Shown here in pieces: positions 1 to 64,000 of a stretch of 64,000 nucleotides of DNA; within the stretch, counting starts at the first letter, position 1, and every line of letters begins with the position of its first letter. Both the position numbers and the translations under genes were made by a program. The DNA is from Nereocystis luetkeana (lineage: Eukaryota > Sar > Phaeophyceae > Laminariales > Laminariaceae), in assembly GCA_031213475.1 (NCBI GenBank), contig JARUPZ010000005.1, positions 13,277,260 to 13,341,259 on the forward strand, written 5' to 3'. Under the pieces are notes generated by a model, which saw nothing but the letters and a program-made list of their open reading frames with translations, made no database searches and had not been told where the DNA came from.

Positions 1-226
1 GGCGGTGCGTATTCGTTTGGCTCCACTATGTAGTGTACTTTGGCCGAAAAAGGCGACTTTTTGCTGGCGTGTTAGGCCTCTATTACTACCGGTATTTAAT
101 AGTATCTACCAGGTGTACCTATACCAACACCATCATATCTGGTATGGACCTGGTCTATACGTGCATACGACGTATAATCTGTTCTTTGGATCTAACGTCA
201 CTCGTTTCGTGCGCCCACGCCGACAG
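1..226 (+). other. Intron of the BRAP gene (partial)
   Basis: The stretch before the first recognised BRAP exon ends in a CAG acceptor at 224-226. I see no exon of the RING region in it. It includes degenerate ACCTGGT/ACCAGGT words like those found throughout the window. Confidence 0.5.
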
Positions 227-3200
227 CTGTCCTGCGAAACCTGCCGCATTTCGCACAACCTCTGGATTTGCATGGTGTGCGGTCACATCGGCTGCGGACG
301 TTACACGGAAGAGCACGCGAACCGGCACTTCAGCCTTTCGCACCACACTTACAGGTATGCGGCACACGGGCCGAGGAGAGACAAGTGCGGACGGGTACCC
401 CAGAGAAAAGTGTGATCCATGAGGCGTCACCGCGCATACCCCGTTTAAAGTTCAAAACCTATCCCATATTGATTAGAAGTAGTTTACACACGAAAACGGC
501 AGTACAGTTCTGAAGCCCGTGTGATGGCGCACCAGGCATGTGTGTATGTGTGTATGTGGGGGGGGTGTACGTGTATATCGTCTGTGTCTACTGTAGTAAG
601 CTTGTTTCCACCCAATGGCATGAGCACATGCACCCTATTGTTGATAGTAGTAGTCGCTTCCGCCGGAGCGTTATAGCAGGTCGCGCGTTTCTTGCCGTCA
701 GCCGAAGAACTGCGGCTTCGAGCGTCCCAGACGAGCCGACGCGCGACCCTTTCTGACGCTCCCCTTAGCCCTTTTAGAACTGCAGTCCCATTTTGGGGGC
801 AAACCACTCAAATTTCAAGTATTTTGTCCCCAAAACGGGACTACGGTTCTAATAGGGTTACCCCTCTTGCTCCCGCAATAATAGTCCTACACTAGTTTCA
901 AGTATCTTGTCCCCGGAAACGCGGGTGCAACGCTGAAGGAGTTAAGCCAACTGCTGTACGAGTGCCGCGAGTTGGCCGGGGTGCACTCGACATTTTTGTG
1001 GGATAAAACGGGCCTGCGAGTGCTTCTGGGGGCATTTGGATCTTCTCGATAGTCCCCTCCTTTTAGTTAACACAATCGCCTCGAAAGGGCTGTGCAACTC
1101 CATCTCCGGTTAATTTTTTTTTTTCGCATGTACGCACAATTGTTTGGAACAAACTTTTGTCGAGGCGTAGTTGAAGCGTGAAGTATTTTTCAATAGTACC
1201 CATTTTTGTTACGTTTTTTTTTTGTTATAAGAGTGAACACGTTTTTGAGAGAGGTTCAATAGACATGCGACCGCGGTAAAAAAATGTGGGCCGTGTAGAC
1301 TGCTCCTTCCCATTCTCGGGTTACAGCATTTACTCCGGTGCATAGCTAATTTTGTCCCATCTCCCCCACGCCCTACCCCCCGCCCCGCCCCCGGCACAGC
1401 CTGGAGCTAAGCACTGGACGCGTGTGGGACTACATCGGCGATTGCTACACCCATCGAGCGCTTCGCGGGCATCTGACGGCGTCGCACGACAGAGGCACGG
1501 GTAGAGACAGGGGGGAACACCCGGGCTGGAGGCTTGGGGCGGCTTCCCGAGGGGAGGGGGGGGCTAGTGGTGGTGGCGGCGGCGGTGGTGGTGGAAATGC
1601 GCGAGATGATTCCCCACCGTTGTATCCAGAGGTGAGAGCTACTCGTGCGTATATAGCGCTTATTTCCCATTCCATGCTAGAGTTTTGATGCACTGGCGCC
1701 CTTCTTGGTCTCGCCGGTGTTTTCGTTTGTCCTGCCGCTGTCTGCCTCATCACACATACCGCATCAGACTATTAATATGATATTATCACACCTGGGTGAT
1801 AGGATAACACACCCCCTTGGACGAAGTTCCCAACTGATATTTCTCGGCAACGAGGAGGGTGCATACGCCGAGCGATGCGTCTAAATATGGAAATATCGCG
1901 ACGGTAGCTTTCGAAAGCCACCATTTTCGTCGCGCGTCCCCCCCTTGTTTTGTATGAAAATCGGCTCGGATGCTCGTTCGAGGGAGGGTATGGTCGTTAG
2001 CGTATTGGGCGGTAGCTGTGCGGTAGCAGCCGTGTTGTTTTTGCTGAATGAAACGAATAATCGTGTCTGAAGCGGGTTTAAAAAAAGCGTGGAACACGTT
2101 CGTAGCGACGAGGAGTGGAGGCGACGACGGTAGCCACAGCAGTGTGTGTTTGCTGCTGGACACGAGGAAACACCGTGTATCGAGCCTGTTTTAGTGGCCC
2201 TTGTAGGGCACCACGGCCTAAAATAAATCTTGATTGTTTATGAAGCACTACCCTCTGGCCTACTTACTGCAGCCCAGCGCGCAATCTCGAAAAACATCAA
2301 ATATTGAATGGGAGAGAATTGAACTCGCGATTCTTACTGTGGTGCCTATGTACCACCACCACCAGCCGATTCTTCCTGTGGTGGCTATGTACCACCACCC
2401 ACCAGCCTGCTGAGTCGCGTGACTCCAGCTTGGTGGGTAAAAAGCCTGCAAGTATCCTAACAGTAGGTCTACGTAGTTTGTGCCGAACAAAGTGTGTGCA
2501 GTAGTTCTGAAGGGGTTGCTGCTATGGCGTACTCTGTCGCGTTTCGTTGGCAATGTTTTATCGCTGTTTTTTCGCCGCGAGCAGGGTTTCTTCGACGAGC
2601 ACGGGCACGCGGACTCCCTGAAGGCGGCCGTGGTGTCTCGTGAGTACGAGGCTCTGGTCGCCAAGCAGCTGCAGGAACAGCAAAGGTGTGACAAACGATG
2701 TAATGATGTGACCACCGCAGTCGACGGAATTCCCCACACAGAACCTGCCTATAAGACGACAGCAGCCTGGCCCGGTTGTACGCCATAAGCAGCGGCAGTA
2801 GCAGCAGCGGCAGCAGAGACAATAGCCGCACTCAAATTTTGGACAGCAGTAGCCGCGACGTCAGCAGCGGAGATAACAGCCGCAATTGCATTAGGATATC
2901 GCAGCAGCAGCAACAGATACAACAGTCGCAATCAGAGTTCTGAACAGCAGCGGCAACAACGGGACACAACGTCAGCAGCAGCAGCAGCGATAGCGGTGTA
3001 GCAAAAACAACTACAACACAGCGGCATGTCTCCGCCGAACTCATTGTGGCACAAGCGTATCGCAGTCATAACTGCTTCGAGCACCCTAACCCATCTGCAT
3101 CATAGCGGTTGTCAAACTTCCAATTTACGCCTCACTACCCCATCCATAGGTATCGCCGCGTTTGGTTAAGCTTTGATGTCCGGCCCGCTCGGCGTATATA

Positions 3201-5859
3201 GGTATTTCGAGGAGCTCATCGCCACGGCCATCGCAGTTGACGCTGAGGCTAACGCACCAGCCGACGAAGGCCTCAGCGAGACGGAGCGGCTGGAAGTTGC
3301 CAGGCTGAGGCTGGAAGTGGACGCGTTCTCCGACAAGTACGAGGGGATACTCGGCAGTTTGCGAGAGGACGAGGTATATGGGCAGACTATGATACTCTAT
3401 TTTTTTATACGAATCCGTGTTGTCTGCCACGATTCCTGGCGCGTTTTCCCCTGAAGGTGATGCGCGTCGCAATTTTGCAGCTAGTAATAGTAGTGCATGC
3501 TGCGGCTGCGGGGTTAGTGCGATGGATAGCCGAAGGGCACGCCACCACCGCCGAAGCCATCTCTGAAGTGTCGTCGCCAACCACAGATGTATTGCTCGTG
3601 GTCCACGCTGATGGTTCTTGCTTACCATGCATCGCTGCTGCTACGTGGCAAAGCGTAGCGTGCGGCAACGCCTCTGGCGGCGAGCGCGCATGTTACACCC
3701 TGTGAACGGTCACCACTAGCCTTGACTTGATTTAGTTTATCGAATGAGAGCGGGCCCCTTTCCCCTAACGCTGTCGCTATTCGGACGAGCTCGGCTGCTT
3801 GGGTGGTTCAAGGCTCGTGCCACGTCAGGCGTAGCAGATGAACATTAGGGTTAGATCACGGCCCGCAGATCAAACCTCCCGGACCAGGCCAGGTCGGGTC
3901 GGGACGTGTAACGATGACCAGACCCAATCCATCATATTTTGAAAAACTTCTGGCCAGACCGGACCCAACCCAGCCTAACCCGACCCGTTTTAATTTGGAA
4001 ACCCGACGGACGGGTCGGGGTCGTTACCCGTGAAGAGCCCTGACGATTTCGAGGGTTTTTCACATAAGGCGGTCTACACTATCAACACGTATGTCACCCA
4101 CTCACTCAACAACCGACTTTCACAAGAATTGCAGGCTGAGCTCGATACACGACCAACTCTATGGGTTTCGTAGGGACCCATGCATTGCCACCGAATTAAA
4201 TTGCGGAATACACATCGGACTTACAGCTGTTTGAGAGTTGAGGGTCTCCGTCAGCGATAACTGTTCGGGCACAAAAGTGCAGCCCCTATTTGCAATCCCT
4301 ATAAGTGCAACCCTTACCGTACCACGGCTCTGATGACGCCTGGTGCCTTGGTGTCTTGGTGTCATCAGGAGGCCGCCTGTCGGGTACGCTCCGAAAACCG
4401 TGCCCTAGTGTTGGAACAACGGAACCAAAAGCAAGGAGTCAGCCGATTGAAAGACAAGACAAGGGAGGCCAAGCGACTGTGCGAGCAGCAGATGGCGGAA
4501 CTGGAGGGGCAAATGCAAGACCTCCGTTTTTTCCTCAAAGCGCAGGAGGAGGTCAGTCAACGACACCGCTTGCTTTCAATCATGTCTGGGCGTCGTGTAG
4601 TGGTGGCGGTCTTGCCGCGCGTTTTGGAGGCTGCTTGAGAAACTTTTGGGCGGGCATTGCGTGGCAGCCGCTGCTGCTGTACAAAGGTACCAATGGCAGT
4701 GTTGAGGGCAATCATTCCCAATGGTCGTGTTGAGGTACTGATCTTGTTTTTGCATGCGGAAATACACGTTTGCTGTTGGCAGCTGTAGTTGCGCGGACTC
4801 GTGTCATGGGTTTGAGCCCCAGTTTCGAAAAATGTGTGTTTGCATCCGCACACCGGCAAACACGACGGTGTTGTCTTGTGGTCTCTTTCTCTCTCTTTCT
4901 TGTACACCACTTGTCCAGCTGTATCATTCTGTCTGAACAGGTGCACGAATAGCCATGAGACGCGATCAGACCCGTCGGAACCGAGAGATACTGCTGTAGT
5001 CTGCAGTTTCTTGGGTTAAAAGCATTACAGATCGGCATACAGCGCCGGCAGGCTGAGTACCGATGGTATCACCGGCGAAAATACCGACTTAACCCCTTTA
5101 GAACCGCAGTCCCGTTTGGGGACAAAACTACTTGAAATTTGACTGGTTTGTCCCCAGAACTGGACTGCGGTTCTAAAAGGGTTAATGATTGAGTAACGTC
5201 ACTTGTATTGTGTACAGCGTGGCTGCCTCGCCGGTTGCACGCGTCTCGTCGTTCAGAATACAGACGCCGCGACTGGAGATGGAAAGGATTGTTTTTATCT
5301 AGAGTCGAAGACGCCGTCTTTTAGTACGATCTATCGACAATGATGTAAATAATGTAACTATCAAGTATTTTGTTTGTTTTACACATGCGTCGACTTCGGA
5401 AACCAAACGGAAACATTTGCAAGTGAAGTCAAGCCACGGAATTGCAAGCGGGTGTGGTGAAATTAATTTCACTACAGTAGTCGAAACCGCCAACGTAGCA
5501 TGCAAAACCGGCGGAGCTACTTTGTCCACAGTCGAAAACGCCGTCGTATCATGCCAAACCTAAATGCTGTTGAGCTACTCTTAAAAATCGAAAAGATACA
5601 AGCGCCCCGGGTGACGTTTTTGTATGATACGAATCGTACATCGATTTTGCGAACGACGCGGAAACGGTTGCAGGTGAAGTCAAGCCCCCGGCGCGAAGAA
5701 CTTGTCGGAGGCTCTGTTGTGATGGGGGAGGGCGCGGCGTCAGCTGGCGGTGTGAGGGGAGGGAGCAAGGAGACCGAAAGGCAAAGGCTCGCGCGTCGAC
5801 TAAGAGAACGGACCAACACTAGGAGGACCGGGGGTGGCGGCGCCAAGCCGAACAGATAG
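227..5859 (+). CDS. BRAP: BRAP2-type RING/ZnF-UBP ubiquitin ligase, 3' part (5' exons outside window)
   Basis: Exons 227-354, 1400-1631, 2585-2685, 3202-3373, 4369-4551 and 5674-5859 join in one frame (333 residues) with GT-AG introns and end at TAG. The first exon carries the ubiquitin-binding zinc finger: CETC, then CMVCGHIGCGRY, then HANRHFSLSHHTY. Exon two continues with RVWDYIGDCYTHR, matching the BRAP spacing. Next comes a glycine-rich linker, then a long coiled coil (EYEALVAKQLQEQQR; MQDLRFFLKAQEE) and a basic tail. This order is that of BRCA1-associated protein BRAP2/IMP (BRIZ in plants), a cytoplasmic E3 ligase; the expected RRM-like and RING parts would be to the left. The glycine run in exon two looks lineage-specific. 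The last exon is assigned by phase and the EELVGGSVVMG motif and is the least certain. Confidence 0.88.
769..857. mobile_element. TTAA-type hairpin MITE (family A), copy 1
   Basis: An 89 bp near-palindrome starting CCCTTTTAGAACTGCAGTCC and ending in its complement. It lies in the BRAP intron between 354 and 1400. The flanks are TTAG and TTAC, so the TTAA duplication has decayed. A further fragment of the right arm may be present at about 895-930. Confidence 0.8.
5093..5181. mobile_element. TTAA-type hairpin MITE (family A), copy 2, intact
   Basis: An 89 bp element flanked by perfect TTAA on both sides (5089-5092 and 5182-5185), with termini CCC...GGG and arms around GAACCGCAGTCCCGTTT. TTAA duplication plus CCC/GGG ends is the signature of piggyBac-superfamily transposition. 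There is no coding capacity, so it would need a transposase supplied in trans. Confidence 0.88.
5310..5480 (+). repeat. Decayed upstream copy of the BRAP last intron/exon junction
   Basis: About 5310-5445 resembles 5525-5690. Both start with a GTCGAA(G/A)ACGCCGTC stretch and both end in a GCA(A/G)GTGAAGTCAAGCC block. In the downstream copy this block is the acceptor and first codons of the last exon (CAG before GTGAAG). The upstream copy has lost the acceptor AG (CAAGTGAAG) and is not expected to splice. Confidence 0.65.
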
Positions 5860-6878
5860 CGAAAACTGAAAGGGTGCTCGTTAGGTAGATGTTATTTTAT
5901 ATTGTAGCTGGTATTAATAGTATTGAGTTGCTGTGTTTTCGGAGAGACGGAGCCGTCTGCTTCCCCACCGGCTGGCCTTGACATAATATTTTTCCTATCC
6001 TGGGGTATTGGGTATTGGAGTATGATATGATATTCATAGCGTTCATAGATCCACTTCACAAGCGCCACACATCGACTTTATTTAGCAGAGCGGGTAAGAC
6101 GGCGTGATTCGTATTTGTTATCCGAACGTGCCTAGTGCCTAGGCCAAGAGCCTAAAACGGGTGGTTGAAAGTATCCGCCGCACGGCGTTGTGGGTGCCTC
6201 ATATGACCCTGCTTTCTACCTGGTAGGTGACAACGTAGGTGTTAAGTGTTTATTGGAGCGCCTCCCTTTCACACACTGCACATACACAATGCATTGTACA
6301 GACGTACCTGGTAGGTTTTTATTACAGTTCTCCCCTCGCACGTACGTACATGCTGATGTTCGGAGATTGTGAGGTGTTCGCCTATCGAAGGGTTTTGGTT
6401 TGTACGCTATACCTGGTGCGATGTATGTTTTGTTGGGTTGCAACGCCGACAGGAAGCCATCCTTACGCGGGTGTCAATCCGAGTTGAGTCTACTACTTCC
6501 ATCGCAAGTGACTCTGTGCGCAGATTGCTACGATTTCCTCGTTGTCGCAGCGTTTGCAATCAACGTGAGAGCTGCCATAAGCGGCCAGAGAAGTATAGCT
6601 GATAGCTGATAACTTGCCTTCCACTGAAGGCAATAATTTACATTATTATTTGTGGCCCTCGCGGTTTGGAGGCCCACGTGTGTAGCGGTGGATGCCCGAA
6701 CCGGCTACGAGAAAGACTGTGTTACCGAATCGTCATGTCTCGACTTGTTGCGGCTCTCCTTTGTATATTCGTGCACTGCCAGCGGCATCGTTTGCGCTCG
6801 CTGTTCTTAGGGTCATTCTTATCGGAGAGTTTTTTCCTTCTTTTTTTTTTTTCCAAATACTGGAATGTTAACGAAACC

Positions 6879-7124
6879 CGTTCTACGATAGAGGTAATAG
6901 CACATTTATTTCCGCTATTTTGTTTCTGAATGACGGGGTTCCTAGAGCCCAAATCGTCGGAATGCCAATCTTGATTTCGAAAAAAAACGATCTCTAGACT
7001 AGGGCCATGGGATTATTCCCCGCGATGCAATTTGATTTTCGCTCAAGTCAGTTTTCGGGTGGAGCATGGAGCTCCTTAAGTGAGGAGCCTCAGAAATGTT
7101 AGGGTGAACCTCTATCGTAGAACG
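6879..7124 (+). mobile_element. Non-autonomous TIR element, family C, copy 1
   Basis: Both ends carry CGTTCTACGATAGAGG in inverted orientation; the interior is AT-rich with no coding capacity. A second copy in the opposite orientation lies at 49807-50044 and shares the ends plus interior blocks such as GCCATGGGATT and CAGTTTTCGGGTG, and the hairpin GGAGCTCCTTAAGTGAGGAGCC. Target duplications are not clear. No transposase is present, so the superfamily is not assigned. Confidence 0.8.
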
Positions 7125-8209
7125 CCTCACGAACTTGATATTTTTGGTTCTGGAGAATTTCACGAATAGTGACAGAACGCCTCCGTATATTGATACATAT
7201 CTCCAATTATTTCCAAACTTTGGAAATTATGGAAATAACGCTCTCCAATAAGAATGAACCTTACCATACGGCTACGGCTTATGGATTTTTCGACGGTCAG
7301 GTGTGTTGGTAAGCCCCTCGCACACAAAAGAGACGTGCACTCGCTGATGCCGTTGTGGTGGGGGGGGGTCGTCTAAATGATGGGCTTACCTCTCCCTGAT
7401 GTGCTTGTCTAAATCAACGACGGGCTTGGTTTGTCGTGAGTTGAATGGTGTAAAGACGGGCTGTTCTTCTCCTGAGTTAAGGTGATTCGTGAATAAGGCT
7501 CACTTTACGCTAAAGAGTTACGTACCCCGAAAGAGGCGCTCGGTCAGAGACATGCATCAACACGTTTGTTTTTGTTTTGAGATTGACGGAGGCCAGCTTT
7601 GGTGTTGCTGCAGCTGCCGCTGTTGGTGTTCCTAATGATGCCGGTTACGGATGTGAAAAGGCGCACGCAACATCCTCCTTTTTCACACACTCGGCTGAAG
7701 CTTTGGACGAGTTCATGACGTATTTTAGAGTACCAACGAACGAGCGCAGGCCAGGCGCGAGATACATGTGTACACGCCGTACCACCTGACAACATACAAG
7801 TATTGCTATTGATGGTGTTAGTTACGTAGCAGCGGCAACGACACACAGAGTGGAGCACCCTGTACAGTGTATTCTGCGAAACACCTATTAATAGGTATGA
7901 TATTAAACGTCCTCATTATTTCTCGACCGGCGGTCCAATCTTATAAAAAACAGCATACTGGCGAAGAGCAAGCTAATAATGCTGTAATTGACGCCACATT
8001 TTACACTACGATATGTTAGATACCAAGCAGCTGCAACGCTACCATTCACACGGGCTAATAGGTTGGACTTGCTTTTCTTACGAGTACTCGGTAGTACATA
8101 CGTTGTGCTGTGTGCAATACACTTAAACTACTGTGTCACGGGTGACGGATCGCGTTCGTTCGTAGTCCACGCCACTCATTCAAATTTAATATCGTAGTTT
8201 CCAAGGAAG

Positions 8210-8304
8210 CCCTTTTAGGACTGCAGTCCCGTTTCGGGGACAAACTATTAATACTTGGAAAATGAATGGTTTGCCACCAAAACGGGAGGAGTGCAGTCCT
8301 TTGG
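8210..8304. mobile_element. TTAA-type hairpin MITE (family A), degraded copy
   Basis: The left arm CCCTTTTAGGACTGCAGTCC is clear and the right arm is worn (ACGGGAGGAGTGCAGTCC). The loop contains an ATTAAT word. No TTAA flanks remain. Confidence 0.65.
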
Positions 8305-9094
8305 TCTAGACCACACCACCCGTACTACTTAGGGGCGTTTATATATATATTGTCGTACAGCATGTTGGTGGCGGCGGCGATTCAGCAAGCCACGCAGCAG
8401 ATATTCGCCCGCGCTCGCGCATATCGCGCACGTACTCGTGAAAGCGTACGAGTAATAGTGCCGAGTCAGCTGAGTCAGCCGTTGGTGCCCGTCAAACTGG
8501 GACATAACTTCGACAACAATTAGATTAACAATAAAGAGCTAGCTGCACACAACCGTTATCACGCCGTATGCATGTACGAGGTACCTGGTATGTATGTATC
8601 TGTGTATGTCGTCCTTCAGAATCAGTTTCAACTGGTTTCTACGAAAAAAAGGCTTTCAAGTTGTTGGCGGGAAAATTCGAAAAAATAATATCGGGCCTTC
8701 TGCGTTTTGTCGCCTACTTCCGCCAGCCACTTTTTTTGTCGACGAGAGTTGTGCCGGGGTGCGTGATGCAGTCGCCTCGTACTGCTGCTGTGCCGGGTAT
8801 GATACTGCGCTGTATAATGTACGAACAAAATCGATACACGATATTGGTACGTACGTCGACGATCTGTAGACGATACTCGGTACGTAAACGCGAGCCATCG
8901 AATACAGTAGTAGCAGCGACGAAGCGACGAGGTGACAAACCGAAACTGGTTTTTTTCCGGGAACGACCGTTTCACATTTTTTTTTTGAAATTTGGCGTTT
9001 TCGAAGATGCGGCGCAACTCCCCATCTCTGATCTTCCAAGCACTGCTTCAATCATCTCCATTCATCGCCGCTGGAAGCTCTAGCCCCCTGCAGC

Positions 9095-12000
9095 ATGGCT
9101 GCCGCGCTGTCTCTGCAGGAAGATATACTGGCGTTAGTCAAGAAACACGGCGACACGTGCCTCCCCGAGGACTTGCTTGCTCGGCTGGCTGAAGAGGCTC
9201 GACTATTGGCAGTGCGGGAACAAATCAGGTACGAGTCCAGTGTTCTTCGAAATACCACAACAGCGCTGGTTGGCTGAGCAAGAGAGGGCAAGATCAGGTG
9301 CAAGCGACATGAAACGAGCGCACCAACTATCATCCTGTCATTGCACAAGCTGCAGCTGCAGCAACAGTCTCTGGCAGTCTGTTATTTGTCCCCCAGTTTG
9401 AGGTGCGCTTCTCCGGGGGGGGGGGTTGCTGCATGCATCGTGGTTTTGCACCAAGTGCATCGCTGCGCATCACGTCTCTGGCGCAGCCTTGTGCTGCGGC
9501 TTGCGGGCTTCCATCTATCTGTCTATCTGGCTCTCCGCTGTTGACAATTACTGCTGTAAATGACTTGGCATACCGCGTATCAGTAACAGATTTTGGTCCG
9601 ACTCCGGGACGTAGTCGAGTGTAAATGTGGCGGGAACAATATCATACGAGCTTGACACGACGACTTTTACCAGGTCGCATCTAACAGCGTTATGGTGGAA
9701 TGGTGGAGTTCCCTTGCCACGGCGGCTTCTCGTGACGTTCCCTCAAGTTGTTACATACGCTCGCTCTTGTGGCTGTGACGAAGGCCAACCGCTTGCCGGA
9801 TTATTTGCCAAACGTGGACCTGTAGCAGCACCTCTGCGGCTCTGGTCCACACCTGCGCAGGAGACAGAACACACAAACCTGCGCACGAGACAGAACATCG
9901 GGGCATAAATGAAAAACAGACCTCCCGTGATTTGGGTATGATGTTCCCGTTCAGATGCCATATGGTGTTCCTTGGGCACGACACACAGCACGACTGCACT
10001 TTCCTCACCCCATTCCCTTGCCTATTAATATTAATGAGTTGTTGCGCATCATGATGACTCATAGCCGGTCGCCCCGGTGGTTCAAGTGGTGAACCTCGAA
10101 TTCTACTTGTTTGAGTCCTGGGTTCGAGCCCCAGGTGGGTCGGACTTTGACTTTATTTGCAAAAATAAAAAAGGATTCAATTGTTGAGAGCGCCTTGCAG
10201 CGTGGGTAGGCACAATTCGATGCGAGTCGACGAGGGAAGAAAAGGCTAAAATATTCTCGCGATAAAAATGAAGGCACGTACCGTAGCGGGAAGGGGGGAG
10301 AAGAGCCTGCTATGTGACCCCGGATCTGAGTTACGAGTTGGAAGGAGAGAGAGAAGAAGATGTGCGAAGATCATGAATGGGATGAAAATAAATGAATAAA
10401 TAAATAACTCCCATCCTCCTTCCTGCTGCTTCATTCCTTCGAAGATCCCTCCACGAGGCGGACCGATTTGGTTTGTTCTCGGAGCCGAGCGGCCAAGAAG
10501 AGGAGACCAATGCTGACGAGGACGACGGTGATGCAGGGGAGGACGGAGATGCCGAACAGCAGGGTGGCAGCAGTGGGGCAGGAAAGGACAGCAACGGGCA
10601 GACGCTGGTGCTGCCGGACAACGTGCAGCACATGCTGTCGAACATGAAGATTACACGCCTAGATAAGGTGGGCGCCGCGAACAGCACGACTGCAACAGCA
10701 GTACCCCTGGTATGTATCTGGTACCAGGTATACAGCAGCAGCAGCGGTACACACAAGCCCTCCATCAAGAAATTGGGATACTGTCCCAGACGACATTAGA
10801 TTTCTTGTTTTCAAGAACGGGTGTGTTCGAAACGATCTTTAGTATAACCGCCACCGAATTTCTTATTCCCCCGGAGGTGTAACCTGAAGGTGAGTTTCTT
10901 GTCGGACTCTTTTTTGTGAGAAGGCCTGCACGAACTGCATATCGGTGCGTAGTGTACAGAAATACTGAATCATCGCACATGCGCCTGACAAAACCGTCTC
11001 ACCCCCCCCCTCCCCGCCGCCCTTTTCCCCTACCCCCCCCTTCCCCTCCTCCAGAAGTATATCAATAGTTGAAGAACATCTGCCTCCCCTGGTCCCCCTA
11101 CGTCGGCGTAGAAACCCCTCCCTACTTCCCGTCCCCCTCCCGAGCATGGAATACCCCCCCCCCCCACCCGCCTCCTTTGTGCTGTGTAGAGGTTGAGTTG
11201 GCGTCGGTTGGCGACTACGCTGTAAAACATGCCGCTCACCACGTGAGCTGCAGCTATAAACAACCAGGAAACCGCTTACGAGTATTATTATTTGTTTTGA
11301 CTGTCGGTGACAGCTGGCGATCGAGTTTAGATCATTTGTTCGGGCTGGATAAACTTTACTCCGCACAAGGGAATGATCGCATCGCATACCTGATATTAAT
11401 AGTGTTTCTGGTGAGCCAGCAACGAGTCAATTACATAGTACTCCCATTGCTGTCTCTGGAAGTGGCCACACCGCAAAACAAATTCACGCATTAAGACTGT
11501 CATCCATATGCAAGTCCGCCTCACAAGCGGTTCTTATTAATAGTAGGATGCAGCTCACCCTTAACCCTTTTAGAACCGCAGTCCCGTTTTGGGGGCAAAC
11601 TACTTAAAAAATGAGTGATTTGTCCCCGAAACGGGACTGCGGTTCTAAAAGGGTTAAATCCGACTCGCCGAACACCTCACGGCGCCTCGCGTTCGGTGAA
11701 TGCAATGTCTGCCTGATCGATGAAAACCCGACGTCCTCCGTCCCGGCATTGTAGGGGTGCGAGGGTGTATGGTCATGGGACTACCGCCATGCATGATACC
11801 TGATATCGAGTACGTCCCCCCCCTTCCTTGAGCATGGATTCCTATACTATTAATACGTACCAGGTACCAGGTACTGGGTATTATTAATCTACCGGTATAC
11901 CGGTTAAGTGTAGGCGTATGTATTAGTTACGAGGAGATGGCATTGCACTGTCTGCTCTGCATCCGCTTACTGCTTGCTGCATACCTGGTACCAGGTAGCA

Positions 12001-15000
12001 ATGTATTTCATACTACAGTAGTACTACGGGGGACCATAGTTAATAGGACCTATGATATACATAAAAACCTACCAGGTATATATTTAACCATTTTTACTAA
12101 CAATATTTGGTCCTATTAACTATGGTCCCCCGCAATAGTAGTTGTATTAATAGTATCTCTGTTGTAGAGCTTGCATCTCTCTAGGATTGAGGAATTATTA
12201 ATAGCACGTATTATACACTGGCTGTGTTGGATGTCGACGGGTAGAAAGAGCGGTGTAATGTGACGAATGCACACGTCTAGTCATTCCAGTATCGACTATT
12301 AGTAGTGCAGCAGGTAGTAACAACAGGAGATGTATCGGTTTCGCCGTAACTGGCCAAGATAGACAGGAAAGGAAAGGACAACCTGGTAGGAGTATGCCGT
12401 CGAGCGAACTCTCACTACTACTCACTATATGAAGGGACGCGTTTTCTTTCGCTGTGTAGGTTTTGCACCACCTCGACACTACTACTATTGATCAACTACT
12501 ATAGTACCGGTATCAATAGTCGGCTGTTTACTGATGTACGCTGTACAGCAAAATACGTGCCGTACTACTCTTTGTGGTACAAGCGCTGCTGCTGCTGCTG
12601 CTCCTGCTGCTGCTGCTCCTGCTGCTGCTGCTGCCTGCTACGCCAGCGGGGCCGGTAGAGCCACGGCTCGCAAGTAACATACGCACCAACACCCACCAAC
12701 CTACCCCCACTCATCCACCCAACCCACCCTACCACCTACATCTTATATACTTACCTGGTATATATTATGTACGTAACAGCAGTATAATAGTTTTTTTTTT
12801 GTCTATCTGGAGTGACCCCAGATTATCCCTTGATGGACCGAGCGCGGACGAAGAGAAGCATATCCCCCTATAAAATAGCCCTGCTGTATCCTTCTCAAGT
12901 AGGTGCATACCTGGGGCATTGAAACTAATTGCAGCATGGTAGTGGGAGGGTGTAAAGTGCTGTCGCGGACTGCTGTACACGAACAAAACATACCCCAAGT
13001 CTTCGTGAGTCGTCAATCGACCCTAAACATTGTTGCAGCAGTAACTTACAATTTGTTGAGTGCTCTAAACTGCTGTCGCATGCTACATACAGTTGTCTGA
13101 ATATTAGTATAAGTCGTACACAAAAAACACAACGTAACCGAAATACCCCTCACGGATGACGCCTCAGGTGGCGGCGTTGAACGGTTTCACGACTATCGAC
13201 GCAGAGGTGGAGTTTTCCCAAGGGAACGCGTCCACCAGCAGCACCAGCCCCAGCCACCCCTCCCCCCACGGCAGCGCAGCACCGCACGCAGCGGGAGAGG
13301 CAGCAGGAGGAGGGTCAGGGCCACCCTTATCCCCGGAGAAGAAGCCGCCCGTGTACCTCTTTTTCCGTTTCCGAAGACAGCCCCTGCCGAAAAACACGGA
13401 TGCTTCAGCCTCAGGCAGCGACTCCTCCGATTCTGAGTCTGGCTCAGGGTCCGATGATGGCAACGACGTCTTCCTCACAAACGTCGTTGGAACGCGCACC
13501 AGCAGCGTGACGGTGGTGAACCTGTCCGACGAAGAAGAGGAGGCCGAGGGAGACAGTGCGAAGGCTGCCGCTGCCGTTGTTGCTCAAGCTAAGGGTCGTC
13601 GGAAGGGTGGGAATCATAGCACTCCCACACCGAAGAGTGGCCGCGATGGTGGTGGTGATGGTGGTAGGCAAGTCGGGGGAGGGGCGAAGGATGGGGGACT
13701 GCAACGGCGTAAGAGGGCCAGCAGTAGAGGGGGCGAGAGCGACACAGGGAACGATGGGGATAAGCGAAGGAAGAGACCGAAGGGCACGGAGGGGGGGGAA
13801 GAGGAAAAAGAGAAAGAGACACAAGAGGGGGAGGGGGGGGCGGGTTGCGCAGAGGAAGTGTGCCAGACTGGTTGCTGCCCCGACGAGGTGATGATGCGGT
13901 ATATCGTTCGTGGTAGTGTTATATGCCGGCCGATTTTGGCCAAGGATCTTTCTAAAATAATCGTCCCAAGACCCTGCTGTTCTCTATATGTGTATGATGA
14001 CGTGATTGCTCACTCGAAAAGTATTATTAATAGATGGCCGTTCTCCGTCACCAAACCGTAAAAAAAACTAAATCGTACTGGTACACTATTTTCTAGTGTT
14101 TTTTATCCACAACGGGATTGCAGTCCTTCAGACCTATCATAGAAGCGTTAAGCTTTGACTTTGCGATTGCTTCCTTGCCGTTCTGACGGATACCGCTGTA
14201 ATTCTGAGTGCTACGGTATTGAATAGGAGTCACGTCTTGGTCGCATCGGCCATCAAAAAGTCATACCAGGAACGCATACACTCTGTGCTCAAAACTTCAT
14301 GATTTCGCGGGCGATTCCGTTGCATCCTTCCTCCCCCCCCCCCGGTGAAGCAATTGCGCTTTGAGCCGAGGACACTTGTTTCCTACACGGTCAGCGGTGG
14401 GATGGGCTTCGAGAAGCCGAATGTTCTTCTGCAGGCTGTCGTTTACGCGAGAGGAGATGGGCCGGCGTGCGTGATGCCTCCTCCTACAGGTCTAGGCCCG
14501 CACGCGGGCGAGGAGGAAGGTATGTCGGGTCCCCGCACTGCTTGTTGCTCCATAGATGTGCCGTTTTTGGCCTCTTTTTTGGAGACGAACCGCTTGGAAT
14601 TTGAATGGGATACATAGACAGCAGTGAACGTTTTAAACATCTGTTAATAGTGAAGTTTACGTTGTTAGTATTAATAGTTACCTTAGGGATGTGGTGGCAG
14701 ATTCTGTTTTAAGGGACAGTCGCAGGCCGGGCGAGATTGCCTCTAATTTAGCGTTTGCGGGATGAAAAATGTAGATGAAGCCGAGTTAGCGATGATCCCC
14801 CTCTCCCTTTGTGTCCAGGTGGTGAAAGTAGCCGCACATCGCATCGACTCTCGCTTGAGAGGTTCGATTGTTACCATTCCTCGTCGTAAGTAATTTACGC
14901 GTTGACTTGCAGTTGATGTGATTCCTTCCAACCGCGAAGCCTATTAATTTATTAATACTATTACGGAGGACCATAGTTAACAGGACCGATGGTATACATA

Positions 15001-18000
15001 AAAAACTATATATTTAACCATTTTTACTAACAATATGTGGTCCTGTTCACTATGGTCCCCCGAAATAGCGTAGTTTCGAGGTGTGACTTGCTCAAGAGGG
15101 CCCTTCGGTCAAAACGAACAACATGTACTTGCGTCCTTGAAATGTAATATCCCTTTTTTTCACTGGAGCAATTATATTTCTGGTACGTTAACGACATATC
15201 ACGACTCCTTACAGAACACGGCATACCTCCATTACTATTAATATGCCTCAGACCATCTTCCGACCAACGTATAGCTTGTTTGTTATGGTCTCTATAATAG
15301 GTGTTGAGACCCTCGGATCTGCCGGGGAAGGCAGCCATTGCTGTGTTTGCATCACGTAACGAATTTGCTCAGCATGAAGAACTTCGGCCATTCCGGAGAT
15401 TCTAATTGGTTTTTAAACTCTGCTGTGACCTTGCAGGACGCTACGGGTGGTCGAAGTATTAATAGACGCTCAGATAGGTTCCCCAACTAGTATTCATAAT
15501 AGTGCTTGGCATTGTCAACGAGAATCGGAGGAAAGACAGTATCAGCAGCCTGAGAAACTTCATTTCTTCAATTTCGTGTATGCGTAAGACTGGTCCCTAT
15601 GCGGTTCGATTTCGAGCTTAAGATTTGCTATCTTATATCTCAAAAATGTATGCCCCTGCTTATGCTGTCCAAATATGCAAAGTCCGACCGGAGGACAATC
15701 GATTTGAGAATCCAATGACGTGATTTTGCGCAAAATCCCGTATGTTCTCTAAATTCAAGATGTTATCCACGACAGCAAACAGCAGCAGAACGGTCCATGA
15801 GTCGATGAAACAGACAAATCGGAAAAATGGGAACGAAGCCTAAAATGAGAACCAAGCCGTATCTCCAGAACCATGTGGTGTATCAGAGAACCAAAATGAT
15901 CCTGCGAAACCCCTTGGCCAGCCCTGTGAGAGGAGCTCGTCAGAACGGTCATGCTCCATCTCGTGCCTTCGGGTGGGCGCAAAAAGCGATATACGCTGGC
16001 TCTATTGTGATTTCTCTAGATGCTGGCTACGGCGGCGATGCCGAGGACTTCCAGCCTGAGCGACAGCTCATTCGAAGGCTGCTGTACAGCCCCACAGGAC
16101 TGTCAACTTTTTTTCTTGGAGTTGTACACAATTGGTTTGCTTTCTAAAAAAAACCGTCCGTTCCCATTTTTTGTTTCGTTCCCATTTTTCCGTTTTGTCT
16201 GTTATGAGTAGGATGGTGACACAGCTGTATAGCGACGTTGCTTCGCGCCCGACGCGCGGTCGCCGGGCGGCGCTCTCCACTGCAGTCGGCTGGCGCGGGC
16301 TCGGGCCTAGAGACGAAGAGAAGCGCACTCGGTGCGCACCTCTCAGAGGATACGCACTGGTACAAAACACTGCTGTACAGCAGCAGTAGCAGCAGCAGTA
16401 GCAGTAGCAGTCAGTCAGTCAGTCACACTGTGACACACAAAATACGAAGGCAGGTTGACTCTAGCGCACTCGCCACGTCTCTTCCTTCGCCACCAGACCA
16501 GAGGCAGTCAGCCTTGGCTCGGACGCTTGGGTCCTACGCGCAGTGCATCGCACCCAGCGCGTCTCTTCCGGAGCCAGATCACAACAACAGTCGTTGGTCT
16601 CGGCGTTTGCTCGAATTGCAGCACGCACAATATATCTGATTTTCCCGCATAGGAAGACTGTTTTAATTTACCGGGTTCACACCTGGAAAGGCGATCGGGT
16701 CAAAATCTTAAGCTCATAAATCAAACCCACAGGAAATAGCCTAAGAGGCACTTTTCGTGATCAAGAGATCGTCGGATCACTCCAGCGCCTGACACATGCC
16801 GATACGTATTATTTACGCTCTTTTAAACTGCCGTGAGGAATATAGTCTGAGCATTCGAACTCGAGGAAGCCGTGTTCGGTAGGCTGTCGTGAAAAGTCGC
16901 GATTTTACCAGAACTAGTGTTTCAACTGAAAATAACGGATTTTATTTTTCAAGAGACTGCAGTGCTCTTTTTTTTTTGCACGAAGGGCGCCCTTAGGGCC
17001 CATCTTGACGGGGACTTCTATTTTTTTTCATTTTTTTTTTTTTCTAATTTAACTTGCATCTGATGGGCCGAAGAGTGAACGACCAAGCCGGAAAATTAGA
17101 AAAATTCAATTTGAGTGAAAAGTATTTTGGGACTTTTTTCGTGTGATTTTTTTAACTTCAGTTTGGAATTTTGGAGTTCCTCGGCCTTGATGCAGCATGT
17201 TCATGGGGGGTCAACACCCTCGGTGGAGTCTGGGGCGATTCTTGGGCACTTCGGTGACCACGATCGAGGCGATAAAACTCGAACCTCAACGAGAGGGGAC
17301 CGGAGCAATAGCCACACCCACGCCCACAGACCAGAGAACATCGTACCCCGGCGGTGGCGCCTCAAAAAAAATCATGGCGGCCGCAAGCCCAATTGTTCGG
17401 CCTGCTCGATCGGCCATCAAACACGAAAACCTAGCGAACGAGCAAAAAAACGGAGGATACGCGCGAGACCTCGATAGCTGCATCACCGCTGCTGTTCCGC
17501 ACGTGGCGCTTGAGGGCTCCCTCCGCCCACCCAAGACACCCTGAGAGTGATAGCTTCCTATCCTGCTCGTCCAAAAAGAAAAAGAGGCTGGCGGTGGCGC
17601 GCACGCGACAACGCAAACCTTCGTTCTCGTCTACGCTCGTCGCTGTTTGTCGGCTGGGCGTTGTGTGACGCGGCGCGTTATTCCGAATTATGTTTTGATC
17701 GACAACTAGTACGCCGTCCCCCCATAGGACCCGAACACGTGTTTTTTCGAAATCAAATTAAAATTCGTTGCAGTTGAAATTTTATTTCCAAATAGCGTTC
17801 CCCGTTAAGATGGGCCCTTATAGCTTGTGGGGAAACAAGTTGGCATGGGCAAATGGTGGATTTCGGAACATCGTCTCCCGAAAGCTGGAGTTATTGTTTC
17901 AGGTGCGCGCGTCCTCTATGAATAGTAATTCTATTGATACTACACTACTGTACGTATGTTCCCGACACTGACGTTATCCGCTTTTTCTCTGTGCGCTCAC

Positions 18001-18435
18001 CAATAACGCTCATCAATAAATCAACCCACTCACGCAGTGATGTTAGCGAGCGATACCAGCGACCAGGAGGACGTGTTCGACTGCAACGTGGATGGACCGG
18101 CCTTAGCAGCCGTCGGTCGAGCTCTAGGCCTCCACACCGACCCCGTCGCCCCAGACTCAGACTCAGACTCAGACGAGCAAGAGAAAGAGCAACAAGATGG
18201 CAGGAGTTCCCAGCAGTTGGAAGGCCATGGCGAGGGGGGCGCGAAGAACGGGGGCATGACCTTGTCAGACCTGGTGTGGTGGGTAATGTTGTTCCCTTTC
18301 TTCGAGAAGGAGTTCGATATGGTGGAGGTTGTTGCCTCGAGCGTGTTTGGTGATGACGCCTCTGATTCGGACGATGGGGAGGGTCAGGATGATGGTGACA
18401 GCGGCGACAGCGACGATGGCGAGCCTGGGAACTGA
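9095..18435 (+). CDS. Uncharacterised acidic low-complexity protein, 5 exons, 547 residues
   Basis: Exons 9095-9228, 10445-10667, 13168-13887, 14351-14519 and 18038-18435 join in phase with GT-AG introns. I do not recognise the family. The N-terminus is compact and probably helical (EDILALVKKHGDTC; LLARLAEEARLLAVREQIR), followed by HEADRFGLFSEPSG. A second conserved-looking block (LPDNVQHMLSNMKITRLDK, then VAALNGFTTIDAEVEF) crosses the exon 2/3 join. The middle is disordered: Ser/Asp-rich acidic stretches, basic KRRKRPK, Gly runs and a small cysteine cluster (CAEEVCQTGCC). Exon 4 looks globular (RFEPRTLVSYTVSGG). The C-terminus has a hydrophobic island (LSDLVWWVMLFPFF) and then an Asp/Ser tail. 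Basic plus acidic low-complexity sequence suggests a nuclear or nucleolar protein, but that is inference. Exon 4 was included because its phases fit both neighbours exactly. Confidence is highest for exons 1-3. Confidence 0.68.
10063..10406 (+). mobile_element. tRNA-derived SINE, copy 1
   Basis: The 5' end is tRNA-like: an A-box-like TGGTTCAAGTGGT, then a B box GGTTCGAGCCC set in a perfect T-arm (CTGGG TTCGAGC CCCAG). A tRNA-unrelated body of about 250 bp follows and ends in an A-rich AAATAAATGAATAAATAAATA tail. It sits in intron 1 of the acidic-protein gene, 38 bp before the exon 2 acceptor. ACTC occurs on both sides, a possible but very short target duplication. Confidence 0.88.
11494..11800 (+). 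repeat. Dispersed repeat (family E), copy 1, carrying a MITE insertion
   Basis: Shares with 54905-55120 the blocks CTGTCATCCAT(A/G)TGCAAG, GCCTCACAAG(C/G)GGTTCTTA, AGTAGGATGCAGCTC, GACTCGCC and GGTGCGAGGGT, in the same order. This copy is interrupted by a TTAA-type MITE at 11565-11653. Confidence 0.65.
11565..11653. mobile_element. TTAA-type hairpin MITE (family A), intact copy inside another repeat
   Basis: An 89 bp near-perfect hairpin with TTAA on both sides (11561-11564 and 11654-11657). The host repeat also occurs without this insert at about 54955-54990, which marks the insertion boundaries independently. Confidence 0.9.
12028..12131. mobile_element. TA-flanked MITE (family B), copy 1
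   Basis: Ends GGGGGACCATAGTTAATAGG and its complement, with an interior block AACCATTTTTACTAACAATA shared by other copies. It is in intron 2 of the acidic-protein gene. A TA lies just outside each arm, as in Tc1/mariner-type insertion. Confidence 0.85.
12580..12636. repeat. CTG trinucleotide microsatellite
   Basis: An imperfect run of CTG units broken by CTC, in intron 2 of the acidic-protein gene. Similar CAG/CTG-rich tracts occur at 2785-3010, 16378-16412 and 52998-53130. Confidence 0.8.
14961..15065. mobile_element. TA-flanked MITE (family B), copy 2
   Basis: TTACGGAGGACCATAGTTAA at the left and its complement at the right, with TA flanks (ACTA before, ATAG after) and the same AACCATTTTTACTAACAATA core. 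It lies in intron 4 of the acidic-protein gene, next to a cluster of ATTAAT words. Confidence 0.85.
15805..16208. mobile_element. Element bounded by about 55 bp inverted repeats (single copy here)
   Basis: Arms at 15805-15859 and 16149-16208 are inverted copies (block ACAGACAAA(T/A)CGGAAAAATGG followed by GAACGAA). The 290 bp interior has no recognisable protein. It behaves like a MITE or a deleted DNA transposon, but only one copy is visible, so this rests on the arms alone. Confidence 0.55.
16990..17822. mobile_element. Possible DNA-transposon remnant with short inverted ends
   Basis: AGGGCCCATCTTGACGGGGA near the left end is matched in inverted orientation by TCCCCGTTAAGATGGGCCCT near the right end, about 800 bp apart. 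The interior has a weak 115-codon frame at 17197-17544 with no motif I recognise. It lies in intron 4 of the acidic-protein gene. Confidence 0.4.
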
Positions 18436-18947
18436 GAACTGGGTACTGGCGGGTAGCGATGGCTGGGGGGACGAAAGCGACAAGGCCCAGTAGTAACACA
18501 ACGGGGGGTGGCACCGAACCAGCACCGACCGCATGGTTATTGTATTGTATACCGCTCTGTCCCGAAATATCAGGACATCTTGGGTTAGATATTGATACGC
18601 AGACGGCCCTTTTAGTTGGGGACAGAGTGGTATTCGTACGCGAAATTCAATTCAAAGTATCTATTTTCGCAGATGTATTTTTTCATGGATTTTGGATTTT
18701 TGCTTGATTTTGGCGACAGCGAGGGGGGGCGACTAGGGTTTCAAGGAAGCGGGGCTGTGATTTTTTACGGTTTTTATCTGGTCATCAATCGTGTTTCGGT
18801 GGGTAAAGCGCCTCGCGATTCGCGATACAACGCCGGGGATGTGCAAGGTTATCTTGTAGTAGAAGCCCGAGTGCCAAGCGCAGTGCTCAGCAAAGTTTAT
18901 TTCGTTTTTGACGATCGTGCCGGCTCGATATCGTCCTGCACGTGTAA

Positions 18948-19037
18948 CCCTTTTAGGACTGGAGTCCCCATTTTGGGGACAATTCACTGAAATTTCAAGT
19001 AGTTTGTCCCCTAAACGGGACTGCGGTTCTAAAGTGG
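18948..19037. mobile_element. TTAA-type hairpin MITE (family A), copy
   Basis: CCCTTTTAGGACTGGAGTCC at the left, GGACTGCGGTTCTAAAGTGG at the right, TTAA at 19038-19041 and a decayed GTAA at the left. Confidence 0.82.
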
Positions 19038-19785
19038 TTAACTAAGCTTGTGCCTCGCGGCGTTTTTCCAGCTGAGAGGAGTATATATGGGATTGCTGGA
19101 TCATGTTTGGTTGATGAAAGTAGCTGTGTGTTCGGGGGGCCAAGGCGAAGCGGGATCTTTTCAGACTCTGAAAAGAACAAGCCGATTGCTTCTTAAGCCG
19201 ATTGCTTGTGCATGTAAAGATGAACGTTTCGTGGCTTCGACAATAATTGTAGAGATATTATTCCACAAGTGGGTCTCTGGGACGGATTCAGAAAATGGGT
19301 CTGTCAACCCAAAACATGTCTGTCTGTCGGATGAGGGTCACTCAATGGTCACCCACGGACAAATTTATTTCGAAACGGCGACGCCCATGCCACACGCATC
19401 AGGTCGAAGCCCTCGCGGAGGCGATCGCCATGGTACAACCCACGCCTCTTCGGGTACCCTGTGTGTGGAGTTATCAGAGTCGACGTCCAGCGTTCCCTGT
19501 GCATCCCAAGCTGGGTGGCTTGTCGAGCAACAACAATCACCCCCCCTACTAGGACAGCGGAAAAAGTCTTCGCCAAGTCTATTTTCAAGTGGAAAAAAAC
19601 GTTTTCTTACTATCTATGCTGCAAGCGATCCCGACGTCCAAAAATCGAAATCAAAATCGAAAAACTCACAAATCCGAAAGGGAGGGGTTAATGAAAATTC
19701 GATTCAGGCAAGGAAGCGATAGAAACCAAGAAATGAAAGAGAATGCGCATATTTCGCAGGTTGTAGGCTCGCACGCTACGCGAGG

Positions 19786-20078
19786 GGTGTAGGACAGAGA
19801 TAATAACAAAAAGGCGAACATACGTACTCCGCCACTACACACCAGGGAAGCAAAAAAGAGATTAAACAGACACAAAAACTAAAAAGAAGACGAAGCAAAT
19901 AGCAAAAAAGCAGAACGGAAAGTACAGAGACGAAAAAAAAGGACAAACGGGAAAGATGTACAGGGACAAAAACGGGCGAGGGGGGAAGAAAATATGAAAG
20001 GCAGGAACTGGTGCCTGCAGACACGCAAAGTTGCCGGGGTGGCACCATGCTAGTTGCTACTTGGGTCCCAAACACACA
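19786..20078. repeat. A-rich dispersed repeat (family D), diverged copy
   Basis: Shares ACCAGGGAAGCAAAAA, GACAAACGGGAA, GGGACAAAAA, GAAAGGCAGG, ACACGCAAAGTTGCC and GGTGGCACCATG in order with 37828-38262. A GAAAGAGAATGCGCA block occurs on each side (about 19736 and 20116) as an imperfect direct repeat. Confidence 0.65.
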
Positions 20079-21036
20079 CATTCTATGAGATAGGAGAAAA
20101 AGCAAGAATCAGGAAAGAGAATGCGCAGATTTTCGCAGATTTCCGTTCGAGGGTCTTGATCAGAGACCAACAGATAGATATGCGATGTGCCAACTCATCA
20201 TACAACAAACCCGACCAACTACAACACATGTTTACGAGTACACACTTGTGGAATAACCACGCCAGCCCCATGTCTTGGCCGCGCAATAACAATTCTAAAA
20301 ACACTGTGGCCAAACACAATCATGTACTATTAGATGTACCAGGTACCAGATCCGCTTCAACAGCCCGCGACGATATCATGAATCGGGAATGTTGGCAATG
20401 GCTCATCAGTAGGGCTGTCCACGGGCTGACTCAGTCAGTAGTGAATACAGAATACACTGTCGTCAAAATCAACCATTCCACTGGATTGCAGCAGTATGCT
20501 GGCAGAGCGAATCGAGTAGCGATAAAATAAACGTGACGGCCGTGCGTAGCTCGGCCAATTGCCCCTCCCTGGCTGGCTAGAGGGCCCCGCCGGAGGCGCT
20601 GCCGGAGGGGAAAATACACCATTTTTTCTCGTATTTCCCCATCACAATCGACTCTCAGCACTGCATTGGCCGGGAATGATTGCGGTCGTCGACACAGAAA
20701 AAAAACAAGAAAACTACCACGAACAAATGCATGCAACGCGTGACGGTGATGACATTGACGATCTTTATGTTCTTGTTTTCGCATAGATAGGTCATTAGAC
20801 ATCGCGCTCATGTATACCCGGTACTATTTGGTGTTACCCCATCGCTCCTACCTGTACCCTAGGGGCACACGGTATAATATTAACATTAATAGTAGGCTCT
20901 CACTACGCTCTCACCGGCACCAAACGCAAGAAAACACGAACAAAAAAAAAAACGACACGAAAAGTACCAAAAAAACACAACGCTATACGTACGTAAATGT
21001 AATCGGTATCGGATATCAGGTGCTCAACGCAGAGAG

Positions 21037-21339
21037 GAATAGGTTTGGCAATCTGGGAGAAGGGATCTTTAGGGATGTTTTAACTTGGAAAATGGGTCGC
21101 GTGGTCTGCGCTTCGGAATCGTCGTCCGCAACTGAGAAATTTCCTGGTTCGATGCAAACGCGGCGCAGCCGCGTTTGTGGCGATTTTTGGCCCGTTTTGG
21201 CTGCGGTTTGGGGTCAGGGTTAGGGTTAGAGTCAGGGGTTGGGTTGGGTCTTCGCCCGTACCTTGATCCCAGCAGGAACCAAAACACCTGAACAGCCTAC
21301 CAACCTAAAGATCCCTTCTCCCAGATTGTTAAAGGTCCT
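21037..21339. mobile_element. TIR element with a 9 bp direct repeat (possibly Mutator-like)
   Basis: CAATCTGGGAGAAGGGATCT with TTAGG at the left (21049-21074) is inverted at the right (21303-21330). The copy of CGCAGAGAG at 21028-21036 recurs at 21340-21348, placed as a target duplication would be. A 9 bp duplication with inverted ends is typical of Mutator-like elements. The GA-rich flank makes chance possible, and the outer arm bases match poorly. Confidence 0.5.
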
Positions 21340-21415
21340 CGCAGAGAGAGTGACCAAACAAGAAAGAACGTGCCAAACGGGCCCACAAGAGCCGGAGGGT
21401 TCCGCTCTCGTCCCT

Positions 21416-21528
21416 AAACGCATTTGATGGGTTTCCGTACTACAGTATAATATGGCGTGTTTCATCTCTCGGCCCGAAACGCATTTGGTGGGTGTCCGTA
21501 CTAAAGTAAAATATGGCGTGTTTCTTGG
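21416..21528. repeat. Two-unit tandem repeat, about 61 bp unit
   Basis: AAACGCATTTG(A/G)TGGGT, then TCCGTACTA(C/A)AGTA and AATATGGCGTGTTTC, occurs twice head to tail. There is no coding signal. Confidence 0.75.
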
Positions 21529-23091
21529 ACGTACGTACGTAATATAAAAATTACTGGCGAACATACTGGTAGGCTCAATCAGTACAATATCACTGCCAGC
21601 ACATCGTGTCCCAGTGCCCAACCCTACCGAACAGGGATTCACTGAAATTTGCACCATGAAGGCTGCGAGACGCATGAAACTGTACAGCGCTAACCATATA
21701 CGTTGCCGTGCTGTTCCGCAGTGCACTGCGTAAATACTTAGGATAGACGGTCGTATCAGGTACGAGGTTACCGATTTCAGTAACAAGAGTTATCAACGAT
21801 GTGTGTCGCAAGTTATACTGGTGACGGCGAAATGACAGTACGCATTGCTCTGGCAATGTTGCGAAGCTAGTGAAGGAGCGCGAAGCGCATGATGTGCAGT
21901 ATTACAGTGTGTTCCTCGAACCAAATTAAACTCTGCTGGTCGCGTTGGAGGCCCGTGAACGGCCAAACAAAGCGTGCCTGTCACAACGATTGAACCCACG
22001 CCACTGCCACGCCGGAGCACTTTTACCCTCGTCTGCATTAGTGTACGACCTACCCCCCCCCCTAAATCTGCGGTAGATAGACAATGCACAGTCAGTCACG
22101 AAAAAGGTAGAAAAAACGAAACCCGAGGAACCAGAAAATAGGCCTGAAAACTGTGTACAACATCGAAGGCCGAGAGGCACCGCCGCATACTCTAGCTCTG
22201 CTCATGTCATGCAGACACTCTTGTGCTGCCCTGCCGTCCAAGGCTCCACAGAAAGTGACACGAGTGTGAGCGTGCCATATCTAAAAAAAAAAAGTGTCGA
22301 TGAAAGTGCGGGGTCTTCCCTAGTTGAGTACTGATATCAAGGTAACTTCCGTTCGCTGATTATTTTCATTCTGACACAAAAGGCACTTTTTTGTCTCGCT
22401 CAAAAGCATGCAACGTGAGTACAACACCTTGCGGTTGACAGAGCCCTCCTCGTCATGCAGAAACGCATTGTACAAATGTAAACCTTACGCAATATAAACC
22501 TTGCGATGAATTCGCATCCGCAGTTTGAACAGATTTCACGGTTGTGGCCAACTATGCGGCAAAAAATGTCGCCCCGTCAAAATCCGTAGACGCATAACTC
22601 GGCGTTTACGTTGATCGTCCCAGAGAGTGCGATACCGTACAGGCTTCTCTTTACCACCGTAGTTGGTTGCTTTATATACATCTCTTATTTAATAAACCAA
22701 ACATGAAAACCAACGCAGGTGCATGCTATGTACTCCTCCTGTAGGCCACGTATAGACCACGTGCGACTTCCAAAACTTTGCCCAACCGTTTATAGTTCTA
22801 TGGGACAGAGGAGAATCTCCGTGCCGTCCACCGAATGAATAATGTATTTGCCCCCGACGAGGGCCCTGGGCGTGAAGGACAAAATAGCGCGGCATACCTG
22901 GTACGTCGGAAAAAAGCAAATCGCCCAGTACGTACAATCTATGAAGAAAGAAAATGCCTCAGGCATATTACAAAATAATGATAACAAATCGACGCTACTG
23001 CTGTGCCGAACCCTGGATGGTAATTTGTTTCCCTCGATGGCAAGACCCCACCGGGATAAGTAATTTACAAAAAAAAATGCTGCAAAATTCG

Positions 23092-26000
23092 TTACTCTAA
23101 ATCGCACGGCCTAAGGAGGCGGTACGTGCGGGCAGCGCCTGGGCCCGATCGTCGAGCTTCGATGATGTAGAGCCCGGCGTTGGGAATCTTTCCGATGTTG
23201 GTCATTTGGTCCAGACCCAAACCCGAGAGGGAGAGCAACAGGATCCGGAGAGTCCTACGGGAGGGACAGGGCCGAACAAGGAGTGCAACTGTATGTGTTA
23301 GTATTTAGGCTATGTATGTCCGGGTGCACGGATAGCCTACCCGGGTACAAACCGCCTACCCAACTGCACCTTACCTTTGAAGGAGTAGGATCTGGAAGCA
23401 AGGGTTCGTTAATTCCACGGCGTCATGGATATTGTTGGTTGTATGACGTGAACTCAAGGTAGACGGGAACGTGGCATTTCATCTTCTCGCTTCAACGCGC
23501 AGGGCTTGATGGCGGTTACCATACCCTACCATACCGTGGTACTCACAGCATGTACTGTAACTGCCGTACATGTTTTTCCGTAACAAGACCCTACACCCCG
23601 AGAATGTCCGCGCCGAGTCATCGTGGGGGTAGTACAATAGCATGCGCACGGTTCTACGGGGAGATGACTCGCTTAGTGCCATGACTCGCGTACGGATTAA
23701 AAATTACCTGCCATGGCTAACGATGAGGTTCGTGTCGTGTCCCCTGTCCAAGCAGGCCTCCAAAGCTTTGCTGGCACGAGCCTGGACCTCAAGGAGGCTC
23801 TCTCCTCCTTTCGCAGCCCTTCCGAAGGCAGACAAAAAAACAGGGAGCGGAGAGAACACGATCACAAAACCAGCAAATCAGGCCTTCGCGCTAAATGTTG
23901 CAACACGCAATCGCGGCGGCAATCTCTTATACCGCAGGTAGTCGTAATGCTGGAATATCCTACCATGCCCAGCGGCAGCCAGAGAAAGATAATAACGCAG
24001 GGGGGGGGAAACTGCGACAGAGCTCCTTTGTGTTAATATCAATTAGTATGGCGGTTCACTCCTGTTCAAGGCGCTTCTCAGAACCACCAATGATGTCAAA
24101 GCTTGAGAAAAAACAAATACTCACAGTAACTATCACCCTTGATTCGAGGTTCTCGAGCAAAGAGTCTCTCTGTGACTCGACGGATACACCCGAGTCTTGA
24201 AAATGCTGACATGCATTATACTTACAAGGGATTATATTTCTGCGGCCGAAGAAATTTATGTACCATACCTGGTATACCAGTACGGTATACGTCATACACT
24301 GGGTGTACTGTCACGTACGTAACGATGTGTCACGCGTGCGATAAGATAACACACACCCTGGCAACAACTTCCGAGGCGATCGTCTCCAGAACAAGGGGGG
24401 CACAAACACAAAGCACGACTAAAACGGTAGTTTTGGCAAGGTGTAGTCGCGATCTTTCCAAAGACCATTGCTCGGTATTCGCACTGTGAATATTAATAGA
24501 CTAACCCTAGACTATTAATAGACCATCCCCAACATGGGCAGAACCAGATTGGAACCTCGTCCGAGGGGCGGCATGCCGGTACGTGCGGCGTACCGTACTA
24601 CAGTACCTGGTACCAGGTACCTGGTAGTATCTACCGTACGGTATATGGTTGAAGGAAGCAACGGTCACCTGTCGAAGTTTCCGTCGTCCCAAGCAGCCTT
24701 GAGCGAAGCCAGCCTGGTGTTCCAAGGCTCGAGTGCAGATTCCTGGCCCTCCAGCTCCCCCCAGGACAGCTCATCAAGATTTTCAAGATTCCTTACAAGC
24801 ACCTGTTAGTATAGAAGAGTAAAACGATCAGGGTGAGTTGTCAAATCCGGTAGGTATGATATCAAATTTAAAAATCTTAAACGATCAAAATTTGCCAGAT
24901 TTAACCGCGGGGGACGGGATACAACCATATGATATGGTATACACTGCAGAAGTCGTGGTGGAAATATATGGAACACATGATGGCAGGTGCAACACGCTAG
25001 CGATAGCACACCCCCTGTGACAAAATCAAGATACGAGGTTCTCCTTAAGTAGGGCGGCACACACAACGAAAATAGGGCGTTGGGAAGATCTCGCCGAGAC
25101 CGGTCCGTAGAATCCTTGCTTAAAATCCTCGCTCAACGTCTACATCCTCCCTGTTGTCGAGCAAATCAGCGATGAAGATTCGTCCCAAGAGGAAACCGAT
25201 CTCATGTGTTACGCGGTCTACATGTCCTTGGTATCAGGTATGCGGCATACTTGTTCGCGTGTTCTTCGTGGGTGTATTAGGCACAGCGCTGACACATTCT
25301 GGGAAGTTCTGACATGTACGGTTCAAAACCTCACGAAGGGTTTGCCGTTCCAGTTAGCGGGCTGGTACCGAGGCTAGTATTTTGTACCAGATACTTGTTC
25401 ATCGAGATGTTTGGTACTTTAGCATGTTTCGTGACCACGAGCGAGATTCCAGGGAAAAAATGAGCGTCATGGTGGTATTACACACGTGGATATCTTCAAT
25501 ATCATCACGAGTATTCCTGGTATAATCATGTGTACGTAGATCGGTTTAATACCTGCGCCTTGTCGCCGCAGGAAAAGGGGTCTGCTGCTGGCGACGCTCC
25601 CTTGGGCGACGACGACAAGGCCGCTCCACCGCTGGGCATCGTTGGCATCCCGTTCTCCTGGGCTCGCTCCACGCACTTCACGTTCATCTCGGCGATTTGC
25701 ATCGCAGTCTGAACAAGAAACCATAAAACAACAAACACAGGGAAAAAACAAAGTGTGGGCGGGTGTTAAACACCACGTACGGTAGAACAGGGTAGCATAT
25801 TGCAACACCTAATTCGTAAGCGCGCCACAACCAGCTGGCCACCACCCCCTAACACGAAACATGCCACATTGATAACAGCAGATAGAATATATGTGTGCGC
25901 TTTCTTCGTCTCGTGTATTTTGTGGCAGCCGAATTTTCGATTGTTTGTTTTTCGGATCTTCCTATCAATGGGGCTCCAGCACCTTTGTGTGACCACGGAC

Positions 26001-28920
26001 TCCTTCGTCAGAGAGTTGATGTGAGAAAACAACAACAACAACAACATGTACAATACCGGTAGGTGACAGCGGTTGACGGCGTGTTCTGTCGATTCAAGAA
26101 TAGGCGTTGATACCATATTATGTATCATGTATTATGTACTCCTCCACCCCTTCTAGCACCGCAGTCCCGTTTAGGGGACAAACTACTTGGAATTTCTGTT
26201 GTCTGTCCCCAAAACGGGACTGCGGTGCTAGAGGGGGATAAGCAGGTCGCGCACAACCAAGTGGCCGAATGACAATCTTCGCAGTTATTGACGCGCTCGC
26301 GCTGGGTATAATACAGCAAACAAAAACACAAAAACACAGGGCGATCATACGACGTACGCTTTCCACGTGGGTTGCTCGAACGCACACAAGGGGCGGCAGC
26401 CCTTGCAGCGGCAGGTACTGGAGTACAGCAGTTTTACTAGTCTATTATTAATAATAACATTCGAATAATAACCGGTGCGAATACTTCGTTTTATATTGCT
26501 GACGACCTGGGCTACACGGGTATATGTAACATACGAGATTTTATATGTACTTCAACCTGTTCCGCGTCGACCCGACCAATACATCTGTACTCGTATAGCA
26601 TGGTACGTAACGGTATGGATTTTGGCAGTGATGCTTTTACCACGGAACAGATCTATCATGTGGTCTCCGCGCAATCTCAGTGCAAGATGGAACATTAGAC
26701 GTAAATACACCGGAGCACAAGACGGTATGATATGATACCATACAGCCGGTCGCCCCGGTGGTTCAAGTGGTTAACCTCGAATTCTACTTGTTTGAGTCCT
26801 GGGTTCGAGCCCCAGGAGGGTCGGACTTTGACTTTATTTGCAAAAATAAAAAAAGGGATTCAATTGTTGAGAGCGCCTTGCAGCGTGGGTAGGCACAATT
26901 CGATGCGAGTCGACGAGGGAAGAAAAGGCTGAAATCTTCTCGCGATAAAAAATGAAGGCACGTACCGTAGCGGGAAGGGGGGAGAAGAGCCTGCTATGTG
27001 ACCCCGGATCTGAGTTACGAGTTGGAAGGAGAGAGACAAGAAGATGTGCGAAGATAATGAATGGGATGAAAAAAAAAAAAAAAAAAAAATACCAGGTACC
27101 TGGTACAAAATAAAATCAGCACGAAAAAAATGTCAGCCGGCTTTTGCCCAAGAACATGCACGACCATGTCAGCGAAGAACATGCCGCCCTGCCGCCCAAT
27201 GTCTCGATGTTCGTTGCTTGCGCTGGTATGCAAACGCCTGCTCGTGACCCTAACAATGTACGAGTATATACTGCTGCAACTATCTCTATGTGGCGCAGTT
27301 ATGTGGCCACAGAGCTTAATCTCCCAAGAATGAAGCACAGACACTGGTTGACAATGCGCTGGATGTCGACGGGTAGAAACAACGAAAAGCACACACACAC
27401 AGCTTTCGATTGTCAGCGCCAAAGACGACGAAAAAGAGGCACGAGTACAGCAGTATCTGCCTTGCTTTGCTTTGCTTTGCTACTATTAATATTAATAATT
27501 CTGCTGTTACCTACCTGTAAACAAAAGCAGCAGTACGTAGTACGTACGTACTGCTGCTGCCGTATCATACCTACCAGGTACCTGCTGCCGTGAGCTCGTG
27601 AGCTGGTGAGGTCGGCCGACCTTCGGAAAAGTGTGTCGCAAGCCGCAAGCAATGCTGTCTATCGCTCACGTGTCCCTTGAAAACTAAACACGCCGCCCAG
27701 CCGCCAGACGACCAAGTTCGGAATACTGCTTACTGATACCAGGTACCTGGTAGACGATATGAAAACTGCTGTAGCCACGCGCACCCATGGTAGCCGGTCG
27801 CCCCGGTGGTTCAAGTGGTTAACCTCGAATTCTACTTGTTTGAGTCCTGGGTTCGAGCCCTAGGAGGGTCGGACTTTGACTTTATTTGCAAAAATAAAAA
27901 AAGGGATTCAGTTGTTGAGAGCGCCTTGCAGCGTGGGTAGGCACAATTCGATGCGAGTCGACGAGGGAAGAAAAGGCTGAAATCTTCTCGCGATAAAAAT
28001 GAAGGCACGTACCGTAGCGGGAAGGGGGGAGAAGAGCCTGCTATGTGACCCCGGATCTGAGTTACGAGTTGGAAGGAGAGAGAGAAGAAGATGTGCGAAG
28101 ATAATGAATGGGATGCAAAAAAAAAAAAAAAAAAAAAAAATGGTGCGGTTCAGGAGCCCTCCGACTCCTGGAAAAAGCAAAGCTGGTGAACGACAAAAAA
28201 CAGCAGCGTGCGTCTCACCTCGTGGGCGCGATGGAGGGAGCTCGCGGTAACGGTGTCGAACGGGACGTTGCGCACAAACTGTCCGAGACCTGCGGCCTGC
28301 GATAGTCCAGCGGCATTCAAGTGCGCGTTCACCCCTCGCCCTTGCAGCTTCCCCGCCGCGTTCATGTCCGTCTGCCCGTGTCGCACCAGGAACAGCAGCT
28401 GCGAGGTCGTGGTGGCTCGGGCGTGCCCGTTCAACGGCACCCCGGCGGAGGCTTTAGAGCGACCCTTTGCTTCAGCTTGCGATGAGATCGGGCCGTGATT
28501 ATCGCCGAGTTTGTTGATGTCGGTGCTGCTGCTGTTGTTGTTGTTGATGTTGCTGGTGAGGAACGACTTCGAGGTATCGCTGTTGGTGTCACCGTTGACG
28601 CAGCTGGACGGGGTGGCGTCGGGAGAAGGAGCCCATCGCTTCGCAAAGCTGGGGTGGAGGGTCTCGAACGTGGCATCGAAGCTTGTCGCGGAGTTCGCAG
28701 CGGCGCTATCTTTGGTCACCGGGGGAAACCAGCGATAGAGGGCCTCGTCCGCTTCGTTCGCCGTCGGTACTACCGGGAGCTTCTCCGGCTTGCGCTTCTC
28801 CATGATGATCACAGGGATCTGAGGGGTCAAAACAACACGCGCGCCGCGGCGGTGGTTGGGGTAGGAGGCTTCCAACCTCTTCGTCTTCACGGACCGCAAC
28901 GCTCGCATCGTTGATGTCAT
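23092..28920 (-). CDS. Histidine phosphatase superfamily (phosphoglycerate mutase-like) protein, complete, 5 exons
   Basis: Minus-strand exons in transcript order are 28920-28219, 25708-25553, 24802-24669, 23818-23708 and 23254-23092; all introns are GT-AG and phases match (421 residues, TAA stop). The catalytic motif LVRHGQTDMN puts the phospho-accepting histidine at about residue 181, and TASSLHRAHE/TAMQIAEM spans the first join. DELSWGELEGQ, GGESLLEVQAR (acidic residue near 337) and LIVSHGRT (second histidine, about 366) follow in the family order. The fold is that of cofactor-dependent phosphoglycerate mutase, fructose-2,6-bisphosphatase and broad-specificity phosphatases; the substrate cannot be told. 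About 170 N-terminal residues are disordered (Asn/Ser runs) and unusual. MEKRKPEK at residue 40 is an alternative start. Intron 1 (2.5 kb) holds two SINE copies. It is head-to-head with SHMT. Confidence 0.9.
26148..26236. mobile_element. TTAA-type hairpin MITE (family A), copy with compensating changes
   Basis: Arms CCCTTCTAGCACCGCAGTCC and GGACTGCGGTGCTAGAGGG stay complementary although both differ from the other copies (GCACC for GAACC). The flanks are not TTAA. It is in intron 1 of the histidine phosphatase gene. Confidence 0.8.
26744..27089 (+). mobile_element. tRNA-derived SINE, copy 2
   Basis: Nearly identical to the copy at 10063, with intact A- and B-box-like sequences (B box at about 26802-26812) and a pure A tail of about 21 bases. 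ATACCA occurs just upstream and directly after the tail. It lies in intron 1 of the histidine phosphatase gene, antisense to that gene. Confidence 0.9.
27792..28140 (+). mobile_element. tRNA-derived SINE, copy 3
   Basis: Same sequence as copy 2 apart from a few changes (one in the T-arm, GAGCCCTAGG). It has an A tail of about 25 bases, and ATGGT lies directly before the element and directly after the tail. It is in the same intron and orientation as copy 2, about 700 bp away, and ends 79 bp from the first-exon donor of the phosphatase gene. Confidence 0.9.
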
Positions 28921-29983
28921 GGTATCACGGTTGTCAGTTTTGCTGTTACGAGTAGCTCGTTCTTGTGCTGTGAGCGGGCAAAGGGTGTGTTGTGTGTCGG
29001 GGGGGGGGGGCGGGGGTAAAACTTGTTGCGGGCGACGTCATCTGGCTGGCCAATTGCCCGTCTCCAAATTTGCGTACGAGGGTTGAATCCACGAGCTGTC
29101 CGATCGAAACTATCGACAGCAGGCTGGCGGATAGGCCTGGATTGGCCAACCACTAACCATCCTTGGTGGGGGCATACGAGCCGACACAGAGCAAAATGTG
29201 GATTGCGAATTCTACAGCACTTCAACAATGACAAAACATGATGCGAGTTCTCCTGAGCCCTGGACCAACTGAACTTGGCTGGGTTTCCGGCGAAAAGCAG
29301 ACTTCAGCCGCGTACGATTACAACACAAGTCTAGCATGACTGACCGATCTGCATGGCTCTCTGTCGCGAAGGGACGAGAGAGTCCCTCACAATAGCGCTC
29401 GTCTCAATCTACTACTGACAGTCCGCCTACGGAATACCGATACTTTTACTTCTGACACACGTCTGACACACAGAACAAAATGCTCGCGGAGCATTCGATC
29501 TGGCATGATGATAACCATAAGCGCCATATGTTCCCACCTCCGAATTTGTTTCCTCCGCGCTCATGATGGCACCACCAGACATGTGATGGAAGTGTGTTGC
29601 GATATGTCCGGTGTCTTTCGTGCTGAAGTCCCCTGCCCGACAGCAGCACAGCAGCAAGAAGGAGCAGAGTACGAGTCATCTCGCTTGGCGATTTGCAAGC
29701 CCAAAGCGAGTTTTTTGGGCCTTTCATTTTCAATTTTCATGTTTTTCTTCATTTCACATTTTCTTTTTTCACAGTCCCGCCAGGTCCCCCATCCCCGGAT
29801 GAATCTGGACTCGCGGGGTTTCCACACCGCATTCCTATCCACAAAGCTGGTCCTGGGCCCCACAAGTACCGACGCCCTTCCATTGCTGTTGGTCTGCTGC
29901 ACTGTAGCATTTGGTTGAGCGTCTGCGTCTCGTTCGTCTTACGCGTCCATTAACTCTCAACACTGGTGATATTCTAGAAAGCA
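28921..29983. promoter_or_regulatory. Shared 5' region of the divergent phosphatase and SHMT genes
   Basis: 1063 bp separate the two start codons, so both promoters should lie here. It contains a G tract near 28999-29010 and no transposon copy I can identify. A pyrimidine-rich stretch ending in TTTTTTCACAG at about 29773 could be a 5'-UTR intron acceptor for SHMT; this is not proven. No TATA box is evident in either direction. Confidence 0.5.
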
Positions 29984-32900
29984 ATGTCTACTACCGAGGT
30001 TCCTTCGACTCTGCCTGGCAACGTACCCCTTTCCGAGCACGACCCGGCCCTCTACGACCTCATCGAGAAGGAGAAGGTGTGAGGTTAGGCCCAGGCTACG
30101 TAATTCATTTGGGGCTTCCATAAACGCGGTGTGGACGTGATCCCAAGCCGTACCCTGTTAGCTACCCGTAACAAGAAAATGCCCGGCTACTGGGTAGGGC
30201 ATTAGCGCTGCCCCGTGCCGTGGATTGCTTGGCTCGTGAGGCAGCTTTTTCGGGGTGGCTGGGTGGGTGCGTTCGTTTCGATTTCTGGATGATGCAATCA
30301 GGTGTCCTCTAAGGTAAGCCCCTAAGGCGCGCACGGCAGGCTACCGTCCCTTACTCTTGAGGTCGCAGCAGTCCGGTGCGCCGAGCTACCTCGGCTGGCA
30401 TCGGATTCCTTGAACCGCCCCATCTGGATTCGGGCGGGTTCCTTCGCTCATGTTGTCGCTTCCGTTCGGCGGGGTCTTTAGTTGTGTGATGAGGGCGGCG
30501 TTGCAAACCACCGAAGGACGAGAGGAAGGATCTTGATGCTCGTGCGTGCGCGACCCATGCTTTGCGGCCTCTCTGACTACATGCTGCCGTGGCATGGTAT
30601 TAATAGTCACCTTGCGACCACGACCACGGGAGGTGTGATTCTGGCTTCGTATCTACAGGAGTACTCGTATTGTGGTGTTTCTGCTGTACAATGATTGAAA
30701 CCCTGGTATTGTTTTGCGACCGGTAGGTGGAAAGCGCTATTAATATTGATAATACCAATAACCAAGAGCTCAATCATGCGCGCTCCATTCCTGCGTGCTG
30801 TCTCATTGGTTGTTTCTTGTTTGGGTTTGTACATACTTGTTGCGCGGAATCACAGGCTCGCGCTCTGCCTGAGATATATCGCAGCATAGCAGCACATGTG
30901 AATATTCCTGTTGTGTGGCCGGTGTCTGGCAGTTGTTGTGATGTCATGTATGATATGAGATATCTCCCTCTTGTCCTCTATTGTGTATACCAGTACCTGT
31001 GGTATGTGTTTCATTCAATTAGACACCCATACCTGGTATCGTGCTCGGCCGGGGTCATTGTACCACAGGTATCACGTCAGCACTACAGCAGTATGTCGTC
31101 TGGCCTCTGGTGTGCTGACGCATACCGCCGAACTCAGTACACAAGAGTACAACAACTGCTGTGGTACACACACCTGTACGTGGTTTTGCGGTGTGTGTTT
31201 GAGGTTTCGTTGACGAGGTTAAGGTCGGGCATTCCGATCGAACCAAGTAAATATCGACAGATTCTCCCAAATTGACACATGCAAGTCAATCCGTGTGTTT
31301 TGCAGACCCGCCAATGGTCTAGCTTGGAGCTCATCGCCAGCGAGAACTTCACTTCGAGGGCGGTGATGGACTGCTTGGGCTCCGCTCTCACCAACAAGGT
31401 AAAATGACGTAGACTACTCGTACGGCAGAACTAACAATGGTATACCTGGTATGCCGGTAGCGCAATCCATGTGGCCCTGTGAGCATACCGCACAGCAGAA
31501 CGAGGTTTGCTTCTGCCGGGATAAAATCGTACGCTTGGCGGAACGTTTGTTGATGCAAAAAATCAAATGTTCGTGTTTCGCCTTGGGTCAGCACGTATAT
31601 ATGCGGTTGCTTTAAGTCGCACGCATCATGTCACATACTGGTGCGAATACACATTGACTACTCTGTCCCCTACCTAGACTTGATGCGGGGTGCTTCAATT
31701 TCCCAGGAGTTACAGCCATAACGTTTTTGTCTGCAGCACTTCGAAACGGTTACAAATCTATGCTGCCATGGTATCGCGCCAAGCCGCAGTCACACGCTCC
31801 GTTTCGCGTACATCAATGGAACGTTCAACACCCACCGTCGTTACCGGTCCCTCATAATCTCGCAAACCGCACCAGTATTGGCCTCGTGCAAACAGTGTCC
31901 CTCTTAGTAGCACTTGGTATGTTCTTGTACGTACGACCGAGCCCGTCTAGCTCCCGCCAAACCTGAAAAGGGAAAGGTAGATGGTCAATGGTGGTTATTG
32001 GTTGGTGATTGATTATTGCGCCGCGGGTTTGAGCTCGCTAGGGACAAAATTGACCTCAGATAAGTCAAGGTGAGGACAACCATAACAACGACGTACGGCT
32101 TTCCCTGTTCCGTCCTTCTTTATGCTGATGGTGTTGATTTTTCTGATGTCGATGCCGTCAGTACGCCGAGGGCCTGCCAGGAGCCCGCTATTACGGCGGA
32201 AACCAGGTGGTAGACCAGATCGAGAGCCTCTGCCAGTCTCGCGCGCTGGAGGCGTACGGATTGGACCCCGAGAAGTGGGGAATCAACGTGCAGCCTTACA
32301 GGTGAAGTATACCTGGTATTTCGCTACCCTGCATGTTGGCTGCTTCCCTGGGCGATTGAAACACGAAAAAATACCCTTGAAACGCGCTAACGTACCAAAC
32401 CCCCTGTCCTGTTGCGCGATACCTACTGTATCAGCAGTACCTCTGCTACCGTTTTTATTGAAGCACGAAAGGTACGTGGTCTTCAAACATTATGAAAACA
32501 TATACTCCTTGCGAGTACCGGTACGAACCTTTTAGGACTGCAGTCCCATTTTGGAGACTACCAGGTACAAGGTAAGTGACTACTAAAAGGGCTAGCCCCT
32601 CTGGGAGATATCGATCTAAACAATGATTTATATTTTTAGTGTTCTCAACTACGTGGTATCTAGGAGCTATAGAGCGGCGTGAGGGCCCAGAAGTATGGGC
32701 GCAGTGTCACCCTGTGCCCGTGCGCACAACGCTTTGCATTGTCACTATTAATAACTCGGACACCAATATATGTATAAAATATATGCCATGGTATATATAT
32801 ATTCCCAGAATCACGCAGTGGCCGTTGCTGTAGTCATCCTATTATATAGTCACCTTTTTATCGGCAATTTTCCCCTCTCGAATCCGAAGAGGGGCACTAA

Positions 32901-35900
32901 CTACTGTAGCACATACCAGTACTCACTCATCTGTCATGTTTCGCGATAGCCTGTTTTCTTTAACACGAAAAACGCTCTTCTGTCATGCTTTGCGATATGT
33001 ACCAACAAAGCCTCTGCGACGCGGATGGAACACGGCCATCGGTCACTTTGCGCGCGCGCCTCGCGCCTAAACCACCTGCATACGGAACACATGACCATTC
33101 TTGAAGAACTCGAACAATATCGCTGTACTTGTACAGCGTGTTTGGCATTGCAGTAATGGTCCCTCTTTAGTGCCGATAGCATATGCGCTAGCCAACACTA
33201 CCGGCACTGCAGCGGCAACCGGCACTATTTCGCTCACTACCGCGCTATTAATAATAAATCCCATCTGTGCCGAGCGACTTCACCGGCACTATAGGCGCTC
33301 CACTCGTGATATACACTTATCATTTTGTCGACTATACCCACTGCTGTACCACTCTGTACCCAAATACGAAGACTTTTTGTATTTCATTTTAAGGTTCTGG
33401 ACCGAGTGGTGTATTTCACCTGGTGTACCTGGTATTATGTAGGTAGCATGCGCGAAAGCAATCCTTCAGTTGGCTCCGCGCGACAGACGCTGATGGAGGG
33501 GGTTCGCTGCATGAGTTAGGCGTCAATCCTTTCGACTCGTGCGAGGTCCACGAGGCCTAATATTTGTATAATACTTACGTCGTATGCATGTGGCGTCTTT
33601 GCGTTTCACGGCGATTCGAATAATTATCTTTATCTCGTGTTTTTATTCACGGCGGTGCTAGCCGTGTAAATTTTCGCGTGCTTTTGCCCACGACGGCAGT
33701 GGTGACTGCATACGAGCACGAGCACGAAGGACGTGGTATATAACTCGCGCGTGATTTTCGTCTCGATCACGATGGTTCTAAGAACAAGTCTGAGCATGGC
33801 ATGCTTTTTTTGTCTCTTTCCCTTGCAACTTCCAGTGGCTCTCCCGCCAACTTCGCCGTGTACACGGGGCTGCTGAAGCCGCACGACCGCATCATGGGAC
33901 TCGACCTCCCCTCCGGCGGCCACTTGACCCACGGCTTCTACACCTACTCCAAGAAGGAGGGCACCAGGAAGGCCGTGTCGGCGACGTCCGTGTACTTCGA
34001 ATCGCTCCCCTACCGGTGAGTGAAGGTTTCTACAACGAATTGCAGGGGGCATTTGGGCTTCGGGAAACACTTGCCGCTCTGGCTATGCACGCATGAAAAT
34101 ATGGGTTTCCAATTGTCTAATTTGGCTCATGAAGGAGGGCGTTGGAATTTTCACGCTACCCTAACTTGCTGTATTTGACAGTTGCAACATCAGACGGGTT
34201 TGTGTTTCTTTTGAAGCGCTTTGCGGTGTTCTCCTGTATACATGTATTTATTGGCCTGTTTGAGCAAACATTTAGTAGTTTTCCACTGATCACATGGCAC
34301 TCACTCCAGTGCTGATCTACGGGTTTCATATTATCAATACCCTAAAACGCAACTCGGTACACGAGCGATACATACGTTACTCCGAAGCCAATGAGCTTGA
34401 ACACATCAACTTGCATAAAATATGCGAAAGCGTAAGATACTATTACGGGGGGCCACAGTTAACAGGACCAAATATTGTTAGTAAAAATGGTTAAATATAT
34501 AGGTTTTTATATACACCATAGGTCCTGTTAACTAGGGTCCCCCGTAATACCTGGTACCTGGTACATGAAAGGCTTGCCATTAGCAACAAGCCACTGGTAT
34601 TTGACCTCACGCTTTCCGTTCACTTTCTTTTGAAAGGGTCAACCCCGAGACCGGGATCATCGACTACGAGGACCTGGCCCGTTTGGCGGGGCTGTTCAAG
34701 CCGGCAATGCTGGTGTGCGGTGGGTCTGCGTACCCTCGGGAGTGGGACTACGCGAAGTTTAGGGAGATCGCCGACGCTAACGGTGCCCTTTTGCTCTGGT
34801 GAGTAAATAGTTGCTGTATTTTGTTGTTCATGTATGTTGATGTGTTGATGTTGATGTATGTTGATGTATGTATGACTGTTTGTATGTTGATGTGACAACG
34901 CTCATGATGATGACGATGATGGTGACATTCTCGCTTTTCGTTCGATTAGCTCATTTCGCTAAATATTATAACCCGCGGTCAGTTTCGATTAAAGCACATG
35001 AGACACTTACCGACACATAAGTTCACTCCGACATGTCTTCACATTCCCTTGCGGGTTGAAACTCGTTCTAAGAGTACGCTCGGGGATGTCACTATTGAGG
35101 GTAATCTAGCTTTAATCGCACCCCCGCGTTGTGATATCCGTCAATCACGATATGTTCGCCTCCCCCCCCTCCCGGGCGTGTTTCGGTATTGTGGTATCAC
35201 GATTTCTCTCTCAGCGACATGGCCCACATCTCGGGCCTCGTTGTGACGAAGGAGGCTGCCAGCCCCTTCGACTATTGCGACGTCGTCACTACCACCACGC
35301 ACAAGTCTCTCCGCGGCCCTCGCGCAGGACTCATCTTCTTCCAGAAAGTAAGCGCTTGAATAACCAGCAAGCGCTTCAAGCACTCGCGTTGACGATTGCG
35401 TAGGCACCTCCAACTCGTGTTGTGCGTTCCCGTGAAGTTCGCACTTGACATCTGCCCCCCCCCCTCCCTTGTGTTTTATCGCCGTGTCGATTGTCGGTGT
35501 GCACAGCATCTCTACATCTTGTGCGTGGTGTGATGATTCCTGTACGATTGGCGCGGCCGAATAATATCACGCTCGTTTATTTTTGTATCGGAAGGTTTTG
35601 TCGTTGGTTCGCTGCCCTTAGGGGGGGGGGGGGGGCGGGGGTGCATTGATTATCGTGAGCACATGCCGCACGAGTAGTATCTAATACTGTAATGGCAGGG
35701 GAAGTAAACTTGGGTGTATTTTGTACACATTGCACCAATCTGCTCAGGGCCCGTACCTAATAACTGCGGCTCGTAAGTATTTTCGCTCGTATTGAAATAC
35801 GTTTTTTGTTGTTGCGTGGTTTTGGTCGGCGAGGAAATTCTCGATATTCGTTTGTTGGCGGGGAGATGATATCCCTTTCTTTTTTTGTTCAACCTTTTTA

Positions 35901-38900
35901 TTGCCTTTGGCCCTTGCGATAATTTTACGCTACGCAGGACGAGCGTAACTTCCCCACGAAGATCAACAACGCGGTGTTCCCCGCGCTCCAGGGAGGCCCG
36001 CACGAGCACCAGATCGCCGGTGTTGCCACTCAGCTGCTCGAGAGCATGACGCCCGAGTTCAAGGACTACATCGTGCAGGCGCGTTCTTTTGTAATTCTCG
36101 ATGGTTTTATACACACCCTGTCAGATTTTACTCCCCTCAAAACCGGGACGTCGTAGTTCGCGCGATCGAAGTATCCCACGCAGCCTGCAAAGAGGAATTT
36201 CGACAAAAATTATGGATTTCAACGCTGTCGTTTTTTCGTTTTACAATATAAATACACCCTTGGACAAATACGATTTCATGTGTTGATGACAGGAGTGGGC
36301 TCCAGCCAGGCCTTGACCCGTAGCCTCGGAACCAAGCCCCTGGTCATGCCCTATAGACTCTGAACCCTAAGAATAGTGGTGTATCCAACTTGATCTGTGA
36401 GTTGCTTTGACTGTATGTAGGCTGCTCTTCATAGGTGTTACAGTGAGTTGCGGCGGTGCCAACTATCCGACTGATTGAGTTTCCTTTGTTCATGGAAGGC
36501 TTCTCTGCTACGGGATGCAAATTTCTTCCTTGAGATCACTTGCTCAGAGAGGGAGAGGGGGCTGAAAGTTGTACTGCAACTCATGATGCATCGAAACACA
36601 TCGCTATCGACGGTGCCGAAGGTCGTTGGCGTTTATTTTATCGTTAATTTCGCATGTAATATGACGCAGGATAGCGCCAGCCGACTAGTCAACTAGGGCT
36701 AGCTATTTACGGGGGACCATAGTAAATAGGACCTACGGTACACCCAAAAAACTATTTACCTATTTTTGCTAACAATATTTGGTCCTATTTACTATGGTCC
36801 CCCGTAATAGTGGACACGCTTCGCCAGCCCGCAACAAAACTAGTAGGTCGCCTGGCACAGAGCTGACGGGAATGACATTCATTTATTCTTCCTTGTCTCG
36901 TTTCGTGACTTCGTTCACCAGGCACCAGGTTATTGGTATGTATACATTCCAGTACAGACTAGGCCCTCGAACTTTCTCCTTTGTGGTTAATGTATTTTGC
37001 TCTCTGTGCTCGGCGCTGGACTCGACAGGTGAAGAAGAACGCCTCGGCATGTGCGGACCAGCTGGTGAAGAAGGGCTACACCATCTGCACCGGGGGCACC
37101 GAGAACCACCTCCTCCTCTGGTATGTCTTCATCCTTTATCTACCCTGTTGGCGTGTCGCGTTGACGGCTGCGGATAAAGAACTGATGCTTTCTTGCCCGC
37201 TGCGCGTCCGATTATGGCATGTTAACCGGCCGATCGTCATCGCAGATTTACTGATGCAGTTATGCTCATTGCACGTCCGATTATCTCGTTCTGGCCTCTC
37301 TCGGCAGCGAAAATACGTGATTAGCGAAATCCGTGGTGTGAAACATGTATGACTGGCTAGACGTTTTTCGGGGGGCTTGGTATCGGCGTGGATGGTTCGA
37401 GCGGAGTGGGAGAGTGTTCAGTGTGCACTGGTACGTAAGGGTTGGGTTCGGAGACGACGCCGAGTTCACTTCAGCTATGTACGACGCACAGCGTCGAGCC
37501 AGCGTTGGCCTGACCCCCCCCCCCCCCCCCCTCTCTCCTCATTAATCGATATCACAGCTTAGTTTTTTTTCATTTTTTCAAGTACACGTACGCTTGGAGT
37601 AATATTTGCCCCTTCGAGTGGGGACGGTTTACATGCCAGAACAGTACCGGGTGGTTTGACTTGGGGTCAAAGTGTTCATAATTGTGTTTTGGCTTCGCGA
37701 CCCCCTTGCTGCATGCGGCCGGAATGTCACACATGACTTTCGTCCGTTTTACTTTCTTTTACGGTTGATAATGTTTCATTTCAGTGATCAATTAGCGGGT
37801 TCTGTATCGGCCAAGGAGGCATGTTGTCACATTAACTCACATTACAATGCAGTCCGTGGTCGCAGGATAGGCTCCAATAACTCTGGAGTGGAAGAAATGC
37901 CTCATGTAAAACAGAGGCAAAAACAAAAAACAAGCATACGCACTCCACCACTGCGGACACCAGGGAAGCAAAAAGGAGACTATTAATAGCAGACAAAAAC
38001 CCAAGAAAGAAGATGACGCGAAGCAAAAAAACGAAACAAAACGAAAACAGAAGCAGATAGCAAAACGCAAAAAAAAGGCAAAACGGACCATACTAACATA
38101 GACACAAAGAGTACAAACGGGAATGAAAAAAAAATGAAAAAAGGGACAAAAAAGCGATAATCACGGGCGGGGGGAAAATAAAATACGAAAGGCAGGCACT
38201 GGAGCATACAGACACGCAAAGTTGCCCAGGTGGCACCATGATAGTTACTTGGGTCCCAAAGAAGGGAGTGCATCATGACGATGATGGCCCTAACCAGGCT
38301 TCAGCCTGTTGGGCAGACCGCCTCCCCCCCCTCCCCCCCCCCATTCCCCCTCGCCCCCCTTTCGCCCCCCCCCCCCCTTCCCTGCCATTCGTGACGGGTC
38401 TGTGAGGGTGGTGACTAGCTAGTGAAATACCGGATTCTTTTTTCAACGTGTTGTGCGATGTGTGTCATGCTGTACTGGTTCCTTCTTCTAATATGTGCGA
38501 TGTCGTTGTGCGGCAAGAATGTAATATGGCGTTTTTGTTTGTCCTTGACACAGGGACCTGCGCCCTCAAGCGCTGACCGGGTCCAAGATGGAGAAGCTAT
38601 GCGACAAGGTGCACATCACCCTCAACAAGAACGCCGTCCAGGTCAGCCCAAGAGCCCTTTGAAGCTGTCCGTTTGGAGTCGGTTGGCGTATCTGTGCTGC
38701 TGACCTACCCTGCTGCTGCTTGATGACGAGTTTGTGTCGTGCGCCGGCAGCTTCGAGTTGAACGCACAATGGGTCAATCCTTCCTATTACTAATAATATA
38801 CTGGATCTGTAAATATCGTCCGATTAGACACTTGGTCTTGTTCTGACTGCTGTATGAGTAGATATCCAATTAGGAGTTTAGTGTTCTTCCGACTGCTGTG

Positions 38901-40945
38901 AAAATCGTCCAATTCATAATTTTGTCTTACTCCCGACTACCGTAAAAATCGTTCAATTTGGAATTCAGCTTTAAATTCCGACTGCTGTAACAATCGTGAG
39001 GTTAGGAATCTCAGGAGAGTGTCCGTGATTAGTTAGTGCATCTATGACTTGCTTATCCAGCCCCAGTAACGCTGCGGACGGTTGTTCCAATGCCCTTTGT
39101 TTCGTCACATAGGTTGCAGTATATACGAGCATAAGAGTACTCTACAACCGTTGTAAACCACTGCGGAAGATACGACCATTATAAGGCGCGCCAGTTTTTT
39201 ACTATATATGGATGGTGCAAATACCTTACTCCGTGTTATCTCCGTCGGGTCGTTGTCCGCTAATAACAGGGGGACAGGTCGGCCATGTCCCCGGGCGGCG
39301 TCCGCATCGGGTCACCCGCCCTGACCACGCGCGGAATGAAGGAGCCGGAATTCCGCCAGATCGCTGACTTCATGGTCCGCGCGGCCGAGCTAGGCATCAG
39401 CCTTCAACAGGCGTCTGGCAAGTTGCTGAAGGACTTCGTCATTGCCATGGAGGTGAGCGTCGTCCGTTGCTCAGACTGCTTCAAAAAGGTTGTGCTCCCT
39501 TTTCTTTTTCACCATTTCAAGTATTATCCCACACCAATCCCAAGTAGGTTGGCTCCGCAGACGCGCGTGCAGGCAATTCTAAAGGGGTAGAGTATGTTAT
39601 TACAAGTGGAATGTTTGATTCTTGGTGTAGCTTGCACACCACTATTCACGCTTGTCCACAGCTGCTGGCATATATAGTCGAGTGAAATGGGAAACACCAG
39701 GTTGCATAGTGCCCCATGGAGGCCGTCCCCTCGTGTACACTGTGAACAGAAGGGTAGGCAGTCGACCTCGGGGAATGTCCCACACGCCGGACAGACAGAT
39801 AGTCTACAAATCATGTACAGATGAGTTGCATGATCTACATCTTTTGGGACAGATATATTCCGGATCTGTACCATCTACGGTTGCTGATGTTGCAGGTGAG
39901 GGTCATACAATCTACCAGGTACTGTATAAGACATACTTTTCTGGGTTGGATATGTAGTAAACGTGTTTTTCGTGGCACGTCAGAACGGCGGGTTATTATC
40001 TACTGTAGGCTATCTGCTGTAGATAGATAGATCAGATAGATCGTGATCTGTCGGACGTGCGAATTTGGTCATCAAATCCCGGTCTTATTGGCTCGTGGTG
40101 TCTTCCGCTTGCGCTTTGCCACAACATCCCCCATGCACATCTGTCTTTGTCTGTTTGTTACGGGCTGCAGGGAGGCGGTGCTTTTCGCATGCGCTGTTAG
40201 CAATGGATTTTACCTTCCCCGGGGGTGCTCGTACACTTTAAACATGACACCCCACTACGCCGTGTATCCGTTTTCAAGACCCAGACAGGACGGGGGAGGA
40301 GTGTACTCATTCAATGATCATGCACGGCCGGAGTCGTATGACCGTGGACCCTCGCATCCGTACAATGCCGGGATGGAGCACGTCTGCGGGGGGGGGGGGG
40401 GGGGCATATTCTAAGATCAAGATTGAAGAAATTTAAAGCAAAATCTCTTGACGTAAATTCGTCCAGAAATCCCACCCCACTGCTTTGTATGTCCATGTTT
40501 AAACTTGTTTTGAATTGTGGTGTCGTTTTGTCTTTCGTCGTGCGCCCCTCCCTGCCCACGGGGTGGGTGTTTTTAGTGAATATAATGTTCAGATCTGGGT
40601 GTGCAAGAGATGGGAAAACGCGTCACCGCCTTTTGCTATGTTTAGATGTTTAGTTCAGATCGCGATATCAAGAGGGACCTGCTGTTTTTTTCGCGTGTTT
40701 TTTTGTGATATTTTTCGTCTCGTCAACATTTGTTCTTTTTTTCAAATATCGTTCGTTCGTTTAGTTGTTCTGCTGTCCCATTATCCGCGTTTTAATCGTT
40801 TTCTGCGCCCTGCACAACGTTTTATTTGTGACAGGACAACGCCGACGTGAAGGCGCTGGGCGACGATGTCAAGGCCTTTGCTCGCCGGTGGCCCATGCCC
40901 GGCTTCGAGGTGTCGGAGCTCAAGTTCCTCGAGATGGACCACTAG
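29984..40945 (+). CDS. SHMT: Serine hydroxymethyltransferase, complete, 11 exons, 471 residues
   Basis: Exons: 29984-30076, 31306-31398, 32162-32301, 33836-34015, 34637-34798, 35215-35347, 35938-36078, 37029-37120, 38554-38641, 39270-39452 and 40835-40945. It is a PLP enzyme that interconverts serine plus tetrahydrofolate with glycine plus methylene-tetrahydrofolate. Diagnostic motifs are [64 protein letters not shown] (PLP-binding lysine at about 253), [22 protein letters not shown] and [13 protein letters not shown]. The length equals that of cytosolic SHMTs and the N-terminus (MSTTEVPS) shows no clear transit peptide, so a cytosolic form is likely. Intron 7 has a GC donor after the codons for DYIVQ; this choice aligns without gaps to other SHMTs, whereas the nearby GT would delete two residues. 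The introns hold MITEs and other repeats. Confidence 0.97.
32528..32591. mobile_element. TTAA-type hairpin MITE (family A), deleted remnant
   Basis: CCTTTTAGGACTGCAGTCCC at the left and CTAAAAGGG at the right remain. The centre has been replaced by a TACCAGGTACAAGGTA word. It is in SHMT intron 3. Confidence 0.6.
34442..34548. mobile_element. TA-flanked MITE (family B), copy 3, reverse orientation
   Basis: TTACGGGGGGCCACAGTTAA at the left and its complement ending CCCCCGTAA at the right, flanked by TA on both sides. The core block is inverted relative to copies 1 and 2. It is in SHMT intron 4. A TACCTGGTACCTGGTAC word starts at its right edge. Confidence 0.85.
36079..37028 (+). other. GC-AG intron of SHMT (intron 7)
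   Basis: The donor reads CAG before GCGCGT and the acceptor is [13 protein letters not shown] joined to [12 protein letters not shown] gives the same spacing as animal SHMT with no gap. The only GT option nearby (six bases upstream) would remove Val-Gln. Confidence 0.75.
36707..36808. mobile_element. TA-flanked MITE (family B), copy 4
   Basis: Ends ACGGGGGACCATAGTAAATA and its complement; core TTTTTGCTAACAATATTTGG. Both arms share the change TTAATA to AAATA or its complement, so the hairpin is preserved. It is in SHMT intron 7, the intron with the GC donor. Confidence 0.85.
37828..38262. repeat. A-rich dispersed repeat (family D), longest copy
   Basis: About 435 bp with a unique-looking head (CACATTAACTCACA, GTCCGTGGTCGCAGGA, CTCTGGAGTGGAAGAAAT), an A/G-rich middle and a tail (ACACGCAAAGTTGCC, GGTGGCACCATGATAG). 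The head and middle recur at 60724-60956 and the middle and tail at 19786-20078. It is in SHMT intron 8 and no protein frame is shared by the copies. Confidence 0.8.
38813..39020. repeat. Degenerate tandem repeat, about 60 bp unit
   Basis: About four units built on GACTGCTGT, then AAAATCGTCCAATT, then a T-rich stretch. They fill part of SHMT intron 9 and have no coding signal. Confidence 0.65.
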
Positions 40946-42017
40946 TGCAATCGAGCTACAGAGGTAGCTTGGGGTAGATGGATTCCAATATGGTGGTTTC
41001 ACCTCTCAAGTTGCACATGGCCCAATAGCTCCAGTGGTCGCGAACGTGCGACGTGAAGCAGTTCACGCCCAATATGGAGCTCTGTGGGACTTGAAAGGAC
41101 ATCTTCTCAGCTCCAACTGGACGGAAATTAGGGCGTATCGTGTTGGTGTGAAAGCCTCTACTGCGCCTACTGCTGTGTGAAGAGCCTTTGGCGGTAGTGC
41201 CCATGTTTTGTATGTGTGTTGACCAGGCATCTGCTCGGAAGCTTGTGTTGTACACGAGGTTGCATAAGCTAGCTCCACGCAGCGAGGGACGCTATGGCAC
41301 GTATATAGGACCGTCTCCCCCCCCCCCCCACACATCCTACCTTGTTGGGAGTTCCATTCCAACCCTGAGGGTTGCTTCATTTTGTAAGGGTAGGGAGATT
41401 CAGGCCATCGGTTGTCCACTCTCGAGTATGATGCCCGACCGGCCTGTATGATGGCACCAAGCGTGCATCGGGTCCTTTGTATGTGTTTGCCCCCCTCCGC
41501 CCCTTTGCCCTTGGGGCAGTGCTTGCGTGTCACGCCTGGCGTCGAGTTGACGTTACTAGTAGGTTTGGTCACGAATCGAGAGATGAGGGGTGACGTTGGG
41601 TTTGCCTTGTCAACGGTGCGGCGGCTTTGTGCTCGATGACGAGAAGACAGCAAAAGCAACGGAACTGATTTTTTTGTGGATTATTTGTCCCGAAATAAGG
41701 AGCACAGCAGCAGATGTAGCTGAAGGCGGCACGGCTACTTCACGTACGCACGTCGTTGGTCGCACCCTGAGGCAACTTACCTGGTATAATCATGCGAGAA
41801 TCTGTAGTCTTGCGCGGTACGTGCATGTGGGTGCGCAGGCGGCCGCCCTACACAGAAAACATGGAGTTCCGTGGTGAAAAAACTTCGATCGGGTGCGAAC
41901 GAGGCTTTGGGAGGACGGGCAAAAACATGGCCCGCTTCAAAACACAACGTAGGCTCTCTGTCCATTCCCCATACTTGCGCACTCCTGTCTGTATATGATG
42001 GCATTAAATGTATCACT

Positions 42018-42137
42018 ATTACGGTGGACCATACTGCTTGTAGTATTCAGGACCCCTCATGTACTTTGAAAACCTATACAAGTTTACTTCATATTTTTAC
42101 TACGCATGTTTGGTCCTGATTACTATGTTCTCCCGTA
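42018..42137. mobile_element. TA-flanked MITE (family B), copy 5, most diverged
   Basis: ATTACGGTGGACCATACT at the left, GGTCCTGATTACTATG and CCCGTAGTA at the right, and the TATTTTTACTACGCATGTTTGG core still aligns with the other copies. TA flanks are kept. Confidence 0.75.
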
Positions 42138-44097
42138 GTACTTGAAACTACAGTACAAACTACAGTAGTAGTGCCTGCTTCCTATAGTAACAACCCAACG
42201 AAGCAAGAAAATCTACACGGAAAAATATCCTGGATATCCTGTTCGCAAGGCACTGGCGTCGGGGTAGCCGTCTCGAGCGTAACCATTTTGGGCGCGAGGG
42301 GGGATTAACTCGCACTACTGTAGTATGATATACGGGTAGTCCAAGACAAAATCCTGGGCAATCCATAGCTCCCTGAGGCAATGTAAATACGAACGGCTTC
42401 GTCTGCATTTGATCCAAGGTGCAGTGTTTCTGGTCTTTACGCCAACCCTTTATTTCTACTCAACGTCAGTACGCATGGCGGTTGTCCTCTTCCTCTACAG
42501 TAATTCTTCATCCAAGAGAGGTGCCAGGTATTTAATAAAAAAACTAAAAAAGTACGTCAGCTGTGAGTTCAACCGATCGGCAGATCGATCGATACTCAAC
42601 TTTGCAAGCTGCGTGAACCGTTCGAGCGTTTTCCACTTTTTTCCTAGCGACTGTCTGCTGGCCGGTGACTCCCTTGGACCCTGGCACGGACGGAGACATG
42701 ACCAAACCGAAACCATCGCATATTAGTCCAGGTACAGGTGAAAGCAAACGAAATGCCAACGTACCGGGTACCAAAACTCAACAAGACATCCCGAACACGC
42801 GCACTAAAAAGCAAGCTAAACCTAATGGCGTTGCTGAACGTAGACCGAATGGCACAACACGTGCGCGCTAAAGAGACACTGAAAACTGTGAAGGAAAGAA
42901 GCAAGAGGGCGATCGAAATAAGAATGAAGCGGAAACAGGCCAAAGAAAGCAAAAATAATCGTGCTCGAGGCAAAGCATGATAGCACAGATTTCCGTATAT
43001 ATCTGCTGCAGTACTACAGTAGCCGAGCCGGGAACCTTGCCACACGACCTGCTATCTCCTTCCTACTATCGTCGAAAGCGGTGCCAAGTGCAAGTGCCGC
43101 TGCCGTATCCTTCACATGGGAAGAAATAAACAACACTTTTATAATTGAGGCCTCATAAGCACAGGTTTAAATATGCTATCATTGTCGTCAAACGTATCAG
43201 GCTAAAAAAACAGAAAACGATTCCAAGCATACACTGCCAACACAAACGCAGACACGCTCCAAGCCTTCAGGCTATGACCATGACACTTTTCTTTAGGAGC
43301 ATAGCTCTTAAGCCCAAACCGCGCCCACCAAGCTGCCCTCCAGCATCAACCAAACAGAAACGGCCCTTTCCATACCGTCAGAACCTCTCAAGGAGAAGCA
43401 TAACAGCAGGTCAAAACAGGGATGCTACTTACATGTATGGGATTCGCAACATTGCCCTCAGTAATCACCAGGCCCGCACACCCCAGCGATCAGAGTTTGG
43501 GACAAACGCTCGACCCTACGAAGAGTACGTAGTGAGAGGGGACTAACTTCTACGATAGTTAATTGAAATAAAATGAAAACTGGGCGTACATGTTTCCTGT
43601 CTTTACCGGGATTTTTCCAGCAGGCAGATCCTACAAACTTGAGTACGACAATATAAGTGATAAGAACGCTGAGCGCGGGCGACAAGCATGGGCATACAGT
43701 CAACATACACGGCACAGCAGGAACCCTCAACCTTTGGACGATACGATAACTAGACATGCCAATGAGTGTAATCGAACGGTCACCAAAAATAGCAGTTTCT
43801 AACATCCTACAGGCTCTAGTTCCGCTTTGCACTTCATCAAGAAGCGTTCAAACCCTTTAATCAAAACGAAACCATTTATGACGCATTATTGGGCAAAACC
43901 GTTTCCGTCACCCATGACGGTAGGAGTGCACCCACCTGCTGTAGAGTTTTCTGAGCCCCCTTGCTGCCTTAAGGTGCTCTATAGCTTGTCCAAAACCGGA
44001 TTTAATAAAACAGGAACACTTAATCCGATGGGTAATCCCACGGCCTAGCAATAGGTCCGAAACAAAAAATACATGTGAGAGCACACGATGCAATCAA

Positions 44098-44194
44098 CCC
44101 TTCTAGCACTGTTAGTATTGCAAGCCCGTTTTGGGAGAAACCACTCAAAGCATAAGTGTTTCGTCCCCAAAACGGGACTGCCGTCCTAAAAGGG
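44098..44194. mobile_element. TTAA-type hairpin MITE (family A), copy
   Basis: CCCTTCTAGCACTGTTAG at the left and GGACTGCCGTCCTAAAAGGG at the right, with TTAA intact at the right (44195-44198) and TCAA at the left. It lies about 125 bp beyond the stop codon of the J-domain gene, so it may be in its 3' UTR. A fragment of another right arm is at about 44287-44323. Confidence 0.78.
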
Positions 44195-44321
44195 TTAATA
44201 GGTACAGTAGTTCCTCAGTTGAGAAGCCCCGGCAGCCATAAACTATGTGCTACCCTATAGTAGAACGCCTCCATTCTCAAAAAAATTGTCCCCAAAACGT
44301 GGGTACAAATTGGAAAAGGGG

Positions 44322-47300
44322 TTACGATCGTCGTCGGGTCAGCAACCGGACGGTCCCGCGTGCCCCAAACCCGACTACAAACCCCGCAGCGTTTCCCAAG
44401 ACTAAACCGCCCAGTATCGCGGGCAGCGCGCTATCACCCCGACCTCCCGCACTTTTGGCTTTGAGCCAGGTACCCCCCGCCGAAACAGCGCACCCCACAC
44501 CCCACAAGGACGTGCTGCAAGCTCCCACCACCCAAAGAAGTTGGGAGATTGCGCCGCCGGTGGCAGCCATCGAGAGTGGCACAAGTCGTCCAACGGTGCC
44601 AGAGCCGATGAGGTCGCCTGGCGACGGCTCCAGAGCAGCGCCGTACCTGTCGTACCTTTGTGTAGTCGAGTAAGCGCGCAAGGGTGGTCAACACCGCACA
44701 CGAGAATATACATATGCATGCATCCAGCCACAACAGTCGCGGTTTGTGATTGCGGTTAGTAGCGAGAGGCCTTTAGGGCGGCCTTGAATCGATGGCAGGT
44801 ATTCATATGAGTGCTTCCCAAATACATGGAAAACCTTCCGTTCGGTTACACAACAATAACTCAAGTTTTCTCTGTACTTCCTACAGACAACGCCTGCTCC
44901 TGCTGCGGCACCTGCTGCTGTGGCATGGTTGACGTCTGTCGTTCAGCTCGACGCGACCTTTAAAACAGTATGAGCTTGCGATTTATGTCGTAGTGTTGTA
45001 TTCGCTCAAGACGGTAACCGTATGCACGCGTTACATAAACGATGCCAGAGAAGATAACTGCAAGCGTCGGCACCATCGATTGGCCCGGTGACCTTTCTAT
45101 TCGTCCAGCAGTTTTTACCCCCGTGACACAATCATGAACGAAGATATGGCATGGTATGGTATGGTCAGACTACTGCCATACTGCTGCCAGACAACACAGG
45201 TTCGGTACAAACCGCGTGCGTTCCCAACTACAACTGTACGTATATACCCCTCCCAGCGATATGTTTCCGGCCTGGGCGCCAACCTCCACAGACTCTACGC
45301 CAGCAGCGCGCTTCTAGGAGCGAACCTGCAGTACTCTAAGTCCCTGTTGATAGCTCGATGAATGTACGCGTATGCAGGCATGACAGATTAAGGATGGCGG
45401 ATAAAATCACGTAAACCCAAACGAAAGTGCACCACACACCACAGCGAGCTGAACTCACCTATCTCTCAGACGCGGGTCCCGCAATATGTCATGCGCCTTG
45501 GTCAGTCTTCGGAAGGCCGCGGGGTCGCCTCCCTTGTCGGGGTGCACCGTTAGAGACACCCTGCGGTACGCCCTGTCATGTCGTATTACATTATAAACGG
45601 AATTTGCAGCAGTAGCACCAGGTGTGGTACGGTATTCGAGTTAATGTCACCCTGTGGGACGGACTCCTTACCAGGTGTTATATCAGTATACTAAAGAACC
45701 AGGTGTTGTATTAACGTCAGAGATACTCTGCGGCCAGCCCCATCAAACCACACGATCTGTAGAGAACAGCACCAAGGGTGTGGCACCGCACTATAAATCA
45801 AGGCGCCGATGCAGTGCATCGTTCGTGTAAATGATGTGGACGCACGAGAATACACACGCATCATAGACAAGTCCCTGGTACAAAAAAAGTATTTACCAAG
45901 CGCTTCGCTCCATGGGCGGCCCCCGCCGCCCGCTACGCTCGCTCACAACGAAAACAACATAACGAGAAGGAGGCGGACAGAGAGGCCCATGACTTAGGTG
46001 CAATTTGACGACTTGCAAATGCGGAGAGCTCCATGCTAAAGAAAGGTGCCGTAGGCCGGCAGAGGTCGGGTAGATTTTTATTCACCGGTTCGTTTCGAGA
46101 ACACACCGAGCTTGCATACGAACACTGGACGGTATGCTGGCTCTCGCCAACTCTGTCTGATGGCTTGTGCTGTGCGCTCTGATCGGCACGTACTTGCGTT
46201 GCTGCTTCGTGCAGGTGTGCCGTGCTATGCTTGAAGTAGACCCTCGACGACAACATACTCCTACGTGAAACACACACAAGCCACACCAGAACAAACGTTG
46301 GAAGAAGGCTGTTCTTCTAACGACGCAATGGAAAAGGGGGGAAAAGGCGCGCCGGCAAGTAATTGAGGGCGTTCTTGAAGCGGGAGCTCCGGGAGGCCAA
46401 GGATTGGTCAACGGAGCCCGCTGAGAAAGGGACACTGAAATAAGAAAGTCTACGGTACAAGAAGGCTAAACCGAAGGTGAGTCTTCTACAACTGGGCCCA
46501 CATTGCGGGCGGTGTTACAGCGTGGCATAAGGTATTTTATACCAGGTACGCAAGTAACCGTGTTTCAGCAGTACCTGGTAGACTTCATAGGATGCGAGTG
46601 ACCGGAGGCCCATTTTTCGCGGCGCAAAGGTAAAGCTAGAATGACCGCGTGTGTGTTGAGTGTTCAATCGTTTAATCGAAACGAAAAGCACACCGAGGCT
46701 CCAGACCTTGACATCTACATCTCTATGTACGTCCTGGAGCTTTAGGCTCGGAACCTGATACCAGTATAAAATAGCAGTGCGACAACAGCTGCAGAGTATC
46801 CCCAGGTACCACGTGTACGCTAGGTACGACGTCTACTGTACACCTTCGGTGTATTGCTCGATCTGTCCTGCTGGAATGATTTACGCACGTACAGGAATAC
46901 GCGGTATGCCGCGAGTAGGTAACCTGGTGGGGAGGACGAGTATGTACCATGTACTACGGTACATGCAGTTGAGTGTTGAGAACCAGGTACAAGGTACTAA
47001 CCATGTACCAGGAATGTAATGTAGGTATGTGCAAGGCGGTGCCTTTTTGGGGCGAGAACAGCGCCGCAGTGCATGAGGAAGCAATATGAGACGGGATTGT
47101 AGAGACCAGGGCACAGGAGCGCACAGGAAGGTTGATCACTTCACTGGTCACGCAAGACGCAAGCCCCCAACAGCCCCGACAGGCAGAACAATGAGTGCTG
47201 TTTGCTCCGACATACACCGACTGACTGTTTGCTGCGGGATTTACCGAACTCTTCGGAAATATAAGGATCACTTTATATTAATATTGGTATTAAAACATGC

Positions 47301-47455
47301 CTTATATTTACGGATAATGATATCTGCGAACCCACGCCCCACGCCATACCTCGTGTATGTTGTTGTTGAGCTCACTTGGAAATCTCCTCGGTAGTGGCGG
47401 TGCACCTGATCCCCAGAATGCTGTAGTACGTCTCGAACTTATCGCCCTTGGACAT
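44322..47455 (-). CDS. J-domain (DnaJ/Hsp40) protein with hydrophobic glycine-rich tail, complete, 3 exons
   Basis: Minus-strand exons 47455-47376, 45572-45459 and 44655-44322 join in phase (175 residues, TAA). Residues 9-70 form a J domain: TYYSILGIRCTATTEEISKA, then YRRVSLTVHPDKGGDPAAF with the Hsp70-stimulating HPD at 37-39, then AHDILRDPRLRDRYDRYG. There is no G/F region or zinc domain, so this is a class C J protein. The tail has two hydrophobic Gly/Ala-rich stretches (about 98-127 and 141-163) separated by a short charged loop. They could be membrane segments, or the tail could be a compact helical hairpin with GxxxG-type packing. A membrane co-chaperone is my inference. Intron 1 is 1.8 kb. 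The start is the only ATG preceding the J domain in frame and lies 625 bp from the kinesin start. Confidence 0.9.
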
Positions 47456-48080
47456 CGCTGAGCTATAAAAAGAACGGTGCCGAGTTCCTTGTGCGTCTCA
47501 ACAAGTGCAGCTGCTGTACCACTCTGTACACAAGAAGTATCCGGCCTATAATTTCGTACGCAAGGAGTTCCATCGGAGATCGTAGGCTGCAGCAAGTCGG
47601 GGTTACTAAAACTGGAAATACCGTTACGTTTTTTTACGTTCATGACTCATGATGACGAACATGACCATGCCCCGGCTCTCCTCGTTCAAACTCAACACCA
47701 TGAGAACATGCTACGCGTGCCAAAACCAAGTGGAACCTGTATGAACCCCCGAGGCACTTGCTTCGGAGAGAGCTGGAATCACATCGCTTTCGGGGCATCC
47801 GGTTTCTTGCTCTGCGTTGCATTGTTCCACCTAAACTCGCCGAATACATCGGCGCATACATCGACAACATACATCGACACAAACATCGGCTGTCGCCGCT
47901 GAAAGAGGAACTGCAGACTTCAGAACTTAGGCTGATACCGACCGCAACAGAGTGGACAAGAAGGAGCGAGAAGAAGGGGCACCGCGCCGGCAGGAGCACT
48001 GCGTGGTCCTGCTGTGGAAGGGACACCACACCGGCAGGGGCACTGCGTGGTCCTGCAGTCGATTCCCTTGAGCTCCAGCG
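47456..48080. promoter_or_regulatory. Shared 5' region of the divergent J-domain and kinesin genes
   Basis: 625 bp between two start codons on opposite strands. Directly before the kinesin start (47983-48058) a unit of about 45 bp containing CCGGCAGG(A/G)GCACTGCGTGG and TCCTGC is repeated almost twice. Open frames on the plus strand here have no recognisable motif. Confidence 0.55.
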
Positions 48081-51000
48081 ATGGCGGACGGCGAGTCGTC
48101 CAACGTTCGGGTGGCCGTGAGATGTCGCCCGATGAGCTCAAAAGAAAAGGCGCTGGGGTGTCAGGCTATTATTTCGGTGAGTCCATGTGAATCACAACAA
48201 AAACAGCAGTGTGCATACTCGTACATGAGTCTACCGTCGCACCTATGTATCAAACTCGGCGGTGTCGGTCGTAATAAGGACCAAACACTAACTAACTGTA
48301 GAAGAAGGGCAAAGGTTTCGGCAGGGTCTTGTCAACGTGCGAAGTAAGGCCATGCCCTCGCGTAAATAAGGAGCCCTCGTATGTGATTGTATCCGGTACT
48401 TATACCACAACAATACCCCAATATTGACACTCCATTGGACGCGAACTCGTCGGAAGCACTCTACCTTATACCTACAGTACGAGTAAGACAGTACACGGGC
48501 GTCAACATGCGTACCTGGTACCAGGTACCTGGTAGTCGTTATCAGTTTTTTAGTCGGTCGTCTAACGCGAGCAACATACGAGGTGCGGCTTCCGCGGAAG
48601 GAACAATGGTGACTGATGTTGTATAGCCCAAGCGATGGGTCGCTTGTACCAGCGCAAAGTCTTGAGTTCCATTTTCTGTCGTGACACGTAAATGATGCAG
48701 GTGGAAGGCAACCAAATAAGCATCGCTGACCCGTCTGCGGCTGCGGAACCTGGCGGAAGCAAACGAGAACCAAAGGCCTTCAGCTACGACTTCGCGTATG
48801 ACTGGACCTCTAACCAAGAGGGCGTCCATCTCGACCTTGGGGCCCCAATCGTTGAGAAGGCCCTGCAGGGCTACAATGGTGATGAGCTACACGGTCATCG
48901 AGGAGAAGTGTTCTGATCAGTACTTGAGTACGTGGTCAGATCGGACAGCAACGCCACAGTTAGTTCGCGGGCGATGAAAACTAGGAAATGGCAGGCCTTT
49001 ATCCAGACTGATGTATTAGAAAGCAACGTGTGTTGTAGTGTATGTCCGTGTAGCATTAGCATCGTAGCGAGATCAGCAGGCAAGTGCCAAGCCCGCCTCC
49101 GTAAGTAGGTTTTTATATTTTTCCGTCGTTTCGCCAGAATGATCGACCGCAATACCTTTTCTTCAAATCGCTTCTTCTCAAACATCACAATAAATCGCTG
49201 TTCACACCATCCCTTCACTTACTATAGTGGCATCCGTGCCTGTCTTATAACAGAGATAGAGCCTCCACACACCAACACAAATTCCAGGACAAAAACAGTA
49301 CGATCGGCCTTCTTCCGAGATTGCCTGTAAAGGTTTCCCGAATGCCGCTCATCTGACCGTCGGCGTCTGCGGTTGCGCCGTGCAATGGTACGAACACCGC
49401 CCTTCCCTCTTCGGTCTTGGGGCCCCCAGCTACCATTTTTGCGTACGGACAGACAGGAAGCGGGAAGACACACACAATGATGGGGGGAGACACGCCCGAC
49501 GGGATCATCCCCAGGCTGAACTCGCAACTCTTCTCGGAAGTGAAGGTGCGCACACCCACGGCAGCATTACTTGTATTCATACCTGTTGGGGGCTCTACAG
49601 AGAGCATCGTGGCTGCCGTCGAGCCTGTCTTTGGCGACAAACACTGCCAGAATTCGCCATGAGGTAGGTATTGAGGTCTCCCTTCATGGTCTCGATTAGT
49701 TTCAAGGTGGGGGTATGAAACTGTACGAGTAGCGCGCAATTAGGTCAGTTGACGATATGCTGTACGTTTAGGGGCGTCAATGCCTCTTTAGACATAGTAT
49801 ACGAGGCGTTCTACGATAGACGTTCCCCCTGAATTTTCTGAGGCTCCTCATTTGAGGAGCTCCATACCTCACCCGAAAACTGACTCTAGCAAAAATAAAT
49901 TTGAGCCCCGATCTACAATCCCATGGCCCAAGTATACAAAGCGGTATTTTTCGAAACAAGATTGGCATAGCGACGATTGTGGGTCAAGGAGGCCCGTAAT
50001 TCGGAAAATAAATATCGGAAAAGTGCTACCTCTATCGTAGAACGCGTCATACCTGGTACTGCAGTACTACAGTAGGTTTAGTGTGGGGTAAGGGTAGCAC
50101 CTACCTGGTATACGTTCGGAGGCTCCTCACTTAATTATGGTGTAGAAGGCGACAACCAACCGCGAGGAAGGTTGAAACCTTCAGCAGGCCCGATACACAA
50201 AATATCTACTTCCTACGTAGGAATGTATCGAGCAGTCTCGAAAATTCCACTTCCCACACGTCGAATCGACCGATAAGGAAGGTATGCTTTGTTGGGTATC
50301 TTCTCCGATGATAACATTATTAACGCAGTCAATAAATAATACCTGGTAGTTGGTTTCGCCTTAAGAAAGTGCAATTCCCACGGCAGCACGGGTGCTAACC
50401 GATGCTAACGGGTGCTATATGATGTTAACTGATGCTAGCCGATGATAAGTGATGCCAAATGATGCTGACTGATGCTAACCGATGCTAACCGATGCTAAGT
50501 GATGCCAAATGATGCTAAGGCTGCCCGTGAAGGGGCAGGAGCGCCGTAAACCACCGCATCAGATTTGGTAGCGTTGTTGTAGTAATAGTTGTTCAATATG
50601 ATGGACGCGGCACAATTGTTCGGGATGCAATGCGCCCATCGAACGTAGACCGCCGCCACAATGCAAATACGCCAAAGGTTCCTCGTAGTACGGAGCGGCG
50701 TGACCAGATTAAAAATATAGCATGGCCGCAGGGGGGTCGTCTTCGGTTCACAGTAAAAAACGTGCCGGGCCAATCTTTACCAGGGTATTACTATTCACTC
50801 TTTGGACTCGCGGCGTCAAGTTTAAACCTATCGTTAACCTTGACCTTAACGTTAACGTTCACCTTGACGTTACCCTTAACATTATGAGTAACCGTAATGA
50901 CAACGTCAACAGGCGCTGACGACGGATACGACGAAGTGCATGGTAACTGTCAGCTATCTCGAGATTTACAACGAGGTGGTGCACGATCTTCTCAACCCCA

Positions 51001-52994
51001 AGAAGGATGTCAGCCTCAAGATCAGGGAGCACCCCGAACTGGGCATCTACGTTGACGGGTAAGTTGCGGGGAACTTCAGGTTTTCTGGCGCTTACGATAC
51101 CTGATGTTTCCCCCTTCACAGCTCCATATTTGAGGTTTGAAACCTGCATTTTTTTCCGAATCATTAGTCGTAGCATGGTGTTCGTGACCGATGGCGACGA
51201 CTGGGCTTTGCAGTGCGTGATAACGCCCACTGGCTATTTTTTTGGGGGCCAGTCAGTGTATTTTGTTGTTAGTCCTACTGCATTGGTGGACGCCGTATTG
51301 AATCGTTTAGTTGAGTTTGGGTGGAGGTGATGCCGCCCCGAGCAGTTGATGTGATGGAGGGTCCCAAAAGAAGACAGAGCACCAATTATAGTATATAAAA
51401 AGTACGAGTAGAGTAAGTCAGAAGCGGTAAACACTCGGTGTTGTCACCACCATCGTAGCTTTCAAGAATGCGCTCCGTGATAGCCGCGGTGCCTATTAGA
51501 TGAACGAGTGTTTTTTTGTTTCTTGATGCAGCCTCATAGCCATACAAATGGGGGCAATTGGCGTGTGCGGTAGCTCCTCAATCGCTGCAGCACCAGGCCG
51601 CTACGCTCTTGGGGGGTGCCTGCCGCTTGGTAGTCTGAAACGTTTGAATATTGAACCAATCAAGCGGATAAGCGGATGTCAAGCGAATCTTGACAACCCA
51701 CGCTCGTCTGTATCTTTCGTTGGCCAATTGAATACAGGTTGTGTGAACTTGTAGTGAAGAACGACACGGATGTGCTGACCCTGATCGAACAAGGCGGGGC
51801 CGTGAGAAAAGTGGCCAGCACTAACATGAACGAGAGGAGTAGCAGAAGCCACAGTTGCTTCACCATCAAGGTACGCTGGTTCGAACTTAGTTTGACGTGA
51901 ACGAGAGGAGTAGCAGAGGCCACAGTCGATTTACCTATCCTGCTTCGCCACTAAGGTCTGTATTGTTGTTGACATAAACGAGAGGAGTAGAATATGCCAC
52001 AGTTGCTTCGCCATGAATGCATGCAGCTTCATCACTAAGGATGCTGTCGACATTGACGAGAGGTGTCGAATACAGTACCTGGTATACGTATATCGTATCG
52101 TTCCCAGGACCCGTTTTTCTACCCGTTTTTCTCGCATTCGTGGCATCGTACATGCGCACAAGAAATAAACAGAAAGCAGGGAGCAGGAGGGAATGGCCTG
52201 TCTGTGTTAGAATGTCGGAGCACGGCGTCATATTATACCCCCGTGCGGGCGGACTACCCCCGTTACGCCTGAAAAACTAGCACGCCCTCGCGTGGGATAT
52301 GGCTTTTCTGCCGAAACCCCTAGCTGGTGCCTACAAGTTCGAAAGAGAGAAAATTCGTTTGAACAGGTGCTACAGTACTCGTAGGCACACGCTGTGCAGG
52401 TATGGGACACAAAGGGTTGAGGAAGCCGGAGCACGATAGAAGATAGTAAAATAACTCCGGGAGTGCTGTCACTCGCGCAGCCGCTAGCACAACTTTTACA
52501 GCTACGGCATACCAGCACTCCCCCACGCGTACGACACATGTGCTAACTCTACCCTCTAGGGAGTCAGAGGTCAAAACTAGCGATTCATATCATGAATACA
52601 GTTACGGCCATTGTGCGGTTGGGGAATGATGCGACTTGGCGCTCGAGTCATGAACACAATGCTAGGAGTCGCAGGGTGCGGGGGAAAGATATTGCTACCC
52701 CTACCCCTACCCCTGCCATACTGCTTAGCACTCACGCTGCTCGTAGACGGCACCAATGGTATCGTTGATCTGGCCGCTGTCTCGAGGTCCTAATCGGGAT
52801 AAAGTACGAGTACGATTGTTTGCTCCATACCCGTGCCTTGCGAACAATATGCTGCTGCTAGTGGTGCTGCCGCTGGCAATGTGATGCTCGTACGGTAGCG
52901 AATATTGTTAATAGTATCTCCCCAACCCTCGCAACCCGTGTATTCGTTCGACAACGATCATTCTACGCAATACCCGTGTCGAGCGAGCAAACTC

Positions 52995-53032
<38 letters not shown>

Positions 53033-56000
53033 GCTTCCGCTGCTGCCGTTGCTGTTGTTGCTGCCGCTGCCCTTGCTTTACCGGTACTGCTCCTGCTGCC
53101 ACTGATGATGCTGATGCTGCTGCTGGCGTTGCTGCTATTGCTAGTGCAGGTGGAAAAGAAGACGACGGAAGAATTGGGCGACGGGGTAACCCGTGAGACG
53201 AGCCTGAACTCGAAGCTCAACCTGGTGGATCTTGCGGGATCGGAAAGATCTAAGAAGACCGGCGCTTCTGGAAACACCCTGAAGGAAGGTTCCAGCATCA
53301 ACAAGTGAGTCCCAGATCGCGGTAGTAGGAAAAACTTGCCAATATTTGTCCAACCGACATGCCTGAATCAAGTACCCACAACAGTACTTGTTTGATTTTT
53401 TACCCTTGGTTAGAAACTGCATCATTGGAAATACGGTACAATCATCAAGACAAAAATCGTGCCTCGTTTGAGAAGCAGATTTTGATATGGTCACCTCGGG
53501 AGGATTGCGGATGGGCCATTTCGTTTTTGCCGGCTACTGCAGATTTCCAGGACAACATCATGAATATTCTTACATTGTTCGCCAACGTCGAGGGGCGTCG
53601 AATTTGTTGCAGGTTGGATCCGAATCCGTGTTAGGGGCAGCGGCTGCAGCTCGGTGGCAAGACCGGTCCTCGCTTCGAGTTTTAAATCTGCACACCTGTA
53701 TTTATGTCCCCCTTTTGGCATCTGAAAAACACAAAATTCCAAAATGACGCTGATTTTTGCGCAGTGGCTCACGAAGGGTCTATTTGAGAGTATGAAAGAG
53801 AGGACGAATCAAAGCGCCTTCGAGACCGGTGCCATCCTGAAAAACGGCAATATTGCGGCATTCCTATAATATGTCGTATGATACGAATGCGTAAAATACC
53901 GTACGCCACAATTGGTACGATGAGGGCCTATCTTTGACGACGCGAATCGATCCCTTCGGCGGAGACGTTAACTTCACCGACCGACCCTCTTTCTTCGGTC
54001 GCACTTGACAGATCTCTGTTGGCGTTAGGAAACGTCATCACCGCTCTATCGGAGGGGCGAAACGGCCACATCCCATACCGAGATTCGACCCTCACCAGGC
54101 TGCTGCAGGTGTCTATATCAACGATTGCATCCAGATTCGCACTCAGAAGTAGCGATACTTGGTTGGGGAAAATCACTCTGCGGTTTGCGTAGCACTTCAA
54201 CGGCACGTCTCAATACTCATGTACGAGGGCTTCGCCTGGATGCCAGCATTCGAAGAATGGTACTGCAGTAAGTACACGATCCGAACGGCTTCATTCGCGA
54301 ACGGCTTCACTCGCGAGAGAAAGACAAGCACGGTGGCAGGGCAGTCACCGGTAGACGGAGCTTCGTTCCACAGAATAAAATTCCGCCCATGATAGCCCTC
54401 AATCCATTTTTTCAGCCCGTGCCAACCCAATCAAAATGATAACGGCGTGGAAACGTCTGCTCGTGATTTTGTTCGGGTGTGGACAGGAATCGTTAGGTGG
54501 GAATGCCCAAACCCTTATGCTCGCGGCCATTTCCCCCGCCGACTACAACTTCGACGAGACGCTGGGAACCTTGAGGCAAGCTTTGGCGAAGAAACATTAG
54601 AGTTGGCCGATAAATGGTTTCACCCATCGGAAGTTCGTGCTTAGGGTTAGCTGCAAGCGTTGCACTCGCCAGCTTCGCCAGCCTTCGTAGCGATAGTTTT
54701 GCTTGCTGTCTTCAAGGCCCGAAGAAAAAAACTAGCGACCTTGAATAGCATCACGATAGGCTGCACTATTGTCGGAACACTGCTGTTTCGTGCAACACAC
54801 CCAGCACATCATTAAACATGAACCATGCAAATTGAAATAGGGTGCTCCTCCACCCCCACTCCCCCCCACATGCATGATATGAGTACACGCCCCCAAACAT
54901 TCGACGCTGTCATCCATGTGCAAGAAATCCCGCCTCACAAGGGGTTCTTAGTAGGATGCAGCTCGCTCGCTCTCCATGGACTCGCCACACAACTCCCGAC
55001 TCTTCGCGTTTTTTTATGGTGCAAGCAATTTCTGCCCGATCGGTGACCACCCGAAGTGCTTCGTCCGGGTATTTGTAAAGGTGCGAGGGTTGATGGTCAC
55101 ACGACTACGGCCATGCAAACAAAGGTGCACCCCTTCCTCTCGAGAGGGGTTGCCAAGACCGGAAGAGATCACCTATGGGGGACTTCTATAGGTATTGCTG
55201 CCCTTAAAAACGGGGAAGCTTATTCGGCACGAGGATGTCAAAACCCGGCGCAGGTTTTGAGCGAGCCGAGCGCAACATACACATACTTCGCAGGCGCCAA
55301 ACATATGCTAGAAGCAAACGACAACTGCTAAATATGCGGATGCGGGTGTTCACCAGAACATAAGGATTCTTGCGCACAGCATTTGGCTACTATCACTACT
55401 GCGGCACACGCCTTATACCGTGAGAGCCTGCCTCGGGAATAGGTGATGGAGACCATCCGCATTTCTTCTTGGGTTGTTTGACACACATACCTGCTCATGA
55501 TCATTATACCTGCCATTTCGGAAGTTAATGAGTGTACTCGATTTTCTTTTGTACGTAGCACCGCCGAATGTCGCCGAAGCACCCGGTTGCGCTGATTGGC
55601 CGTCGAGACAACCACTCCGAACAGATAAACACGACGAAGGTGATCGGCTATATGTGATACGCACAAACCTTGAAACACGTGGACGACAAACTGTGACAGA
55701 TACGCGCACCGAGCCAAGAGCATCCAGAACTCGATCAAATGCAACGAGGACGTGAACGAGAAGGTCATTCGGGAGCTGAAGGAGGAGATCGAGAAGCTGA
55801 GGCAGCAGCTTCTGAAAGGAGGCGGTGGGGGAGGGGGGGGCGAGGGCGACGGCGAAGAGGCTGCGGGGTTACAGGTGATCCTCCACGTGCTTGTTTTATT
55901 TACTTGCCTTCGGCGAGCTGGCGTTATTTTCACAGAAGAAAGGCAGCGAGGGTGACTGATTTCATACTTCTGACTAGTTTCCGGTACAGTGAGTACCCCG

Positions 56001-59000
56001 AGTTACGGGAGTGCCTACCGTAGACAAAACTCCACGCCTCCTCTCGACCCCTTTCCTCCTGGCGCCCCCCCCCCGTGCGCTCCCTTCGTACTGACCCCCC
56101 CGTGCCGACCGAAAAGGCGCGCATGGAAGAGCTTCTAACCGCCCAGCAGAGCACGTGGGAGGAGAAGGAAAAGCTGTCGCAGCAGTTGGAAGATGAACGG
56201 CAAAACAACGTCAACGCCGCCATCGGCCAGGTGATCATATTCATACAGCACAGTACTGTCAGGAATGCATTCCTGTTGCTAATACTGGTACATTAGCACT
56301 GTCGATACCTTGATACTACTAACCCATTGGCAATACTACTGCAGTACAGTCATAAACATAATGCATTTCTACTATTACGGCAACGTCAACGCCGCCAATA
56401 GACAGGTGATGCTGTTCCGACTACCATCTACTACAAGCAAATCATTTGCAGCCCACTTTCTCGATCGGCCGGTGTTGCGGGACTCACTGCGGAAGACCAG
56501 CATACTATAATACTGTAAACCCCTCAGATAAATGTTCTAGCGTTATTGGTAGGTTCAGGGGGAACCACAACCCTCAGACCGGGAGTGTTCGGCAGCTAAG
56601 GCGTGACAATGCGCTCTAGTTTTTATGCCGCTAAGATCCACATGGATCCATCGGCTAGATATTGTGCGGCTGCACGACCGTTACCTATTTTCCCTCCTTT
56701 TGACGAAGTTTGGCGGTACAGTACGTGACGACTTCGTAGGTAATACCAGCCATGCGGCACGCATACAAAGTACTGGTACGTAAACAAAACACCTGTACCA
56801 CCTGAAGAGATAACTATAAGCACTTCAGGGGTTATTATGTCGCAGCCAGGCAAACATAATGTTAACTGCACATTGAAAGCGGTATCTATCTCCACCACCG
56901 ATCTGCTAAATTCGCGTCCGATGGCGTTACGATATGACATGCTACAGGTGGTGAGCGAAGTGAAGGCGAAGAAGATGGAGACGATGAAGGGGATCAAGAG
57001 ACTACAGGGGCAGAAAGAAAGCCTAGCCAAAAAGCAGAAAATGGCCAAGGCGGAGTACGAGAAGGTATCATGTGTTTCATTGACATCCATACTGGCCCCA
57101 TACTGGCCCCATACTGGCCCCATACTGGCCCCATACTGGTACTGACGGTACTGACGGAACACGCGTGCTATTATAAGGCAGATGTAAGAGCAGTCTTTGG
57201 CTAAAATGGTTTCGAACTGACGCCCCCCCTCAAACGTTTAGCTAAAAAAAGCTCCTCTGTGCTACGTACTTAAATCATGGGTTTTCCCATCAAGATAAGC
57301 GTGCAATGTTTCTCGAAGCCAGATTTTGGAGTTATGGAGTTTCTCAAGAGACGAGCCTCACCAGAAATGAGGCGATACCCTGCCGTAGCTTGTATGCTTC
57401 GACAGACAGACACCTTTTGCGTCAACCGTAGCAATGGTTGCCACAACCGTTTTGCGGGGCACAGCCTCAACTCTCCTCGATCCACCAAGAGATAGGCTGC
57501 ACTTGATACATAGGAGTAGGATCGTGCAGAGCTTGTCCGAGGATAGGCATGTCGATTCGACCACCACTGCGGTACGGTAGACAAAACAAACGCGGTCCAA
57601 AATGTGACTTCAACCCATGGTAGATACTCTGTTGAAGCGTACTATATTGTATGCGGCTAGGGTGGCGATGGTGAGACGTGACCTCCACGGCTCGAACGTA
57701 TCGAATGTGCCCCTTCCAGACAATAACTTCCCGAATCCGTCGGGACTGAGCGAATATCAAGACGACACACATGTACTCGTACGGGGTGGGGTGGTGTTCT
57801 GGGAGGTTCATGGTCAGAAAGGCCACCATTGCTGTTCTCGTCTATATTGCACCGCTATCGCAAGGGTGTCCAGATTTGTTCGATTATCACCCTCAACAGC
57901 AAGCTTGATATTGCTCTATTGCACATGCTACGACGGTATTGTATGGTGTTTGCTCCCGAAAGTGATGCATCGTTTCCTATTAATAGGAATATATATTCGC
58001 CCCAGGCCTGCGCTTCATGCCTTCGGACGTGCTGATGACCACTTCATCCGATTTCTTCCGTGTCCCAAAAAACATACAGGTTGTTTCTCGTTATGTTCCA
58101 GAATGTCCGTACAAGCCTCGGCTATGGTGTTGATCTTTCGAAGTGGGTTGCAGTTTTTGTTTTTCTCTGGGACGGGAGAGGGAGTTTCCGTTGGTTCGAC
58201 ATGCAACCGACGTCACTGCGGTTTCGCACGTTCATATCTGGCGACGCTGTTTATTACACCAGGTGGAGCAAACAGACCAAAATCGATATCTTGTCACAAT
58301 GGTGCACAGCAGGCATTTGGAACGTTCGTACCCGTTAAAGCACCACCCGAACAAAAGCGAGCCCATCACCCAATGTTGCGCTGCATGCCTGGTGTACCGA
58401 ATAATACCATGCTTTCGGACGTTTGCACCTCCCCTTCATGAACCAAATAGACCAAAAGCGAGCTGCAGGCAGACATGACCCTCTACCAGCAGGCTCAAGT
58501 CGACTTTGACGCCTTCGAAGCAGGAGACCCCAAAAGGTGACTTATCGCTGCCAAGCTCAATGGTAGGCATCCGGCACTGATGTGAGGAGGCGGCAGTTTA
58601 GGTCCGTGAAAGAAGTAGTATACTAGTTTTAATATGGGGTTCCTAACGGTTGACTTGCGACGCGCGAATCTGGCGTCTCCTGGCGTCATAGGTGATAGGG
58701 GGGCGCCCTTGCTGTAGTCTCGAAAATAACAGTCGTTGCGGTTGCTCGTGACGCGGCGTGGCTTTCGGCATACACGTGCCGCTGATCACAGTGTACTATC
58801 AAGGCTGGCCCACGTGTGGGCAGGAAGTCAACGCCGTTCAAAAGTGCGGGCCTGTTTTCTCCACGCCAGCATAAGATCGGGGAAAACGCTGATCGTCATA
58901 TCGAATGATAGAATGTTCTAGAAATCCAGACACTAGTACCTGTTTTGACACTGTAAAATATGCACCACTGCCTGCGCAATACCAAAGCGTGTTGAAAGGC

Positions 59001-62000
59001 AACCGACACCCTTCTCCGCCGTATCTACACCCACGCCCCTGGCTCTCGCATGCTGCCACACCCTGACGCTGGTATCATTACGTGATGCTGGTACCTGGTA
59101 TGCTATAATATCCCGGCGTTGATGCCATAACGTGATGCTGGTATGCCAACGTGATGCTCGTACCTATAGCGTAGTAGTGCTGGTATTAGACGTACCACAA
59201 CCTGCAGTAGTGCTGGTGTCGGAACGTGATGCTGGCACGTATCACCCTCGTAACGTGATGCTGGTATCATATCGTGGTGCTGGTACTATGCCGTGGTACT
59301 TGTACCACAACGCCATGCTGGTATGACAACGCGATGCTGCTAGTAATAGTACAACGTGACGCCGGTGGTATACCGTATCGTAACGTGATGGTGACAGGGA
59401 CGAGACGGAGGGGTTGATGGGAGGCCTGTTGGACCGCATCGAGCAGAAGAGAGCCGTCCTCGTCGCGGCCAAGGAAGGGGCAGAGCGCGCGAGAAAGGAC
59501 ATGCGGAAGGTACGTCACGCATACAGTACGCTGCGGGAGCCTCCTTGCGTGGGCAAGGGGGGGGGGGGGGGGGGGGGGGGGAGAGGCGTCGGTGTACTGT
59601 AGGTCACGCGAGGGGCATTCCTAGAGGCTGCGACGAGGGCCCGTTCACCCCATTTGCACAGCCCCCACGTTCTTGGGGAAGAGTGTGTTGTCCTAAATTT
59701 CCGATGCTTGCTACTGGTTTCATCCCCTGCTTCCTTTTCGATTCCTGGATTTCCTGATCTATTTCCTAACAGGGGAATGCTACGTAGGCGTTCCTATTTT
59801 TTGCATTCTTTTCAATTTCCTGATTCAGGAAATATTTTATATTTTTCCTCTTTTCCCTGATTTTTGTTGGTCTAAAAAATAGGAACGCTTCGACAATAAC
59901 GGCCCTTTTAGAGTATGATGCTGTTTGCTTGCCCAGTAGCACCAGTATAAGGGGTAAAGATTGCCCAATACACGGATATGGTGTCGCTACCGTGTCGCTG
60001 CCGTGATGCTGCCGTTCAATACGAAGTCACCCGAGCAGCCCGGAGGTCATCCGGCCGCCTCCACGTGCTGCGCGACGTTTCCCCGCGGTAATTGTTTTGG
60101 CATGTCTTGTCAAGCTTCAACACCTCTGGCTGATCATGATCTAGATACTCTAGGGTAGTCCCTTACCTGCCGTTCTGAGAGGCTGTGTGAGATCTGCATA
60201 GTACAGCTCCAACCCAGGGAACACGTGCTGGATCATGCAGATCATATGCAGGTCCCACCCGGCAACATGGGCTACTGTGGACCGTACGTGCACGATATCG
60301 CGAATAGGTCTGCTTTGGAAGATACCAGGTATATATATCATGACGTGGAAATCTGATATATCTTATATATTTGATCTATGTATGTATCTGATCAATCTGA
60401 TCTATAGGATCTATCTGATCTATCTGATATATCTGACCCACCTGATATATCTGATGTATCTGTTCCGCCTGATCTATCTTATCTATCTGATCTACCTGAT
60501 CTATCTGATCTATCTGATATATCCGATCTGCCTGAGGTGTGCAAGCTTCTGCTGGTGGGATGAAACATATCATATAGATCTTGGGGGGCAGATAGAGTGC
60601 CAGATCCCTCATCCTGTACGATGTGCACAATTTACAATTTACAGTAGATCCTATTTGCCGGGTGAGATATGTATGACATGGCAAAAGTGACCACTGTTGT
60701 TGTTGTTGTTGTTGTTGTTGTTCTCACATTAACTCACACTTCAATGCAGTCCGTGGTCGCAGGACAGGCTCCAATAACTCTGGAGTGGAAGAAATACCTC
60801 GGTAGTAAAACAGAGGCAAAAACAAAAAACAAGCATACGCACTCCACCACTGCGGACACCAGGGAAGCAAAACGGAGACTATTGATAGCAGACAAAAACC
60901 TTAAAAAGAAGATGAAGGGAAGCAAAAAAAGCAAAACGAAACAAAACAAAAACAGTATAACTGCCTAGTATATGCTGCAGCCCCGTTTGGGGGACACACC
61001 GCTCAAATTCTAGGTTCTTGACACCCAAGACAGGGCTGCAGTCCTGCAGCAGATATGCTCGCCTCGTGGGATCGTATGGTACGGCTCTTGCTCAACATAT
61101 CTGGTGTCAGTTTAGCGGCCAATATGTACATACCAGGTACGTATGATCTAAATGATCTGCAGCATATAGATAGATAGATCGTGCTCGGGCCGAGGTGTGA
61201 AGTGTTTCTTAGAATTTTCACCTCCTATCCACATGCATTCATCATACTTACGGTTAAATAGGTGAGGGGGGGTCGGCTCTACCAGATGGCGGAAACCGCC
61301 GACGGTTTCCATGGTTATCTGATACAAGAGAAAGCGCGAAACAGATACATGAAGCAGCCTTGCAGTGTTTGTCTTGTACTGGTGCGTTCTGAGACTCCTA
61401 CTACGTGCCAACCTTTGCTGGCTGATGCATTCCGTTATCTGTTATAGTTGGACGCGCGGCTGACGGAGGAAAGGGCGGAGCTGGTGGCGAGTAACGGCCT
61501 TCTGGATCAGAACGAGCGCCTACGAGCAGCTATTGTGGCCGAAGAAAGGGAAAAATTTCAATCTGAAAAGGTGAAGAACGCCGTTGTATTTGTTCCTGCA
61601 CAAGGGCACAAGCAAGGGCACGAACAAGGGTACAAGGGCGGGAAAAACGCAGCAAAGCTTGATGTCGAGTGCGCCACATAAAACCCGAACCAATCGTGTT
61701 GTCACATTATTTTTAGCGCACCGCAGGTTTCGAGGGTGGTTATTTCAATCCCGGCACGCCCACTACTGGAGGGGAACACAGTTCACGGCGTGAAAACGCG
61801 ACCATAACAGGGGTTACCCAATAATAGCTCCGATGGTTGGTGGCTGCTGTACGATGATGCCGATGAATGGTTGAATGAGGCGATACCTGCCTGTACTCGC
61901 TATGTCGGAGCAGGCGTCTAAATCCTGTATATATCTTCATCGCGTAATTGTCTAGGGTGGAGGCTCTTCCCGCTACCTGGGAGGCTGTATACTACTATTA

Positions 62001-63881
62001 CGTGGGTAGTGTCGAGTGGCAAGAAAATGACGATATCGGCACCAGTTTCAAGGGCATTAATACTCTTCAGGGTGTTTTTACTACAGATGCAGTGTGGCAG
62101 AAACCGCATCAGCAAGCAACAACAGTAGCAAATCGGCGCTAACCGTCAAGCTGTATCGGTGACGCCCTAACCCGAACCCGCTACCTTTACGGTTGTGACT
62201 TGCCTGGCTATATCCGACTAAAATTCGCCGACTGGTTGATAGTTGGCTAGATATCGGGGTTTCTACGTCTTTGTATCTGACTGCCGTGTTTGCAGCTCGA
62301 TCTGTGTGTGTTCGATAAATACTGTATGTAAGTTGGTTGTGTAGGTACAGTACTGTAGTAGCCAACTCACAGCCCTGGCCCCCTTCCTTTCGGTTCGGTT
62401 CGGTTCGGTTCGGTTTTTGACAGGACGCGCTTGTGGAGGCGGCCGTAGGCGAGGAGAAGCGCCGTATCGAGGAGCAACGAGAGTTGATGGAGAAGTCCGC
62501 GGAAGAAATTCAAGAGGGTTTCAAAAAGAGGGAAACCGTGCTAGAGGCGAGGCACCAGTTCCCAATCATAGCATATGTCGCAGTTGTACGTGTAGCTACG
62601 GCGCGGTTTCGCGCGTGGCCTTGGGGCGTATGCACTCGATGATGAGGTGGAGGAGAAAGGTTGGGGGGTAGGCTGCGACACCCTGCGGACACGACGGTGT
62701 CAAGGAGGGAGATAAATAAGCGTAACACGGCCCCTCACAACTATCGTCCATCTCTGCAGTAGCATGGGTTTCGCTACTGCTGTTGCCTGAGTTTTTCGTT
62801 GACTCGCCTCAATATGCTGCATAGCCTCACAGAGCGAACTGCAACAATACAACTGCTACTGGACCTCCTCGACAACGACGAGGGCCCAGCGAACTGCCCC
62901 GAGCTCACACGAGTATGTACCGGTATATGCAGGGTGACGCGGAGAATATGAGGCAATGCCCACAAAACACACAACCTTGGCTGCAATCTAACGATTCATC
63001 CTTGACGAAACGAAGCAGGGGAAAATCAAGAAATTGGAGCACGACGCGAGGGAATCAGCGGTAAGGACGGAGGCGCGGGGAGCGGAACGGGAAGAGCTTG
63101 AGAATAAGCTTGCGGAAGCGGAGGTGAGGCCGGCGAGATGCCCGTCTCGAGTTTCTTTCTAGGCGTACCTGGTCGCTTGCTTGTGCCGACACGATTAACG
63201 TTTTCGTTGAACATATATTACCGACGTAGAGGAACAAGGTTAGCATTGCGAACGAGCCGTAGTGTTTGCACCAGCGGCTGTTTAGGCTTACACCTGTTCA
63301 GTTTGTTTTTCTTAGTTACACGTGTTACTTTTTTTTAAAAGAGCATACGAAAAACATGCTACCCTGTTTCCCCCTCGTTTGCGCTGCATATGCTCCGAAA
63401 CATTCCACCAAAATCCCAAAAATGCGAGTTTTAAGCTCTCAAAAACGCCTAATTATGCCCAAATAATGGCGAGCAAAATGGATGGAAGACTACAGCTGTA
63501 ACTTTTGCGCCAGTAGTAATAACATCTGCACCAGTAACCACAACTGTTGAAAACGCCTTGCGCATTCTAGAAAGATTGCAATGAGCCACGGCTGTGGCGG
63601 TCTTTAACGCGGCGTTTGTACCTCAAACCTCTCACTGGGCTCGCAATGGGACAGCTCGTGCTCGTCAACACAAAAAACTGTTGTAATATTGTAACAAGCC
63701 GTGCATCTGCCACTGCCACTGCCACATGCGAGATCAGAACAGGAGTAGTAGCAACTACAGTAGCAACACGGCTCTGAGTCTGCGGATTCACCGATTCCGC
63801 TTCCAGGTAGCTCTGGATTACGCTCATGCAGAATTGACACGTCTCCGGGAAAAGCTTGCGTCGAAGGAGAAGGAAACACAC
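48081..63881 (+). CDS. Kinesin-3-like motor protein, 5' part, at least 17 exons (continues past window)
   Basis: Exons: 48081-48176, 48701-48878, 49430-49545, 50913-51058, 51738-51870, 53150-53304, 54012-54108, 54487-54575, 55700-55874, 56117-56230, 56948-57064, 58469-58536, 59398-59509, 61448-61570, 62424-62546, 63019-63123 and 63807-63881 (about 674 residues so far). The motor domain fills exons 1-9: VRCRP, P-loop GQTGSGKT (98-105), [28 protein letters not shown], switch I NERSSRSH (210-217), switch [10 protein letters not shown] (248-255), [17 protein letters not shown] and ETLGTLR/YAHRAK. REHP..G.YV and [12 protein letters not shown] after the neck point to the kinesin-3 group, which moves cargo toward microtubule plus ends. 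A glycine run (exon 9) and coiled coils follow, including a [15 protein letters not shown] block. GYNA replaces the usual GYNG before the P-loop strand. Intron 8 is GC-AG. The end of exon 15 is uncertain, and no FHA domain is reached. Confidence 0.92.
49807..50044 (-). mobile_element. Non-autonomous TIR element, family C, copy 2 (inverted)
   Basis: Reverse-complement relative of 6879-7124, with CGTTCTACGATAGA at the left and TCTATCGTAGAACG at the right. It is in kinesin intron 3. The left flank reads GAGG before the arm, as the outer side of the right arm does in copy 1, so the true terminus may be a few bases further out. Confidence 0.8.
50385..50520. repeat. Minisatellite, 10 bp unit GATGCTAACC
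   Basis: More than ten imperfect units (GATGCTAACC, GATGCTAAGT, GATGCCAAAT and similar) in kinesin intron 3. A GTTAAC/GTTACC-rich hexamer patch follows at about 50825-50900, just before exon 4. Confidence 0.85.
51824..52085 (+). repeat. Tandem copies of the kinesin switch I exon end
   Basis: The last 45 bp of exon 5, coding for [14 protein letters not shown], are repeated downstream in intron 5 at about 51901, 51975 and (partial) 52060. Each copy contains ACGAGAGGAGTAG or a variant and two keep a CCACAGT block. Copy 2 could still read [12 protein letters not shown], but it lacks a good donor in the same place; copies 3 and 4 are decayed. Confidence 0.85.
52998..53149 (+). repeat. CTG/GCT microsatellite ending at the kinesin exon 6 acceptor
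   Basis: A long imperfect CTG run occupies the last 150 bp of intron 5. The frame of exon 6 stays open back through it to about 52976, giving alanine and leucine runs. As intron sequence it serves as part of the pyrimidine/purine-mixed region before the GCAG acceptor at 53146-53149. Confidence 0.8.
54576..55699 (+). other. GC-AG intron of kinesin (intron 8)
   Basis: The donor is GAG before GCAAGC, close to the GC-AG consensus, and the acceptor is GACAG. Splicing gives TLR joined to YAHRAK, the invariant motor end TLRYADRAK in other kinesins. Reading through meets a stop 10 codons on, and no GT donor fits. Confidence 0.88.
54905..55120 (+). repeat. Dispersed repeat (family E), copy 2, without MITE
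   Basis: Collinear with 11494-11800 but lacks the 89 bp TTAA element. The corresponding point (about 54966-54985) reads through. It lies in kinesin intron 8. Confidence 0.65.
56203..56440 (+). repeat. Tandem copy of the kinesin exon 10 end and donor
   Basis: CAACGTCAACGCCGCCATCG with CCAGGTGAT at the exon 10 end (56209-56234) recurs at 56381-56410 as CAACGTCAACGCCGCCAATA with ACAGGTGAT. AATGCATT(C/T)CT follows the original donor and precedes the copy, so the unit is about 170 bp. Confidence 0.8.
57088..57139. repeat. 11 bp tandem repeat ATACTGGCCCC
   Basis: About 4.7 perfect units, starting 23 bp after the kinesin exon 11 donor. The units are identical, so the array is young. Confidence 0.9.
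57617..58441 (+). other. 274-codon open frame inside kinesin intron 11, function unknown
   Basis: The frame is uninterrupted for 825 bp within the intron between exons 11 and 12. I see no conserved motif, no codon-quality signal like that of the flanking exons, and many Cys, His and Arg residues, as in random frames. It is more likely chance or an old insert than a gene. Confidence 0.2.
59060..59397. repeat. Degenerate minisatellite built on GTGATGCTGGTA
   Basis: About fifteen irregular units (AACGTGATGCTGGTA, CATGCTGGTATGACAACGCG and similar) run right up to the exon 13 acceptor of kinesin (GGTGACAG at 59390-59397), so the acceptor itself is repeat-derived or was invaded by it. Confidence 0.75.
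59558..59581. repeat. G homopolymer tract
   Basis: About 24 consecutive G bases, 50 bp after the kinesin exon 13 donor. Other G or C tracts sit near 29000, 35620, 37507, 38326-38380 and 40390. G tracts near donors can act as intronic splicing enhancers; here that is only a possibility. Confidence 0.85.
60350..60540. repeat. Minisatellite/microsatellite, unit TGATCTATC
   Basis: Many 9-10 bp units (CTGATCTATC, CTGATATATC, CTGATCTACC) in kinesin intron 13. A related GATA run is near 40015-40040 and 61160-61180. Confidence 0.85.
60693..60722. repeat. GTT microsatellite at the head of an A-rich repeat
   Basis: About nine GTT units directly before the family D repeat copy. Confidence 0.8.
60724..60956. 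repeat. A-rich dispersed repeat (family D), truncated copy
   Basis: High identity by eye to the first 230 bp of 37828-38262, starting at the same CACATTAACTCACA, and it stops within the A-rich middle. A shared start with different ends suggests either truncation or a retroposon-like origin. Confidence 0.8.
60973..61048. mobile_element. Possible strongly diverged TTAA-type hairpin MITE (family A)
   Basis: TGCTGCAGCCCCGTTTGGGG and AGGGCTGCAGTCCTGCAGCA form inverted arms around a CGCTCAAATT loop like that of copy 1. The outer CCCTTTTAG/CTAAAAGGG parts are missing. Confidence 0.4.
62388..62416. repeat. TTCGG pentamer array before kinesin exon 15
   Basis: About six CGGTT/TTCGG units fill the space just upstream of the TTTTTGACAG acceptor at 62414-62423. 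Confidence 0.8.
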
Positions 63882-64000
63882 GTGAGAAAAACTCGTGAAA
63901 CCCTCTCACGAAATAGAGTGCGCAGATACTGATCGGGTGTCAGGCATGTACTTGTGGCGCCGGCAACACCGCTTGTCTGGACTGCTGCTAGTTGAGTTTA

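Follow-up and report, generated by a model that had tools for sequence, protein, structure and literature searches.

The stretch of Nereocystis luetkeana DNA analysed here (64,000 nucleotides, referred to below as the window) carries a short palindrome at many dispersed places, which raises the question of what this palindrome is and how it came to be scattered. The first-pass annotation had described it as a 16-mer occurring at nine listed positions, at a density beyond chance. The true unit of the dispersed palindrome is the 9-mer TACCWGGTA (W = A or T) and not the 16-mer, TACCTGGTACCAGGTA, which is made of two TACCWGGTA units with one TA in common, at a period of 7. Indeed, the motif or a near form was recovered at 9/9 of the listed positions, and the 16-mer is exact at 11982, 24604 and 48512 and inexact at the other six: the sites at 10715, 11858 and 34548 have one mismatch each to the 16-mer, those at 27090 and 27737 have its halves in reverse order with two mismatches, and that at 20337 has three mismatches. 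The claim about density was borne out: (i) TACCWGGTA occurs 42 times in the window versus 0.63 expected under a second-order Markov model, (ii) the half form ACCTGGTA occurs 46 times versus 1.97, and (iii) TACCTGGTACCAGGTA with up to 3 mismatches gives 20 matches versus 0.20 in shuffles. The more permissive TACCNGGTA is found at 44 sites (centre T in 26, A in 16, C in 1 and G in 1), in whose flanks no common sequence beyond the motif was seen by eye. Of the 33 arrays into which the 42 units fall, 26 are single, 5 are double and 2 are triple; they are given here without strand:

6217..6225, single TACCTGGTA
6305..6313, single TACCTGGTA
8582..8590, single TACCTGGTA
10722..10730, single TACCAGGTA, with TATCTGG just before it (perhaps a decayed unit)
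11858..11873, double unit TACCAGGTACCAGGTA, one mismatch to the 16-mer, left part of the finding first noted
11982..11997, double unit TACCTGGTACCAGGTA, the exact 16-mer, right part of the finding first noted
12070..12078, TACCAGGTA within a MITE1 copy, +7 bp relative to the empty sister copy at 15007
12752..12760, single TACCTGGTA
20337..20345, single TACCAGGTA, followed by a partial unit
22895..22903, single TACCTGGTA
24266..24274, single TACCTGGTA
24604..24626, triple unit, centres T-A-T
27090..27105, double unit, centres A-T, directly after a SINE tail
27572..27580, single TACCAGGTA
27737..27752, double unit, centres A-T
31030..31038, single TACCTGGTA
31443..31451, single TACCTGGTA
32310..32318, single TACCTGGTA
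32559..32567, single TACCAGGTA in a decayed MITE of the CCCTTTTAG type, seemingly at the TA in the middle of this MITE (by-eye comparison with copies)
33426..33434, single TACCTGGTA
34548..34563, double unit with T-T centres, at one end of the MITE1 copy 34440-34549
39913..39921, single TACCAGGTA, one TA in common with a TACTGTA
41778..41786, single TACCTGGTA
46540..46548, single TACCAGGTA
46572..46580, single TACCTGGTA
48512..48534, triple unit, centres T-A-T
50050..50058, single TACCTGGTA
50102..50110, single TACCTGGTA
50340..50348, single TACCTGGTA
52076..52084, single TACCTGGTA, one TA in common with a TACAGTA
59092..59100, single TACCTGGTA
60323..60331, single TACCAGGTA
61131..61139, single TACCAGGTA

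The statement that the palindrome is not part of the MITE families held up, and the copy reported inside a MITE remnant near 32528 is the single unit at 32559-32567. The further statement that none lies in exons agrees with the overlap of 0/42 units with the coding-like segments of the window; this agreement (1.2 to 3.7 overlaps expected, depending on the threshold) is consistent but weak, because the gene models are crude. Three of ten candidate coding segments were matched in a Pfam search (histidine phosphatase, serine hydroxymethyltransferase and kinesin). Other repeats of the window are the following:

764-861, 5088-5185, 11560-11657, 18944-19041, 26143-26240 and 44101-44198, a MITE family with ends CCCTTTTAG beside TTAA, which we take to be piggyBac-like
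10051-10407, 26732-27091 and 27780-28138, a tRNA-Val-like SINE whose tail is A-rich, in three copies (in the first copy, ARAGORN predicts tRNA-Val(tac) at 10070-10143)
60364-60552 and 50378-50527, degenerate tandem repeats of 9 bp (ATCTATCTG) and 10 bp (ACTGATGCTA), respectively

Both tandem repeats fall within the kinesin gene or close to it; one exon of this gene, 49447-49566, is confirmed.

The abundance is not confined to the window. A genome-wide count had been proposed as a check, and its outcome is far from chance: the genome searched (465 Mb, 1987 contigs) has 1856 exact copies of the 16-mer and none of its reversed control. In twenty 10-kb stretches outside the window, taken at fixed positions on five contigs (C1-C5), TACCWGGTA was counted 44 times versus 2.6 expected, so that the density of units in the window is about 3 times that of this 200-kb sample. 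Extrapolation from these stretches gives roughly 10^5 units genome-wide, a figure that is rough because the sample covers five contigs only. Four further loci (L001-L004) were fetched through the presence of the 16-mer.

Where paralogs allow the comparison, units with empty paralogs are gains of 7 bp at a TA, by which TA becomes TA-CCWGG-TA. Clean gains of +7 bp at a TA were found at three positions, and one further case, of +14, is untidy. The first clean case is provided by two MITE1 copies of the window:

12022..12138, + strand, MITE1 copy with the 7-bp insertion
14959..15068, + strand, MITE1 copy without the insertion, its TA at 15007

MITE1 is about 110 bp long, and 28 copies in 276 kb span the TA equivalent to 15007. 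Exactly CCAGGTA is extra in 2/28 copies (window 12070 and L018:8053), TACTGGTA is present at the same TA in 1/28, and neither insertion is found in 25/28, the TA itself being mutated in a few. At L006:7563, five paralogs are without the seven bases, four of which have TA and one CA. At L005:5266, three ungapped paralogs are without the unit; the right flank aligned there is 13 bases long, and the case is missing from the paralog test of 83 arrays because this test required 15 flank bases. The untidy case is the double unit at L003:1501, where one paralog is without its 14 bases and also differs in the left flank. Most of the 83 arrays taken into the test are without any paralog in the data. 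Paralog alignments were ambiguous at L012:4504 and L023:1824, and at L003:2033 and L023:1978 the paralogs also carry the unit or a near form, so these gains may predate the duplication. In a list of seven-base insertions between repeats that was blind to the motif, 3/35 were classed as TACCWGGTA motif, and the insertion at L005:5268 is a fourth of this kind, outside the strict rule of the list. A short gain of fixed length with duplication of the target, as seen here against empty relatives, is what characterizes a transposon footprint.

The flanks of the units show a target preference that is independent of the core, as is characteristic of footprints. It was determined on 84 arrays, with tandem forms collapsed and L001-L004 included, against a background of 3000 of the 16322 other TAs. 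The preference is symmetric and centred on the TA, with the strongest positions being -7 (W in 141/168 flanks) and -6 (A), and with Y at -2 and A at -1 also enriched. W at -7 is present on at least one side in 83/84 arrays and on both sides in 58. The flank profile separates units from background TAs with a leave-one-out AUC of 0.82; the preference is statistical only, 5/84 arrays lying above the 99th percentile of background TAs. The TA at 15007 is the top-scoring one in the empty MITE1 copy, with a score at the 99.4th percentile of the background; the filled sister copies of this MITE1 are two of the 84 arrays on which the profile was trained. Among 935 control TA-N5-TA pairs, W at -7 was found in 56% of flanks versus 86% for the units. 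Two loci were excluded from these control pairs and from the TATTAATA and MITE1-end flank statistics given below: L010, a tandem array with 29 TACWGTA in 10 kb, and L019, a stretch of triplet repeats. When 72 single units were oriented by their centre base, no difference between left and right flanks was found at the 5% level (largest chi-square 7.6, 3 degrees of freedom); statistically, the centre base thus gives no direction and the target is symmetric.

The units also decay. There are 85 one-mismatch variants, where 59 would be expected and the reversed control gives 40; the excess is carried by transitions (44 versus 20.9 expected), whereas transversions show none (41 versus 38.1 expected), and at the inner C of the core there is no transition excess (4 versus 7.8 expected). 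Among the flanks of 36 transition variants, the share with W at -7 is 74% and the share with A at -6 is 46%, which is intermediate between the control (56% and 30%) and the intact units (86% and 52%), so a good part of these variants are decayed units. The variant counts suggest a divergence of the units of a few per cent. Statistically, this transition decay is what is expected of neutral scars, and it is unlike what is expected of maintained sites.

A second micro-repeat is dispersed as well: TATTAATA was counted 27 times in the window versus 0.38 expected (for example at 8244, 11535 and 27484) and 32 times in the 200-kb sample versus 0.81 expected. In some places it is seen as a gain of six bases at a TA, as at 8244 and 11535 in the window and at L020:810. 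Intact MITE1 ends have the form TA-TTACGGGGGACC. The letters T, A and C stand at -3, -2 and -1 in 71%, 71% and 58% of 24 MITE1 ends, and in 52%, 56% and 47% of 63 TATTAATA sites (a looser set of 37 MITE1 ends was compared as well). Since its flanks are like those of intact MITE1 ends, TATTAATA looks like a MITE1 excision scar: two bases from either MITE1 end, left between two TAs, would give TA-TT-AA-TA. MITE1, which is still present here, thus appears likely to leave TATTAATA as a short palindromic scar. The two micro-repeats are alike in having a short palindromic core between TAs, in being gained at TA and in occurring far above expectation. They differ in that TATTAATA has the core TTAA, the target TAC-TA-GTA and a parent that is present, whereas the CCWGG unit has a different target and no parent was found for it. 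Near 8244, a relative of the CCCTTTTAG-type MITEs has gained TATTAATA at its central TA.

Other short motifs are in excess as well. TACWGTA occurs 33 times in the window versus 9.8 expected (for example at 39913, 52071 and 62346, and also at L018:8274) and is seen as a gain at TA in paralogs, for example at L001:2139; it is possibly a third class of scar. The pair TACGAGTA/TACTCGTA occurs 16 times in the window versus 1.4 expected (for example at 48473 and 52371) and presumably resembles the Minos footprint.

On this evidence, TACCWGGTA is very probably what a TA-inserting cut-and-paste DNA transposon leaves behind on excision. Such scars would record very many past jumps, though no intact element was found in 276 kb. 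We infer a transposon as the agent, a five-base stagger, a mismatch step and the origin of the tandem forms, along the following lines, which would extend the Tc1/mariner scheme in the simplest way, to an element with CC(A/T)GG ends that is cut five bases in. On insertion, the TA of a favoured palindromic site, with the approximate consensus W A N N A Y A TA T R T N N T W, would be duplicated. Departure of the element would leave five of its terminal bases as complementary overhangs, CC(A/T)GG; pairing of CC with GG would leave an A:A or T:T mismatch in the middle, and the gap would be sealed. The mismatch would then be resolved to A or T, for a net gain at the site of 7 bp. Double and triple forms could arise when an element inserts again at the outer TA of an earlier scar and is lost once more. 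It is less probable that the stagger spans two bases and a filler base is added, because a C or G centre is rare (2/44).

Other origins were weighed against this reading, three of them following suggestions of the first-pass annotation. The 'mobile or self-copying micro-repeat' came nearest, for its link with mobility stands; self-movement does not, because a core of 5 bp can hardly move itself, and the scar of something that moved fits. The 'recombination product' is correct only if it is taken to mean the excision of a transposon and the repair of the site. As to the 'protein-binding array', a palindrome-binding protein that maintains TACCWGGTA as functional sites in introns and spacers would suit a motif that is palindromic, very abundant and absent from the coding-like sequence of the window, but the sites for which an empty paralog exists have gained 7 bp at TA, the flank preference at -7/-6 lies outside the core, and transitions accumulate in units that have no orientation. 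The suggestion thus fits poorly and is regarded as highly unlikely; a maintained motif was rejected, the transition excess indicating decay in a core that is not kept intact. Spread by slippage of a heptamer short tandem repeat, (TACCWGG)n, as in bacterial metagenome-assembled genomes, is scarcely credible here. The period of 7 is right and bacterial arrays of the same heptamer exist, but head-to-tail arrays of an identical unit are not what the window and L005-L024 contain: 68/76 arrays are single, and adjacent centres are opposite in 8/10 junctions of tandem forms versus 6/95 in the bacterial arrays. This opposite-centre bias between neighbouring units (one-sided P = 0.055 under random repair) weighs against the excision reading as well, as random resolution of the mismatch does not predict it; it may be due to chance or to an unexplained rule. 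The bacterial comparison comes from 40 stretches with triple units in prokaryote genomes (L025-L064). The (TACCTGG)n arrays in them have a heptamer identical to the one described here in an unlike arrangement, being head-to-tail and mostly of one centre base, and single units number 13 in 288 kb of these loci chosen for arrays. Such arrays were seen in many bacterial metagenome-assembled genomes, recurrently in the same bins. In viral contigs, from which near relatives of this genome are perhaps excluded, no triple array and no MITE1 end were found.

A rival of more weight, still improbable, dispenses with the transposon: seven bp could be added straight at TA breaks, for example by an endonuclease cut followed by a templated or untemplated repair that adds CCWGG. 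A 7-bp gain and a target preference do not by themselves prove a longer element, and no parent was found, either in 276 kb or, for DDE_3, genome-wide. Against such direct addition, a fixed five-base core at so many places needs a template, and TATTAATA matches the ends and the target of a MITE still present, so that an ordinary excision route seems to exist here. Excision scars are a better fit than slippage, maintained binding sites or a self-copying repeat.

The excision reading calls for a parent, which was sought in several ways. In 276 kb, no intact element with CCWGG ends was found: a terminal-repeat scan gave no CCWGG ends besides chance pairings of the units themselves, the inverted repeats examined gave none, and every TACCWGG-initial sequence among the TA-starting 11-mers present in at least 5 sequences continues into the scar. 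Likewise, 83 half sites TACCWGG without a following TA (276 kb) have no shared continuation, except for a few inside other repeats. A search of the whole genome for the DDE_3 transposase (PF13358) gave 0 matches at E <= 0.001. Two candidate parents were rejected: L015:4286 (ends CCAGAAAACGG) has no W at -7 on either side, and L020:3602 (ends CCGGG) sits inside a longer inverted repeat. A larger repeat as source was set aside as well, there being neither a common flank sequence nor a common continuation of half sites. The condition under which the first-pass annotation would have given up its view, that all sites are 'fragments of one larger repeat', may in part be close to the excision reading: what remains in the units probably comes from the ends of a larger element, but they are not fragments of any repeat found in 276 kb. 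A more tentative and rather doubtful proposal is that an undescribed family of TA-targeting transposases cuts five bases inside the element ends, leaving CC(A/T)GG scars, and that its elements made some 10^5 jumps without accumulating copies. The scars would then be the main trace of the family and a genome-wide odometer of cut-and-paste transposition, whose element is now lost or so rare that ordinary repeat annotation would miss it.

Three aspects look new: the number of scars, the uniformity of their five-base core and the lack of a parent. In the titles and abstracts searched, subscription papers lying outside the search, there was no recognisable report of the motif or of such numbers of scars, an absence that is not thereby proven; among the papers listed as printing 11-letter pieces of the motif, the titles are unrelated. 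Repeat annotation targets elements and not 7-bp scars. If the excision reading is true, scars in one genome could outnumber the intact copies of a family and tally its past jumps, reveal the target preference of a transposase whose gene was not found, and add small indels across introns and spacers. How frequent jumping without multiplying is, and whether any transposase cuts with a stagger of five bases, would become directly testable.

Among known systems, the footprints of Tc1/mariner elements (Sleeping Beauty, ZB and Mos1) are alike in the TA duplication and in the few terminal bases left between TAs, as far as the cited passages describe them. In these passages, Tc1/mariner enzymes insert at TA (PMC5481204), and a duplicated TA target is also what is found here; the Sleeping Beauty footprint is TA-flanked and centred on W, being printed TAG(T/A)CTA (PMC2874221), and shares its central W with the present unit. 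A preference for a palindromic AT-rich target, described for Tc1/mariner in the cited part of PMC7913693, may likewise be a point of resemblance, the target here being symmetric, with YA-TA-TR near the centre, but strongest at positions 6 and 7. The unit is unlike these systems in its core of five bases, as against excision footprints of 2-4 bp (PMC7913693) or the 3-bp stagger of Mos1 (PMC5481204) in the passages cited, and in having no DDE_3 transposase match and roughly 10^5 copies by extrapolation. Membership of Tc1/mariner is not established, because no parent was found and the DDE_3 search was empty. For Stowaway, the cited passage of PMC1925063 records an element inserted adjoining an existing footprint. 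The footprints of Stowaway MITEs in a Triticeae intron, as described in the part cited, are also alike in that short terminal fragments stand between TA repeats; they differ in concerning one locus across a phylogeny, with scars of varying length, whereas here a uniform scar is found throughout one genome.
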